DNA from: Alkalibacillus aidingensis
Lineage (GTDB): Bacteria > Bacillota > Bacilli > Bacillales > Alkalibacillaceae
Assembly: GCF_014595945.1 (NCBI RefSeq)
Contig: NZ_JABXWU010000014.1
Span: forward strand, 1 to 53,424
Length of the DNA stretch: 53,424 bases
Direction: 5' to 3'
Below the pieces are notes generated by a model. That model did not search any database, had not been told where the DNA came from, and saw nothing but the letters and a program-made list of their open reading frames with translations. Positions 1 to 53,424 of this stretch are shown piece after piece. Within the stretch, counting starts at the first letter, position 1; each line of letters opens with the position of its first letter. A program made the position numbers and the translations under genes.

Positions 1-84
1 CCAAGAGACTTACTACCTGTGCAACCATGCCCAGCACCAACTAGACCACCACAGTGCCCGACCATCTTTCCTAATAATGGTTAA
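1..84 (+). CDS. C-terminal tail of a Pro/Cys-rich protein (partial)
   Basis: The first frame is open from the window edge to a TAA at 82-84 and gives a 27-residue tail rich in proline with two cysteines (it ends CPTIFPNNG). A strong terminator starts 11 bp after the stop, which supports a real gene end. Small Pro/Cys-rich proteins are common among Bacillus spore coat proteins, and the neighbouring glycan locus would fit that, but the fragment is too short to assign a family. The start lies outside the window. Confidence 0.45.
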   Translation, partial: PRDLLPVQPCPAPTRPPQCPTIFPNNG

Positions 85-94
85 ATCTATTATA

Positions 95-130
95 AGAGAC
101 TGGCTCAACCCTGCAGCCAGTCTCTTTTTT
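95..130 (+). terminator. Rho-independent terminator
   Basis: A perfect 11-bp stem, AGAGACTGGCT with AGCCAGTCTCT, and a 9-nt loop are followed by six T on the plus strand. It ends the partial gene at the window edge and lies just beyond the stop of the opposing sulfotransferase gene. Confidence 0.9.
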
Positions 131-161
131 AAAAACTACCCTATTTTATCTTCAATCATTT

Positions 162-830
162 TCAATAACTTAACCTATCTAAAAATTGAGTACGAGTAGA
201 ATGGTAAAGATCTAAATCATGTTCATTCAATTCCTTTATCGTGTTGATTAAAGGCTGCGAAATATTATTTAAGGACGCACGATTTTTAGTCGTATTACGC
301 TTTTTAACCATAGAAAAATCCCAATTAAACTCCTTTTCCATGAAAGATAACGATTCATTATATAAGTCAGTAAAACCGATAAAAGTAAAGTGATTCGCGA
401 TATTTTCCTTAGCCTTTTGGATATCGTTAGGATCTCCGCCTGACAAATAACGAGTGGCTAAGTTCACGGTTCGGTAACGAATATTTCGTACATCTTCTTT
501 ACGTTTGAAGCGTTTATTCTCAATACCATCATCCTTCATATATGCCACAAACCTCTCAAGGCTCATTTGACTAACCGGATGGTTTAACGGATCTCGTTCA
601 TAGCTTCTAATATAGTAGTAAGTTGATATGACCCGATCAACAGGATCACGTAATATCGTTATATATCTTGCTGGTTCGTTAAGCACCTTAAAATACTTGT
701 TATGCCAAACATGTATCCTTTCCTTTTGCCTTCCTAACAAATCCCACATCGTTTGACCACCCGTTTTAGGGATATGCACAAAGACAATCGGATTTTTCTC
801 ATCAATGGTTTGCTGATCAAAAATTATCAT
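162..830 (-). CDS. Sulfotransferase family protein
   Basis: This is a 222-aa cytosolic sulfotransferase of the Sulfotransfer_2-like type, expected to move sulfate from PAPS to an acceptor. The N-terminal motif FVHIPKTGGQTMWDLL (about residues 17-32) is the 5'-phosphosulfate binding loop. ITILRDPVDRVISTYYY (about 57-73) is the 3'-phosphate binding motif. There is no signal peptide or membrane segment. The RBS AAGGAG lies 10 nt before the ATG. It is transcribed away from cysC-sat, which make PAPS, and lies next to a nonulosonic acid operon, so a glycan acceptor is inferred; a protein acceptor cannot be excluded. No PAPS reductase gene is seen nearby. Confidence 0.85.
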   Translation of the reverse strand: MIIFDQQTIDEKNPIVFVHIPKTGGQTMWDLLGRQKERIHVWHNKYFKVLNEPARYITILRDPVDRVISTYYYIRSYERDPLNHPVSQMSLERFVAYMKDDGIENKRFKRKEDVRNIRYRTVNLATRYLSGGDPNDIQKAKENIANHFTFIGFTDLYNESLSFMEKEFNWDFSMVKKRNTTKNRASLNNISQPLINTIKELNEHDLDLYHSTRTQFLDRLSY

Positions 831-975
831 ATCATCACCGCTCCTTCTCTAATTTAAACTACTGTATTATAAGTAGCCTAATAGAAATTTGTATAGGACA
901 AAGGAGAAGAATTTTAAAAAAGGTTGATTGCCATAGGGATGAAGACTATTTTTGTCTATTTTCAGCTTATTCTCT

Positions 976-1004
976 AACCAGTCTATTAGTTCGTTCATAT
1001 TATA
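976..1004 (+). promoter_or_regulatory. SigK-type promoter upstream of cysC
   Basis: AACC (976-979), a 16-nt spacer and CATATTATA (996-1004) match the mother-cell SigK consensus mACm-N16-CATAnnnTA at every defined position. The predicted start near 1011 leaves a leader of about 50 nt before the cysC RBS. This is a sequence match only; the AT-rich stretch TATATAGTATAAG next to it could also serve another sigma factor. Confidence 0.5.
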
Positions 1005-1059
1005 TAGTATAAGAACTTATTTGCTAGCTAAAAAGATAGGCAACTAGGAGGGGATCTAG

Positions 1060-1644
1060 ATGATTGATCATAACCATGAACATTCATTATCCAAAACAAA
1101 GCGTCAAGAATTAAAGGGTCATAAAAGTTTGGTTATATGGTTAACAGGGCTATCAGGTGCAGGAAAATCAACTATTGCTAAATATTTAGAAGAAAAATTA
1201 TTTTCCCAACATGTTCACACGTTCCTTTTAGATGGGGACGTAGTAAGAAATAGATTAAATCAGGATTTAGGCTTTAGTGCTGAAGACCGTCATGAGAATA
1301 TTAGAAGGATTGCAGAGTGTGCGCGGCTTTTCACTGATGCAGGATTAGTGACTATTACAGCAACTATTTCCCCATATAAACAGGATCGTGAATTAGCTCG
1401 ATCTTTATTTGATCAAGGCGATTTCATTGAAGTTTATGTTAAATGTTCATTAGAAGAATGTGAAAAGCGAGATCCAAAAGGCTTATATCCAAAGGCCCGT
1501 TCTGGTGAAATAGAGGAATTTACCGGAATCTCTCAACCTTACGAAGAGCCAGAAGAACCTGAAATCATAGTTGATACTACTGAACAGTCAGTAGACGAAT
1601 CAGTTAATCAAATTCTTCACTATATTGAACAGAATCTATTTTAA
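1060..1644 (+). CDS. cysC: Adenylyl-sulfate (APS) kinase
   Basis: CysC phosphorylates APS at the 3' position with ATP to give PAPS. The P-loop GLSGAGKST sits at residues 30-38, the length of 194 aa is normal, and the family segments RHENIRRIAE and PYKQDRELARS are present. The start has a strong AGGAGG box 8 nt upstream. sat follows after 15 bp, so the two form one operon. In assimilatory clusters the next gene is usually a PAPS reductase. Here it is absent and a sulfotransferase diverges instead, so PAPS as a sulfate donor is the likely purpose (inference). Confidence 0.95.
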   Translation: MIDHNHEHSLSKTKRQELKGHKSLVIWLTGLSGAGKSTIAKYLEEKLFSQHVHTFLLDGDVVRNRLNQDLGFSAEDRHENIRRIAECARLFTDAGLVTITATISPYKQDRELARSLFDQGDFIEVYVKCSLEECEKRDPKGLYPKARSGEIEEFTGISQPYEEPEEPEIIVDTTEQSVDESVNQILHYIEQNLF

Positions 1645-1659
1645 TAAGGAGGAATTACA

Positions 1660-2802
1660 TTGACTCAACAAGAGCCACACGGAGGAAAATTAGTTCATGC
1701 GTTTAATGATCGTTATGATTACCATTCGATTAAGCAAGAGGTAGAGATCGATTTAATGGCGTTAAATGATTTACAGCTCATTTCAAATGGGGCTTATAGT
1801 CCGTTGAATGGCTTTCTAGGCAGCCAAGATTACGACTCAGTCCTTCATCATATGCGATTGGACAACGGGATTATTTGGCCGCTTCCTATTACGTTACCAG
1901 TTAGTGAGCAAGCAGCTGATTTACTTACTGTTGGCGATCCCGTTAAGTTAACTTTTCAGAAGAACGTATATGCTGTTCTTCACCTTCACGAAAAATTTAG
2001 ACCTGATAAGCAATTAGAGGCCCAAAAGGTTTACCAAACGAAAGACCTTAACCATCCTGGAGTTTTCAAGTTAAATAAACGGCCTGAAGTATATCTAGCT
2101 GGGCCTATTACATTGGTGAAGGGGATCCACGTGAAAGAAGCATTTTCTCCCTTTTATTATAGCCCACGTGAATCACGTGAGCTTTTTGTAAAAAAAGGGT
2201 GGAAAACCATTGTTGGCTTTCAAACTAGGAACCCGATCCATCGTGCTCATGAGTATATCCAAAAGTGTGCCTTAGAAATAACCGACGGACTTTTGATTCA
2301 TCCTCTAATCGGTGAAACAAAATCAGATGACATCCCAGCAGAAGTTCGTATGGAAAGCTATAAAGTACTGCTTAATCAATATTATCCGTATGAGCGAGTA
2401 TTACTTGGGGTCTTTCCAGCATCTATGCGTTATGCAGGGCCAAGGGAAGCTATTTTCCACGCGTTAGTTCGAAAAAATTATGGCTGCACCCACTTCATTG
2501 TCGGTCGTGATCATGCTGGTGTTAAAGACTATTATGGCACCTATGACGCTCAAACTATTTTTAAAGAGTTTCCAGAAAGAGAAATCGGCATTCGACCCTT
2601 GTTCTTTGAACACGCCTTTTACTGTCAAGCTTGTCAGACGACAGCGACAACTAAGACCTGTCCACACAACAAAGAGCGAGTACAATTATCTGGCACAAAA
2701 GTAAGAGAGATGTTAAGAGAAGGGAAAATGCCTCCGGCTGAATTCAGCCGAAGAGAAGTCGCTTCTACTTTAATGAAGGGGTTAAGAACATCCTCTAATT
2801 AA
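1660..2802 (+). CDS. sat: Sulfate adenylyltransferase (ATP sulfurylase)
   Basis: Homomeric ATP sulfurylase (380 aa) making APS from sulfate and ATP. Visible signatures are [12 protein letters not shown] (the HxxH-type nucleotide motif near residue 190), [13 protein letters not shown], and the C-terminal [10 protein letters not shown] cysteine cluster (YCQAC, then TCPH) near residue 325 resembles the metal-binding knuckle found in many bacterial Sat proteins. The start is TTG, fixed by AAGGAGG 7 nt upstream. Its stop overlaps the stop of the opposing pseI by 4 bp, so nothing separates the two convergent operons. Confidence 0.95.
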
Positions 2803-3839
2803 AAGTGATCCCAAGAAATTGGGGTTCCTTTTTTTATTTCTTTGTTTACTTCTTTTCCAAGTAATCGATCATAGTATTTAGGAGGTAAGCCATACCCTGG
2901 GCGAATCACGCGCATGTTTTCTTTAGATAAACGATCTCCAGCTTGTAAATCCTTTGTTACATAAAGTGAGCGGCGTAATTTAGTCGAATCCTTTTCGGCA
3001 TCCGTTGGCCCATAATGGACGGTTCCTAACCCTTGCCATGCACATTTCGTTTCATCGACTAAGTTTTTTAATTCATCTGGTTCCATTGAGAAAGCAGAAT
3101 CGACGCCCCCTTCTGCACGTGATAAGGTAAAATGTTTTTCAATAAACGATGCACCTAAAGCAACGCTAGCAATCGCAACTCCAGTTCCTAAAGTATGATC
3201 AGATAAGCCAACCTGACAGTCGAACATCTTTTTCATATGAGGAATTGTTTGGATATTAGTATTCTCTGGTGAAGCTGGGTACGTACTCGTGCATTTAAGA
3301 AGAATTAAATCGTTGCACCCCGCTTCCCTAGCTGTTTCAACGGCTTCTGCAATTTCTGCTACCGTCGCCATTCCGGTTGAAATAATTATGGGTTTTCTTG
3401 TCTTAGCGACTTTTTTAATTAAAGGAAGATCGGTACATTCAAAAGAAGCAATCTTATAGCACGGAACATCAAAGCTTTCTAAAAAATCAACCGCTGATTC
3501 ATCAAATGGCGAGCTAAAGCCAATTAACCCTAATTCTTTACAACGGTCAAAGATGGCTTGATGCCATTCCCACGGTGTATAAGCTTCATGATACAAATCG
3601 TATAGTGACTGATTCTTCCAGAGGCTTTTAGCATCATCAATGACAAAATCATCGTGCTGAAGGTCAAGCGTCATCGTATCTGCCGTATACGTTTGCAGTT
3701 TAACTGCATCTACTCCTGCTTGCGACGCCACTTCTACCATTTCTAGAGCACGCTCAAGTGATTGATTGTGATTTCCAGACATTTCAGCAACAATCATCGG
3801 TTCTTGCTGTTCTCCAATTTCTCTTCCACCAATATTCAT
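2799..3839 (-). CDS. pseI: Pseudaminic/legionaminic acid synthase (NeuB family)
   Basis: Condenses phosphoenolpyruvate with a 6-deoxy-diacetamido hexose to form a nonulosonic acid. The 346-aa protein has the NeuB TIM barrel ([18 protein letters not shown] at the N terminus, [28 protein letters not shown]) and a C-terminal SAF/antifreeze-like domain from about residue 287. It is homologous to B. subtilis SpsE and to Campylobacter PseI; sequence reading alone does not settle pseudaminic versus legionaminic stereochemistry. The ATG has a GGGGGGA box 7 nt upstream. It is the last gene of the ten-gene operon. Confidence 0.9.
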
Positions 3840-3855
3840 GATAAATCCCCCCGTA

Positions 3856-4389
3856 TCATTGTCGTAATTCCGTTTTTACTTCTTGCCAGTAATCAGCAAA
3901 TAAAGCCAATGTTAATACATCGTGATATTGATGATTTTTGATAATATGGTCTTTCAGGCGTCCCTCGATATGAAACCCTAGCTTTTGGTGGTAATTCAAA
4001 CTTTTTTGATTCATTTCAATGACTTCTGCACAAATTTTATGGAGCTTTTGTTCTTGGAATATCTTATCAATCGCTAAGATTCCCATCGCCGTTCCCGCAC
4101 CACGTGGAGCCTTTAATTCGCCCATATAAAAACCCCAATAGCAACGCCTATGTTGACGATCCAAACTAGTCAAGTTAACTAGACCAATTGGTTCATCTCG
4201 ATAAGTGAATAACCATACTAACTTGTGGTCGTCTTGTTTGACACGTTCAAACCACTGGCGATGCTCTTCTGGAGTAATAAAGTGATCCGTATACATTGCT
4301 TGGCGTACGTGCTTGGAATTGCGCCAGGTTAGCACACGATCTAAATGTTTTTCAGTTAAATCGATCAAATGATAATCTGATAAACTCAC
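3856..4389 (-). CDS. pseH: GNAT N-acetyltransferase PseH/SpsD-like
   Basis: A 177-aa GNAT acetyltransferase expected to N-acetylate the 4-amino group of the UDP-linked sugar before hydrolysis by PseG. Typical features are an N-terminal TWRNSKHVRQAMY segment, PIGLVNLTSLDR, the acetyl-CoA loop around GELKAPRGAGTAMG, and a C-terminal NQKSLNYHQKLGF. It starts at GTG, overlapping the TGA of pseG by 4 bp (GTGA), so translation is probably coupled. In B. subtilis the equivalent gene is spsD. Confidence 0.88.
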   Translation of the reverse strand: MSLSDYHLIDLTEKHLDRVLTWRNSKHVRQAMYTDHFITPEEHRQWFERVKQDDHKLVWLFTYRDEPIGLVNLTSLDRQHRRCYWGFYMGELKAPRGAGTAMGILAIDKIFQEQKLHKICAEVIEMNQKSLNYHQKLGFHIEGRLKDHIIKNHQYHDVLTLALFADYWQEVKTELRQ

Positions 4390-5444
4390 GGTTCTCCCCC
4401 CAATATAAGCGGAATGGCTGGATTAACATTAGGAACCTTGGGAAAAGTCGAGAGAGCAAGCTTAGACATGGTTCTAACTTGTTGTGGGTCGTTGATTAAC
4501 TTTTCGATCGATCGTACTATCTGATTCTCACTGACTTTTTCACTCGTTCCTAAATATTCAATCAACCCAAGCTGATTAAACACACTAATAAGCTCCGATT
4601 GATTGCTAGCGGTTTTAATGACGATCGATGGCAGACCTAAATAGCCACGCTCATAACTTGAACTTCCTCCTGCACCAATGGCCAAGTCTGCTTGTGCGAT
4701 TAACTGAGCCATATAATCTATTTGGCAATGAACATTCGCCTGAAGGTGGTCTTGACACCACTTTTGAATTTGTGGTCGATTGGGGTTTTGCTTTCCGATC
4801 ACCACATCGACCATTAAATCTGGATCATTTAAACGTTCTAGCGCCTGAAGAGTTTTTATCGTTTCTCCTGTTGGGTCCGTTCCACCAAAAGAGATGAGTA
4901 TTCTATTGATTTCGCTACCTCTAGATAATATCTTTTCCCTTTCCTTTTTAAATTCGTTGCGAAGAATTAGGTACGTAGGTCCTAACAGCGTGGTGGTGTA
5001 CTCAGGAATAAGAGATTGATAACGTTTGTTGTATTCTGGATGAATTTGATAATCTAGTAATAAGTCACAATGATGTCTGCGATTGGCCAGGTCATCGATT
5101 ACCATCATACGTTTGACATATGGCTTAATCAGGTTTTGCCACTTTTGATCAATTTCATAATGGTCAATAATGAGACAATCAACCGTACCACTTCTTCGTA
5201 AAATTTCTTTAGTTAATTCAGCATCCTCTTTCCAATTAAACCGCCTATCTGTCTCATCTTTTCGAAAAGAATGGACGTTATACCCTTGACTCGAAAATAA
5301 ATGAGTAGGATTCCCTTCAAGTTCTTTACAAATAAATGAAACCTGTGCACCTTGTTGAGTGAGCTCATAAGCTAAGGTAAGACAACGCATCACATGACCT
5401 AAGCCTATTTCAATCGAGCCATCCACGCGAATGAAAATATTCAT
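4386..5444 (-). CDS. pseG: UDP-sugar hydrolase PseG/SpsG-like
   Basis: A GT-B fold hydrolase (352 aa) that removes UDP from the diacetamido sugar to give the substrate of PseI. The N terminus IFIRVDGSIEIGLGHVMRC carries the conserved G-x-GH-x-MR motif with the catalytic histidine. ISFGGTDPTGET and GGSSSYERGYLGLP in the C-terminal half are the UDP-binding loops. The start codon is ATG with a weak AGAGTGAT box. It lies 14 bp after pseF and overlaps pseH. Confidence 0.9.
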   Translation of the reverse strand: MNIFIRVDGSIEIGLGHVMRCLTLAYELTQQGAQVSFICKELEGNPTHLFSSQGYNVHSFRKDETDRRFNWKEDAELTKEILRRSGTVDCLIIDHYEIDQKWQNLIKPYVKRMMVIDDLANRRHHCDLLLDYQIHPEYNKRYQSLIPEYTTTLLGPTYLILRNEFKKEREKILSRGSEINRILISFGGTDPTGETIKTLQALERLNDPDLMVDVVIGKQNPNRPQIQKWCQDHLQANVHCQIDYMAQLIAQADLAIGAGGSSSYERGYLGLPSIVIKTASNQSELISVFNQLGLIEYLGTSEKVSENQIVRSIEKLINDPQQVRTMSKLALSTFPKVPNVNPAIPLILGGEP

Positions 5445-5458
5445 GGTTGATCACTCTT

Positions 5459-6184
5459 TCATGTCCTTTTTTGTTCAATATGAGCGTTGATGTTCACCCA
5501 CGACGGGTGTTCTTTTAGAAGATCTAATATATCTTCCATAGTGAAATGGGAATTTGTCGGGTAAATGTGTTCAATTATCCGTTTAATTAACTCGAAGTCT
5601 TCTGGAGTATCGACTGTCCAACGGTAATGACTAAGGTCTTCTTTGTGCTTCACCTGCTCGACATCGAATTCATTTAAGTGCTTCAACATATACGATGTCA
5701 CATGCTCTCGATCAGTTGGTGTCGTTGCCTTCTGGTGTAGTGTTTCTAATGTGCTCTGATTTAAAACTTCTGTGTCCATTCCCCGTGGATAGGTGCGAAT
5801 CATCGTATTGGAAACGTAATCAGATTTAGAACTGCGAAAACACTGTACGATTCGGTCAACAATAACCGGGTCGATCACCGGACAATCAGAAGTGAGTCGT
5901 ACGATGACATCAGCATTAAAAAACCTAGCCGCTTCCACATAACGTGATAAAACATCCTCCTTAGACCCTCGATAGACAGGAATATCAACTTGTTGACAAA
6001 AATCAACGATAGCATCATCTGTGGAATTTTCAGTTGTCGCCACTACCACTTCATCAAGCATACTAGCTCTTTGCAATCGATCCAGCTGATAGTGCAACAA
6101 AGGCCGGTTTAACACTGCTTTAAGCACCTTCCCAGGTAACCGAGTTGAACTCATACGTGCTTGAATAATAGCTGTCACTCGCAT
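5459..6184 (-). CDS. pseF: CMP-nonulosonate cytidylyltransferase
   Basis: Activates the nonulosonic acid with CTP. The N-terminal signature AIIQARMSSTRLPGKVLK is the nucleotide-binding loop of this branch (SpsF/PseF-like cytidylyltransferases), followed by LTSDCPVIDP and the Mg-binding region. I place the start at the ATG at 6184, giving 241 aa (MRVTAIIQ), because AGAGGGGG precedes it by about 6 nt; the frame is open 33 nt further upstream into pseC. Being a close relative of general sugar nucleotidyltransferases, the exact sugar specificity is inferred from the operon. Confidence 0.88.
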   Translation of the reverse strand: MRVTAIIQARMSSTRLPGKVLKAVLNRPLLHYQLDRLQRASMLDEVVVATTENSTDDAIVDFCQQVDIPVYRGSKEDVLSRYVEAARFFNADVIVRLTSDCPVIDPVIVDRIVQCFRSSKSDYVSNTMIRTYPRGMDTEVLNQSTLETLHQKATTPTDREHVTSYMLKHLNEFDVEQVKHKEDLSHYRWTVDTPEDFELIKRIIEHIYPTNSHFTMEDILDLLKEHPSWVNINAHIEQKRT

Positions 6185-6197
6185 ACCATCCCCCTCT

Positions 6198-7397
6198 TTA
6201 CTTTGCATAATGCTCAATCACCTTTTGAATTGCAGTAATCACATTTTCAACATCCTCATTTGACATCGCTGGGAACAAGGGTAACGTGATGATTTCTTCG
6301 TATAATTGCTCTACGTTTGGACAAATGCCTTTTTTATATCCAAGGTGTTGGTAGTAAGGTTGATAATAAACGGGAATGTAGTGAACATTCACCCCAATGT
6401 TTTCGTGTTGTAAAGCGGTAAATATCGTCTTCCGATCAGTCGTTAATTCTTCTAGTTTTAAACGAATCACATATAAATGCCAACTCGAATCACACCCGTT
6501 TGGTAGATTCGAGGTTTGAATTGGAGATAGTAGTTGAAAGGCTTCATGATATTTTTTAGCAATCTGCTTTCGCCTTTGAATGAATGAATCTAGCTTTTTT
6601 AACTGACTTATTCCAAGAGCTGCTTGTAAGTCTGTCATGCGATAATTGAAGCCTAAAAATTGCATTTCGTAATACCACGGTCCGTGATTTTCTAATAGTT
6701 TACTAGAATCTCGGGTCATACCATGTGTTCTAAATTGGATGAGTTTTTCATAATAATCTTGACGGTTAGTCGTTACGATACCACCTTCACCCGTCGTTAT
6801 TTGCTTGACCGGATGAAAGCTAAACATTGTCAGATCACTGATTGAACCAACCTTCCGACCGTGATCAGTCGCACCTAAAGCGTGCGCTGCATCTTCAATA
6901 ATCGTTAGGTCATGATCCTGAGCAATTTTTAACAGCTCTTGATAATTACAAGGATTCCCCATATAATCGACGGGCAGAATCGCTTTCGTTTGGTCCGTTA
7001 TTAATGACCGAACCTTTTGGAGGTCCATATTCCAAGTATCTGGATTAGTATCACTAAACACGGGTGTCGCTCGTTGATATAAAATACTATTGGCTGTTGC
7101 TGCAAACGTCATAGGCGTTGTTATGACTTCATCCCCCTCACCTACTCCTGCGGCAAAACAAGCTGCGTGTAAAGCTGCTGTCCCATTAGCAAAAGCAACA
7201 CCATACTTAGCCCCTACGTACTTGGCAAGTTCTTCTTCAAATTGATCAATTTTAGGACCCGTCGTTAAAAAGTCACTAGTTAGCGTTTCAACCACCGCTT
7301 CAACATCATCGTCACTCACCCACTGTTTTCCATAAGGTAAAAATGTTTTTCTTACAGGTTGACCACCGTGGATGGCAAGTTTAGATAATTTCTTCAT
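6198..7397 (-). CDS. pseC: PLP-dependent aminotransferase PseC/SpsC-like
   Basis: A DegT/DnrJ/EryC1-family sugar aminotransferase (399 aa) that aminates C4 of the 4-keto sugar made by PseB. The Schiff-base lysine lies in FSFHPVKQITTGEGG, preceded by the conserved IEDAAHALGA. FLTTGPKIDQFEEELA near the N terminus is typical. The start is backed by AAGGGGA and lies 17 bp inside the end of the upstream epimerase gene, so the two are coupled. The B. subtilis counterpart is spsC. Confidence 0.92.
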   Translation of the reverse strand: MKKLSKLAIHGGQPVRKTFLPYGKQWVSDDDVEAVVETLTSDFLTTGPKIDQFEEELAKYVGAKYGVAFANGTAALHAACFAAGVGEGDEVITTPMTFAATANSILYQRATPVFSDTNPDTWNMDLQKVRSLITDQTKAILPVDYMGNPCNYQELLKIAQDHDLTIIEDAAHALGATDHGRKVGSISDLTMFSFHPVKQITTGEGGIVTTNRQDYYEKLIQFRTHGMTRDSSKLLENHGPWYYEMQFLGFNYRMTDLQAALGISQLKKLDSFIQRRKQIAKKYHEAFQLLSPIQTSNLPNGCDSSWHLYVIRLKLEELTTDRKTIFTALQHENIGVNVHYIPVYYQPYYQHLGYKKGICPNVEQLYEEIITLPLFPAMSNEDVENVITAIQKVIEHYAK

Positions 7398-8349
7398 AGT
7401 GATCCCCTTGCCTGTATCGTTTAATCCAGTTTTCCGTGCGACGAATCCCCTCTTGAAGACTAATCTTTGGCTCCCATCCGATTAGCTGTTTGGCCTTATC
7501 ATAATTACAAGTAAGTTTGGCAATTTCACTTTGTAGATGAATGTGTTCAACATGTTCAATCGGCACTTGTTCATTGGCGATCAATTCGGCAAGTTCATTA
7601 ACGCTAATATCCTCACCTAATCCAGCATTGATAATTTCACCATTGGATAGATCGGAAAAACCTGCCTCAACGACAAATCGGGCACAATCCTCTACATAAA
7701 GTAAATCTCGTGTCTGCGTTCCATTGCCGTAAATTTGTAGTGGACGCTCCTCTAATTTATTGTTAAGGAAAATAGCGACGACTCCACCCTCCCCATTTGT
7801 TTTCTGGAAGGGCCCATACGTATTAAACGGACGCAAAACAACAGTTGGTAAGCCGTAAGCATGGTAATAGGACAACACCATATTTTCAGCAGCGATTTTA
7901 GCTCCTGCATAAGGGGAAGCAGGTTTCGTTGGGTCTGTCTCACGAATTCCATTAGCTTGCACAGCCTGATCATATACCATACACGTACTCATAAACACTA
8001 GCTTTACATGGTATTTCTTACAAGCTTCTAACACGTAAAATGTCCCAACTGTATCGTTCATAAAAGTCGTTTGGGGATCATCAATGCTATCTTGAACATT
8101 AATACTAGCTGCTAAGTGATAACAAACGTCAAACCGTGTTGAAGAGAATAGATCTTTGATTAGTTGTCGATCCTTCATATCACCTTGGATAAATTCCATT
8201 AAATTACTATAACTCATTAATCCCCTAATATTTTCGACTCGACCATTTGACAAATCATCGATCACCCAAACATAATGGCCCTCATTTAATAATCGTTGGA
8301 CTACCCAACGACCGATAAAACCGGCTCCACCTGTCACTAAAACATTCAT
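7381..8349 (-). CDS. NAD-dependent NDP-sugar epimerase/dehydratase
   Basis: An extended short-chain dehydrogenase (322 aa) acting on a nucleotide sugar. VLVTGGAGFIGRWVV is the Rossmann glycine motif and SPYAGAKIAAE supplies the catalytic Y-xxx-K. It resembles UDP-glucose/UDP-GlcNAc 4-epimerases; the substrate is not readable. I prefer the ATG at 8349 (MNVLVTGG), 7 nt after AAAGGAGGG, over the TTG two codons earlier. It is not one of the six nonulosonate steps, so it probably supplies a second sugar for the same glycan. Confidence 0.88.
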   Translation of the reverse strand: MNVLVTGGAGFIGRWVVQRLLNEGHYVWVIDDLSNGRVENIRGLMSYSNLMEFIQGDMKDRQLIKDLFSSTRFDVCYHLAASINVQDSIDDPQTTFMNDTVGTFYVLEACKKYHVKLVFMSTCMVYDQAVQANGIRETDPTKPASPYAGAKIAAENMVLSYYHAYGLPTVVLRPFNTYGPFQKTNGEGGVVAIFLNNKLEERPLQIYGNGTQTRDLLYVEDCARFVVEAGFSDLSNGEIINAGLGEDISVNELAELIANEQVPIEHVEHIHLQSEIAKLTCNYDKAKQLIGWEPKISLQEGIRRTENWIKRYRQGDHYEEII

Positions 8350-8369
8350 GTTCAACCCTCCTTTAAAAT

Positions 8370-9800
8370 TTAACTCAATCGTTTGATTAATTGAGTCAGT
8401 CGTCGTCCAGCGGTTCCCTCTTGCTTCGGGTAAGCATGTGCTAAAAATTGTTCTCGCTTTTGCTTAACCCTTTCTCGTAGGCGTTCATCTTCAAAATACT
8501 TATCGACCAACTTAGCTAATTTAATCGGATCTTCCTGTACGAGTTCATCCAACATGTCGTAATATCCCGTGTACCCAGGGAAGGACTGATTGAAAATGAA
8601 TACTGGTTTTCCTGCAATCATCGATTCAAGTCCGACTGTTGAAGAATAAGTCACTACGGCATCAACATGGTGAATCACATCATGTAAGTGAAACCCCTTA
8701 GTCGATTTTAAATTCGAAAATTCCTTTAACAATGGGTGATCGTGAACATTCGGGAAATCCCGAAGTATGATATTATATGGTTCATTTTTGGTAATGGCTC
8801 TTAAAAACTGACGCCATTTGTTTAGGTTCTGTCTCCCTCTCACAGCAAGTAGAATCGTTTTTTTATACGGTTCAATCCCTACTTTGTCTTGAAATGATTT
8901 CTTTGTTTTGGTCGGCTTTTTAAAGATTAAGTCAAACCTTGGGTGTCCGATGATTTCTGTTTTAAGTTCACTGCTATTAACGCCTTTATCCTGATACCAC
9001 TGCTCTTCAAAATGTCCATAGACCCCGTCGATATAGGCAACCTTTGGTAAATACCCAAACCCACTAGAGAAGATTCCATGCTGTAAACAGATGGTAGGAA
9101 TCCCCTTTTCTGCTGCGACCATCACAAGTGTACGACTTTCCGGGTAATGGGTTGAAGGTACGATCACACATGCAGTCGTTACTTTACTAAATAGATTTCT
9201 GGCTTCAACCATTCGGTTAATAATTTTTTCTATTTGCTGAAGGAAATTTTTCTGAAAGTGTTCGTTTTGGACTAGTGAATGATTTGAGTACTTCTCCATC
9301 AATTGTTGTGCCTGATTTTTAACCTTCTTTATTCGATGTCTCATAGACTTGGATCGTGCCGAATATTGGTCAAAAAACTCCGTTGGGAACCTAGTGTGTC
9401 GCGGGTTTCGTTTATAATGGCGTTCCATCATGATCAGTGACCTTGACGGTTTAAACTGAGATCTTAAAATTTCGTTTGGAATTCTTAGTAAATTGTAAAC
9501 ATCGTACAGGACTACCTTTCCGCCTTTAGCAGGTCTAAGTTGACGGCGACTATGCTTTTTAACAAATTCATTAAACACCATTTGAATGTCTGTATCATCC
9601 GTTACTTGATGATGAAGCGTCTTATAAAAACCAGGTTGTTTAAGCGAATTTAATAGTGGTTGATTACGTCTAATTAAACTTCCGAAATGACATAAATAAG
9701 AAAGAGAAAAGCCTCCATACTGAAGGTTTTCAAACATCTTCAAAAACTCAAGATACAATGACCAGTAATTCTTTTCATAATGACTCAATTGATTCCCCAT
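8370..9800 (-). CDS. SpsB-like CDP-glycerol transferase/GT-B fold protein
   Basis: 476 aa. The C-terminal half looks like the GT-B nucleotide-sugar or CDP-glycerol transferase fold: KGIPTICLQHGIFSSGFGY, EIIGHPRFDLI, LLAVRGRQN, then VVTYSSTVGLESMIAGKP, the typical donor-binding helix. The N-terminal half has no recognisable motif. Length and context match SpsB of the B. subtilis spore polysaccharide operon. It probably polymerises or transfers part of the glycan, but the substrate is unknown. It is clearly paralogous to the 455-aa product two genes upstream. Confidence 0.7.
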   Translation of the reverse strand: MGNQLSHYEKNYWSLYLEFLKMFENLQYGGFSLSYLCHFGSLIRRNQPLLNSLKQPGFYKTLHHQVTDDTDIQMVFNEFVKKHSRRQLRPAKGGKVVLYDVYNLLRIPNEILRSQFKPSRSLIMMERHYKRNPRHTRFPTEFFDQYSARSKSMRHRIKKVKNQAQQLMEKYSNHSLVQNEHFQKNFLQQIEKIINRMVEARNLFSKVTTACVIVPSTHYPESRTLVMVAAEKGIPTICLQHGIFSSGFGYLPKVAYIDGVYGHFEEQWYQDKGVNSSELKTEIIGHPRFDLIFKKPTKTKKSFQDKVGIEPYKKTILLAVRGRQNLNKWRQFLRAITKNEPYNIILRDFPNVHDHPLLKEFSNLKSTKGFHLHDVIHHVDAVVTYSSTVGLESMIAGKPVFIFNQSFPGYTGYYDMLDELVQEDPIKLAKLVDKYFEDERLRERVKQKREQFLAHAYPKQEGTAGRRLTQLIKRLS

Positions 9801-9815
9801 ATCATCACCTAATCC

Positions 9816-10820
9816 TCAATCAATTAATTGTTCACTCAATAACAATTGTCGTACCTCTTCAACAGAAATAGGCGTTACTCGATTCGAACTATAGGTTCCG
9901 TGATCCGTACGGTTCGCTCCAAGATTCCACAGACCCGATTGTTGATGACCAGGGATGATATACATCTCCTCTAACTCCCATGCCATAGTCGATTCGTCAT
10001 AGGTCATTAACTCTTCATACATCTTCTCTCCAGGTCTTAAGCCAATTTCTTCAATTTGAATGTCTTCGTGGTTTAATTGATGCTTTTGACAAGTTTCATC
10101 AATCACAACCTCCGCTAAATCTTTTAATAAAATAACCGGCATTTTTAAAACGAAGACTTCCCCACCTTCAGCTTTCTGTAAGGCTTCCATCATTAATTCT
10201 GTCGCCTGATTCAGAGTCATCATAAACCGAGTCATGTTAAGGTCAGTGACGGTAATTTTTCGCTGAGTGTGAATCTGTCTTTGGAATAGAGGAACAACAG
10301 ACCCCCTTGAACCTAAGACATTACCAAAGCGAACACTAGCAAAAATGGTTTTGACCTCCCCTTTACTATACTCAGTTGAAGATATGAGCCTTTCAGCTGT
10401 CAGTTTAGTAGCACCATACGTATTGGTTGGCGAAACCGCCTTATCCGAGCTAGTAAACAGAACTTTCTCTACCCCTTGTGCCATTGCAGCTTGAATGACG
10501 TTATAAGTTCCGTGAACATTCGTTTGCACCGCTTCATACGGATTATACTCACATGATGGAACGTGCTTCATTGCCGCTAAATGAAAAACATAATCGATAT
10601 CTTGCATCGCACTAGATAGACGTTGGTAATCTCTTATATCACCGATTAAATAGCTCAGGTTATCATAATGGTTGATCTCATTTTGTAATAGATATTGTTT
10701 ATATTCGTCACGGCTAAATACTCTAATAACTTCGGGTTCTTCACGTAATAAACGGTTCACTAATCGATCACCAATTGCTCCTGTACCACCGATAACTAAT
10801 ATTTTTTTATCCTTAAACAT
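9816..10820 (-). CDS. pseB: UDP-GlcNAc 4,6-dehydratase PseB/SpsM-like
   Basis: First committed step: dehydration (inverting in PseB) of UDP-GlcNAc to a 4-keto-6-deoxy sugar. ILVIGGTGAIGDRLV is the cofactor loop and TNTYGATKLTAERL holds the catalytic Y-xxx-K. The start is the ATG at 10820 (MFKDKK, 334 aa, normal family length), preceded by GAGAGGAAG; the frame is open 72 nt further upstream without an RBS. The 153-bp gap to the gene upstream is the largest in the operon and could hold an internal promoter. Confidence 0.92.
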   Translation of the reverse strand: MFKDKKILVIGGTGAIGDRLVNRLLREEPEVIRVFSRDEYKQYLLQNEINHYDNLSYLIGDIRDYQRLSSAMQDIDYVFHLAAMKHVPSCEYNPYEAVQTNVHGTYNVIQAAMAQGVEKVLFTSSDKAVSPTNTYGATKLTAERLISSTEYSKGEVKTIFASVRFGNVLGSRGSVVPLFQRQIHTQRKITVTDLNMTRFMMTLNQATELMMEALQKAEGGEVFVLKMPVILLKDLAEVVIDETCQKHQLNHEDIQIEEIGLRPGEKMYEELMTYDESTMAWELEEMYIIPGHQQSGLWNLGANRTDHGTYSSNRVTPISVEEVRQLLLSEQLID

Positions 10821-10973
10821 TGCAAACTTCCTCTCATTATCTATGAGTGTTCCTATCACATTACTTAGATCAACTCTTATAAAATAAGTCAATATATCAC
10901 ATCTATATTCTATATAAGTAGAGAGTGTATAGACATAAGTGTTAAGAATAAGAAATTTACGAGAGAATTGGGG

Positions 10974-12341
10974 TTATTGGGAGAGGAGTTCACAATCAAT
11001 GAGATTCTTAAGGAGCAGCATAGAGGAGTGTCTTAATTGAATACCCTGCTTAGTTAAAAACGATTCTAGACTTGTTAATGTTGAGGTTTGTCGAATATTT
11101 CCGAGGAAATATTTGAGATTGTTTACCAGCTTGTGAGATTCTTGATAGAAAAAAGGGTCAAGATCTTGAAAATAGTCAATGGGATTAGGACTGTTCTGCT
11201 TCCAAATAAAAACAGGCTTACTTGCAATCATTGCTTCTAAAGCAACCGTTGATTCATAACTAACAACTATATCAGCGTAACGAATAAGATCATATAACTG
11301 GATGCCTTTTGCCAAATAGACATTTGAATAACGCTTTGAATAAGTTCGTAGTTTTTTGACATGAGTGCGTGGCTTGATGATGATGTTAACGGGTTGATTG
11401 TTAAGTTCGCGCATAATAGATTCCAGATCGTTAAATTGCTCATGGTGACTGATGATTAGGATGTTTTTTTGTTTAGGATGAATCCTAAGCTTCCGGTTAA
11501 ATGTTCGTCTATTAGTTTGAGGTGGATGGTTAATTTCATCAAAACGCGGATGACCAATGACTTTGATATTTTCTGACGGCACACCTGAATTCAGATAGAG
11601 GTTTCTCTCATAATTTCCATAAACCGCTAAGAAATCGGCTAATTTCGGTAAATAACCGAGTGGCGATGCAATAATTCCATGTTGCATGCATATCGTGGGA
11701 ATCCCATGTTGTCTGGCAACTAACGCAAGTGCCCGCCCTTCTAAATGATTAGTACTTCCAAGCACAAAACCAGAAACTGATATATGCTTCATAAAATTCT
11801 CGGCTGCCTGGAGCGTTGGAATAATCTTTGATAACTCATTTAGAAGATTTTGTTGAAAAGTCGTGTCACTAAATACAGGGTGATAGGTTTGTTTATTGAA
11901 TAATTGCTTGAGCTGCCTTTGATAAGGCTTTATTTGAGTCGTTTTTTCAAATTCATTAAGCTGTTCAATTTGAAAGGGAGTTGATGTTTTTGGATTCGTT
12001 TGATTCCTTAAAATGATTAAATCTCGCTTGTGATAATGCTTTTTTAGTAACTTAAATGGTATACGTAATAATTGATCATGAAAGACGATTGGACTTTTGG
12101 TATGGGATTGTTGACTATAGCCAGGTGGTAATAATCGATTAAACCGTGTTTGGACAGGTTCCAACTGTTTGGACGATGGTTTATTTTGTGAAAATTGCTC
12201 AACGGTCTGATTGTCTTTAATCAATTGATAAAAATGACTACATAAAACAATTGGAGTGCCATGATATTCTACCGATCGGAAGCGCTCCAGAAAGTCGACG
12301 TATAGATTCCAATAATTTTGCACATATGAGATCATGCTCAT
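10974..12341 (-). CDS. SpsB-like GT-B fold protein, second paralogue
   Basis: 455 aa and related along its length to the 476-aa operon member. Shared features are the N-terminal YVQNYWNLYVDFLERF (compare YEKNYWSLYLEFLKMF), QHGIPTICMQHGIIASPLGY, VIGHPRFDEI and VVSYESTVALEAMIASKP. This points to duplication within the locus followed by divergence. Likely a cytosolic transferase acting on the same surface polymer; donor and acceptor cannot be read. It starts 3 bp after the stop of the preceding gene, behind AAAGGGTG. Confidence 0.65.
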   Translation of the reverse strand: MSMISYVQNYWNLYVDFLERFRSVEYHGTPIVLCSHFYQLIKDNQTVEQFSQNKPSSKQLEPVQTRFNRLLPPGYSQQSHTKSPIVFHDQLLRIPFKLLKKHYHKRDLIILRNQTNPKTSTPFQIEQLNEFEKTTQIKPYQRQLKQLFNKQTYHPVFSDTTFQQNLLNELSKIIPTLQAAENFMKHISVSGFVLGSTNHLEGRALALVARQHGIPTICMQHGIIASPLGYLPKLADFLAVYGNYERNLYLNSGVPSENIKVIGHPRFDEINHPPQTNRRTFNRKLRIHPKQKNILIISHHEQFNDLESIMRELNNQPVNIIIKPRTHVKKLRTYSKRYSNVYLAKGIQLYDLIRYADIVVSYESTVALEAMIASKPVFIWKQNSPNPIDYFQDLDPFFYQESHKLVNNLKYFLGNIRQTSTLTSLESFLTKQGIQLRHSSMLLLKNLIDCELLSQ

Positions 12342-12344
12342 TCA

Positions 12345-13625
12345 TCACCCTTTAGACGTGAGTATAAATACGTTACGATCTATGGCATGAGTGTTGATAC
12401 GGCTCTGTTTACCTTCAATTTGCTCCAGCTTATTAAAAAAATGACGTATCTCACGTTCGGTTAAACGGGGAAATCGATATTTAGCATTTCTATTTTTCCG
12501 GCGTTTTCTCTTAGTAGACGAAAGGTCTAATGTGGAATTGTTTTTTATAGGAATTTCTTTTAAAGAATTAATTAGATGCTGATAGGCATCCGTTGCCGTC
12601 CAACCACTCACATGATAGTTAAGTAAATTCAGCTGTCTTATCGTTAATGATGGATGATTAGGATTCTCTTGAATATTTGCCACAGTTTCTTGAACGTCTT
12701 TTAAGGTAGTTGCTTGAATACTAAAGTCACTCGGCAATGGGTCATCGAAGTCTGAAGGAGAAATGGGTTTATAAGATATCGCTGGTTTACCTAACAAACC
12801 TGCTTCAATGCCGGTTGTGCAATTGTTATGAATCATCAACTTAGAAGCCAAAATCCAATCAACAACGTTTCCATAAGGAGCTATTGTGATATTCGGTTGC
12901 TCATTGAAATGTCGTTTATACACTTCTACGTTTTCAGCTGGATGTGGCCTAATCACAATCATTTGATAAGGATTTTGCGAACTTAAATAATCAATCAGTT
13001 CAATAAACGAAGAAAATAGTTTCTTCATATATCGATAGAGATCCGAATCATCATGTTTTTGCTGTCTTCTCACCTGATTGTAAACCGCAAAACGAGTATT
13101 AATTAAGAGGAAATCACCGTATTCTTCGCGTATTTTATGAACCCGTGGATGATACAATCTTCGGTACTTCTCCTTTAACAGATCAAAGCGTGGATTACCT
13201 GTTAAAAAAGTTTTTGTCTTGACGTGTGGGTAAGCATCAGTGATTACCCCCTGTTGGTGCCTTCCCCAGCAATAGATGTGATCTAATTGATCAACAAATT
13301 CCTGATTCATACGACTCTCAATGTACCCTTTACGATTCGGAATAATTAACCCCTCTTCATCTAATTCAACTAGACGATGTCCAACTCTTTTGACTAGTTT
13401 GAAAACTCGTGATTTATATGGATCAGGATAACCCTTCGAGAAAAAAATCCCCGGGGGACCTTCCTTTGCCACACGTTCAACTGCTACATGTTCGCCAAGT
13501 ACCACACGAAACCCTTCATTAATCGCATGGTAAGCCAGCAAAAGCTTAGCATCCAACTCCCTCACTTTCACCTCCACTGGCAAATATAACCACGGGCCTA
13601 GTGAGGAACCTTGTGAATCAACCAT
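12345..13625 (-). CDS. Surface carbohydrate biosynthesis protein
   Basis: First gene of the operon, 426 aa from the ATG at 13625. The seven codons before that ATG (starting at 13646) are really its RBS (AAAGGGGGGAG, 4-5 nt from the ATG). The N terminus LYLPVEVKVRELDAKLL and the later GNPRFDLL and HNNCTTGIEAGLLGKPA match the family called surface carbohydrate biosynthesis protein, found next to nonulosonate genes in other bacteria. The C-terminal 60 residues are very basic (KRKRRKNRNAKYR). Its biochemical role is not established. Confidence 0.7.
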   Translation of the reverse strand: MVDSQGSSLGPWLYLPVEVKVRELDAKLLLAYHAINEGFRVVLGEHVAVERVAKEGPPGIFFSKGYPDPYKSRVFKLVKRVGHRLVELDEEGLIIPNRKGYIESRMNQEFVDQLDHIYCWGRHQQGVITDAYPHVKTKTFLTGNPRFDLLKEKYRRLYHPRVHKIREEYGDFLLINTRFAVYNQVRRQQKHDDSDLYRYMKKLFSSFIELIDYLSSQNPYQMIVIRPHPAENVEVYKRHFNEQPNITIAPYGNVVDWILASKLMIHNNCTTGIEAGLLGKPAISYKPISPSDFDDPLPSDFSIQATTLKDVQETVANIQENPNHPSLTIRQLNLLNYHVSGWTATDAYQHLINSLKEIPIKNNSTLDLSSTKRKRRKNRNAKYRFPRLTEREIRHFFNKLEQIEGKQSRINTHAIDRNVFILTSKG

Positions 13626-13893
13626 TCTTCTCCCCCCTTTTACCATTATATGAAGAGGACAAGATTAGGTGATTGGGTGCTTAGTGTAAGGTTTTTTAAG
13701 ATGAGAGAAGTTAGGGGATATGATCGTCACTTACCACAAAAATACATAAGTATTTAATCTTAATCGTTTAATAATCAAAATGAAATATAAAAATTCTTAA
13801 CATCTAGCAAAATGATTTTAAATATAATGATAATTATATATACTAGTAAATAGATCGGAATTATCAATTTTATAAACTAAAGGTAGGGTAGTT

Positions 13894-14829
13894 ATGGAAC
13901 CAAAAATATTTGTACTACACGAAAATGAAGAATGGACAAAGCCTTTGTTCGATGCATTAGAGGAATTGGGAGTTCCTTATGAGGATTGGTTTGTAAACGA
14001 AGGAACCATTGATCTTTCAGAGGTTCCACCCGAAGGAGTATTTTATAACCGAATGAGTGCCTCCTCCCATACCAGAGGACACCGTTATGCACCTGAATTA
14101 ACATCTGCTGTTCTGGCTTGGCTAGAGGGACATGGGCGTACGGTACTTAACGGGAATCACGCCCTCGACTTAGAAGTCAATAAAGCTCGTCAATACAGTG
14201 CTTTAGAAGCTCATGGTATAAGAACACCGAAAACAATTGTAACAGTTGGGAAAGATCAACTTTTAAGGGCTGCTAAGAAGATGGATCAACCATTTATCAC
14301 CAAACACAATCGTGCTGGAAAAGGACTTGGTGTTCAGCTATTTCATAGTGTTGAAGCATTAGAGAATTATGTCAATAGTCCTGAATTTGAAGTTCCAGTA
14401 GACGGAATTACGTTGCTTCAGCAATATATTGAATCAAGCGACTCTACTATTACTAGATGTGAGTTTATTGACGGAAAGTTCTTTTATGCCGTTCATGTAG
14501 ATACTTCTGAAGGATTTGAACTATGTCCAGCAGATGCTTGTACAATCGATGGAGATTTCTGTATGACAACAGAAAACACGAAAGAAAAGTTTAAAATTTT
14601 GAGTGGCTTTAACCACTCGATTATTGATCAATACGAGTCCTTCTTACAGGAGCATGATATTCATTTTGCTGGAATAGAATTTATCAGAAACCAAGAAGGT
14701 GAACTTTTTACTTACGACATTAATACTAATACCAACTACAATGCTGAAGCAGAAGCTAAGGTAGGCCTTTATGGAATGAAGCAAGTTGCCAAAGCTCTAG
14801 CTAATAAAATTCAGTTAGTCACAATATAA
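13894..14829 (+). CDS. RimK-like ATP-grasp ligase
   Basis: A 311-aa ATP-grasp enzyme that should form an amide or peptide bond through an acyl phosphate. LNGNHALDLEVNKARQYSAL and HGIRTPKTIV are the RimK-type entry; FITKHNRAGKGLGVQLF is the ATP-binding lysine/glycine loop; FTYDINTNTNYN carries metal-binding Asp/Asn residues. It starts at ATG with AAGGTAGGG upstream and is followed after 28 bp by a flavin monooxygenase gene, with a terminator beyond. The substrate is unknown; glutamate ligation to a small molecule or peptide is one possibility. Confidence 0.75.
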   Translation: MEPKIFVLHENEEWTKPLFDALEELGVPYEDWFVNEGTIDLSEVPPEGVFYNRMSASSHTRGHRYAPELTSAVLAWLEGHGRTVLNGNHALDLEVNKARQYSALEAHGIRTPKTIVTVGKDQLLRAAKKMDQPFITKHNRAGKGLGVQLFHSVEALENYVNSPEFEVPVDGITLLQQYIESSDSTITRCEFIDGKFFYAVHVDTSEGFELCPADACTIDGDFCMTTENTKEKFKILSGFNHSIIDQYESFLQEHDIHFAGIEFIRNQEGELFTYDINTNTNYNAEAEAKVGLYGMKQVAKALANKIQLVTI

Positions 14830-14857
14830 GAGAGATAAAGAAAAGGAGATCGATTAC

Positions 14858-15901
14858 ATGAGATATGGATTTTGGTTACCTATTTTTGGAGGATGGCTTC
14901 GTAATGTCGAGGATGAACAGATGCCACCAACATTTGATTACGCAAAAAGAGTGATCCAATCTGCTGAACAATGGGGATATGATACGACTTTGATTGCAGA
15001 GTTATATTTAAATGATATCAAGGGAATGAAAGCTGACGGGCTTGAAGCTTGGTCAACTGCAGCTGCCTTAGCTTCTGTAACAGAAAAGATTGAAATCATG
15101 GCAGCCGTTCGCCCAACTTTCCATAACCCAGCTGTGACGGCCAAAATGGCTTCTAACATTGACCATATCAGCAATGGAAGATTTACTTTAAATGTGGTTT
15201 CAGCTTGGTGGGAGGAAGAAGCTAAACAATACGGTGCAGAGTTTACTGCTCATGATGAGCGTTATGAGAGAACGGAAGAATTCCTCGATGTCGTAAAAGG
15301 TATGTGGTCAGAAGAAAGTTTCAGTTACGACGGTAAATACTATCAAATAAAAGATGCAAAATTAGCCCCTAAACCTGTCCAAAAACCGAATCCGGTATTA
15401 TATGCAGGTGGAGAGAGTCCACGTGGTAAGTCTATGATTAGTAACTATTGTAACGCCTACGTTATGCACGGAGGCTCTGTTGAAGAAATTAACGAAAAAA
15501 TAAATGACATGAAAGACCGAAGAAAAGCTTCTGGAAAAGATCCATTCTCATCATTCGGAATGGCTGCTTATGTGATTTGCCGTGATACTGAAGAAGAAGC
15601 ACAAGCTGAACTAGATCGAATAACCAATGTGAAAGACGCTGAAGGATATGCAGGTATGAAAGATTTCACGTCAAAATCGAAGCTAGAACAAAAATTAACA
15701 TTATATGATTATTCCGTATCGAACCGCGGACTACGTCCAAACTTAATCGGCACCCCTGAACAGATTGCGGAAAAAATTATCGCTTATGAAAATGCAGGTC
15801 TAGACTTGCTATTATTACAAATGTCACCGCAATTAGAAGAAATGGAACGCTTCTCTAAAGATGTCATGCCTTTAGTAGAAAAAATGCGCGTTACTAATTA
15901 G
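14858..15901 (+). CDS. LLM-class flavin-dependent monooxygenase
   Basis: A bacterial luciferase-like TIM-barrel enzyme of 347 aa using reduced FMN. The N terminus YGFWLPIFGGWLRN, the segment AAVRPTFHNPAVTAKMASNI, SNGRFTLNVVSAWWEEEAKQ and the C-terminal GTPEQIAEKI place it near the SsuD/SfnG (alkanesulfonate, dimethyl sulfone) subfamily. A sulfur substrate is therefore plausible but not proven. AAGGAG lies 8 nt before the ATG. It shares an operon with the ATP-grasp gene. No FMN reductase gene is seen nearby. Confidence 0.82.
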   Translation: MRYGFWLPIFGGWLRNVEDEQMPPTFDYAKRVIQSAEQWGYDTTLIAELYLNDIKGMKADGLEAWSTAAALASVTEKIEIMAAVRPTFHNPAVTAKMASNIDHISNGRFTLNVVSAWWEEEAKQYGAEFTAHDERYERTEEFLDVVKGMWSEESFSYDGKYYQIKDAKLAPKPVQKPNPVLYAGGESPRGKSMISNYCNAYVMHGGSVEEINEKINDMKDRRKASGKDPFSSFGMAAYVICRDTEEEAQAELDRITNVKDAEGYAGMKDFTSKSKLEQKLTLYDYSVSNRGLRPNLIGTPEQIAEKIIAYENAGLDLLLLQMSPQLEEMERFSKDVMPLVEKMRVTN

Positions 15902-15917
15902 TGAAAGGTAAAAATCT

Positions 15918-15971
15918 ATTGCACCCAAAAATGGCTGAACCTCACAAAACATTTTTGGGTGCAATATTTAT
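15918..15971 (+). terminator. Rho-independent terminator
   Basis: A 16-bp perfect stem (ATTGCACCCAAAAATG with its complement at 15950-15965) and a 16-nt loop lie 17 bp after the monooxygenase stop, followed by a T-rich tail. It ends the two-gene operon. Confidence 0.85.
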
Positions 15972-16016
15972 TTTAGACCTTACTAGCGATGGGTCTTCCA
16001 AAAACCTGACAACACA

Positions 16017-16049
16017 AATAAAAGGTGCCACCCGAAAGTAGCACCTTAA
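16017..16049 (-). terminator. Terminator of the degraded SLH gene
   Basis: Read on the minus strand, AAGGTGCT and TGGCACCTT pair around a short loop and are followed by TTATTT. It lies just beyond the original stop codon (16054-16056) of the nucleotidase pseudogene and marks the end of the ancestral gene. Confidence 0.7.
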
Positions 16050-16053
16050 TCTA

Positions 16054-17524
16054 TTAATTATTTAATTCTTGAAATAGGTCATACAATACATTAGCTGTTT
16101 GAATACAGTCTGTTTTAACATGTCCTTTAAAAGCTCCTTCATGAAAGCCTTGATATAATCCTAATGCATGACCTTTTAGAATGTCTTCTTTAGCCCAATC
16201 ACCAAAGTTTGAAGTATCTTCAAATACCTTCTCCTCAGAAGCATCTAACTCCTCATCAGCTACCTACTCATAAGCACGAACGACAATAACAGCCATTTCT
16301 TTTCGATTTAATGTCTTGTCTGGCTCAAACGTTGAATCTGTTGTTCCGTTAGTTATTCCAGCCACATAAGCGGCATTAACCGCTGCTTGGACATCACCGT
16401 CTACATCATCAAATGGATTTGCTTCATTACTATCAATATCTAATAGATTAACTAAAGCTTGAATAAATTCACCACTTGTTATTTGTTCATGTTTGTCAAA
16501 ACTATTTCCAAAGAGTCCATCAAATACTCCTTCATCTGCAAGTGTTTCTATTTTGCTATAAGCTTGATCAGAAGCCGGTACATCTTCAAAAGGAAATTCT
16601 ACTCCATATTCCACTTCAGAAATACGACCTTCTGCTTCATATTCAATAGGTTCATCAAATGATTTAATGAAATCTACAGTTGCATCTAAATCAACTGCGC
16701 CGACTTCCATATTTTCTGATACCTGTCCGATGAAACTATCATCACCACCACCGTACATATAGTTGTTTACAACGACAGTGTAAGTTTCATCAGGGTCAAT
16801 TTTAGAACCGTCTGGTAAGAAAATACCGACTACTTCTTGCGTTGTATCCTACCAAGTATAGCTAAACCCACCAACTATAATCAGGTCCATGTTCCTTTGA
16901 AATTTGATTATTCAATACTTCTTCTAAACCTGAACCTTTAATATCTACCTTATTTAATACATTGCCAAATGGTTGTACCGTGAAAACATCACCATACGTA
17001 ATGTCACCTTCGTTAATGTCAGCACGTATTCCTCCACCATTCATAAGAGCAAAATCAGCATCCATTTCCTCTTTCATACCGTCAGCAATTAAATTTCCTA
17101 AAGCGTTATCACCAATCTCACCACGTTCAGGATATCCACCCTCTAAGTCAAATTTGCTTCTCCAACTATTTCGTTCTTAAGCTCAGCTACTTCTTGTTGA
17201 CCCACAATCTCTTCTACATAATAAGGATCTAAAATTAAATCTTCTGTATCCTTATACTGAACATTGGCAGCAACCATTGGGAAATCCATACCATCATAGC
17301 CTTCAGTCCCATTTTCATGCTCGCCACCATCGATCATGCGTAATAACTCGTCAACACCTTCATCAAACTCATGATTACCAAGTGTCCCAACATCAAAACC
17401 AATTGCTTAATAGCTGTACAGATACATAATCATCACCTTGTGCAGCATTCACACTACCAAAAGGTAGAATGAGAGATAATGACATGACCATCAAAATCCA
17501 TTTCTTAGTAAAAAGAATTTTCAC
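16054..17524 (-). pseudogene. 5'-nucleotidase (UshA-type) with SLH domains, degraded
   Basis: The ancestral product was an exported bifunctional nucleotidase/phosphoesterase with C-terminal SLH anchors. A GTG start at 17524 behind GGGGAGAG still encodes an intact signal peptide (MSLSLILPFGSVNAAQG). Then about 100 codons with the first metal-binding motifs are missing and a stop follows, before GFDVGTLGNHEFDEG resumes. Further lesions are frameshifts near 17147 (after VGEAN) and 16870 (after GPDYS), an amber codon near 16840, and an amber codon at 16262-16264 in the last SLH domain. Conserved segments such as FALMNGGGIRADINEGD, TYTVVVNNYMYGGGDD and ADEGVFDGLFGNSF survive. At least five independent lesions make sequencing error an unlikely explanation. 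Confidence 0.88.
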
Positions 17525-17628
17525 ATTTACTCTCCCCTTTTTTATGTATTTTCACAACAAATATCACATACTTTTAATAGGTCTGGTTGGTGTTTATGGT
17601 TACAAAAAAAGGAGGATCCACTCTTTTC

Positions 17629-17650
17629 CTAACGGGGTCAGTTGTAGGAG
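17629..17650 (+). repeat. Short cassette-type repeat, copy 1
   Basis: CTAACGGGGTCAGTTG plus a few bases. It shares the pattern TAAC-GGGG-n-AGTT with five other copies up to 19930. It lies between the wrecked nucleotidase gene and the first accessory gene. Confidence 0.5.
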
Positions 17651-17754
17651 AGAAAACAATAAATAACACACTAAATGGGAGTATGTTAAATGCTATGTTA
17701 TTTTAAATGTCATTTGTGATACTAATAATGAGTTGTTCCTGTTTTTGAAAGGTT

Positions 17755-17785
17755 TTTTTGGAATTTTATGTTAAAATACATAGAG
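17755..17785 (+). promoter_or_regulatory. Promoter-like block before the Nudix gene
   Basis: TTTTTTGGAATTTTATGTTAAAATACATAG. The block GAATTTTATGTTAA recurs before the DUF2268-type gene (18438-18467) at the same relative place, with a -10-like TACATA or TATATG 17 nt after a TTG-like hexamer. This suggests a common promoter carried with each gene. Confidence 0.4.
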
Positions 17786-17809
17786 AGAAACAGAACAGGC
17801 TTATTTAAA

Positions 17810-17834
17810 TAACGGGCAGAAGAGTTGAATAACA
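17810..17834 (+). repeat. Short cassette-type repeat, copy 2
   Basis: TAACGGGCAGAAGAGTTGAA. It belongs to the TAAC-GGG-n-AGTT family. It lies 57 bp before the Nudix start, just upstream of a 7-bp hairpin (ATAACAA/TTGTTAT). Confidence 0.5.
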
Positions 17835-17890
17835 AGAGTTTCTTTTTGTTATAAAGAACAAAGATATATCACAATTTTAGGAGTGTATTT

Positions 17891-18358
17891 ATGAATGATT
17901 ATATCAAAACGATGCGAGAAATGATTGGAGATGAGACTTTATTAACGGTTGGTTGTGGTGCAATTATTGAAGACAATTTTGGGAGAATTCTTTTACATAG
18001 AAGAACTGACTATGATATTTGGGGAATTCCAGGTGGTATATTAGAAATTGGTGAAACCTTTGAAGAGACAGTTAAAAGAGAAGTAATGGAAGAAACTAAT
18101 CTTTCTTTAAACCAAATTGAATTGTTTGGTATTTATTCTGGAAAAAATGGATTTGCTCAATATGCAAATGGAGATAAAGTTTTTAGTATTCAAATTATAT
18201 TTTGGGCAACTGATTTTTATGGAAAACTGAAAGCGAACAGCGAGAGTAAAAATTTATGTTTTTTACATAAAAACGAAATACCGAAAAATATAAACGAACA
18301 TCAGTCTCCATTTATATTGGACTGGGTAAATGGTGTATCAATACCAGTAATTAAATAG
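17891..18358 (+). CDS. Nudix hydrolase
   Basis: A 155-aa Nudix-fold pyrophosphohydrolase. The Nudix box is complete: GGILEIGETFEETVKREV followed by MEETNL gives the G-x5-E-x7-REVxEE pattern that binds Mg. Substrates of this family are nucleoside diphosphates linked to another group; which one is not readable. AGGAG lies 9-10 nt before the ATG. The gene is AT-rich and sits alone between short repeats, the first of three accessory genes with the same arrangement, which suggests horizontal acquisition. Confidence 0.9.
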   Translation: MNDYIKTMREMIGDETLLTVGCGAIIEDNFGRILLHRRTDYDIWGIPGGILEIGETFEETVKREVMEETNLSLNQIELFGIYSGKNGFAQYANGDKVFSIQIIFWATDFYGKLKANSESKNLCFLHKNEIPKNINEHQSPFILDWVNGVSIPVIK

Positions 18359-18373
18359 ATAACTCTTATTGTA

Positions 18374-18397
18374 TTGACGGGGACAATAGTTGTACAA
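18374..18397 (+). repeat. Short cassette-type repeat, copy 3
   Basis: TTGACGGGGACAATAGTTGT, 15 bp after the Nudix stop. GACG and ACAA of this copy can also pair with TTGTCGTC at 18411-18418, forming a bulged hairpin. Confidence 0.5.
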
Positions 18398-18437
18398 GGC
18401 GACCAACCAATTTGTCGTCTATTTATTTTGCTTGATA

Positions 18438-18467
18438 AATTGTTAGAATTTTATGTTAACACTATAT
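18438..18467 (+). promoter_or_regulatory. Promoter-like block before the DUF2268-type gene
   Basis: TTGTTA, 17 nt, TATATG, with the internal block GAATTTTATGTTAA that also precedes the Nudix gene. It is 68 bp before the start codon and is a plausible SigA promoter with an imperfect -10. Confidence 0.4.
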
Positions 18468-18534
18468 GGTTAAGTAGTTAACTCGATTAATTGGATTAAG
18501 AAAATACTTAATATAAGTTTTAGGAGGAATAGAA

Positions 18535-19374
18535 ATGGACCATATTGAAGTAGTCAATTTAGCACCTAAATTTTTAGAATTTTATCAAAGGGCTAACCGT
18601 GAAGGCGTTGATTGTGAAGAACGATGGGAGTTATGGCAGAAACATTATAATTTCGCAGCAGTCCCACCAGGTGATGAAGGTAAAAAGATGGCAAGAAAGA
18701 TACTAGATGAAAATTGGGTTAAGTACAGAGAGAACATTGATTATATAAAGGATTGGCAACCTGACAGTAATGCAATTGAACAATATTTATCGGAAATAAA
18801 GTCTTTATTGGGATATGAACAACCAATTAATATGATGATAATTTACTTTGTAGGTGGATTTGAAAACAATCCATTTGTTGCTCCATATGACGAAGGACGG
18901 ATAGCGTTATGCCTTCCAATAGAAAGTGAAATTTCTAGTATTACTCTATACCATGAAATAACACATATTGTACATTTAAAGACCGCAAACTTAACACAAG
19001 CGTGGGAAAGGACAATTGCTTCAACAATTATACAAGAAGGTTTAGCGACACAAGTAAGTAAATATATGGTGCCAGGAAAACCAGATCAAGATTATATTGA
19101 ACATAAAGAAGGGTGGCTCGATTCCTGTCAGTTAAAACGAAAAGAAATTTTAGAAGGGATCTTGCCGTATTTAAAAGATTCTTCATCAGAAACAATTATT
19201 AAGTTTACATTTGGTGCTGGTTCCACAAATACTGATAGAGAAGTATATTTTGCTGGTTGGGAAATTGTAAGAGTTTTATTAGAACACGGAGAAACATTTT
19301 TGAAGATTGCATGGATTCAAGAAGAAGATATACCAAATTACATACGTAATATTTATCAAAATTTATTTAACTAA
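18535..19374 (+). CDS. Putative Zn metalloprotease, DUF2268/YjaZ-like
   Basis: 279 aa with a zincin motif, LYHEITHIVHLKT (HExxH, near residue 143), and a downstream glutamate in IQEGLATQVSKY that fits the third zinc ligand region. Overall layout resembles the DUF2268 family, which includes B. subtilis YjaZ. There is no signal peptide, so it should be cytosolic; the substrate is unknown. The RBS AGGAGGAA is 6 nt before the ATG. The gene is AT-rich like its neighbours and is followed 2 bp after its stop by a short-repeat copy. Confidence 0.75.
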   Translation: MDHIEVVNLAPKFLEFYQRANREGVDCEERWELWQKHYNFAAVPPGDEGKKMARKILDENWVKYRENIDYIKDWQPDSNAIEQYLSEIKSLLGYEQPINMMIIYFVGGFENNPFVAPYDEGRIALCLPIESEISSITLYHEITHIVHLKTANLTQAWERTIASTIIQEGLATQVSKYMVPGKPDQDYIEHKEGWLDSCQLKRKEILEGILPYLKDSSSETIIKFTFGAGSTNTDREVYFAGWEIVRVLLEHGETFLKIAWIQEEDIPNYIRNIYQNLFN

Positions 19375-19375
19375 C

Positions 19376-19400
19376 TAATTGGGGCGTTAGTTCAAGAACC
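19376..19400 (+). repeat. Short cassette-type repeat, copy 4
   Basis: TAATTGGGGCGTTAGTTCAA, 2 bp after the DUF2268-type stop. AACTAA (partly in the stop region) pairs with TTAGTT around an 8-nt loop. CGTTAG here can also pair with CTAACG of the next copy, 28 bp further on. Confidence 0.5.
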
Positions 19401-19418
19401 GTATCGTCTGTTATGGCG

Positions 19419-19440
19419 CTAACGGGGAGGATAGTTAAAT
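19419..19440 (+). repeat. Short cassette-type repeat, copy 5
   Basis: CTAACGGGGAGGATAGTTAA, in the leader of the lipoprotein gene. It has the same TAAC-GGGG-n-AGTT build, with TAAC and GTTA as a mini inverted repeat. Confidence 0.5.
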
Positions 19441-19463
19441 TAAACTTATTGGAGCTTGTATAA

Positions 19464-19892
19464 ATGAAAAGAATTATTTTAGGTATTTTATTAATCGTAA
19501 TAATAGCTGGTTGTGCTAATAACAACTCAGAGTCAAATGTGTACTCGATTCCTGATATTGATAAAGAGTTTGTAGAAAATAAAGCTGAAATTGGTCTAAA
19601 CAAAGAAGAAGTTAAGGATATTTTTGGTGAAGAGTATATTTCGGGAAATGTGGATAGTTCAGACATTTGGTTTTATGACGGTGTTAAAGATAATTATGAA
19701 TATGATCCAAGGTTAGAAGCAGTATCACATGAAGAAATTAAAAGTGATAATGTAAAATATCAACTATATATTAATTTTAATGATGACGAAACTTTTAGGT
19801 ATTCATATTTTTATAAAGGTAATGACGGAAAAGTATGGCAGTTTTCATTGAACCCTGATGGAACAGCAACAGAAGAAGCAGTAAGTAATTAA
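19464..19892 (+). CDS. Small lipoprotein, function unknown
   Basis: 142 aa. The N terminus MKRIILGILLIVIIAGC ends in a lipobox with Cys17, so it should be lipid-anchored on the outer face of the membrane. IGLNKEEVKDIFGEEY and DIWFYDG, followed by a C-terminal beta-rich segment, recall the small SmpA/BLIP-like fold seen in many Firmicute lipoproteins; this is only a resemblance. The RBS TTGGAG is 12 nt before the ATG. It is the third gene of the repeat-bounded group. Confidence 0.75.
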   Translation: MKRIILGILLIVIIAGCANNNSESNVYSIPDIDKEFVENKAEIGLNKEEVKDIFGEEYISGNVDSSDIWFYDGVKDNYEYDPRLEAVSHEEIKSDNVKYQLYINFNDDETFRYSYFYKGNDGKVWQFSLNPDGTATEEAVSN

Positions 19893-19905
19893 ATTTTATA
19901 TTGCA

Positions 19906-19930
19906 CTAACTGGAGCTTTAGTTGAAAAAG
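19906..19930 (+). repeat. Short cassette-type repeat, copy 6
   Basis: CTAACTGGAGCTTTAGTTGA, 14 bp after the lipoprotein stop. AACT and AGTT pair around GGAGCTTT. It is the last copy before a terminator and the next conserved-looking gene. Confidence 0.5.
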
Positions 19931-19950
19931 AAAAATTAAATATTACTATT

Positions 19951-19974
19951 AAAAACGCCCAGAAAAATCTGGGC
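19951..19974 (-). terminator. Terminator for the DadA-like gene
   Basis: GCCCAGA and TCTGGGC pair around AAAA. On the minus strand the stem is followed by GTTTTT. It lies about 110 bp beyond the stop of the oxidase gene and may also stop plus-strand transcripts. Confidence 0.65.
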
Positions 19975-20082
19975 TCCTTCTAACCATTTAAGAAATTATG
20001 ACATTCTGATTTAAAGTATGAGAATTTCAAAAAAAATAACTTCATAGACTTTGAGGAGTTGGGAAGGTTCATAATGACTTTC

Positions 20083-21192
20083 CTAACTAACTCCTGAACC
20101 AAAGTCATAATCATTTGGATTCAACTCCATGTTATCACCTAATAAAAGGTTAGCTATTTCAGCACCCAAAAATGGGCCACTAGTAATTCCTGATGCACCA
20201 AGTCCATTAGCAATAAAAATGTCAGGACGATCTGGTAGTTCCCCAAAAACAGGATGCAGATGCTCTGTGGCTGGTCTAAAGCCAACGCGAGATTCAATAA
20301 AGTTGGATTCCGTTAGACCTGGTGCAAATTTAAAGACTATTTTTAAAATATCGTGGATACTTCTGGATTTCACGGTAGGCTGAAAATCTTCGTTTGGCTC
20401 GTGCTCCGCTCCAACAGCGATCACACCATCCTCAAAACCAACAATATATTTATTATTCGGAAGCATTACCACTGGCCAATCAGCAGTTTTTTCATCAGGC
20501 ATGTGTAAATATAAAATTTGCGTTTTTTTCGACTCAACTGGAAAAGTAACACCAACATCTTTAAGAAGCTTTTCGGCCCAAGCGCCTGTTGTCATAATGA
20601 TTTTCTTACCTGTATAAGTCGTGCCATTAACCGTAACTGCTGTAGGCTGACTCTTCTCTAATTGTGCCTCTCCTTCAATCACTTCTGCCCCATGATGTTG
20701 AGCTGCTCTGATTAATGCATTACAGAATACTCCTCCATTCACTCGGGCGCCACCACCAATTCGAACTGCTCCCATCCGGTCAGACATAACTGGTGTAGCC
20801 TGCTCCACCTCTTGATCAGAGAGCTTCGTAACTTCTCCAATTTCCGGAGCTGACTCACGTCGGCTTACCACATCAGCTACCATTTTATCAATCTTGTTTT
20901 CATTTTTCTGCAAATGAAGCGAACCAACTTGAGCATAAGTCGTTTCAGTTTCACCAATCTTCTTTAGTTCATCAACTAGTTCAGGGTAATATTTCGCACC
21001 CTGTTTAACCACTTCATATAGTTTAGCATTTCGCTTTTGTGACAACCATGGACTAATGATTCCTGCAGTCGCGCGAGTTGCTTCTCCTTGATCTTTTTTA
21101 TCAATTAATAAAACCTGCTGTCCGGCTTTTGCTAAATGGTAGGCCGTTGAAGCTCCTAAAATTCCTGCGCCAATGACGATATATTGTGTCAA
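20083..21192 (-). CDS. FAD-dependent amino-acid oxidase/dehydrogenase (DadA/ThiO-like)
   Basis: A DAO-family flavoprotein of 369 aa. YIVIGAGILGASTAYHLAKAG is the N-terminal FAD dinucleotide-binding fold, RATAGIISPWLS the flavin loop, and the C-terminal FIANGLGASGITSGPFLG the second FAD contact. It probably oxidises a D-amino acid, glycine or sarcosine-like substrate; which one cannot be read. It starts at TTG, set by AAGGAGA 8 nt upstream. It is a single gene with its own terminator. Confidence 0.85.
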   Translation of the reverse strand: MTQYIVIGAGILGASTAYHLAKAGQQVLLIDKKDQGEATRATAGIISPWLSQKRNAKLYEVVKQGAKYYPELVDELKKIGETETTYAQVGSLHLQKNENKIDKMVADVVSRRESAPEIGEVTKLSDQEVEQATPVMSDRMGAVRIGGGARVNGGVFCNALIRAAQHHGAEVIEGEAQLEKSQPTAVTVNGTTYTGKKIIMTTGAWAEKLLKDVGVTFPVESKKTQILYLHMPDEKTADWPVVMLPNNKYIVGFEDGVIAVGAEHEPNEDFQPTVKSRSIHDILKIVFKFAPGLTESNFIESRVGFRPATEHLHPVFGELPDRPDIFIANGLGASGITSGPFLGAEIANLLLGDNMELNPNDYDFGSGVS

Positions 21193-21409
21193 AATGAATA
21201 TCTCCTTTTATTGAAAGAACTCTTTTGATGATTATTTTAACAGTTTCTTCTAGCTCGGGGAAGTGGCGTCAGCGTGAACGCGATAAATAGTTACTAGAGT
21301 AGCTTCTATTGGATATTTTGCTCATGCTTTAGGGTCATTTCGAGGCAGGAAAACAGCTTTGAGGCACTTCTCTCTTACGTTTCGCCCTTCACACAGACTA
21401 ACCCCCATG

Positions 21410-21443
21410 AAAAAGCTGTCTCCCACCAAGGAGACAGCTTCCT
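21410..21443 (-). terminator. Terminator of the amidohydrolase gene
   Basis: On the minus strand AAGCTGTCTCC pairs with GGAGACAGCTT around a 6-nt loop and is followed by TTT. It lies 12 bp beyond the amidohydrolase stop. Confidence 0.9.
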
Positions 21444-21454
21444 AATTTTCCTTA

Positions 21455-22696
21455 TTAAATAATATCCTTCTCTACCTGTCCATCTTTCATCACATATTGG
21501 ATGTTATCATTATCCGCTAATGACTCTAGATCATCTAACGGATTACCTTTTACAATAATCAAATCAGCTAACTTACCTTCCTCTAAAGTACCGACTTGAT
21601 CTTCCCAGCCCATACATTCAGCAGCAGTCTTAGTTGATGCGACAATCGTGTCCATCGCTTCCATGCCAGCATCTCTCATTAATGCAAGTTCACGTAAGTT
21701 GGTCCCGTGTTTCATTACCCCTGCGTCAGTTCCCATAGCAATTTTCACACCGGCATCATAAGCTTTCTTGAAACTCACGCGATGTTGTTCGATGACTTCT
21801 TTGGATTTATCCACAGCTGATTGTGGCATGCCTTTTTCATCTGCTGTTTCTAAAACGGATACTGGTGCCAACAATGTGGGTACTAAATAAGTCCCGTTCT
21901 CTAACATCAATTCAACCGCTTCATCATCGATAAAAATTCCGTGTTCAATCGAATGAATACCTGCTCGCACCGCATTTTTAATTCCTTCTGCACCTTGTGC
22001 GTGGGCCATGACTTTAACACCTTTACGGAACTTACCTTCTTCAACGATTGCGCTTAGTTCATCATAAGAAAACTGTGTGAACTCAGGATGATCGGTCGGA
22101 CTTAGTACACCACCTGTTGCATGAACTTTTATAACTTCAGCCCCAGCTCGTAGCATTTCACGTGTTTTTTTCCGAACTTCTGAAACACCATCACAGCGTC
22201 CGTCTGGCATACCGCGATGTCCAGAAGGTAAAATATCCATCACATCTCCAGATAGCTGGGTGCCATCACCGTGCCCACCGGTAATCGTTAACGCATTAAT
22301 ACTTAGCTGCAAGCGTGGACCTGAGATCAATCCATCTTCCACAGCCTTTTTCACCCCTAAATCTGTTCCTAATGCATCGCGAACTGACGTCACACCAGCT
22401 TGAAGCGTGTTTTCTAAATATTTTTCTGCTTGATAATACATGTAAGAAAATGGTGTCGTTAAGCGCTGGGATAAAGGCGAATATTCCATCATCATATGCA
22501 CGTGCGTATCAATCATTCCCGGTAACACGGTGCCACCTTCAGCATCCACCACCTGCTCATCACCCGTTACTTGGTATCCTGATCCTTCCCTAACATAAAC
22601 GATTTTTTCACCTTCAACGACCACCACTTGATTCTGTTTAGGTTCTTCCCCAGTTCCATCAATCACTAAAGCGTTTTTAATCAAAGTTTTTCCCAT
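21455..22696 (-). CDS. Metal-dependent amidohydrolase (imidazolonepropionase-like)
   Basis: 413 aa of the amidohydrolase superfamily. PGMIDTHVHMMM carries the first two metal histidines, AEVIKVHATGG a bridging-lysine/metal segment, MAHAQGAEGI and SIEHGIFID the later histidines, and IAMGTDAG the catalytic aspartate. The composition resembles the Sgx9260/PepD-like group that hydrolyses X-Pro or other dipeptides; this is inference. There is no signal peptide. AGAGGAGGAA precedes the ATG. It follows the membrane-protein gene on the same strand, but a MITE has entered the gap. Confidence 0.85.
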   Translation of the reverse strand: MGKTLIKNALVIDGTGEEPKQNQVVVVEGEKIVYVREGSGYQVTGDEQVVDAEGGTVLPGMIDTHVHMMMEYSPLSQRLTTPFSYMYYQAEKYLENTLQAGVTSVRDALGTDLGVKKAVEDGLISGPRLQLSINALTITGGHGDGTQLSGDVMDILPSGHRGMPDGRCDGVSEVRKKTREMLRAGAEVIKVHATGGVLSPTDHPEFTQFSYDELSAIVEEGKFRKGVKVMAHAQGAEGIKNAVRAGIHSIEHGIFIDDEAVELMLENGTYLVPTLLAPVSVLETADEKGMPQSAVDKSKEVIEQHRVSFKKAYDAGVKIAMGTDAGVMKHGTNLRELALMRDAGMEAMDTIVASTKTAAECMGWEDQVGTLEEGKLADLIIVKGNPLDDLESLADNDNIQYVMKDGQVEKDII

Positions 22697-22747
22697 TAAA
22701 GATTCCTCCTCTACCTATTTTCAACATGGTTTATCTTAAAAAAATTG

Positions 22748-23009
22748 GCTCTGTTAAATTTTATTGTTGATAATTCAAGGAATAGTTCTTAGTTGTTGTA
22801 TGGTGAAGAGCGAAGGTGGCGACTCCTGGTCGGTGAAAACGCCACGTCCTGTGGCATCACCGACACTTGAACGTCCTATCCATCGCGGGAACAGCACGAG
22901 CTGAAGATCCACTTGGAAACGCTTTTCTTCCCAAGTTAGCTGAAGCCGTGCCCGTGGAAAGCGTCCACCGAAAGCGAATCACCATAACAACAACGGACTT
23001 TAACAGAGC
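22748..23009. mobile_element. MITE-like dispersed repeat with terminal inverted repeats
   Basis: A 262-bp non-coding element bounded by an 11-bp inverted repeat, GCTCTGTTAAA (22748) and TTTAACAGAGC (22999). Inside lies a second imperfect pair, GTTGTTGTATGGTGA and TCACCATAACAACAAC. The core (GCGAAGGTGGCGACTCCT, GGGAACAGCACGAGCTGAAG, GAAGCCGTGCCCGTGGAAAG) is the kind of element dispersed widely in Bacillaceae genomes and recognised from memory. It is GC-richer than its surroundings. AAAAATT occurs just outside both ends but not flush, so a target duplication is uncertain. Its right end is 8 bp from the transporter stop. Confidence 0.85.
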
Positions 23010-23016
23010 GTAAAAA

Positions 23017-24186
23017 TTAAAGTGTTTGTACCAAAATTCCGGCAATCACAACTGACGCAACCGTCACCGTCGTAAAACCACCAATCAGCATCGGTGAAAT
23101 TAATTCATTAAAAATCAACTTCTCTTCCTTTTCATTGCGTGCGACACTACGGCTTACTTCTTCACAAAGAATATAATCACCTGGGAAACCAAACAATGCC
23201 GTTAATGCAACGGGCATTCCTTTATACGGATGCCACTTAACAAGCTTAGAAGCAACAAAACCACCAATAGCTATACCAGCTGTACCGATGATTAAAATTA
23301 GTAAGATCGCAGGTAAGTGCTCCAGTACTTGTTGGGGTGTCACATCAGCCATCGTACCAATGACGACAAAAATGATTCCGATCATGGTTAAGGTAAATGA
23401 ATTAGCTTTGGCCAATGATTCGTGTTGATAAAAGCCCACTCGTAATCCAATAATACCGATTGCTAAGCACCAAATACTATAATGAACTGGTGTTAACTCA
23501 CCTAAGCCAACACCAATAGCCCCACCAATAAACACCCAAAATAATCGAATCGTGGTACTCTTTTGCACAGCTGTTTGTGCTTTCTCCTTCACTAAATCAC
23601 GATCTATTTTGGCCATCGGGACAAAGGTTCCATCATCAATCTCTTTTTTCATAATCACGGCATAGCCTCGCATGAAGTTAAGTGCTAATGGCATGCCGAC
23701 GACCCCTTGGAATGCGACGATCAAAGCTGGAATGACAACAATTGCAGTTAAGCCAATTTCCGTTAATTTTTCTGATGTAATAAGTAAAGCGACAACGCCC
23801 CCACTTAGTGGGCCTAAACCTGCAACAGCTGTCTCATAACCAAATACGACTGTCACTAATGTTAAGACAACAACACCAGCGACTAAAATACCGGCAAACC
23901 CAATGATCACTGCCTTATACTGACTCTTCAATACCGAAATTGGGATTAATGTCCCCATATGTACAATTGCCGGGCCGATTAGAACCGAGCCTAATACGGC
24001 AAACTGTGACTTATCTAATATGTCACTCGGGAAAATTCCTGTCCAAGACAGAACTAAAAATCCAGCCATCGCCGTTAATAACATAGGAACACGGGCTTTG
24101 GACTTAATGGACAGCCACTCCCCGAATGCGATTAATGCGAAAATTAATGTTGTTGCTATTAATGGATTACTAATTAGTTGATCCAC
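23017..24186 (-). CDS. Multi-pass membrane protein, probable transporter
   Basis: About 389 aa with some ten to eleven hydrophobic helices and two similar halves, a layout that recalls ion-gradient secondary transporters, but I do not recognise the family. Glycine-rich loops (GLGPLSGGVVALL in the first half, LTALFGFPGDYILCEE in the second) may line a transport path. I choose the GTG at 24186 because GGGAGG is 8 nt before it; the TTG two codons earlier would be only 2 nt away. The amidohydrolase gene downstream suggests uptake of its substrate (inference). Confidence 0.7.
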   Translation of the reverse strand: MDQLISNPLIATTLIFALIAFGEWLSIKSKARVPMLLTAMAGFLVLSWTGIFPSDILDKSQFAVLGSVLIGPAIVHMGTLIPISVLKSQYKAVIIGFAGILVAGVVVLTLVTVVFGYETAVAGLGPLSGGVVALLITSEKLTEIGLTAIVVIPALIVAFQGVVGMPLALNFMRGYAVIMKKEIDDGTFVPMAKIDRDLVKEKAQTAVQKSTTIRLFWVFIGGAIGVGLGELTPVHYSIWCLAIGIIGLRVGFYQHESLAKANSFTLTMIGIIFVVIGTMADVTPQQVLEHLPAILLILIIGTAGIAIGGFVASKLVKWHPYKGMPVALTALFGFPGDYILCEEVSRSVARNEKEEKLIFNELISPMLIGGFTTVTVASVVIAGILVQTL

Positions 24187-24295
24187 GCCCAACGCCTCCC
24201 TCTTAAGAAATTAAGATAAACTATAACACCTGGTCCTAATGACTGTCTAGACCAATTTTCTAACTTTTTTAACTAATTAAAATAATCGAATAAAT

Positions 24296-24372
24296 GTATG
24301 AAAACGGTTAACATAGCATCTTAATTGGAAGGTAACGCTTTCAAAAATCACAAATGAAAACGCTTAAATTGA
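24296..24372. promoter_or_regulatory. Cluster of cre-like (CcpA) boxes
   Basis: Three imperfect catabolite-responsive elements lie in the divergent 327-bp gap: ATGAAAACGGTTAACA, GGTAACGCTTTCAA and ATGAAAACGCTTAAA. Each has the central CG with AA upstream but misses one or two consensus positions. If real, they would repress the transporter-amidohydrolase unit under good carbon supply. No other element is seen in this gap. Confidence 0.35.
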
Positions 24373-24513
24373 AGCAAAAAAATTTATCATAACATCCTCC
24401 ATCGTTCACTATTTTTGACATAAAAACGACACAGATGAAATCGCATCCAAAATTTGGCTCTTATACGGTTGGATTATTTATGCAAGCTAATCATTAAGGA
24501 GGTTGTCGTTAAA

Positions 24514-26103
24514 ATGGATTTTATTCGGGGCTATAAATTAGAAAAAAATGAAGCTGGCGATGGCTATACCATCGTTTTTTTCTTAGATCAAAATTACACA
24601 GAATTCGCTAAAGAACTAGATGCAGTCAACCAAAAGCCTGAAAAAACAAGTCATAGCTTTAAGAGTTTTATCAAAGAGCATTTTCCTAATATGAAAGTAA
24701 CCAGTGCAAAAGTGTTTTTAGGTTCTGCTTTAATTATGTCTTTTGCCATAATGGCTAACGAGGATCCTGCTCAAGCGACAACACATGAGGCCGACCAACA
24801 AAAAGTTCAACAGCAGTCTACAACAGACGTTCATCGCGTCCAAAGTGGTGATACATTAAGTCATATAGCCAAGGAAAATAACACAACTGTCGATGCGATT
24901 AAACAATTGAACCGACTAACGTCAGATACGATTTTTGTTGGTCAAGTTCTACAAATCCCAGGTTCTAATACATCAGCACCTAGTACCGTTTCGTACCAGG
25001 TTAAATCAGGGGATTCTTTATCCGTTATTGCTAGAGACCATGGTACAACTGTTGATGCGATCAAATCTGCCAACAATTTATCAGGAGATGCAATTTTCAT
25101 TGGACAGTCGCTAACTATTCCCACAGGACAAACTAATGCAACACCCAATTCAAATCAAACAGAAGCGCCGACTGGCAATGTCACACATACAGTTGTCTCG
25201 GGTGACTCGTTATCTGTTATCGCGAGAACTTATAACGTCACTGTCCAAGATATTAAGAGCGCTAACAACTTAACTTCAGACACGATTAGAATTGGGCAAG
25301 AACTTAAGATACCAACCAGTGAACAACCAAACAACATGAGTGAATACACGGTGAAATCAGGAGATTCGTTATCAGTCATCGCTAAACAACATAACGTCAC
25401 TGTTGATCAACTTAAAAACGCTAATAATTTAGCATCAACAACTATTTTCCCAGGGCAAAAACTTGTGATTCCATCAGCGAATAATGAGCAAACGCCACAA
25501 CAACCACCTACAAAACAGACACCAAATAATGACACATTACAAGTAGGCGCTGAAAACGAACAAGTTAGATCGTTGCAATCGAATTTAAACACGTTAGGAT
25601 ACTTCAACCAACAATCGACTGGCTATTTTGGATCAGTGACTGAGCAATCAGTCAAGTCCTTTCAACGTGATTACGGTTTATCGGCAACAGGAGTCGTTGA
25701 TGGTAACACCCAAGATCAAATTAAACGAGCACTGGTGAAAAAGAAAATTGTCGATGATTTAGATACGTATACGGGAGTTCCTTATGTTTGGGGTGGATCT
25801 TCACCGTCTGGCTTTGACTGTTCAGGTTATATTCACTATATGTTTAATAAGCATGGTGTTGATATGACCCGTTCTACTTCAGGTGCTTATTACAACATGG
25901 GTGAGAAAATTAGTCGGGACAACTTACAACCAGGTGACTTAGTCTATTTTGCTGTCAACCAACCGGGTGTGATTTCGCATGTTGGTTTCTACACAGGAGA
26001 TAATAGCTTTGTTTCAGCAACATCTTCAAAAGGTATTTGGGAATATTCAATGGACAACTCCTACTGGTCTCAGTATTACGTCGGTGCGAATCGACTTTAT
26101 TAG
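24514..26103 (+). CDS. LysM x4 / PG-binding / NlpC-P60 peptidoglycan endopeptidase
   Basis: 529 aa from the ATG at 24514 (AAGGAGG 11 nt upstream; the frame is open 60 nt earlier without an RBS). Order: a charged leader domain (about 1-65), a membrane/export segment AKVFLGSALIMSFAIM with an AQA cleavage site, four LysM repeats (YQVKSGDSLSVIA type), a PG_binding_1 domain (GYFNQQSTGYFGSVTE), and an NlpC/P60 domain with the catalytic Cys in SGFDCSGYIHYM and His in ISHVGFYTG. It should cut peptide stems in the wall. First gene of a four-gene wall operon. Confidence 0.92.
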   Translation: MDFIRGYKLEKNEAGDGYTIVFFLDQNYTEFAKELDAVNQKPEKTSHSFKSFIKEHFPNMKVTSAKVFLGSALIMSFAIMANEDPAQATTHEADQQKVQQQSTTDVHRVQSGDTLSHIAKENNTTVDAIKQLNRLTSDTIFVGQVLQIPGSNTSAPSTVSYQVKSGDSLSVIARDHGTTVDAIKSANNLSGDAIFIGQSLTIPTGQTNATPNSNQTEAPTGNVTHTVVSGDSLSVIARTYNVTVQDIKSANNLTSDTIRIGQELKIPTSEQPNNMSEYTVKSGDSLSVIAKQHNVTVDQLKNANNLASTTIFPGQKLVIPSANNEQTPQQPPTKQTPNNDTLQVGAENEQVRSLQSNLNTLGYFNQQSTGYFGSVTEQSVKSFQRDYGLSATGVVDGNTQDQIKRALVKKKIVDDLDTYTGVPYVWGGSSPSGFDCSGYIHYMFNKHGVDMTRSTSGAYYNMGEKISRDNLQPGDLVYFAVNQPGVISHVGFYTGDNSFVSATSSKGIWEYSMDNSYWSQYYVGANRLY

Positions 26104-26122
26104 ATGAAAAGGTGTGATATTG

Positions 26123-26902
26123 ATGAAGGGCAAATTTCTATTCATCACAGCATGTTTCATATTAATGACTGCTTGTACGGCTAACGAAACTGGGCAACAA
26201 AATGATATGGTTGACCATCCTTATATGAGGTTATCAACCGATCAAAATCAAGAAGGTCCGGAAAATCAAGAACCAAATCAATTAAATGATTTAAACGACG
26301 ATGAGGGAATTACCCCAGATTATGATGAGGAAGATTTACAAGATGATATTGGACTTGAGCCTGATAATGATCAAGATCAAGTTCCAGAAGAAGAAACTAT
26401 CGAAACAGATGAGAACGAAGAGCATCGTATTGATGATGATCCAAGAACAGAAATTGATTTCGCCAATCTACAAGCACTGCCATTTGAAGATTTTGATGAA
26501 AGGTGGAATGCCGTTTCAGATGAACAATTTTCAGAGTTATATATTCACAACTATGAAGACGTCTCTGAGCGAAGTGAGACCATCTACCGGGCACAGTTAA
26601 CACCCTATTTATTCTTAGACCTATTCGTTTATGATAACTACATCTACCAATTACAAATGGTAGGACAACCGAGTAGTGAGGCTCAGCGCTTTGGCATGTT
26701 AACTGGTTGGAGTCAAATCGTCTATATCCTTCACCCTGAATTTGAAGTTTACGATGTCGATCCTATTTTCCATGAAATTGGCGTAGGGCCTAATGCAGAC
26801 CTATCCAATGTTAGCAACTCAACCTTTCACCTCTTTGATCTGAGATATGACATTGAGGTTGAAGATGGTACGTACATTTTTACGGCAACTTATGAGGAAT
26901 AG
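26123..26902 (+). CDS. Acidic lipoprotein, function unknown
   Basis: 259 aa. MKGKFLFITACFILMTAC gives a lipobox with Cys18. The next 100 residues are almost all Asp, Glu, Asn and Gln, a low-complexity linker typical of secreted proteins in halophiles. From about residue 120 a compact domain begins (LQALPFEDFDERWNAVSDEQ) ending in FTATYEE; I do not recognise it. I use the ATG at 26123 with AAAAGG 10 nt upstream rather than the GTG three codons before. It lies between two wall enzymes and may assist them. Confidence 0.75.
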   Translation: MKGKFLFITACFILMTACTANETGQQNDMVDHPYMRLSTDQNQEGPENQEPNQLNDLNDDEGITPDYDEEDLQDDIGLEPDNDQDQVPEEETIETDENEEHRIDDDPRTEIDFANLQALPFEDFDERWNAVSDEQFSELYIHNYEDVSERSETIYRAQLTPYLFLDLFVYDNYIYQLQMVGQPSSEAQRFGMLTGWSQIVYILHPEFEVYDVDPIFHEIGVGPNADLSNVSNSTFHLFDLRYDIEVEDGTYIFTATYEE

Positions 26903-26935
26903 CAGACTATAAAGATTCTTAAGGAGTAATGACGT

Positions 26936-28585
26936 ATGAAAAAAACAGCATTCATCATCATCGTCATATTATTGCTTTCAACCATTCCCATTCAAGATCA
27001 ACAACAAGTCTCAAGTCAGACCAATGAAAGACATGGTTTATTTAATATGTCTTATATTTACTTTGGTGGCTTAAATAGTTATGTGAACCAAGTCGATAAA
27101 ACTCGAGACGGACTACATGTAGTTTCCCCTAACTATTTTGATGTCACAAGAGAAGGTGAATTAGATATCACATGGCGCCTTCAGTCATCTTTTATTTCTG
27201 AGATGCAAAGTCGTGGCATTAAAGTCGTCCCATTTCTTGCCAATCACTGGGATGTTACAGCCGGAAAACAAGCGCTGGAAAATCGCGAGAAGTTGGCACA
27301 GGATATTGCTGATGCCATTAGACGATACAACTTAGATGGGGTCAATGTAGATATTGAAGGGGTCAATCACGAGTATCGCGAAGAGCATAATGAATTTATT
27401 CGACTACTTAGAGAACATATTCCTGATCATAAAGAAGTATCAGTTGCCGTTGCAGCGAACCCAAACAATTGGCAAACTGGTTGGCATGGTATTTATGATT
27501 ATAAAGAGTTAAGTAAGTACTCAGATTATTTAATGATCATGGCTTATGATGAAAGTTGGGAATCACCTGATAGCCCAGTTGGTCCAGTATCCAGTTTACA
27601 ATTTTTTGAACGATCGATCCAATACGCCATTAATCAAGGAGTTCCACGCGATAAAATTGTAGCAGGGCTCCCTTTCTATGGTCGTATGTGGAAACTGGAC
27701 GGACCAACTGACGAAGGAAGGCCGATTAATGGCATGGGATTAGCGCATAATCGTATCGAACCACTCGTTAATGATTTTAATGGAAGCATTAAATTTGATG
27801 AAGATACACAATCCACATATGCCAGATTTCAGATACCTGATGGTGAAAGTGCCTTCGTAGGTAGTACCAAATTAACCCCAGGAGATTATGTCATTTGGTA
27901 TGATAACGAACCAGCGATTAGGTCAAAGCTAAGATTGCCAAAGGAATATAACATTAAAGGAACCGGTTCATGGGCATTAAGCTTAGAAGCACCTGGTATG
28001 TGGGATTACTATACACAAGCCCTTAATAGACAGGTATTTACAGACGTTCCCATTCACTATTGGGCAGCTCCAAGTATTGACGTAGTGAATCAAAAAGGTT
28101 GGATGAAAGGAACATCAGCATCCAGGTTTTCACCGACTAATAACTTAACTCGTGCACAAGGAGCGGTTGTGATCGTTCGTGCACTTGAACAACTCGGGCA
28201 CGAACCTGACACCTACCAATTTAATGATCTAGACGATCACTGGGCACAAGAAGAAATCGAAATTGCTAGAGATTTAGGATATTTAGAAGGGAAATCCACC
28301 ACAGAATTCGACCCTGATGCTTATTTAACAAGAGCTGAGCTTGCAAAAATTTTGGATAATATTTTCGAGTATCCATTAGAAGATGACAGTAATCCATTTT
28401 CCGATTTAAGAAGTGACCATTGGGCTTATGACTCAATCGTTGCTCTGTATAGACAGGATATCATTGGTGGTTTTCCAGACGGTAGCTTTCGCCCTGGTAC
28501 ACTTTCCACTAGAGCGCAAATGGCCGCTTTAATGGAACGGATGGAAGATGCTTTTGAGGGGGCAATAACAAATGGTAACGATTAG
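26936..28585 (+). CDS. GH18 family glycosidase with three SLH domains
   Basis: 549 aa. A signal peptide (about 1-25) is followed by a GH18 barrel of the YaaH/YdhD type. The catalytic motif YNLDGVNVDIEG near residue 140 fits DxxDxE, and LMIMAYDESWES and AGLPFYGRMWKLDGP are family segments. YaaH-like enzymes cleave N-acetylglucosamine linkages in peptidoglycan or chitin. Three SLH domains (from FTDVPIHYWAAPSIDV, about 370-545) should anchor it to the secondary wall polymer. AAGGAGTAA precedes the ATG. Its last codons overlap the next gene by 14 bp. Confidence 0.9.
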   Translation: MKKTAFIIIVILLLSTIPIQDQQQVSSQTNERHGLFNMSYIYFGGLNSYVNQVDKTRDGLHVVSPNYFDVTREGELDITWRLQSSFISEMQSRGIKVVPFLANHWDVTAGKQALENREKLAQDIADAIRRYNLDGVNVDIEGVNHEYREEHNEFIRLLREHIPDHKEVSVAVAANPNNWQTGWHGIYDYKELSKYSDYLMIMAYDESWESPDSPVGPVSSLQFFERSIQYAINQGVPRDKIVAGLPFYGRMWKLDGPTDEGRPINGMGLAHNRIEPLVNDFNGSIKFDEDTQSTYARFQIPDGESAFVGSTKLTPGDYVIWYDNEPAIRSKLRLPKEYNIKGTGSWALSLEAPGMWDYYTQALNRQVFTDVPIHYWAAPSIDVVNQKGWMKGTSASRFSPTNNLTRAQGAVVIVRALEQLGHEPDTYQFNDLDDHWAQEEIEIARDLGYLEGKSTTEFDPDAYLTRAELAKILDNIFEYPLEDDSNPFSDLRSDHWAYDSIVALYRQDIIGGFPDGSFRPGTLSTRAQMAALMERMEDAFEGAITNGND

Positions 28586-30410
28586 ACATGTAAGCCTAAT
28601 CGTTGGGCTAATCTTACTTCTATCTGCCTGTACGGATCAAGAAACTCAACAACCAACTCAAAACGATGATTTAGATTTATTCCAACATCTATCGACTGAA
28701 GATGACGACCCTGATGAGGAGAATCAAACAGACGAAGACCAAAATCAGTCGCAAGAAGCTCCCACTTCGGATAACGAATCAACGACTCCTCTAGAACATG
28801 ACGTTGAGGATTCTGACTTACAAATCATTGAAGATGATGAGGTTTTAGAAAAAATCATGTTCGTTGTCCAGGACGATGTTAAGATTGATTCTGTATTAAA
28901 TGACTATAACAGCGATATCCATGACATATATGAAGAGATGAATATGGCAACGGTCTTTATGTCTAAAGAAGAAATACGTAAACTGACTAATGACCCACGC
29001 GTTACACATGTAGAATACGATAAAGTGGTTGAAATCAGTCCTGTCCAAGTCGTGGAATGGTCACAAGAAGATGTTCAGTCACCGGCTGCTTTATCAAGTC
29101 ATTTCACTGGAAGAGGTGTCAAAGTCGCTGTTATTGATTCAGGTATTTCACCACATGAGGATTTAGAGATTTCAGGTGGGGTGTCGATGGTGAATTACAC
29201 TAATAGTTATCGTGATGACAATGGACATGGGACACATGTGGCTGGAATTATCGGAGCACGCGACAATGACCGAGGTATTGTTGGGGTGGCTCCAGAAAGT
29301 GAAATCTATGCCGTCAAAGTTCTGGATCAAGACGGTTATGGCTACATGTCGGATGTCATTGCAGGTGTAGATTGGTCGATTCAACAGGGAGTCGACGTCA
29401 TTAATTTAAGCTTGGGTAGTGAAAGATACTCACCGATCTTCGAAAACTTAGTGAATGCAGCAGCTAGTGAGGATATAGTCATTATAGCAGCAGCCGGTAA
29501 TGACGGTACCCCTGAAGGAATAGAAAATAATGTAAGCTATCCTGCACGATACGATCATGCAATTGGGGTTGGTGCGATTGATCAAGACCAAGAACGAGCT
29601 GACTTTTCCTCAACTGGGAGTACGGTTGAACTTGCTGCACCTGGTGTAGACATTCTGAGTACGTATTTAAATAACCATTATGTGCGAATGGATGGCACAA
29701 GTTCTGCTTCCCCTTTTGTTGCAGGCGTCGCTGCTTTGTTAAAACAAATCAATCCGAACCAATCATTTGCCGAAATTCGCCGAATCTTACAAACGGATAG
29801 TATTGATTTAGGAGACGAAGGGCGCGATCCATGGTATGGCTTTGGCCTCGTACAATCTCCTTACTACTTTCGTGATGTCCATGGACATTGGGCTAAGCCT
29901 GATATCCTGGCAACTTTCGAACGAGAATGGATGATTGGTGGTGCCAATCAATATTTTAGACCTCAAAACAATTTAACACGCGCACAAGCAGCGGTTATTT
30001 TTTCTCGAATCTTAAATTTGGATGGGCCTGTTGAAGATTCAAATGACTTTACGGATGTTCCAAATGATCACTGGGCAATCCAGGAAATTCAGTTGGTAGC
30101 TGAGAGTGAGTTAATGATTGGTGGAGCTAATCAAAAATTCCATCCCAATAACTATTTAACCAGAGAACAGATGGTGGTCATTCTTTATCGGGCATTATCA
30201 CCAGAAACAACGGACACTACGAATCCGTTTACTGATATAGAGGATGATCGTTGGTCAGTGCAAGAAATTAGCACGATGTACAACCTAGAAGTCGTTCGAG
30301 GAATTAATGAAACTACCTTTGCACCGACAAACTCATTAACTAGAGCTCAGATGGCTGTTATGCTAAATAGAATCATGCCTTACTTTGAAGAAGAAGATAT
30401 CGCTGCATAA
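28572..30410 (+). CDS. Subtilisin-like serine protease, lipoprotein with three SLH domains
   Basis: 612 aa. VSLIVGLILLLSAC is a lipobox (Cys20). An acidic linker follows, then a propeptide-like domain (EKIMFVVQDDVKIDSVLN), then the S8 protease with Asp in VAVIDSGISPH, His in NGHGTHVAGI and Ser in GTSSASPFVAGVAALL. Three SLH domains fill residues about 430-605. Combining a lipid anchor with SLH wall binding is unusual. The start lies inside the end of the GH18 gene with GAGGGGGC 9 nt upstream, so translation is coupled. A strong terminator follows. Confidence 0.92.
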   Translation: MVTIRHVSLIVGLILLLSACTDQETQQPTQNDDLDLFQHLSTEDDDPDEENQTDEDQNQSQEAPTSDNESTTPLEHDVEDSDLQIIEDDEVLEKIMFVVQDDVKIDSVLNDYNSDIHDIYEEMNMATVFMSKEEIRKLTNDPRVTHVEYDKVVEISPVQVVEWSQEDVQSPAALSSHFTGRGVKVAVIDSGISPHEDLEISGGVSMVNYTNSYRDDNGHGTHVAGIIGARDNDRGIVGVAPESEIYAVKVLDQDGYGYMSDVIAGVDWSIQQGVDVINLSLGSERYSPIFENLVNAAASEDIVIIAAAGNDGTPEGIENNVSYPARYDHAIGVGAIDQDQERADFSSTGSTVELAAPGVDILSTYLNNHYVRMDGTSSASPFVAGVAALLKQINPNQSFAEIRRILQTDSIDLGDEGRDPWYGFGLVQSPYYFRDVHGHWAKPDILATFEREWMIGGANQYFRPQNNLTRAQAAVIFSRILNLDGPVEDSNDFTDVPNDHWAIQEIQLVAESELMIGGANQKFHPNNYLTREQMVVILYRALSPETTDTTNPFTDIEDDRWSVQEISTMYNLEVVRGINETTFAPTNSLTRAQMAVMLNRIMPYFEEEDIAA

Positions 30411-30417
30411 ACAGAAT

Positions 30418-30481
30418 AAGAGGCTGGGACAAAAGTGTTTTGGCTTTTCTTTAGAAAAACCTTTTGTCTCAGCCTCTTCTG
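30418..30481 (+). terminator. Long hairpin terminator
   Basis: AGAGGCTGGGACAAAAG pairs with its near-complement CTTTTGTCTCAGCCTCT around about 25 nt and a shorter inner stem. It closes the wall operon and sits between convergent genes. The AGAGGCTGGGACAAAA type of hairpin is common in Firmicute genomes. Confidence 0.85.
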
Positions 30482-30527
30482 TATGAATAGTGATAAATGA
30501 GTTTTATGGTTAAATCATTCTTCTTGA

Positions 30528-32387
30528 TTACTTAACTCCAGCTGCAATTCTAATTTGACTCTGATGAGCTGGACTAATCGCTCCATCTTTGTGGCGCGTA
30601 CTATTTTTGAAATGAATATCAGTATGACCAGGGAAGTTATTATCCGTAATATATTGCACATCGTGTGGCATGGCACTCATGGAAGCAGCGATTTTTCGTC
30701 CGTCTACTTCAACAATGACAGCCCTTTCCGTCCACGAGAAACCACCCCAAATTTCCCGAATAATTTCTGTATCTCGAGCAGTTAATGGTTCCACATCGGC
30801 ATGGTTAGCACCAACTGTTCGCTTCATTTTAAACGTTTTTCCTGTTTGAAAGTCTGTTACAGTTGCTGTTTTTCCAATTGAATAAAGATATTGCGCCTCT
30901 GTCCACCAGTCTAGGTATTCACCACGACGCTCACTAACTCGCTCTTGGACAGGTATATGGTGGACAGGAATTTTCAAACTTTGTCCAACTTTTAATACTG
31001 AGCTTGTCGTTAAATTATTAACCTTTAACAACTCTGCTTGGGGGATTCCATATTGTATACTAATATTCCAAATATTATCTCCCGACTGAACTGTGTGTGT
31101 CGTATAGGTTACCGTATTCGTTCTCTCTGTTAGATATAACGTTTGCCCCACACGAATAGTGTCAGAAGTGAGGTCATTATAACTCTTTAATTGATTAACA
31201 GATAGATTGAAACGCTGAGCAATACCGGATAATGTATCGCCACTTTGAACGACGTATGTCGTTGGACCAACCTGAGCAGGAGGCTGTTGTTCCTCAAAGG
31301 ATTTGGCTACTTCTTCTTTAATTTTATCGTGAGTCTTCGGACCTACAACCCCATCAACAGTTAGCCCATGTTGACGTTGAAAATCTTTAACTGCTCGATC
31401 CGTCACCTCACCAAAGTGTCCTGTCGCTTTATGATCAAAGAAACCCAATCGTTTTAATTGAATTTGTAGTTTTGTAACGGCTGTACTTTCGCTACCCATA
31501 CGGAGAGTCGAATTGGTCGTTGCCTCTCCTTTCACCTCATCAACTCGTTCAGAGGATCTCGTTAAAATCGTCGCCATCTGTGCTCTAGTAATCGACTGCT
31601 TTGGTTTAAATGTGTGATCACTAAACCCTTCAAAAATTTGTTGTTGTTTCATCGCAACAATTGCAGGATAGGCCGTAATCCCTGATGAAACATCAGTAAA
31701 ATAAACCGGCTGCTCGCTACGATTTGAATCATACGTATCCTTAAAAGCATTATTCATCACAATCGCCATTTGCTCACGAGTTAGTGAATCTTTTGGCCCA
31801 AAGGTTCCATTCGCTTTTCCAGAGAAAATCCCGCGCTGTTTAACGATCTCGATTTCCTCATGTGCCCAATAATCTTCCTCAACATCCGAAAAAGAGTTTC
31901 CTACTGGCTCAACCGGCTCAAGTCCTAGTACTCGGACCAATACAGCTGCCGCTTCAGCCCTGGTAATCCTTTGGTTTGGACCAAAACTTGTTGCCGTTTT
32001 TCCTTGAAACCACCCCTTCTGATTTGCATATAAAATATCATCATGAGCCCAATGATTCTGAACATCTGTAAAAGGTAAATTTAATGGTAGATTCGACTGC
32101 GCTTCAACTAATTCACTTTTTGACACTTCCTCTCCACTAACAGATTCATGTCGATCAAGTGGGATGGTCATGACAAGTGCCGTACCTAGCATGACCTTTG
32201 CTGTGACAATCTTCATTCCACGGTACTTTTTACGTTTGATTTGTTGGACTTCTTGATGCAAGCTTTGTTTTTGTCTTTTGGTTGGTCGAGTTCCAAACTC
32301 TGCCGAAAATTCCTCATTAGCTGGGTCTAAGTAAACAACCAGGACTAAACCTTCATTGGTTTCTTCAATTCGATACGACTTAACCAT
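30528..32387 (-). CDS. SLH x3 / PG-binding / LysM x2 surface protein
   Basis: 619 aa. Order: a leader domain similar to that of the NlpC/P60 protein above (SYRIEETNEGLVLVVYLDP ... MKIVTAKVMLGTALVMTI), three SLH domains (about 100-280), PG_binding_1 (GFFDHKATGHFGEVTDRAV), two LysM repeats, and a C-terminal domain of about 130 residues with GGFSWTERAVIVEV and PGHTDIHFKNSTRHKDG. That last domain has conserved His and Asp residues and could be a metal-dependent wall hydrolase, but I cannot name it with certainty. AAAGGGTG precedes the ATG. Confidence 0.85.
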   Translation of the reverse strand: MVKSYRIEETNEGLVLVVYLDPANEEFSAEFGTRPTKRQKQSLHQEVQQIKRKKYRGMKIVTAKVMLGTALVMTIPLDRHESVSGEEVSKSELVEAQSNLPLNLPFTDVQNHWAHDDILYANQKGWFQGKTATSFGPNQRITRAEAAAVLVRVLGLEPVEPVGNSFSDVEEDYWAHEEIEIVKQRGIFSGKANGTFGPKDSLTREQMAIVMNNAFKDTYDSNRSEQPVYFTDVSSGITAYPAIVAMKQQQIFEGFSDHTFKPKQSITRAQMATILTRSSERVDEVKGEATTNSTLRMGSESTAVTKLQIQLKRLGFFDHKATGHFGEVTDRAVKDFQRQHGLTVDGVVGPKTHDKIKEEVAKSFEEQQPPAQVGPTTYVVQSGDTLSGIAQRFNLSVNQLKSYNDLTSDTIRVGQTLYLTERTNTVTYTTHTVQSGDNIWNISIQYGIPQAELLKVNNLTTSSVLKVGQSLKIPVHHIPVQERVSERRGEYLDWWTEAQYLYSIGKTATVTDFQTGKTFKMKRTVGANHADVEPLTARDTEIIREIWGGFSWTERAVIVEVDGRKIAASMSAMPHDVQYITDNNFPGHTDIHFKNSTRHKDGAISPAHQSQIRIAAGVK

Positions 32388-32416
32388 CGATTAACACCCT
32401 TTTCTCATCTATGAAT

Positions 32417-33433
32417 TTAACCTCTTCTACGCCCAAGGAAATAAAACACACCACCTGCAAGAAGAATAATGAGAATCCAGCCCCAAACCGGCATGCCCTG
32501 ATTGAGTTGAACATTAACAGGATGGTCAGTTCTCTCAACATATTCCTCAATATCTTCTCCACCAATGGTAAAGTTTCTCGTAACTGATAGCTCCTCTTGG
32601 TTATCTGCTGTTGCCTGAATATCCACCGTATAAGTACCTTCTTCTATAGCTTCATAATCCCACGGAAAAACATGCCTCACCTGCGACTTTGGTGCCATGA
32701 GAAGCCTGCCAAATTCACCATCAAATAACTCCTCACCGTTTTCATTAGAAACAAAGTACTCACCGTGAACACCATCTTGCAGTTTATGGGCATCATTAAT
32801 TAATTCAACATATACGTTTCCTGTATCTGTTGTAAAATCAGTTTCACCTATAGTTAAATTCGAATCTACTTCTTCTGGCAAATTAAGTTGTGTTGCGATC
32901 GTATAAACTGTTTCAGTATCAATAATAAATTGAGCCTCATCCTCACCAAGCTCTTCAAAATCATCATCCTCTTGACTAGGTATAATCACACGGATCGCCC
33001 CTAACAATGTTCCGCCATCTAATTCAGGAACACTAATTTCAAAGGAAACCGTTTCTGTTGATAACGGATCCAGTTGTACTTCCTGAGGTACAGTCATAAA
33101 ATCAGATAATCGAATCCCATCATCTAGAAGTGTCATGTTGGGACTTTGAATGTCTTGTCCATAAGTTATACCACCACTTGGGTGCGTATAAGCATTTGCA
33201 CTCTCCATCATAATGGTTATTTCATTTTCTAAATTATTAGTTACTTCTAATTCAAGGACTTGCTCATCACCCGGGTCAACCATTAGATCAAAATAACCAG
33301 TTGTACCCTTGACCTGATTCTCTGGATAGGTAACCTCTAACGAAATGGGAGTTTGTTCAGCAGGATCTGAGAAAACAGAGTAGGGTATTAAATGTATAAT
33401 AAAAAATAAAACGATAACAACTCTAAACTTCAT
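32417..33433 (-). CDS. WxL-interacting protein (DUF916/DUF3324)
   Basis: 338 aa. A signal peptide (about 1-22) is followed by the DUF916 peptidoglycan-binding domain (FDLMVDPGDEQVLELEVTNN, GTLLGAIRVIIP) and the DUF3324 host-binding domain (DVQA-type beta sandwich). It ends in one membrane helix, WGWILIILLAGGVFYFL, with a GRRRG stop-transfer tail. These proteins hold WxL proteins on the cell surface; the WxL gene lies directly upstream. GAGGTGAAA is the RBS. Confidence 0.9.
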   Translation of the reverse strand: MKFRVVIVLFFIIHLIPYSVFSDPAEQTPISLEVTYPENQVKGTTGYFDLMVDPGDEQVLELEVTNNLENEITIMMESANAYTHPSGGITYGQDIQSPNMTLLDDGIRLSDFMTVPQEVQLDPLSTETVSFEISVPELDGGTLLGAIRVIIPSQEDDDFEELGEDEAQFIIDTETVYTIATQLNLPEEVDSNLTIGETDFTTDTGNVYVELINDAHKLQDGVHGEYFVSNENGEELFDGEFGRLLMAPKSQVRHVFPWDYEAIEEGTYTVDIQATADNQEELSVTRNFTIGGEDIEEYVERTDHPVNVQLNQGMPVWGWILIILLAGGVFYFLGRRRG

Positions 33434-33465
33434 AATTTCACCTCATGAATTATCCTACCCAAAAT

Positions 33466-33495
33466 AAAAAAAGCCATGTCCTTAAGACATGGCAT
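33466..33495 (-). terminator. Terminator between the WxL and WxL-partner genes
   Basis: GCCATGTC and GACATGGC pair around CTTAA. On the minus strand the stem is followed by seven T. It lies 16 bp after the WxL stop and before the partner gene, so the WxL protein should be made in excess through partial termination. Confidence 0.88.
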
Positions 33496-33508
33496 AAACA
33501 TTAATTAA

Positions 33509-34099
33509 TTATTCAACTTGTGACTGTGGACCAGAAGTTAACTCAACAGTAATTGTTGATTTATATGTTCCAGCAAAAGCATCTTTTGGATCTACTTTTA
33601 GGTTAAGGGCGTCCTCGTCAAATGAGACTGTATATTGACCCATACCACCGTTAACTCCAGCACTTAAAATAATACCGTCAAAGAAGTTCATTGCTTCAAC
33701 ACCATCTGGTTTCGAAATCGTGTCTAAATCAGAAGATCCTTCTCCTGCTTCTAAATGAACTCCACCTTGTAAGTTAAGAGTACTTGTTAACTGTCTTCCC
33801 TCTAACTCATTTTCAAATTGACTTGCCGATAATTCAACAGTCCAGCCACTACCAGTACCTGTAGCATCTGTAATTGTAAAACCTTCTAAAGAACTTAACT
33901 TATCTAACTTAGTACCATCAAGCTGAATATCACCAAATCCACCAACGATCGGTGCACCTGAAAGTTCTAAGCTTCCACCTTGGAATTCTGTGCTAATATC
34001 AGAAGTCTTAGTATCAGCCGCCAAAGCTGTAACTGAGCCTGTAAATACGATACTTGTTGCAGCAATAATCATTGCTGACTTTTTAAACATATTTTTCAT
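33509..34099 (-). CDS. WxL-domain surface protein
   Basis: 196 aa. A Sec signal peptide (MKNMFKKSAMIIAATSIV to the ALA-AD cleavage region) precedes a single WxL-type domain. The first motif SGWTVELSASQFE carries the Trp. The second, near the C terminus (YKSTITVELTSGP), keeps the Y-xx-T and GP but has Val in place of the second Trp. The family binds peptidoglycan non-covalently on the outside of Gram-positive cells. GGGGGAAA precedes the ATG. With the downstream partner it forms a minimal WxL locus. Confidence 0.88.
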   Translation of the reverse strand: MKNMFKKSAMIIAATSIVFTGSVTALAADTKTSDISTEFQGGSLELSGAPIVGGFGDIQLDGTKLDKLSSLEGFTITDATGTGSGWTVELSASQFENELEGRQLTSTLNLQGGVHLEAGEGSSDLDTISKPDGVEAMNFFDGIILSAGVNGGMGQYTVSFDEDALNLKVDPKDAFAGTYKSTITVELTSGPQSQVE

Positions 34100-34395
34100 T
34101 ATATATTTCCCCCTATACGGTTATTTGTAATATTTATAAAATTATGATTTCTATATTTAGCCATAAAAAATCCCCCCGGATCAAAACGAAATGGCTAGTA
34201 TAAAACCTATAACGAATTTGGAGAGAAGTTGATTATCTATCTAGGGTATTTTCTCTTTTAGCTCGCTTTAGCAAGCGCGTCTCCCGCCTGCAAGATTTAT
34301 AATACTCTATTTTCCACTCTAAATCTATGTAAAAATTTTACCAATTTAGTAGTTTCTTTCCATTTCTATTAGACGCGTAATATAATCAACCAATT
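34100..34395. other. Long non-coding region upstream of the WxL gene
   Basis: No gene is supported. On the minus strand it contains a small hairpin (GCGCTTGCTAAAGCGAGC, complement near 34261-34280), AT-rich promoter-like stretches, and GATCCGGGGGGATTTTTTATGG about 80 bp before the start. A long leader is possible for this probably highly expressed gene, but I see no known riboswitch. Confidence 0.4.
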
Positions 34396-34478
34396 CAATC
34401 CGTATGAATGTGCGCTCAATCCGTGAAAACGCTGCTCCAATCCGTATGAATGCACGCCCAATCCGTGAAAAAATGGCC
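34396..34478. repeat. 21-bp tandem array, four units
   Basis: Four units each begin CAATCCGT and alternate between two versions: CAATCCGTATGAATG plus six variable bases, and CAATCCGTGAAAA plus a variable end. The period is 21, 21, 21 and 20 bp. It lies between the WxL start and the end of the amidase gene, overlapping the start of the amidase terminator. Confidence 0.85.
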
Positions 34479-34508
34479 ACCTACTCGTTTGAGTAAGTGA
34501 CCACTCGA
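34474..34508 (-). terminator. Terminator of the amidase gene
   Basis: On the minus strand TGGTCACTTACTC pairs with GAGTAGGTGGCCA (two G-U pairs) around AAAC, followed by six T. It begins 3 bp after the amidase stop. Confidence 0.88.
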
Positions 34509-34510
34509 TT

Positions 34511-35473
34511 TTATGATAGTTCGTCTTCTAATGCCGCACGTGTATTCGGTCCGTAAATGCCATCAACTTCATGGGGGACATGCACTTCTTGAAATCGTCT
34601 GACTGCATCTTCTGTTTGTGGTCCATAAATTCCGTCAATTGGACCTGGCGAGAAATTAACGTCCTCCAATGCTTGCTGAATTTTTCTAACGGCTTCTCCT
34701 CGACTACCTTGTCGGTAAGTTCCCCTTGGTAATCCAGATTGGCCGGACATCTCTTCTTCTAATGCTGCACGTGTTTCAGGTCCAACGATTCCATCGACTT
34801 GGATATCGGCACGGTTTTGAAAGTTTCTCACAGCTTCTTCCGTCTCTTGACCAAAGATTCCATCAGCTCCATAGCTTGGTAGGCTCTCGCCAACCTCCAT
34901 TAAATCATTCTGCAACTCTTCTACTTCTGGACCTGAATCACCTCTTCTTAACAAATCGTCTCCTGAATCATCTGAGCTACCTGACTCATCGGAATCACTG
35001 GAACCTTCTGAATCTGATTCTTCTGATTCACCATCTAGACGGCTGCGCACTTGATCCATATCAGTTCCAGGGCACCCTGTACTTGTTCCACTAAACTCGT
35101 TATGCCCTAGTAAATCACTTGTGCTTAGGCCAAATCGATCTAAATTATACTCAGCACGCTCATCAAACACATGCTCTTGTTCCTCGGTAAAATCTCCATT
35201 ACCTACTACACAAATATGATACGTCGTGCTATTATGATTGGCCACTCCATTCGTAATCACATCATGGTCATAGCACAGCTGAACAGTCCCATCACGTAAA
35301 ATAATCTCATGATAACCACCTGTTTCCCAGCCACGTTGCTCACGCCAATACTCCTCAAATGTCCAAACATCTCCACCATTTGATGCACTATGGTGTCTTG
35401 CAATGTGGTGAATCTCAGAACGCTTACGGTCTCCACCCATTGTTTGACCTCTTAAATCCTCTATTTCAGGCAC
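34511..35473 (-). CDS. N-acetylmuramoyl-L-alanine amidase with two PG-binding domains
   Basis: 320 aa. An Amidase_2/PGRP domain (residues about 15-150: HHIARHHSASNGGD, ETGGYHEIILRDGT, LLGHNEFSGTSTGCPG) has the zinc His residues and the final Cys. A Ser/Asp/Glu-rich linker and two PG_binding_1 domains follow (VDGIVGPETRAALEEE and VDGIYGPNTRAALEDE). No signal peptide is visible, as in phage endolysins and some mother-cell enzymes, yet no phage genes surround it. It starts at GTG with GGAGGG 7 nt upstream. Confidence 0.88.
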   Translation of the reverse strand: MPEIEDLRGQTMGGDRKRSEIHHIARHHSASNGGDVWTFEEYWREQRGWETGGYHEIILRDGTVQLCYDHDVITNGVANHNSTTYHICVVGNGDFTEEQEHVFDERAEYNLDRFGLSTSDLLGHNEFSGTSTGCPGTDMDQVRSRLDGESEESDSEGSSDSDESGSSDDSGDDLLRRGDSGPEVEELQNDLMEVGESLPSYGADGIFGQETEEAVRNFQNRADIQVDGIVGPETRAALEEEMSGQSGLPRGTYRQGSRGEAVRKIQQALEDVNFSPGPIDGIYGPQTEDAVRRFQEVHVPHEVDGIYGPNTRAALEDELS

Positions 35474-35504
35474 TTATATCCCTCCTGTCGGTTCAAACAT
35501 GGAC

Positions 35505-35553
35505 ACAAAAAAAACTTTACCATGGTGATCTAAACATTAAACACCAAGGTAAA
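35505..35553 (-). terminator. Terminator of floT
   Basis: On the minus strand TTTTACCTTGGTG and CACCATGGTAAAG pair around about 14 nt and are followed by eight T. It lies about 110 bp beyond the floT stop. Confidence 0.8.
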
Positions 35554-35664
35554 AGGAGAATTCATATATATAAAATTCATTTATTTAAAATAAGTGCCAT
35601 ACTAACGACCTAAATTACAAGATTTTGATTCATTAGTAACAGCCAATCTTGACGTAATTCTGCC

Positions 35665-37215
35665 TTAATCATGATTAAAAGATTCTGAGGAACTATCATC
35701 TTCACTTTTTCCGGCAGACCCTTCTAACTCCACTTCTTTAGACTCATCACTCGACTTTTGCTGTTCGGATTTCACGACTGTATGTGTATTTCCTCGATTA
35801 ACCAAATCCGTTAGTAACTGATTGACATCAAGCCCCGTTAATTCTTTTAATGGTTCTTGAATCTGGGTCATCGTATTAGTAATTGATTGACCATAAGACG
35901 AAACACCATTTCCTCCTCCTGTATCAATCACCTTAACCGACTCAATGTTAGATAACGGCTTCGAAATCTCCTTCGCATACTCAGGTAACATGTCAATTAA
36001 TTTCTCAACAATAACGACCTCACCATGCTTGGAAATCGCTTCAGCTAACAAACGTTTTGCCTCTGCTTCTGCCTCACCTTTTTTACGTATCACTTCCGCA
36101 TCAGCTAGCCCTTCTTCACGCTTAATACGCGCTTTTGTTTCTCCGTCAATTTGTGAACGGCGCGCCTCAGCTTCAGCCTGCTTCGTTACCTCGTAATATT
36201 CAGCGTCAGCTTTTGCCCGACGTACTTTCGCTTCCTCTTCTTCTAATTTAACTAAACGCTCTCGTTCTAAATGCTGTAATCGAAGCTGTTCTTCTTTCTT
36301 CTGAGCATGTAATTTCAGCTCTTGTTCCTGCACTTCCTTATCTAAACGGGCCTTCTCTAACTGATAAGACTGTTCAGACTTCGCACGGGCTCGCTCTGTT
36401 TCTTCTTTAATCGCAGCGTCTTTTAAATCTTTTTGTTTCTTCGCTTCAGCAATGTCGGACTGGCGTTCAAACTCTTCTTCCTTCGCCTCTTGATCATTAG
36501 TCGCTCGGTGAATCCGTGTTTCTTTATCAGCATCTGATTCCGCTAACTCAGCTTTTTTACGAATCTGAGCAATTCGAGGCTTCCCTAAGTTTTCTAAATA
36601 ACCATTCTCAGGATCTGCATCACGCAAATCTTGCAGCCCTAATGAGGTGATTTTAAAACCCATCTCATCTAACTGTTGTTGCGCGACTTTGGTTACTTGA
36701 CGGTTAAACTCCTCTCGATCCTCGTTAATGCCTTCAACCGTCATCTTCGATAGGATCGCTCGTAAATTCGCATTCAGCACCTCAGAAATCTCATCTTGAA
36801 TTTCTTTAGGTTTTTTCCCTAAAAATTGTTCTGCATAGATCGCGATCCCTCTAAGCGTATCAGCTACCTTAACCATCGCTACTGCATCAGCAATAATCGG
36901 TACGCCCCCATTGGTGTATACTCTTGGGGTCGTAATTTTTAACTGGAAGGCCGTCAAATCTACAGGTGTCGCCGTCTGGTGCATTCTAAGAAGATGACCA
37001 CCCCCGCGAATAATCTTCATTGACCGCCCCTCTTCATCAGTAAAAATATTCGTCTCTTTCGCTGGATTACCTAGACGAGGACCGGCAATAATTAATGCTT
37101 CATTAGATTTCGCTGTTTTATAGCGAAACTTCATCCACACCCACCAAATGATCGCAAATATAATCGCCACAACTAAGAGTGGAATGAGAATCGCCAAAAA
37201 ACCTAATACCTTCAT
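35665..37215 (-). CDS. floT: Flotillin
   Basis: 516 aa, a membrane scaffold of ordered microdomains in Bacillus. An N-terminal hydrophobic anchor (FLAILIPLLVVAIIFAIIWW) is followed by the SPFH/PHB domain (VDLTAFQLKITTPRVYT, PIIADAVAMVKVADT), then a long Ala/Glu-rich coiled coil (about 220-400) and a Ser/Glu-rich tail. It is like B. subtilis FloT (YuaG) in length and order. The start is the ATG at 37215 behind TTTGGGGGGA; the frame begins with a TTG five codons earlier inside that RBS. No NfeD-like gene (YuaF) is adjacent. Confidence 0.92.
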   Translation of the reverse strand: MKVLGFLAILIPLLVVAIIFAIIWWVWMKFRYKTAKSNEALIIAGPRLGNPAKETNIFTDEEGRSMKIIRGGGHLLRMHQTATPVDLTAFQLKITTPRVYTNGGVPIIADAVAMVKVADTLRGIAIYAEQFLGKKPKEIQDEISEVLNANLRAILSKMTVEGINEDREEFNRQVTKVAQQQLDEMGFKITSLGLQDLRDADPENGYLENLGKPRIAQIRKKAELAESDADKETRIHRATNDQEAKEEEFERQSDIAEAKKQKDLKDAAIKEETERARAKSEQSYQLEKARLDKEVQEQELKLHAQKKEEQLRLQHLERERLVKLEEEEAKVRRAKADAEYYEVTKQAEAEARRSQIDGETKARIKREEGLADAEVIRKKGEAEAEAKRLLAEAISKHGEVVIVEKLIDMLPEYAKEISKPLSNIESVKVIDTGGGNGVSSYGQSITNTMTQIQEPLKELTGLDVNQLLTDLVNRGNTHTVVKSEQQKSSDESKEVELEGSAGKSEDDSSSESFNHD

Positions 37216-37337
37216 AACATATCCCCCCAAACTAAAGTCATATAGAAAAGGTAACCTTAATTGATAATATTACCCATTAAAAGATTCACCTTATAAAGAC
37301 TATTTATTATTGGAAGAAAATATGTTTTTTACGAAGG

Positions 37338-38012
37338 TTAATGGTTTTCCTTTTGGCTTAAGTGGTAGTCTTGAAAAGCTTTTGTTGCGACTAATGATGT
37401 CATTAATATTAGTTCAAGAAAATTTTCATAAGCACCTGTTTCCACTGGGCGATCAACCAACATCCCAATCGTCATTATAAAAACACCGATAAAATACCAA
37501 AACCAAGTTTGTAGACGGCCAACAATAATCGAAGCAATTAACAAACTAACCGTCACCACCATGATCATCACAGGCATCTCACCAGACTCCTGGACTCTGT
37601 CATAAGTCAACACTCCCATATGCCAATTCGGCTCTAACGATAACACCCAAACTTCAGTCATAAGCTCTACGATAATTAAGGCCATCGTCAGAAAAACAAT
37701 AGCTAATTGATAACCCGGCTTCTTAGCCCAGAGCACCCCTACTCTTTCAACTGTATCCCAAGCAAACAACACTAACAAAGGCGTGATAAACGCATGCAGC
37801 CAATATCTCATTTCATTTAACGTCTCTAAAAGGTCACCTTCTCCAATATACTTACCAAAAGCCTGAATCCCGTTATCATATACCAACGCCAAAATGACTA
37901 ACAACAGTACATTCGAAGTGACTAACCAACCATGACGATAAGCCAATCCCAAACTAAATAACAACAAACAAAGATAAAAAATCGTCATTAAAAAGAAAAA
38001 TATCGTATCCAT
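37338..38012 (-). CDS. Integral membrane protein, unknown
   Basis: 224 aa with about seven hydrophobic segments (for example FFLMTIFYLCLLLFSLGLAY, VTSNVLLLVILALV, MIMVVTVSLLIASIIV). Two acidic loops are visible. I do not recognise the family. AAAGGGCG lies 7 nt before the ATG. It lies 122 bp upstream of floT on the same strand, with no clear terminator between, so joint transcription is possible. Confidence 0.6.
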   Translation of the reverse strand: MDTIFFFLMTIFYLCLLLFSLGLAYRHGWLVTSNVLLLVILALVYDNGIQAFGKYIGEGDLLETLNEMRYWLHAFITPLLVLFAWDTVERVGVLWAKKPGYQLAIVFLTMALIIVELMTEVWVLSLEPNWHMGVLTYDRVQESGEMPVMIMVVTVSLLIASIIVGRLQTWFWYFIGVFIMTIGMLVDRPVETGAYENFLELILMTSLVATKAFQDYHLSQKENH

Positions 38013-38251
38013 AAAAAACGCCCTTTTTACTTTGATTGGTCTTGCAAATTCCTACACTGTAATATGCCCAGAATGATTAAGATGAAATCAAACTTCCATT
38101 ACTGACGATTTTTAATCCAACCAGACATGACACACTCCTCCTTTAAATCCTACATTCATTTCTATAATCGGAACAAAGACGGAAAAAGGGGTTAATTTAA
38201 TCAAACTTTTTGGTTACTTATAGAAAATAATAAAGAGATCATTTAAAATGA

Positions 38252-38405
38252 GATCAAGGGAAAAATTGGCAATACCCACTATACTTCAATCAACAGAAGA
38301 TGTGTGAAAAGACCTGCAAATCAATCATTTAGAAATGGAGAATTTCTTTGGCATGATCAAACAGAAAATGTATGATAGAAAAGTTTACTCCGAAAAAACT
38401 CTAAC
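38252..38405 (+). pseudogene. Remnant of an IS3-family transposase (OrfB)
   Basis: Two in-frame pieces of the DDE integrase domain survive. DQGKNWQYPLYFNQQ corresponds to the HSDQGWQY region with the second catalytic Asp, and after a stop and frame change MENFFGMIKQKMYDRKVYS corresponds to the region with the catalytic Glu. The rest is gone and neither end of the element can be found. The other part of this 478-bp gap shows no gene. Confidence 0.75.
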
Positions 38406-38490
38406 TTCTCAGGGTTACATAGGGGTTTGCCACTCAAATTATTTTTAATTGATGATAGAGATAAAGTTATAAAACGAGAGGGTGACCGTT

Positions 38491-39075
38491 TTGAAGTCAG
38501 AACATATTAAAAAAGGGTTAATCTGGGGGCTTATTGTATGTCTGGGAATAAGTTTGATTGTTAATTATAACTATTATCAGAAGCTACAAACTGAAGAAAC
38601 ATATTTCAATAATTATCTCGCTGATTTTTATAGTGAATTAAATAACGTTCAAAACAATCTCCAATATATTCTTGAAGAGGAACCTGTTGACTATGAGCTA
38701 CAAAAATATATGATGGCTGTTAGTAGCCACCTTGTTATTATTGAACATTTACTCGAAAGTACTCCATCTTACTTGAGCGACATTGACCATACCCAGAATG
38801 AATTTAAGGCCATTAATGCTCTAATACGCTACGGAGACTCAGAAGAGGAAGTTGATGCATTCTTAGAGGATGGAGTAATAGACGAAAATGAAGATGGCTT
38901 CCTAAATGATGTTGAAGAACAACTCTTACAACCACTAATTAATCAGTTAGAATCTAATGAAGGCCATTTACGAAATGATATTAGTGTGGATAAATTTAAT
39001 CAAATGACAAAAGAGTTAGTCCACGATCCATTCATGGATGATCTTTACTATCAACTCTTAAATGATTGGTTCTAG
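38491..39075 (+). CDS. Membrane-anchored protein, unknown
   Basis: 194 aa. One N-terminal membrane helix (GLIWGLIVCLGISLIVNYNYY, about 8-28) is followed by a helical, acidic extracellular part with Asn/Gln-rich segments and an EF-hand-like stretch DENEDGFLNDVEE near residue 130; calcium binding is only a guess. I choose the TTG at 38491 because GAGAGGGTG lies 7 nt before it; the GTG three codons earlier lies in that RBS. It is a single gene after an IS3 remnant. Confidence 0.6.
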   Translation: MKSEHIKKGLIWGLIVCLGISLIVNYNYYQKLQTEETYFNNYLADFYSELNNVQNNLQYILEEEPVDYELQKYMMAVSSHLVIIEHLLESTPSYLSDIDHTQNEFKAINALIRYGDSEEEVDAFLEDGVIDENEDGFLNDVEEQLLQPLINQLESNEGHLRNDISVDKFNQMTKELVHDPFMDDLYYQLLNDWF

Positions 39076-39159
39076 TAAAATTAGCTTATTTCAGAACAAT
39101 AAGTCTAAAAGTAGATCGATTCCATCAATCGCTTTATTTTCGGATTGCTTTATTGTCTT

Positions 39160-39196
39160 AAGGTGCTAAAAGCCGTCTAAGCTCTTAGCACCTTTT
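39160..39196. terminator. Bidirectional terminator
   Basis: AAGGTGCTAA pairs with TTAGCACCTT around a 15-nt loop between two convergent genes, with TTTT on the plus side. Confidence 0.82.
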
Positions 39197-39198
39197 CA

Positions 39199-40182
39199 TT
39201 ATTCATACTCTTTTTCAAATGTTTTCGTACTTCTCACTGTATCAATGTGGCGTACTTTCTGCTCGATTTGTTCACGTTGATTTTCTAAAAACGGTGGCAA
39301 TGCTAACTTTTCACCGAGTGTCTCATAAGGCTCATCACCCATAAAGCCTGGTCCATCTGTTGCTAATTCAAACAGGATTTGTGGGGCAACTCGTGCGTAT
39401 AAGGATTGGAAATAGAAGCGATCAACTAATCCTGAATTAGGTAGATTGATTTGGCTATACCAGTCATGCCATTCTTTAAGTTCTGCTTCGTCTTCTACGC
39501 GAAAAGCAGCATGATGCACGGTTCCATACCCTTGACGCGCTTGTGGTAAAAGCTTATTATGTTCAACAATCACTTGAGCTCCGTTTCCACCTTCACCCAC
39601 TTCATATAAATACATAGACCCTTCAGAGCCAACTTCTCTAAACGAGTAAACCTTCTCTAAAATCTTTTTCATATGATCTAAATCCGAAATGCGAATGTGT
39701 AGTGGCCCTAAGCCAGTGATCGCATATTCTAACGGAATAGGTCCGTCCTGCCATGGTATTCCTGGTGCCACTCCTTTGTCATGTTCATCCGATACAAGCA
39801 TATACTGTTGGTCGTCAAAATCAGCAAACGGCAATACTTTTTTTCCAAATTGCTCTTGAATACCCTGATGTTTGACTTCTAAGCGATCAAAGCGTTTCAC
39901 CCAATAATCTAACGCTGCATCACTAGGTACGCGAAAGCCAGAGCGATAGATTTCATTCGTTCCGTGCTGACCTTTAGGGATACCTGGAAAGTCAAAAAAC
40001 GTCATGTCAGTTCCAGCATTCCCTTTGTCATCGGCGAAAAATAAATGATACGTCTGAATATCGTCTTGGTTAACAGTCTTTTTTACTAGACGCATGCCTA
40101 ATGTGTATGTGAAAAACTCATAATTCTTCTCTGCGCTACTTGTGATGGCGGTGATGTGGTGCAATCCTTTTAAAAGCTTCAT
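39199..40182 (-). CDS. Ring-cleaving dioxygenase of the VOC family (MhqO/YkcA-like)
   Basis: 327 aa with two glyoxalase-fold (VOC) halves. LLKGLHHITAITS supplies the first metal His, GYGTVHHAAFRVED a second, and LYARVAPQILFELATDGPGF the Glu. Relatives in Bacillus (MhqO, YkcA) open quinone or catechol rings in aromatic stress. I use the ATG at 40182 with TTGGAGG upstream; the frame runs 11 codons further. It is divergent from the SDR gene. Confidence 0.85.
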   Translation of the reverse strand: MKLLKGLHHITAITSSAEKNYEFFTYTLGMRLVKKTVNQDDIQTYHLFFADDKGNAGTDMTFFDFPGIPKGQHGTNEIYRSGFRVPSDAALDYWVKRFDRLEVKHQGIQEQFGKKVLPFADFDDQQYMLVSDEHDKGVAPGIPWQDGPIPLEYAITGLGPLHIRISDLDHMKKILEKVYSFREVGSEGSMYLYEVGEGGNGAQVIVEHNKLLPQARQGYGTVHHAAFRVEDEAELKEWHDWYSQINLPNSGLVDRFYFQSLYARVAPQILFELATDGPGFMGDEPYETLGEKLALPPFLENQREQIEQKVRHIDTVRSTKTFEKEYE

Positions 40183-40353
40183 GTCCGAACCTCCAAGCAA
40201 TAGATTTTGAATCAACTCAAGTATAACAAAATTTCCCCTCGTTCACGTCAGTTATGCTTGTTCAACATTCACAAGATTTCAAGCACGATCTTTGATTATC
40301 CCATTCGAAAACAATTAAACTTAAAGGTAACCCAATTTGAAAGGATGTTGAGA

Positions 40354-41076
40354 ATGGGACAGGATATTAAGGGGAAAATTGCTTACATAACAGGTGCCGG
40401 TTCTGGGATTGGTCGCGCAACAGCATTAGAACTAGCTAAAGAAGGCGTACACCTTGGCCTGCTAGCTCGTACGGAAAGTAAACTTGAAAAAGTTGCAGAA
40501 GAAGTTAAAGCTCTCGGGGTCAAAGCTGAAATTGCCCCAGTTGATATTGCCGATTTAGATGGGGTCAATCAATCGATTGATCAGTTGCGATCCAAACTGG
40601 GGAGAGCCGATATTTTAATTAATAACGCAGGGGTCGGTTCAAAAGGGAAATTTCATGAGACTGATCCTGAAGAATGGAAACGGCCATTTGAGGTCAATGT
40701 CTTTGGAACTTACCACGTGACACGCGAGGTCTTACCCGATTTGATTGATAAAAATCAAGGGGATATCATCAACATTTCATCGAGTAGTGGATTAAAAGGA
40801 ACACCAGAATCATCCGCTTACTGCGCGTCAAAATTTGCTTTACAAGGAATGACAGAATCACTCATGCAAGAGGTACGTCCACACAACATTCGCGTCTTCA
40901 CGATGAATCCAAGCTTAGTTGCGACTGAACTCGTGTTTGGTGATCAATTGGAAGAGAGAAATGAAGATAAATTCATGCAGCCAGAAGACCTCGCCGAGTA
41001 TATCGTCGCCCAGCTTAAACTCCACCCAAGGATCTTTATTAAACAATCACTTCAATGGGCAACCAACCCATTTTAA
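40354..41076 (+). CDS. Short-chain dehydrogenase/reductase
   Basis: A classical SDR of 240 aa. IAYITGAGSGIGRATALELAK is the TGxxxGxG cofactor motif, LINNAGVG the NNAG motif, and the catalytic Ser-Tyr-Lys lies in ISSSSGLKGTPESSAYCASK. FabG-like; the substrate is unknown. I place the start at the ATG at 40354 because AAAGGATG precedes it and the glycine motif then falls at the usual distance; the upstream 49 codons overlap the divergent promoter region. Confidence 0.88.
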   Translation: MGQDIKGKIAYITGAGSGIGRATALELAKEGVHLGLLARTESKLEKVAEEVKALGVKAEIAPVDIADLDGVNQSIDQLRSKLGRADILINNAGVGSKGKFHETDPEEWKRPFEVNVFGTYHVTREVLPDLIDKNQGDIINISSSSGLKGTPESSAYCASKFALQGMTESLMQEVRPHNIRVFTMNPSLVATELVFGDQLEERNEDKFMQPEDLAEYIVAQLKLHPRIFIKQSLQWATNPF

Positions 41077-41086
41077 ACTTAGAAAT

Positions 41087-41122
41087 CGCCATGCTCGATC
41101 AAACCTAGCATGGCGTTTTTTT
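41087..41122 (+). terminator. Terminator of the SDR gene
   Basis: CGCCATGCT pairs with AGCATGGCG around an 11-nt loop and is followed by seven T. The tandem array begins directly after the T-run. Confidence 0.9.
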
Positions 41123-41345
41123 ATTCCACAATAAATGGTGCTATTCAGCAATAATACGTTCGTATTCATGACTAATTCGTTGGGATTCATTATTTAAGAA
41201 CCGTGATTCAGCATTAATCAGGCTGAATTCATTAATTAACCTCGCTATTTATCAATAAAATCCACGATTCATCAATAAATCTCGCTATTCATCAATAAAC
41301 CTTTCCAGCCATTAATAACCCCCCCGACTCCATAAAGAACCACTT
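41123..41345. repeat. 20-21 bp degenerate tandem array, about eleven units
   Basis: Successive units start at about 41123, 41143, 41164, 41185, 41206, 41227, 41247, 41267, 41287, 41307 and 41327. Most have a conserved left part ATTCAtcAATAA and a variable right part (for example ATCTCGCT, CCTTTCC, TACGTTCGT). The left units are 21 bp, the right ones 20 bp. It fills the gap between the convergent SDR and alpha/beta hydrolase genes. There are no spacers of the CRISPR kind and no coding potential. Confidence 0.85.
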
Positions 41346-41361
41346 ATTTACCCACTTCGCA

Positions 41362-42225
41362 TCATTCAAACTCCTTTAAAAACGCCACCTGCTCTTGGTC
41401 GACTTCTACGCCTTTTTTCCCAATCCAAATACCGTGACCCCAACAGTCCAACGTTACCAACTTGGAATTTTCAATATGCTGTTGTGAGTGTTCAGCATGG
41501 GCGAAAGAAACGGCGTTATCATATATGCTGTGGAGAATTAAAGTTGGACAAGACACCTTCTCTAAATCCGATACTTTTAAGGTTTCAGCCAATTCAATAT
41601 CAATCATAAATCCGTGGCCGGCATTAAAATGTTTAATCACATCCCGTAACTGATCCAATCCATCATCAGATACTTCTTCCATTACCTGTTCATAGGAAAG
41701 CGTACTTAAGATTGGTAAGGCACGCTTGAAAATTTTATCTGGAAAGCGTTCACTCAAGTAGTTGACCGTTTTCCATGTTGCATCTCCCGTTGAGGGTCTA
41801 AACAACACCTGTGAGACACGATATAAGAGGTCACTTGAAGATAACCAGTGCTTGGAGACTGCTGCTTGTAACGACAATGATTTAAAACGGTCCGGGTAGT
41901 GAGAAGCCAAATAAATCCCACTCGGTCCCCCAGCTGAAATCGCGATTAGATGAACTTTATCTAGTCCCAGATTATTTAGTAATTCCACATAGTAACGGCA
42001 TGCTTCAGATAAACTTACACCAATCTCTTTTGCCGTCCCTCCGTAACCGGCGCGAGAAGGCGTGATAATGGTATACCCGGCATCAACCAAAGCTTGATAA
42101 CCAAACTCCTCATAACAATTTGAATGGCCGCCGTGCATCACTAAAATCTCTGGCCCCGGACCATCAATCACCGAGTATTCTAATGTTTTACCCTCAAAAG
42201 TAAACCTTTCCACGCGACGCTTCAT
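41362..42225 (-). CDS. Alpha/beta hydrolase
   Basis: 287 aa from the ATG at 42225 (MKRRVERFTFEG; AAAAGGG about 12 nt upstream). ILVMHGGHSNCYEEFGY is the oxyanion His-Gly region, LIAISAGGPSGIYLA the nucleophile elbow (Ser), and the C-terminal DCWGHGIWIGKKG has the catalytic His; LILHSIYDNAVSF carries the acid. There is no signal peptide. The substrate is unknown; similar proteins are often called esterases or proline iminopeptidase-like hydrolases. Confidence 0.85.
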   Translation of the reverse strand: MKRRVERFTFEGKTLEYSVIDGPGPEILVMHGGHSNCYEEFGYQALVDAGYTIITPSRAGYGGTAKEIGVSLSEACRYYVELLNNLGLDKVHLIAISAGGPSGIYLASHYPDRFKSLSLQAAVSKHWLSSSDLLYRVSQVLFRPSTGDATWKTVNYLSERFPDKIFKRALPILSTLSYEQVMEEVSDDGLDQLRDVIKHFNAGHGFMIDIELAETLKVSDLEKVSCPTLILHSIYDNAVSFAHAEHSQQHIENSKLVTLDCWGHGIWIGKKGVEVDQEQVAFLKEFE

Positions 42226-42361
42226 AAAACATCTCATCCCTTTTATTTCTTTAGTATGGAAAGCCGTCTTAAAATGAATCACACCCTCATAGCTTGATTC
42301 ATTACTCTTGAATTAGTCTCCCTAATACGATTATAATCATTAAACATTTCCCAGCAAAGAC

Positions 42362-42402
42362 AAAAACACCCGTATCGAATGAACACTTTTCCGACACAGG
42401 CG
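42362..42402 (-). terminator. Terminator of the VanZ gene
   Basis: On the minus strand CGCCTGTGTCG pairs over all 11 positions, three of them G-U, with CGATACGGGTG around a 14-nt loop and is followed by TTTTTG. It lies 6 bp beyond the VanZ stop. Confidence 0.82.
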
Positions 42403-42407
42403 CTTAC

Positions 42408-42854
42408 TTACTCCATTATTCTTTTAACAATTCTAATCGATAGAAAGCCAACCATTGCACCAATTATGTGTAAAATAATTTGATCAACACTAAATAATCC
42501 GATTCCCATTAATACTTGAATAATCTCTATAGGTAAGCTTAGACTGGCTGCGATCATGATCACTTGCCTCAACTGCTTTACTTGTGATAACAAAAGTGGT
42601 AACAACATCCCTAACGGCATAAACAATAAAATGTCTCCAAATATATAACTCGACCAGACCGCAAAAGGATAATGATCTATATTTAATAGGTAAGTTACGA
42701 TCGTTTCAAAAGGAATTAAGTTGTGTGACGCCCCCGTATAAGTCATATTTAACCCTTCATTTATAGAAATAAAACTTGCATTTAGTAATACGACCGAAAA
42801 TGAAATGAATGCAAATATGACTAAATGGTTTGTCCTAATTTTAACTTTATCCAT
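42408..42854 (-). CDS. VanZ family membrane protein
   Basis: 148 aa with four hydrophobic segments. FGDILLFMPLGMLLPLL and SLPIEIIQVLMGIGLFSVDQIILHIIGA match the VanZ-like family (N-x2-LF-x-P-G and the polar SVDDII-like motif). Members have been linked to glycopeptide tolerance and membrane stress, but for most the function is unknown. GGGGGGC precedes the ATG. Confidence 0.85.
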   Translation of the reverse strand: MDKVKIRTNHLVIFAFISFSVVLLNASFISINEGLNMTYTGASHNLIPFETIVTYLLNIDHYPFAVWSSYIFGDILLFMPLGMLLPLLLSQVKQLRQVIMIAASLSLPIEIIQVLMGIGLFSVDQIILHIIGAMVGFLSIRIVKRIME

Positions 42855-42896
42855 ATAATGCCCCCCATACTAAGAGGTATGTCCAAATTCAGCTGA

Positions 42897-43133
42897 TTAT
42901 TCCTGTTCTCCCTTTAACCATGCTAAAATTTTCTCCAAATCTTCACGTTCTTCAGCAATCAAACGCTCAACAATCGATTCATCTGCATGTTGAAGTTCGG
43001 CACTTCCAGGGTTCCCCGCTTCTAGTTTCAGTAAATATAATAACAAGGCGTCTAAAGAACGGTCATCACTTGGTTCTCTTAAATGTTGTTCAACCAAACG
43101 TTTTAATAAATGATCCTGTTGTTGATCAGACAT
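42897..43133 (-). CDS. Small acidic protein, unknown
   Basis: 78 aa (MSDQQQDHLLKRLVEQHLRE onward), mostly helical and acidic, soluble. The start is the ATG at 43133 behind AAAAGGGG; the frame is open 31 codons further upstream across the end of the preceding gene. The two genes are separated by 16 bp and should be co-transcribed. I do not recognise a family. Confidence 0.6.
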   Translation of the reverse strand: MSDQQQDHLLKRLVEQHLREPSDDRSLDALLLYLLKLEAGNPGSAELQHADESIVERLIAEEREDLEKILAWLKGEQE

Positions 43134-43149
43134 CGCTCTACCCCTTTTC

Positions 43150-43689
43150 CTAATTGACTTTAGAAACATTAAACTGATTGACTGCAGGTGTTCCTTCTTT
43201 CTGTTGATCCGAATAGGTGTAGCCACGCAAACTCGCTTGAATAGGCAGATCCTGCTTCCACTTCAGTTGAAAATTAGAAAATGAAAGTTGTTCAGTCGGT
43301 TTAATGGTTGCCTCTCCTAACGGCTTAAGCCAAATTTCTTCGTCTGATTGATGAATTCGTTCCCATGAACCAGCTGTCCTCAACTGATTACTCGTGTTCG
43401 GGGTCACATACTTACCAGAAAACTGAAAAGGATGATCTTCAGAAAACTTCAAACAAATATATGGATTGGTTATGGCTGACGAGCCTACATTTAAGACGTG
43501 ATAGGATCCAATCATGATATGTTCACCGACATCGGCTAAATTCAATGAATAAGAAAAATAACTTACCACACCATCTGACTGGCGAAACTGCTGATTAATC
43601 AGTTTTTTTATATCAGCCATATAGGTCTCTTTTTCTCTACGCCACTCATCCATTTGACTAAATAGTCGATTACCCTCTTCAGTGCTCAT
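43150..43689 (-). CDS. Hypothetical protein
   Basis: 179 aa, no signal peptide or membrane helix. The first 40 residues look helical (EWRREKETYMADIKKLINQQ), the rest beta-rich (GEHIMIGSYHVLNVGSSAIT, FSFSGKYV-like and LQLKWKQDLPIQASLRGYTY segments). I do not recognise it. The ATG at 43689 lies behind AAAGGGTGG; a GTG four codons before lies in that RBS. It is divergent from the coiled-coil gene, with 151 bp between. Confidence 0.6.
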   Translation of the reverse strand: MSTEEGNRLFSQMDEWRREKETYMADIKKLINQQFRQSDGVVSYFSYSLNLADVGEHIMIGSYHVLNVGSSAITNPYICLKFSEDHPFQFSGKYVTPNTSNQLRTAGSWERIHQSDEEIWLKPLGEATIKPTEQLSFSNFQLKWKQDLPIQASLRGYTYSDQQKEGTPAVNQFNVSKVN

Positions 43690-43840
43690 ATGACCAACCA
43701 CCCTTTCATAAAATGAACCATAAGTAGCACATAACTAAATCTTTCCTCTGATCAATTTATGAAAAAATAATCAAGTTTATGAGTGACGACATGTCTAATC
43801 CCTATATGAGGAAACTTTGGACTTAAGAGGTGGTCTACCA

Positions 43841-44674
43841 TTGCATAAATATCGACTATTTAATACGAAGGACGTAGAAGAATTAAAAGAGCGAATTGAT
43901 ATGTACGAGTCAATTTTCCATGAATTGAACGATCGTGACGGATTTCAAGACTACTTCTTTCTCAAAAGCGAAGTCCATGAGTTGAAAAATAAAATGGAAC
44001 GATTAGAAAGGGGTTTGAACGTATTGCAAGAACATCAGGAAAAACAGCCTAACCAAGAAGGGCGACAACCTAAAGAGGATTCACCCCCTAAGCAACAGGC
44101 ACCAAAGAACTATTCAAGCGAGATCAATGACATTCTTAAGATGTTAGCAGATGTCAAAAAGGAGCTGACTGGTGTCAAAAATCAAATCCAAACAAACCAA
44201 GTAAAAGAATCAGACTCAGGAGATAGCCAGTCCATAGAATCCTTCACCCAATCAGCAATACAAGACTTAAACCAAGTCAATAACGATAGCACTTCGATTA
44301 GTACCAACACAGAACCTAAGGTAAATAAACCTGCTAACCAACTCAAGCAAGCATCTGACTTTCATCAACTGCAACAACTTATTAATCAATCTAATGAGGT
44401 TCAATCAATAAAACCACAGAAAAAACAGTACCCAAAACCTAAGACCACACGGCAGATGAAGCACAAAGCTAAACAGGTTGAAAAACGACCGATGAAGCAT
44501 AACACCAATCGCGCATTCAAGGCACAAAAATATACTAATAGACAAAAGCAGCATCCACGTGCTCCACTCAACAACAGCCAATCCACATTAAACGAGCAAA
44601 AGACGGAGCCTGAAACACCTCAATCAACCAAATTTGAGAACTTTTTTAAATCACCATTTTTCAAAAGGAAATGA
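43841..44674 (+). CDS. Coiled-coil, Lys/Gln-rich protein, unknown
   Basis: 277 aa from a TTG at 43841 (AAGAGGTGG 8 nt upstream; the first eight codons of the open frame cover that RBS). Residues 10-75 form a coiled coil (VEELKERIDMYESIFHEL, FFLKSEVHELKNKMERLERG). The middle is Gln/Asn/Ser-rich and disordered. The last 80 residues are strongly basic and end FFKSPFFKRK. Such tails occur in spore coat and nucleic-acid-binding proteins, but no family is recognised. The JAMM gene follows after 9 bp. Confidence 0.6.
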   Translation: MHKYRLFNTKDVEELKERIDMYESIFHELNDRDGFQDYFFLKSEVHELKNKMERLERGLNVLQEHQEKQPNQEGRQPKEDSPPKQQAPKNYSSEINDILKMLADVKKELTGVKNQIQTNQVKESDSGDSQSIESFTQSAIQDLNQVNNDSTSISTNTEPKVNKPANQLKQASDFHQLQQLINQSNEVQSIKPQKKQYPKPKTTRQMKHKAKQVEKRPMKHNTNRAFKAQKYTNRQKQHPRAPLNNSQSTLNEQKTEPETPQSTKFENFFKSPFFKRK

Positions 44675-44683
44675 TTTGTCCAA

Positions 44684-45093
44684 ATGAATACTTTGTTCAT
44701 TTCTAAAAAGTGTTACCAGGACCTGCTCAACCATGCTAAGGTCCATTACCCATACGAATGCTGTGGACTATTATCAGGGAAATTTGAACGAGCGGAGCAC
44801 TTCTGGATTCTACATAACCAACTTAAATCTAGCAAAAGGTTTCTAGTTAAACCTGATGATCTTCTTAACGTCATCGACCAAATTAAGCACCAGAAAGAAC
44901 AACTATTAGCTAATTTCATTCTCACCCACATACGGACTGCACTCCTTCAGAGACCGATTTAGTAACCCACCCTAATCGTCAACTGATCATGTTAATCTTG
45001 TCATTAAACCAAGATCAGCCGGTTTTAAAGGGGTTTGAGTTATTAAATAAACACCATTTCCGGGAATATCCACTCAAGGTCGAAGAAACTTAA
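44684..45093 (+). pseudogene. JAMM (Mov34/MPN) metallopeptidase with one frameshift
   Basis: The first frame gives MNTLFISKKCYQDLLNHAKV and YECCGLLSGKFERAEHF (the MPN+ glutamate region) and ends early at 44962. Adding one base after 44916 restores ANFHSHPHTDCTPSETD, a perfect JAMM motif (HxH-x7-S-x2-D), followed by about 50 more residues ending PLKVEET at a TAA (45091-45093). The full protein would be about 136 aa, normal for bacterial M67 peptidases such as those acting on sulfur-carrier or ubiquitin-like proteins. The lesion is in a short T run; sequencing error, recent mutation or slippage all fit. Confidence 0.85.
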
Positions 45094-45176
45094 AAGGTTG
45101 TAAGTCAAATAGTGGGTTGAGCTAACAAAATAAACTTTTAACAAACTAAGAGCATGAATCAGAATACTTACTAAAT

Positions 45177-45214
45177 AAAACCAGTCGTGAATATCATCAT
45201 TCACAACTGGTTTT
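45177..45214. terminator. Bidirectional terminator
   Basis: AAAACCAGTCGTGAAT pairs with ATTCACAACTGGTTTT around ATCATC. It lies between the convergent JAMM and universal stress protein genes, with T-rich tails on both strands. Confidence 0.88.
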
Positions 45215-45262
45215 ACTCATTTCAAAAAGGGCTTTAGGAACTGCCTCTTTTTAACTTTGAAC

Positions 45263-45682
45263 TTATTTAACGATTAACACCGGGCATTCAACACGCTTGG
45301 CCACTTTGTGACTTACACTACCTAAAATCATCGTCTGTAGATTATTTAACCCACGACTTCCTACCACCGCGCAATCAAAGTCATGATTGTTGGCAAACTC
45401 TACAATCGTAGGGCCAGGCTCACCATGAAGAATATGAACCTCATATTCAACGTTTTCTTCTGTTAATAGTTCTTCAACACTACTCACTTTCGCTCGTCTC
45501 GCCTTAGCAATCTCATATTTATTCGAATAATGTAAGACATCCTGTTTAGACGTGTCACCATCAACGACGTAAACGAGATCGATTTTTCCACCTGAACATT
45601 TTGCTAGTTGGATGGCGTGATTAGCAGATCTCAACGAGTGATCGGACCCATCACTTGCAAGTAAAATGCTTTTATACATCAT
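45263..45682 (-). CDS. Universal stress protein UspA family
   Basis: About 139 aa. YKSILLASDGSDHSLRSANH is the N-terminal strand and Asp of the Usp fold. VVGSRGLNNLQTMILGSVSHKVAKR is the G-x2-G-x9-G-S/T ATP-binding loop, so it probably binds ATP. It starts at one of two adjacent ATG codons behind GAGGTGA. It follows the SulP gene after 18 bp and is probably co-transcribed; such SulP-Usp pairs suggest control of the transporter. Confidence 0.9.
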   Translation of the reverse strand: MMYKSILLASDGSDHSLRSANHAIQLAKCSGGKIDLVYVVDGDTSKQDVLHYSNKYEIAKARRAKVSSVEELLTEENVEYEVHILHGEPGPTIVEFANNHDFDCAVVGSRGLNNLQTMILGSVSHKVAKRVECPVLIVK

Positions 45683-45700
45683 CAATCACCTCAGCTATGA

Positions 45701-47155
45701 TTAATGGCCTGAAGACAAGCCACCAATCTTTTGTTTTAGAGCTTTACTCTCACCGTTTAATCCAGTATAACTTACTACCGTTCCATTTTGCTCGAATTTT
45801 CCTTCAAGTTTATCTAATGCACCTATAGCCGAGTCATCCCACAAGTGCGCATGCGTTAGATCAATTTCTACTTCTTCCCAATGACCTTGCTCAAAATCAA
45901 TCTGATCAAGGAAATCCGTAACTGAAGCGAAGAACAGTTGACCTTCAACCTTGTAAATCATTTTCATTTCGTTGTTAGCAATCTGCTCTGTGACTTTCAC
46001 TTTAGAAATCTTTGCAGCGAAGAAAATCGCACTTAATAATACTCCAGCTAGAACGCCTTTAGATAGGTCGTGCGTGTAAACAACAGTACCCACGGTCGTT
46101 AACATCACTGCAGCGTCCGTTTTCGGCAGTTTATGAAGATTTCGGGCGGATGACCAATCAAACGTCCCAATCGAAACCATAATCATCACCCCTGCTAGTG
46201 CAGCCATTGGAATTTGAACCACGATACCACCGAGCGCAATGATTAAGAACATTAAGAAGACACCGGCAACCAGTGATGACAAACGCCCATTACCACCAGA
46301 TTTGACATTAATAACTGACTGACCGATCATCGCACAACCAGCCATACCACCGAAAAATCCAGCCGTCACGTTGGCATAACCTTGACCTCTGCTTTCCTTA
46401 TTCTTATCACTTTCTGTATCGGTCATATCATCGACAATATTAGCCGTTAATAATGACTCTAGTAAACCTACAATAGAAAGTGCTAATGCATATGGGAAAA
46501 TAATTTGTAATGTCTCAAAGTTAAGTGGAATATCTGGAATTAAGAATATTGGTAACTGTTGCGTTAAATTACCTAAATCCCCAACTGTACGTACATCGAT
46601 TCCCATAAAGATCACCACAGATGTAATCACGATAATTGCCACCAATGGAGATGGAACTGATTTTACAAATCGTGGAAGAATATAAATAATTGCTAACGTT
46701 AAACCAACTAATGCATACATCACCCAGTTTTCACCGTGAAAATGTTCAAACTGTGACGTTAAGATAAGAATTGCTAACGCATTAACAAATCCCACCATCA
46801 CCGAACGTGGGACAAACTTCATAATCGCAGCTAATTTAAAAACACCGAATAATATTTGTAAAATACCAGTTAAAATCGTCGCTGCTAATAAATACTGTAA
46901 ACCGTAATCTGCAACAAGCGTAATCATCAGTAAAGCCATTGCACCAGTAGCACCCGATATCATACCAGGACGTCCACCGATAAAAGCAATAACCACCGCA
47001 ATACAAAATGATGCATAAAGCCCAACCATCGGGTCAATACCAGCAATAATGGAGAACGCAATCGCTTCAGGAATTAACGCTAACGCAACCACAATTCCTG
47101 CAAGCACATCACCTCTCACATTTCCAAACCATTCTTGTCTAATTCTTGATATCAT
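45701..47155 (-). CDS. SulP-family anion permease with STAS domain
   Basis: 484 aa, a multi-pass inner-membrane transporter for sulfate, bicarbonate or another anion. [19 protein letters not shown] is the SulP signature region, and [18 protein letters not shown] a conserved pore helix. A C-terminal STAS domain (about 390-484) has [20 protein letters not shown]. Sulfate would suit the PAPS-making genes at the left of the window, but bicarbonate is equally possible in a marine or alkaline organism. AAAGGAAG precedes the ATG. Confidence 0.88.
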
Positions 47156-47445
47156 TTTTGGCTTCCTTTCTATGATCGTTTAACTTGTTGTGTGTGGAAG
47201 ACATCGCTTTTCACACAAAACACAATAATGATATCACAGTGCTTTTCAACCACCTAATCTGATGGAAGCGTGTACATTGGACAAATGCTTTGAATTACTC
47301 AATAATGCTTTTATTTTCAACCACATTTCAAATAAAAGACATTTTTTCGCCATAATTAAAAGTGTAATTATTCAGATTATAAAGACTAATCCTAACCACA
47401 TACCGAACACGTCATTCACTCTAATATAACCCTCACTTAGCGAAG
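47156..47445. other. Intergenic region before the 45-bp array
   Basis: This 290-bp AT-rich stretch has no gene. It must hold the promoter of the SulP-Usp unit on the minus strand. No known regulatory element is evident. Confidence 0.4.
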
Positions 47446-47639
47446 TGACCACAGGTGTTCTTATATAGTTAAAATAGGTTTTTCGTGGACACGGGTGTTC
47501 ATTTTCAGTTTAAAATAGGTCAACCCATCGTGACCACGGGTGTTCACTTTCAGTTTAAAATAGATCCACCCATCTTGACCACGGGTGTTCACTTTCAGTT
47601 TAAAATAGATCCACCCATCTTGACCACGGGTGTTCATTT
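47446..47639. repeat. 45-bp tandem array, about four units
   Basis: Units begin TGACCACGGGTGTTCA and continue with CTTTCAGTTTAAAATAG and ATCCACCCATCT. Unit starts are 47446 (diverged, 40 bp), 47486, 47531, 47576 and 47621 (cut at 19 bp). The 47531 and 47576 units are identical, so the array grew recently. CACGGGTG and CACCCAT give partial dyad symmetry. The last unit and a half overlap the 3' end of the pseudouridine synthase gene. Confidence 0.9.
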
Positions 47640-48283
47640 GGTGGCGTTGAGGTGAAGTTCCGTTCATCTTTTAAAGTCGGATGTTCAATTCCAAGCTTGT
47701 GCGACCAAAGTGCGATCTGCTGACCTGGCTTATTTACCTTCGCCCCGTACTTCTGATCACCATAAAGTGGACACCCGATATTCGCTAGTTGCACGCGAAT
47801 TTGGTGGGAACGCCCCGTATGTAGTTTCACTTTCACTAGCGTGAGTCCTTGATCATGGCCTAACACTACATAGTCAAGAACTGCCTTCTTCGCCTGCTTC
47901 TGATTTTTCCGAGTTACAAACACTTGATTTCTCTTCCTATCTTTATATAGGTAGTTTTTCAGTCTGGCCTGCTGCTCATCAGGCATTCCACGCGTCACTG
48001 CCAGATACTCTTTTTGAACCACATTCCTCCGTACCTGATCTGATAGTCGTGTTGCTGCCTTCGATGTCTTCGCAAACACCATTACACCACCAACCGGCCG
48101 GTCCAACCTATGAACCAACCCTAAATAAACATTCCCCGGCTTCTCATCACGAACCTTGATAAACCTCTTCAACTTCTCTAAAAGATCCTCATCCTTCGAT
48201 CGATCCGCCTGCACCGGCACATTTACCGGCTTATCCACCACTAATAAGTGATTATCTTCATATATAATATTGAACTCACTCAA
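47600..48283 (-). CDS. RluA-family pseudouridine synthase
   Basis: 227 aa. VHRLDRPVGGVMVFAKTSKA carries the catalytic Asp in HRLDRP, and HTGRSHQIRVQLANIGCP the conserved RxHQIR-like motif. It isomerises uridine in rRNA or tRNA; the target is unknown. I use the TTG at 48283 (MSEFNIIYEDNHLL) behind AAGGGGAG; the frame runs upstream without an RBS. The last 12 residues (NEHPWSRWVDLF) and the stop are encoded by the 45-bp repeat, so the C terminus has been replaced or extended. Confidence 0.88.
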   Translation of the reverse strand: MSEFNIIYEDNHLLVVDKPVNVPVQADRSKDEDLLEKLKRFIKVRDEKPGNVYLGLVHRLDRPVGGVMVFAKTSKAATRLSDQVRRNVVQKEYLAVTRGMPDEQQARLKNYLYKDRKRNQVFVTRKNQKQAKKAVLDYVVLGHDQGLTLVKVKLHTGRSHQIRVQLANIGCPLYGDQKYGAKVNKPGQQIALWSHKLGIEHPTLKDERNFTSTPPNEHPWSRWVDLF

Positions 48284-48416
48284 CTTTAACTCCCCTTCAT
48301 TTAAATAAAACACATTTGGGGCTATGATAACATAGTGACTCACTACAAAAAAAAACAACATTATAATGCCCAATCTCCACAAACTATTTTTGAAGGAGCT
48401 TCAGATGTGTCCCCTC

Positions 48417-48476
48417 GTCCGACCGTGGGTGGCGTTTGTCCGACTGTCAACCACCCTTGTCCAACTCTCACTGCAG
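48417..48476. repeat. 21-bp array, three units
   Basis: GTCCGACCGTGGG, GTCCGACTGTCAA and GTCCAACTCTCAC each begin a 21-bp unit. It is related to the longer array on the other side of the NERD gene (shared core TCCGACTGTCA). Confidence 0.75.
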
Positions 48477-48494
48477 TATTGTTAGATACTTTGT

Positions 48495-49487
48495 TCACTT
48501 CAATAAATAACCAAAATCACTTTGATAATCGAAATTCATTAAATATTTACGAGTATTTGTTTTACCTATTTTTTCAAAGCTCGATTGATTGAGTAGAATT
48601 TTAGAGGTGCTCGGCGAACTAATCTGAAGAAAATCTCGTAATCCTCGGTTGGTAATTTCGGGGCTTATTAGTAGGAAGTGATCTTTGAATGCATTGAGGT
48701 GAGCATCCTTATTACGACCATGACATCTCCTGCATTCCCAACGTCGCTTAGTCCTATTCATGCCGAGCGCACCACAGTACGGACAGAAAACCCCTTTTCG
48801 AAAATCACCAACATCAATATTATAGTGGTCTTCCATTTTAAAACCTGCATACTCATGGTGATCTTTAAAATAATGAGCTAATTCAGAAGTTTCTTGTTGG
48901 GAAATAATCCTTTGGCTAAATTGATCGGAAATTTCTCGGACTTTATTAGTAAGAAGGGAAATTGGAATGACTCTCTGAAGGTGGGGTTGGTCATTTGCAG
49001 AAATATCAAGGATAGCTTTCGGGTTTGCCATGACGACGACGGTTTCGATTGGAAGGTTTGGACCGTTGAAAAAATCAATTCTTTGACGAAGTTGGTGCTT
49101 CTGTTCTTCAACTTGAATTAGGGGATCATCATAATTTTTAACTTGGCCATTCAATGTTTGAATCATTTGGTTGAATGATGAATTAAATGATAGGATGCCC
49201 GCTGAATTTTTCACTTCGATAATTAGAATGAATCGATCGGTAATTAATGTAGTATCCATTTGGAAGTGATTTTGAAATAGGCGAAGACGTAAATCGTGTA
49301 AGATGAAAGGGGTAAAATTAAGTCTACTCAATGGGTAGTCAACTCTAAGCTCACCAACATAACCTGAGCGCTCACGGTATAGGTCATTTTCAATCCTTCG
49401 AAATTCTCGATGATTTTGAAAAAGTCTTTGATGAGCTGCAGAAGCTTTAAGTAGTTTCAAGGGAATTTCATGATTTTTCACAATCAT
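48495..49487 (-). CDS. NERD-domain protein with zinc ribbon
   Basis: 330 aa. A NERD (nuclease-related) domain lies at about 40-150: GYVGELRVDYPLSRL, TTLITDRFILIIEVKNSAG (the DxxxxxxEVK restriction-like core). A four-Cys zinc ribbon follows near residue 233 (FCPYCGALG ... WECRRCHGR), then a short C-terminal helical domain. NERD proteins are often encoded on mobile or accessory DNA and may bind or cut nucleic acid; activity is unproven. CTAGGAG lies 9 nt before the ATG. The gene is flanked by related 21-bp arrays. Confidence 0.88.
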   Translation of the reverse strand: MIVKNHEIPLKLLKASAAHQRLFQNHREFRRIENDLYRERSGYVGELRVDYPLSRLNFTPFILHDLRLRLFQNHFQMDTTLITDRFILIIEVKNSAGILSFNSSFNQMIQTLNGQVKNYDDPLIQVEEQKHQLRQRIDFFNGPNLPIETVVVMANPKAILDISANDQPHLQRVIPISLLTNKVREISDQFSQRIISQQETSELAHYFKDHHEYAGFKMEDHYNIDVGDFRKGVFCPYCGALGMNRTKRRWECRRCHGRNKDAHLNAFKDHFLLISPEITNRGLRDFLQISSPSTSKILLNQSSFEKIGKTNTRKYLMNFDYQSDFGYLLK

Positions 49488-49581
49488 TGAATCAACTCCT
49501 AGAATTTATTATACAGAATAAACTCTATTATACCATAAACAGGAATATATGTTCGGTTCTTTTCAAGTGTTGTCAGGTAGG

Positions 49582-49812
49582 TGTTCGACTCTCAGTTCGT
49601 TTAATCCGTCCGTCAGCACCCTCTGTCCCACCGTCAACGCCTCTCATCCGACTGTCAGCACACCCCATCCGTCCGTCAGCGCCTCTCATCCGACTGTCAG
49701 CACACCCCATCCGTCCGTCAGCGCCTCTCATCCGTCCGTCAGCACACCTCATCCGTCCGTCAGCGCCTCTCATCCGACTGTCAGCACACCCCATCCGTCC
49801 GTCACCAATCCC
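49582..49812. repeat. 21-bp tandem array, eleven units
   Basis: Eleven back-to-back 21-bp units, mainly CATCCGTCCGTCAGCGCC plus TCT alternating with CATCCGACTGTCAGCACA plus CCC. The first (TGTTCGACTCTCAG) and last units have diverged. Because 21 is a multiple of three, several frames stay open and read as 7-residue peptide repeats, but none has a sensible start or RBS. The array fills the divergent gap between the NERD and lipoprotein genes and is GC-rich against an AT-rich background. Confidence 0.92.
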
Positions 49813-49924
49813 AATCCGGCGTCGAGCAGAACTCATACTCCCAACACCCAACATCAAACCAAGCATTGCTTCTCCCCTATTCAATTGCTACACTTAAACT
49901 AGATTTTTTACTTGGAGTTCACTC

Positions 49925-50455
49925 ATGAAAAAATTATCTATTTTCACCCTACTCGTACTATTGTCGGCTTGTGGATCGGACTTAGATTATGAAACTGACG
50001 ATGTTATCGCTCAGGTCTATGGCGAAGATATCACTGTTGAAGATGTCTTGATTAGTCATTATTTTGGTGAAGAGGATTCACTTGAAGAGGCGCTTGATCG
50101 TCATATCACCGGGGAGTTACTCCTCCATGAGGCAAAGGAAATGGGGTTTGATTATAGTCAAGATGAGGTCGACCAACAACTCGAGCATTTTCAAGATAGT
50201 GGAATGGTTGAACATATGATGCAGGAAGATGCTGAATTTTGGGAGCATCAATCTGAGCGTTTAGGGATGGAAATTGAAGAGATTTTATATCAACGCCAGG
50301 AAATTAACCATATCGTAAGTGAACATGCTTTGTATTATATTGAAGAAACTTTTCAGGAAGAGGATACCACTTCTCTTGAATTCCAAGATCGATTAAGTAA
50401 CCATATCCAAAATTTAAAGGAAGTCCATGCTGATGATATTGAGGTTTACTTATAA
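49925..50455 (+). CDS. SurA_N/PrsA-like lipoprotein without isomerase domain
   Basis: 176 aa. KLSIFTLLVLLSACGSD is a lipobox (Cys16). The rest is helical and acidic, with the layout of a SurA/PrsA N-terminal chaperone domain (VIAQVYGEDITVEDVL, ITGELLLHEAKEMGFDYSQDEVDQQL). No parvulin domain follows. It may bind unfolded exported proteins outside the membrane. TTGGAG lies 8 nt before the ATG. A terminator follows at 50545. Confidence 0.75.
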   Translation: MKKLSIFTLLVLLSACGSDLDYETDDVIAQVYGEDITVEDVLISHYFGEEDSLEEALDRHITGELLLHEAKEMGFDYSQDEVDQQLEHFQDSGMVEHMMQEDAEFWEHQSERLGMEIEEILYQRQEINHIVSEHALYYIEETFQEEDTTSLEFQDRLSNHIQNLKEVHADDIEVYL

Positions 50456-50544
50456 CCACCACTTATAACTAGGTATAACCTAAATCCATTGGTAAACACT
50501 AATGCAAGCCAAATTATTGCCACTCAACAACATTAAGTCCATTT

Positions 50545-50577
50545 AGGAATTGCTTTTATAGCCAATTCCTTTTTTTA
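50545..50577 (+). terminator. Terminator of the lipoprotein gene
   Basis: AGGAATTG pairs with CAATTCCT around a 10-nt loop and runs into seven T. It lies about 90 bp after the stop. Confidence 0.8.
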
Positions 50578-50637
50578 TACAATAAAATTAACACGCTACA
50601 TCCTAAAAGAGATTCACATAAAAAATTATCATTCTAC

Positions 50638-50665
50638 TGACACAAAGCTGTGACCTTGTCGTCTA
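50638..50665 (+). promoter_or_regulatory. ECF-type promoter of the sigma operon
   Basis: TGACAC (50638-50643), a 16-nt spacer and CGTCTA (50660-50665) fit the extracytoplasmic-function promoter form TGaAAC-N16-CGTC. It lies about 35 bp before the start of the ECF sigma gene, so positive autoregulation is expected. Confidence 0.65.
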
Positions 50666-50699
50666 ATGTAGTGAATTTAGTAATCGGAGGCAATCAGAC

Positions 50700-51212
50700 A
50701 TGTCTAGAAAAGAAATCGTTTCCGACTGGTTTTACCAATACAACCAAGACGTATACAACTTTCTCATTTATTATACCGGTAGGACAGACGTCGAAGATTT
50801 AGTACAAGAAGTTTTTATTAAGGCCATTAAAGGGCTCGATAAATTCGATGGTCGATCTAGTCCAAAAACCTGGCTCTTTAGCATTGCGCGCAATGTGGCC
50901 ATTGACGAAATACGCAAAAATAAACGCCGTGGTCATGACCAAAATGTTGCTTTAGAAGATGCGATTGGGCTTGGACACCACAACACTCCGGAATCAATCA
51001 TAAGTAATGATGAATCCAAGCGAGAACTTTACGATTCCATCAACTCACTTAAGAATAACTATCGGGAAGTGCTCATTTTGCGTGCAATTAAGGAATTGTC
51101 CATAAATGAGACTGCGTCAGTATTAGATTGGTCAAACCAAAAAGTAAGAACTACTTATTCTAGGGCCCTAAAAGCACTTGGGAAAGTCCAAGGAGGATTT
51201 CAAAATGAGTGA
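50700..51212 (+). CDS. ECF-family RNA polymerase sigma factor
   Basis: 170 aa with regions 2 and 4 only. FLIYYTGRTDVEDLVQEVFIKAIKGL is region 2, including the DLVQEVF core; FSIARNVAIDEIRKNKRR is region 2.4. SLKNNYREVLILRAIKELSI and ETASVLDWSNQKVRTTYSRA form region 4 with its helix-turn-helix. It resembles the SigX/SigV/SigM class of Bacillus. GGAGG lies 8-9 nt before the ATG. The downstream membrane protein overlaps it by 8 bp. Confidence 0.92.
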   Translation: MSRKEIVSDWFYQYNQDVYNFLIYYTGRTDVEDLVQEVFIKAIKGLDKFDGRSSPKTWLFSIARNVAIDEIRKNKRRGHDQNVALEDAIGLGHHNTPESIISNDESKRELYDSINSLKNNYREVLILRAIKELSINETASVLDWSNQKVRTTYSRALKALGKVQGGFQNE

Positions 51213-52119
51213 TTTTAATGATAAAAAGCTGGAGAAAGAATTGAAATCTTTTCCTAAATATAAAATGGATGAAGATACCATTGAAAGCATGCATGCTGAA
51301 CTGATGAAGACTGCTGAAAAATATGATCAGAAGGACAAAAGGAGGATGTTCATGCGACGCATAGCTGTTGGAGTGACAACTGTAGCTGCCGTAGTAATTG
51401 TAGCGTTTATTGCATTAAGTTATACAGGTAATGATATAGCTGATGAGGCTGGAGATGGACCAATTGAACAGGAGGAAGGAGCAGATAATAATGCTCAACC
51501 GAATGCTGCGGATGATGATGAACAAGCAGGTGAAGAACGTGAGGATGAGATGACGGAAGATCATGATGAAGCCGAAGAAGAGGCTGAAGAGGTTCCAGAG
51601 TCTGACCAAGATCCAGACAGAGTGGTTACCGAAAAGTCAGAAGTAATTATAGAGCAACTAGCTGAGGAAAATTACGACGAAATTGCAGAGTTTGTTCATG
51701 AGGACCAAGGTCTCCTCTTTTCACCATATGTTAATGTCAGTGAGGATGACTTAGTTTTTGATAAAGAAGAAGTTGCGAACTTCAACACTGATGATACCGT
51801 TTATGAATGGGGCGTACAAGACGGTAGTGGTCACCCTATCGAATTGACACCTCTTGAATATCATGACGAACACATTTACCTAAATGATTATCGTTTTCCA
51901 GATGAAGTGTTATTTGATGAATATCAAGCCCGTGGGAATATGATCAACAATATCGATGAATTTTTCCCGGATGCTCACACGGTTGAATACTTCCATGCTG
52001 GTGAAGATGATCAAGAAGAGGCTGCCATGGATTATAGTTCCGTCAACCTCGTTTTTGAACAAAACGAACAAGAAGAATGGAAACTCGTCGCGATTGTGAC
52101 AGATCGTTGGACGATTTAA
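51205..52119 (+). CDS. Membrane-bound anti-sigma factor (putative)
   Basis: 304 aa. The cytosolic N terminus (1-50) would hold the sigma factor; a single membrane helix follows (IAVGVTTVAAVVIVAFIALSY, about 53-73). Then comes an Asp/Glu-rich linker (75-135) and an extracellular domain of about 165 residues (AEENYDEIAEFVHEDQGLLF onward). I do not recognise the outer domain. The ATG at 51205 lies behind AGGAGGA and overlaps the sigma gene stop, the usual coupling of a sigma/anti-sigma pair; the role is inferred from this position. Confidence 0.75.
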   Translation: MSDFNDKKLEKELKSFPKYKMDEDTIESMHAELMKTAEKYDQKDKRRMFMRRIAVGVTTVAAVVIVAFIALSYTGNDIADEAGDGPIEQEEGADNNAQPNAADDDEQAGEEREDEMTEDHDEAEEEAEEVPESDQDPDRVVTEKSEVIIEQLAEENYDEIAEFVHEDQGLLFSPYVNVSEDDLVFDKEEVANFNTDDTVYEWGVQDGSGHPIELTPLEYHDEHIYLNDYRFPDEVLFDEYQARGNMINNIDEFFPDAHTVEYFHAGEDDQEEAAMDYSSVNLVFEQNEQEEWKLVAIVTDRWTI

Positions 52120-52127
52120 TTCCCAAA

Positions 52128-52162
52128 AAACTTGCTGACTATGGTTAGTCAGCAAGTTTTTT
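52128..52162 (+). terminator. Terminator of the sigma operon
   Basis: AACTTGCTGAC pairs with GTCAGCAAGTT around an 8-nt loop, with T7 after it, 9 bp beyond the stop codon. Confidence 0.92.
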
Positions 52163-52164
52163 TA

Positions 52165-52377
52165 CGTAAACTCTTTTAAAAAATCATAATATCTTGATTA
52201 TTTTAAACTTATACGGAGGTAGATCTAGAATTCATAAGGATTTAACATCTAAAGGTTATTTAATCATAAGCTTTAATTACTATTTGTAAGTAATACACAT
52301 ATTTGTGGTTTGAGTAATCCATAAAGAAAGCGTAACATTTTAAACAGTTGTTTATTTTACAAGCTTAACTAATAAAA
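52165..52377. other. Intergenic region before the OpuAC-like gene
   Basis: This AT-rich stretch has no gene. A weak SigA-like promoter (TTGTTT, 17 nt, AATAAA) may lie near 52346-52374. No known riboswitch or operator is recognised. Confidence 0.35.
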
Positions 52378-52404
52378 TTGCTACATACAGAAAAATAGTA
52401 GCAA
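52378..52404 (+). promoter_or_regulatory. Leader hairpin before the OpuAC-like gene
   Basis: TTGCTAC pairs with GTAGCAA around a 13-nt loop, ending a few bases before the RBS AAAAGGGA. It may stabilise the transcript or affect translation. There is no T-run, so it is not a terminator. Confidence 0.4.
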
Positions 52405-52425
52405 TCAAAAGGGAGTAGATAACTA

Positions 52426-53319
52426 ATGTTTAATTGGAAGAAGTTGGGGGTAATCGCTAGTTTATCTTTATCCCTCATCATAGCTGCTTGCGGGCAGGAC
52501 GGGGAACAAAGCCAAAGTCTTAGCGAAGAAATGAATTATACCATAACCGGGCTTGAACCGGGTGCTGGCCAAACGGAACTAAATGAACAAGTGATAGAGG
52601 ATTATGAGAACCTTGATGGCTGGGAGCAAGATACCTCATCAACCGGAGCTATGTTATCAGCTTTAGATCAAGCCATTAATAACGAAGAACCAATTATCAT
52701 TACAGCTTGGTCGCCACATTATAAGTTTGCCAAATGGGATTTAAAATACCTAGAGGATCCTAAAGGTATCTTTGGAGGCGAAGAACATGCGGCAACCATT
52801 GTCAGAAACGGTCTGAAAGAAGACTTACCTAACGCTTATACGATCCTTGAGCGTTTCTATTGGGAGGTTCCTGACATCGAAGCAGCGATGCTAAAAGCTG
52901 AAGAAGAAGATTTAGAGATGGATGAGTTAGCTCAGCTATGGGTAGATGAAAATCAGGAAACAGTTGCAGAATGGACTGAAGGAATTGAACCGGCAGATGG
53001 TCAATCAATCGAACTAGCTTCAACACCTTGGGATACAGAGCTGTTTACAGCCCACATAGCAGAGATTGTATTAGACCAACACGGCTACAATGCAACACTT
53101 ACTCCGCTTGATCCAGCTGTTGTGTTTGAATCCATTTCAAGTGGAGATGTAGATGCTTCTCTTTCTCCTTGGATGCCTTCAACTCATGGTGCTTTATACG
53201 AAAACCACGAAGGTGAATTTGAAGATTTAGGACCAAGCTATGAAGGCGCTAGAATTGGGTTAGCTGTACCGACTTATATGGATGTTGATTCACTTGATGA
53301 TTTTGAACCTAAAGAATAG
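52426..53319 (+). CDS. Glycine betaine-type ABC substrate-binding lipoprotein (OpuAC-like)
   Basis: 297 aa. VIASLSLSLIIAAC is the lipobox. The two lobes are in the swapped order seen in B. subtilis OpuAC: first YTITGLEPGAGQTELNEQV ... IITAWSPHYKFAKWDLKYL, then ELASTPWDTELFTAHIAEIV ... SLSPWMPSTHGAL. The Trp residues in AWSPHYK, TPWDTE and SPWMPSTH would form the aromatic cage for a trimethylammonium group. Length is normal, so it is not truncated. No ATPase or permease gene accompanies it, and an IS3 element end lies 35 bp downstream. Confidence 0.9.
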   Translation: MFNWKKLGVIASLSLSLIIAACGQDGEQSQSLSEEMNYTITGLEPGAGQTELNEQVIEDYENLDGWEQDTSSTGAMLSALDQAINNEEPIIITAWSPHYKFAKWDLKYLEDPKGIFGGEEHAATIVRNGLKEDLPNAYTILERFYWEVPDIEAAMLKAEEEDLEMDELAQLWVDENQETVAEWTEGIEPADGQSIELASTPWDTELFTAHIAEIVLDQHGYNATLTPLDPAVVFESISSGDVDASLSPWMPSTHGALYENHEGEFEDLGPSYEGARIGLAVPTYMDVDSLDDFEPKE

Positions 53320-53353
53320 ACTTATCATACTAATAAAAATGCTCTCCTATCAA

Positions 53354-53424
53354 TGAACTGCACCCCAAAAAGTGGACAGTATTAAAAAAACTACGCAGCT
53401 AAAAGGTGATCCCGATACTGATTC
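53354..53424 (-). mobile_element. Right-edge end of an IS3-family insertion sequence (partial)
   Basis: TGAACTGCACCCCAAAAAGT at 53354 is a typical IS3-family (IS150-like) terminal inverted repeat. It is followed on the minus strand by the end of a transposase gene. The rest of the element lies outside the window, so direct repeats cannot be checked. Confidence 0.8.
53391..53424 (-). CDS. IS3-family transposase OrfB, C-terminal end (partial)
   Basis: The minus strand reads NQYRDHLLAA and a TAG at 53391-53393. This is the usual C terminus of IS3-family OrfB integrases (compare the common SPVQYR ending). It is read from only ten codons, but the adjacent inverted repeat supports it. Confidence 0.72.
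   Translation of the reverse strand, partial: NQYRDHLLAA

What the first reader, a model, noticed from the sequence alone, without database searches (positions are those of the whole stretch)
162..13625. Sulfate-activation genes joined to a complete nonulosonic acid locus: a sulfated spore or surface sialic-acid-like glycan?
Seen: sulfotransferase, cysC and sat directly next to all six Pse/Leg-type enzymes (PseB, C, H, G, I, F homologues) plus three transferase-like proteins, and no PAPS reductase nearby. Known: cysC and sat make PAPS, the donor for sulfotransferases; in B. subtilis the homologous sps genes build spore-surface polysaccharide, linked to legionaminic acid. Inference: this organism makes a nonulosonic-acid glycan and sulfates it. 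A sulfated bacterial nonulosonate on a spore would be new to my knowledge.
Basis: partly seen in the sequence, partly recalled or inferred. Interest (0 to 1): 0.78.

Follow-up and report, generated by a model that had tools for sequence, protein, structure and literature searches.

The report
Sulfation genes in a spore-coat sugar locus
In a salt- and alkali-loving spore-forming bacterium, genes that make a sialic-acid-like sugar sit beside genes that attach sulfate and beside a spore-coat gene, which suggests that these bacteria put sulfated sugars on the surface of their spores, something I found no report of.

Summary
Window 162-13646 holds a PAPS-type sulfotransferase (ST), a cysC-sat pair and, convergent with it, a ten-gene nonulosonic-acid (NulO) operon. 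The genome, an unnamed Alkalibacillus, has one Sat, one CysC, no PAPS reductase and no sulfolactate synthase. The 'spore' guess gains three supports. (1) The gene beyond the ST, cut by the contig start, is the end of a BMQ_0737-family spore coat gene; whole copies lie next to the ST in three Alkalibacillus relatives. (2) Sulfotransfer_2 genes lie within 20 kb of such a coat gene in 12 of 16 genomes with both (7 genera; 0.5 expected); ST orthologues lie within 10 kb of NulO-locus genes in 8 of 12 genomes. (3) A sigma-K-type promoter precedes cysC; such promoters head 11 of 20 linked but 1 of 39 unlinked cysC operons. Best reading: late in sporulation the mother cell makes PAPS and the ST sulfates the spore-surface glycan that contains the NulO. 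Which sugar takes the sulfate is unknown: in four genomes no NulO gene lies within 10 kb of the ST. No sigma-K-type sequence precedes the ST or the NulO operon in the window, and there is no chemistry.

The parts
1..84 (+). last 27 codons and stop of a BMQ_0737-family morphogenetic spore coat protein gene, cut by the contig start
   Evidence: translation in frame 1 resembles the end of the gene next to the ST in G001-G003; those three copies pass the NF052457 cut-off of 71 with 203-207 bits; a Thalassobacillus member scores 215; the first 76 bases recur at the start of contig C1
162..830 (-). PAPS-dependent carbohydrate O-sulfotransferase (HS6ST/HS2ST-like), 222 aa
   Evidence: Pfam Sulfotransfer_2; PDB profile hits heparan sulfate 6-O-sulfotransferase 3, E 2.7e-21, and HS2ST, 1.4e-9; AlphaFold model pLDDT 92.7, best PDB match 5t03
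860..873 (-). conserved promoter-like element CTTATAATACAGTA upstream of the ST; sigma factor not assigned
   Evidence: core ATAATACA(G/T)T upstream of the ST in the window and 6 other orthologues (G009, L057, L060, L061, L062, L064); absent in G001-G003, L063, L065, L066
975..1004 (+). sigma-K-type promoter of cysC-sat (TAACC, 15 bp, TCATATTATA)
   Evidence: a match lies upstream of cysC in 4 of 4 Alkalibacillus genomes with the locus
1060..1644 (+). cysC, adenylylsulfate kinase; only match in the genome
1660..2802 (+). sat, ATP sulfurylase; only match in the genome
2799..3839 (-). pseI/spsE-type NulO synthase
   Evidence: TIGR03586 515.6 bits
3856..4389 (-). pseH/spsD-type N-acetyltransferase
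   Evidence: TIGR03585 152 bits
4386..5444 (-). pseG/spsG-type UDP-sugar hydrolase
   Evidence: TIGR03590 299 bits
5459..6217 (-). spsF/pseF-type cytidylyltransferase
   Evidence: Pfam CTP_transf_3; below the PseF cut-off
6198..7397 (-). pseC/spsC-type aminotransferase
   Evidence: TIGR03588 496 bits
7381..8355 (-). SDR sugar epimerase/dehydratase, substrate unknown
   Evidence: Pfam Epimerase/GDP_Man_Dehyd
8370..9800 (-). SpsB-like glycosyltransferase 1
   Evidence: Glyphos_transf and LpxB matches; weak KpsC similarity, E 0.06
9816..10892 (-). pseB/spsM-type UDP-GlcNAc 4,6-dehydratase
   Evidence: Polysacc_synt_2 349 bits; TIGR03589 325 bits, below its cut-off
10974..12341 (-). SpsB-like glycosyltransferase 2
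   Evidence: weak surface-carbohydrate matches, below cut-offs
12345..13646 (-). SpsB-like surface carbohydrate protein 3, head of the operon
   Evidence: TIGR04396 352 bits

Best explanation
The locus builds and sulfates a glycan of the outermost spore layer. The pse/sps operon makes a CMP-nonulosonic acid and, with the SpsB-like transferases, puts it into a glycan on the coat or exosporium. Late in sporulation sigma-K switches on cysC-sat in the mother cell, ATP and sulfate become PAPS, and the sulfotransferase, a relative of heparan sulfate 6-O-sulfotransferase, moves the sulfate to a hydroxyl of that glycan before it is laid on the spore. Shown by sequence: enzyme families, synteny, absence of the reductive routes for PAPS that I searched for, coat-gene linkage, promoter-like sequences. 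Inferred: activity, timing, acceptor and place.
For: Enzyme families. One Sat, one CysC, no CysH, no ComA phosphosulfolactate synthase. Spo0A present. Coat gene next to ST in G001-G003 and its end at window 1-84. Sulfotransfer_2 within 20 kb of a BMQ_0737 coat gene in 12 of 16 genomes with both (11 of 15 without the hand-added window), within 20 kb of CysC in 13 of 20, within 10 kb of PseI in 5 of 9. ST orthologues within 10 kb of pse-type genes in 8 of 12 named genomes. Sigma-K-type promoter (published consensus, at least 3 of 5 in the -35) at the head of 11 of 20 linked against 1 of 39 unlinked cysC operons, P 6e-6; with a plainer pattern 9 of 20 against 1 of 39. B. subtilis sps genes are sigma-K-driven and needed for the crust (passages of PMC7439481, and of PMC517825).
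Against: No chemistry. No sigma-K-type sequence within 300 bp of the ST or of the pse operon head in the window; the ST element also reads as a sigma-A -10 (TATAAT). No pse-type gene within 10 kb of the ST in 4 of 12 named genomes. 4 of the 16 genomes with both have ST and coat gene further apart than 20 kb, and 5 of the 21 Sulfotransfer_2 genomes, among them G028 and G073 with ST beside PseI, showed no listed coat match. 22 of 31 genomes with a PseI of 63% identity or more have no Sulfotransfer_2. Same-genus G004 and G005 have coat and PseI-like genes but no ST.
Confidence: 0.63

Rival explanations
1. The nonulosonic acid itself is the sulfate acceptor, so the spore carries a sulfated bacterial sialic-acid analogue.
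For: ST, cysC and sat adjoin the NulO operon in the window, G001 and G002; the ST lies inside the (broken) operon in L066 (Halalkalibacter); in G028 and G073 PseI is followed by two sulfotransferase-like genes in another arrangement, one over its Pfam cut-off and one below.
Against: No pse-type gene within 10 kb of the ST in 4 of 12 named genomes; a divergent ST near a coat gene without PseI (G025). The nearest solved relatives act on heparan sulfate (titles).
Confidence: 0.22
2. cysC-sat serve a sporulation-time reductive use, as in B. subtilis, where the yitBA-yisZ operon is expressed late and is inferred to serve phosphosulfolactate synthesis; the ST is a bystander.
For: PMC517825 passage describes late expression of yitBA-yisZ.
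Against: No PF01507 protein other than DndC and TilS, no ComA, and the only NIR_SIR protein is a 225-aa form well below the CysI and NirB cut-offs. Completeness is 98.95%. cysC keeps its place beside the ST in G001-G003 and G009.
Confidence: 0.05
3. The glycan belongs to vegetative cells (flagellin, S-layer or capsule) and the coat neighbour is incidental.
For: Pse decorates flagellins in other bacteria (PMC7439481 passage); an SLH-domain protein is encoded at 16264-16758; no sigma-K-type sequence upstream of ST or operon head in the window.
Against: Recurrent linkage of STs with BMQ_0737 coat genes in 7 genera; in L062 the pse-type genes follow the coat gene on the same strand; sigma-K-type sequences before cysC here and before PseB in G028 and G073.
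Confidence: 0.2
4. The sulfotransferase acts on a small molecule or a protein and the neighbourhood is a mixed surface island.
For: The acceptor cannot be read from sequence.
Against: Best structural and sequence relatives are polysaccharide sulfotransferases, ahead of SULT enzymes; linkage with glycan genes.
Confidence: 0.1

Closest known systems
Bacillus subtilis sps/spsM legionaminic acid pathway for the spore crust (PMC7439481, passages)
   Same: the same kinds of aminotransferase, acetyltransferase, hydrolase, synthase, cytidylyltransferase, dehydratase and SpsB-like genes (gene correspondence recalled, not aligned here); spore surface
   Different: dehydratase and an extra SDR inside the operon; ST, cysC and sat beside it; 'sulfat' does not occur in that paper's main text; sigma-K promoter of the operon not found here
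B. subtilis yitBA-yisZ (late-expressed operon, PMC517825 passage)
   Same: sulfate-activation genes (Sat and CysC, identity recalled) expressed late in the sporulating mother cell
   Different: there inferred to serve phosphosulfolactate synthesis; here no PAPS reductase and no ComA
Heparan sulfate 6-O-sulfotransferase / Sulfotransfer_2 family
   Same: PAPS-binding motifs and fold
   Different: bacterial, short, acceptor unknown; VWH/IWH where divergent bacterial members have GH(x)3G
BMQ_0737 spore coat protein family of Bacillus (Priestia) megaterium
   Same: neighbour gene; placed among the outermost spore proteins (PMC4656864 passages)
   Different: a structural protein, not an enzyme of the pathway; I saw nothing on sulfation or glycosylation of it

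Membership tests
PAPS-dependent sulfotransferase (Sulfotransfer_2) | family profile over cut-off and both PAPS-binding motifs | tested here: met
   that the motifs bind PAPS is recalled
PAPS-dependent sulfotransferase (Sulfotransfer_2) | sulfate transfer from PAPS | not testable with these tools
   needs enzyme assay
CMP-Pse/Leg biosynthesis locus | homologues of all six enzymes in one operon | tested here: met
   PseB and PseF homologues below their equivalog cut-offs
CMP-Pse/Leg biosynthesis locus | which nonulosonic acid (Pse or Leg) | tested here: inconclusive
   PseC/H/G/I equivalogs favour Pse, but the B. subtilis sps route makes Leg (PMC7439481)
Spore surface (sps-type) glycan locus | linkage with spore outer-layer genes | tested here: met
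Spore surface (sps-type) glycan locus | sigma-K-type promoter of the NulO operon itself | tested here: not met
   none within 300 bp of the operon head in the window, G001, G002 and G009; met for PseB in G028 and G073
sigma-K regulon | sigma-K-type promoter of cysC-sat | tested here: met
   expression itself not testable
Assimilatory sulfate reduction operon | CysH PAPS/APS reductase | tested here: not met
Sulfolactate synthesis | ComA phosphosulfolactate synthase | tested here: not met
   0 matches in the genome, B. subtilis control positive

The most novel reading that the evidence does not exclude
Sporulating Bacillaceae of salty and alkaline places run a sigma-K-timed sulfation programme that puts sulfate esters on the nonulosonic acid of the spore's outermost glycan: a sulfated sialic-acid analogue on a bacterial spore, with a dedicated late PAPS supply.
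Probability: 0.22. Interest if true: 0.87.

Novelty: new variant of a known kind. Interest (0 to 1): 0.7.

Why it matters
Spore-surface sugars affect charge, wetting and adhesion of spores (PMC7439481 passages). Sulfate esters on bacterial spore glycans did not turn up in my searches (open-licence papers only). If real, a known class of spore glycan loci gains a polyanionic modification best known from animals, and a second late-sporulation use of activated sulfate stands beside sulfolactate. It is directly testable with one gene deletion and one mass shift.

Tried and rejected
Sulfolactate or assimilation as the use of PAPS: rejected for lack of CysH and ComA. Sigma assignment of the ST promoter-like element: left open; it holds a perfect sigma-A -10 (recalled) and is one base off the sigma-E and sigma-K -10 printed in PMC3416734. 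Identity of the SpsB-like transferases: the model of 8370-9800 had mean pLDDT 59.9 and was not searched further; similarity to KpsC is weak (E 0.06). Another sulfotransferase family, PF13469, has no match in the genome. Chance as the reason for the promoter: the window holds 6 matches to AC-N14..17-CATANNNTA on both strands, and by the ORF tables only the one at 977-1004 lies between genes and before a start codon; with the published consensus at 3 of 5 there are 15 listed matches, so that form alone is weak evidence for a single site. The coat gene was missed by Pfam and named by NCBIfam. 22 of the 37 loci (L070-L091) were not examined.

I fetched G148 and regrouped. Old counts: plain pattern 9 of 18 against 1 of 40; published consensus 9 of 18 against 2 of 40, or 6 of 18 against 1 of 40 when stricter. 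New counts are in the report. An earlier count said 12 coat copies; the right number for one search is 11.
Full report
OBSERVATION. ORFs and family scans confirm the sulfotransferase (ST), cysC, sat and the NulO operon. cysC and sat form a rightward pair, the ST runs leftward from the same intergenic region, and the NulO operon converges on sat. The operon has ten genes: PseI, PseH, PseG, a SpsF/PseF-type cytidylyltransferase, PseC, an SDR, SpsB-like 1, a PseB/SpsM-type dehydratase, SpsB-like 2 and 3.

PAPS HAS NO OTHER USE THAT I FOUND. The own genome has one Sat and one CysC match. The two PF01507 matches are DndC (597 bits) and TilS (190 bits), so no PAPS or APS reductase was found. The only NIR_SIR protein is a 225-aa form far below the CysI and NirB cut-offs. 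Phosphosulfolactate synthase ComA has no match while the B. subtilis control rings. Many of the control cysC operons of relatives carry a gene of the size of CysH (sizes only, not tested by family).

THE ENZYME. The ST has HIPKTGG and RDPVDRVIS, the motifs of PAPS-binding sulfotransferases (role recalled); in 17 aligned sequences H, P, K, T and the second G of the first and R, P and S of the second are invariant. A profile of these finds heparan sulfate 6-O-sulfotransferase 3 (E 2.7e-21) and 2-O-sulfotransferase (1.4e-9) in the PDB. The AlphaFold model (pLDDT 92.7) best matches the same two enzymes, ahead of small-molecule SULTs. A VWH/IWH, the same in the twelve close sequences of the alignment (window included), stands where divergent members have GH(x)3G; I infer that this histidine is the base. 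The window's ST is 13-20 residues shorter at its end than the other eleven.

NEIGHBOURS IN RELATIVES. Of 149 genomes (own included), 15 have an ST match at 1e-5. ST-cysC-sat-pse is kept in G001 and G002; in G003 the contig shows ST, cysC, sat and pse genes but no PseI between PseH and sat; a PseI is on another contig. A named search gave 37 loci, of which I examined 15 (L055-L069). Twelve are orthologues of 50% identity or more: three Alkalibacillus, Tenuibacillus multivorans, five Gracilibacillus, Thalassobacillus devorans, Aquibacillus albus, Halalkalibacter alkalisediminis. pse-type genes lie within 10 kb in 8 of 12 (in Aquibacillus only the SpsB3 homologue, on a short contig; in Halalkalibacter the ST lies inside a broken pse operon, with sat and cysC beyond it). 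They do not in 4 of 12: Tenuibacillus, G. orientalis, G. suaedae, G. lacisalsi. In G. orientalis (G112) PseI is 136 kb from the ST on the same contig. In Tenuibacillus the complete ten-gene operon is on another contig, with a coat gene next to PseI; ST-cysC stands near the sporulation sigF gene. Compared with this order, Alkalibacillus has ST-cysC-sat between coat gene and PseI. Metabacillus arenae (L067) has three divergent STs just before a pse operon. G028 and G073 have PseI followed by two sulfotransferase-like genes (one over its Pfam cut-off, one below), a SpsB-like gene and, within 12 kb, cysC-sat. G016 has PseI, sat, a transporter-like gene (my reading), cysC and an inositol-phosphatase-family gene on one strand, without ST.

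THE COAT GENE. In G001-G003 the gene beyond the ST is a BMQ_0737-family spore coat protein (NF052457). Window bases 1-84 encode the end of the same kind of protein. The family search finds no copy in the own genome, but the first 76 bases of the window recur, 99% identical, at the start of contig C1: the likely reason is that near-identical copies of the coat gene broke the assembly. BMQ_0737 was placed among the outermost spore proteins of B. megaterium (passages of PMC4656864; the 2014 paper on the gene seen only as a title in reference lists).

LINKAGE NUMBERS (places; uniform placement on 4 Mb, genomes taken as independent, which overstates the P values). Sulfotransfer_2 and coat gene within 20 kb: 12 of 16 genomes, 7 genera, 0.52 expected (11 of 15 without the hand-added window); five further Sulfotransfer_2 genomes had no listed coat match. 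Sulfotransfer_2 and CysC within 20 kb: 13 of 20, 8 genera, 0.36 expected. Sulfotransfer_2 and PseI within 10 kb: 5 of 9, only 2 genera. CysC and coat within 10 kb: 9 of 63, 0.74 expected. PseI and coat within 20 kb: 7 of 21, 0.41 expected. The ST is an accessory: 22 of the 31 genomes with a PseI of 63% identity or more have none.

PROMOTERS. With AC-N14..17-CATANNNTA, all 11 coat gene copies of the first set and cysC in the window, G001, G002 and G003 have a match within 300 bp upstream; cysC of G009, L062 and L066 has none; the background is 0.03 per 300 bp. Directly upstream of 30 other cysC genes there were 0 matches of 30 (one of the 30, G016 C4, is 14 kb from a coat gene). At operon heads, after the regrouping told under Tried and rejected, 9 of 20 linked and 1 of 39 unlinked cysC operons match (Fisher P 1e-4). 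With the published consensus KCACM-(14-16)-GCATANNNTA (table of PMC3416734; legend and text of PMC517825), the -10 core exact and at least 3 of 5 in the -35, it is 11 of 20 against 1 of 39 (P 6e-6); at 4 of 5 it is 8 of 20 against 0 of 39 (P 6e-5). 'Linked' means within 20 kb of a Sulfotransfer_2 gene, coat gene or PseI; by genus, 4 of 13 linked genera (plain pattern) or 6 of 13 (published consensus) have at least one match. The 39 unlinked are a part of the cysC rows. By the published consensus only 7 of 12 coat genes of that run match, so it is not a perfect detector. Against the reading: the ST and the pse operon head of the window have no such sequence. Elsewhere such sequences precede PseB (G028, G073), the ST (G025, G117; G066 further off), the transporter-cysC-sat operon of Thalassobacillus and the gene two before the ST in two Gracilibacillus.

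MECHANISM. Late in sporulation the mother cell makes PAPS through Sat and CysC; the ST sulfates a sugar of the glycan that the pse/SpsB genes build; the product joins the coat or exosporium. In B. subtilis the sps genes are transcribed from sigma-K promoters, make legionaminic acid in the mother cell and are needed for the crust (passages of PMC7439481). That paper also suggests that hydrophilicity and negative charge come from a crust glycan rather than from Leg itself, which would fit a sulfated sugar other than the NulO. Pse or Leg cannot be decided here.

PRINT. Searches for sulfotransferase with Pse, sulfated NulO, sulfotransferase with spores, spore sulfation, Pse with spores and sulfated spore glycans (listings only) showed no paper on sulfated bacterial spore glycans. 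PMC10483923 (abstract) reports NulO and sulfated groups together in sludge polymers, with no mention of spores in the abstract. The library holds open-licence papers only.

Noticed in passing
window 1-76 and contig C1:1-76 of the same genome: Two contigs begin with the same 76 bases (99%), the end of a spore coat gene: probably near-identical coat gene copies that the assembly could not resolve.
   Followed up: partly
G103, G132, G027, G093, G066: cysC, in four of the five with sat, lies 2-10 kb from a longer (374-392 aa) BMQ_0737-domain gene; G027 and G132 have no listed Sulfotransfer_2 gene. Sulfate activation beside spore coat genes may be wider than this locus.
   Followed up: partly
L033 (own genome C22): DndB and DndC, DNA phosphorothioation genes, in the same genome.
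   Followed up: no
L066:6990-9112: In Halalkalibacter alkalisediminis the pse operon around the ST is broken: SDR in two pieces, ST and PseF cut short, no PseC seen in the locus.
   Followed up: no
window 45701-47155: SulP-family sulfate permease gene in the same window: over the Pfam cut-off, below the NCBIfam subfamily cut-off.
   Followed up: no
L062, L063, L064, L065: A recurring group near the ST and SpsB3 homologue: coat gene, a protein of about 191-194 aa and one of about 102-111 aa, a coiled-coil protein (my reading) and a JAB-domain protein; the members scanned other than the JAB and coat proteins have no Pfam match.
   Followed up: partly
G009 (Tenuibacillus) L023-L024: The ST-cysC pair sits between a D-Ala-D-Ala carboxypeptidase gene close to sporulation sigF and nucleoside-metabolism genes (the latter named by my reading of the proteins).
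   Followed up: no
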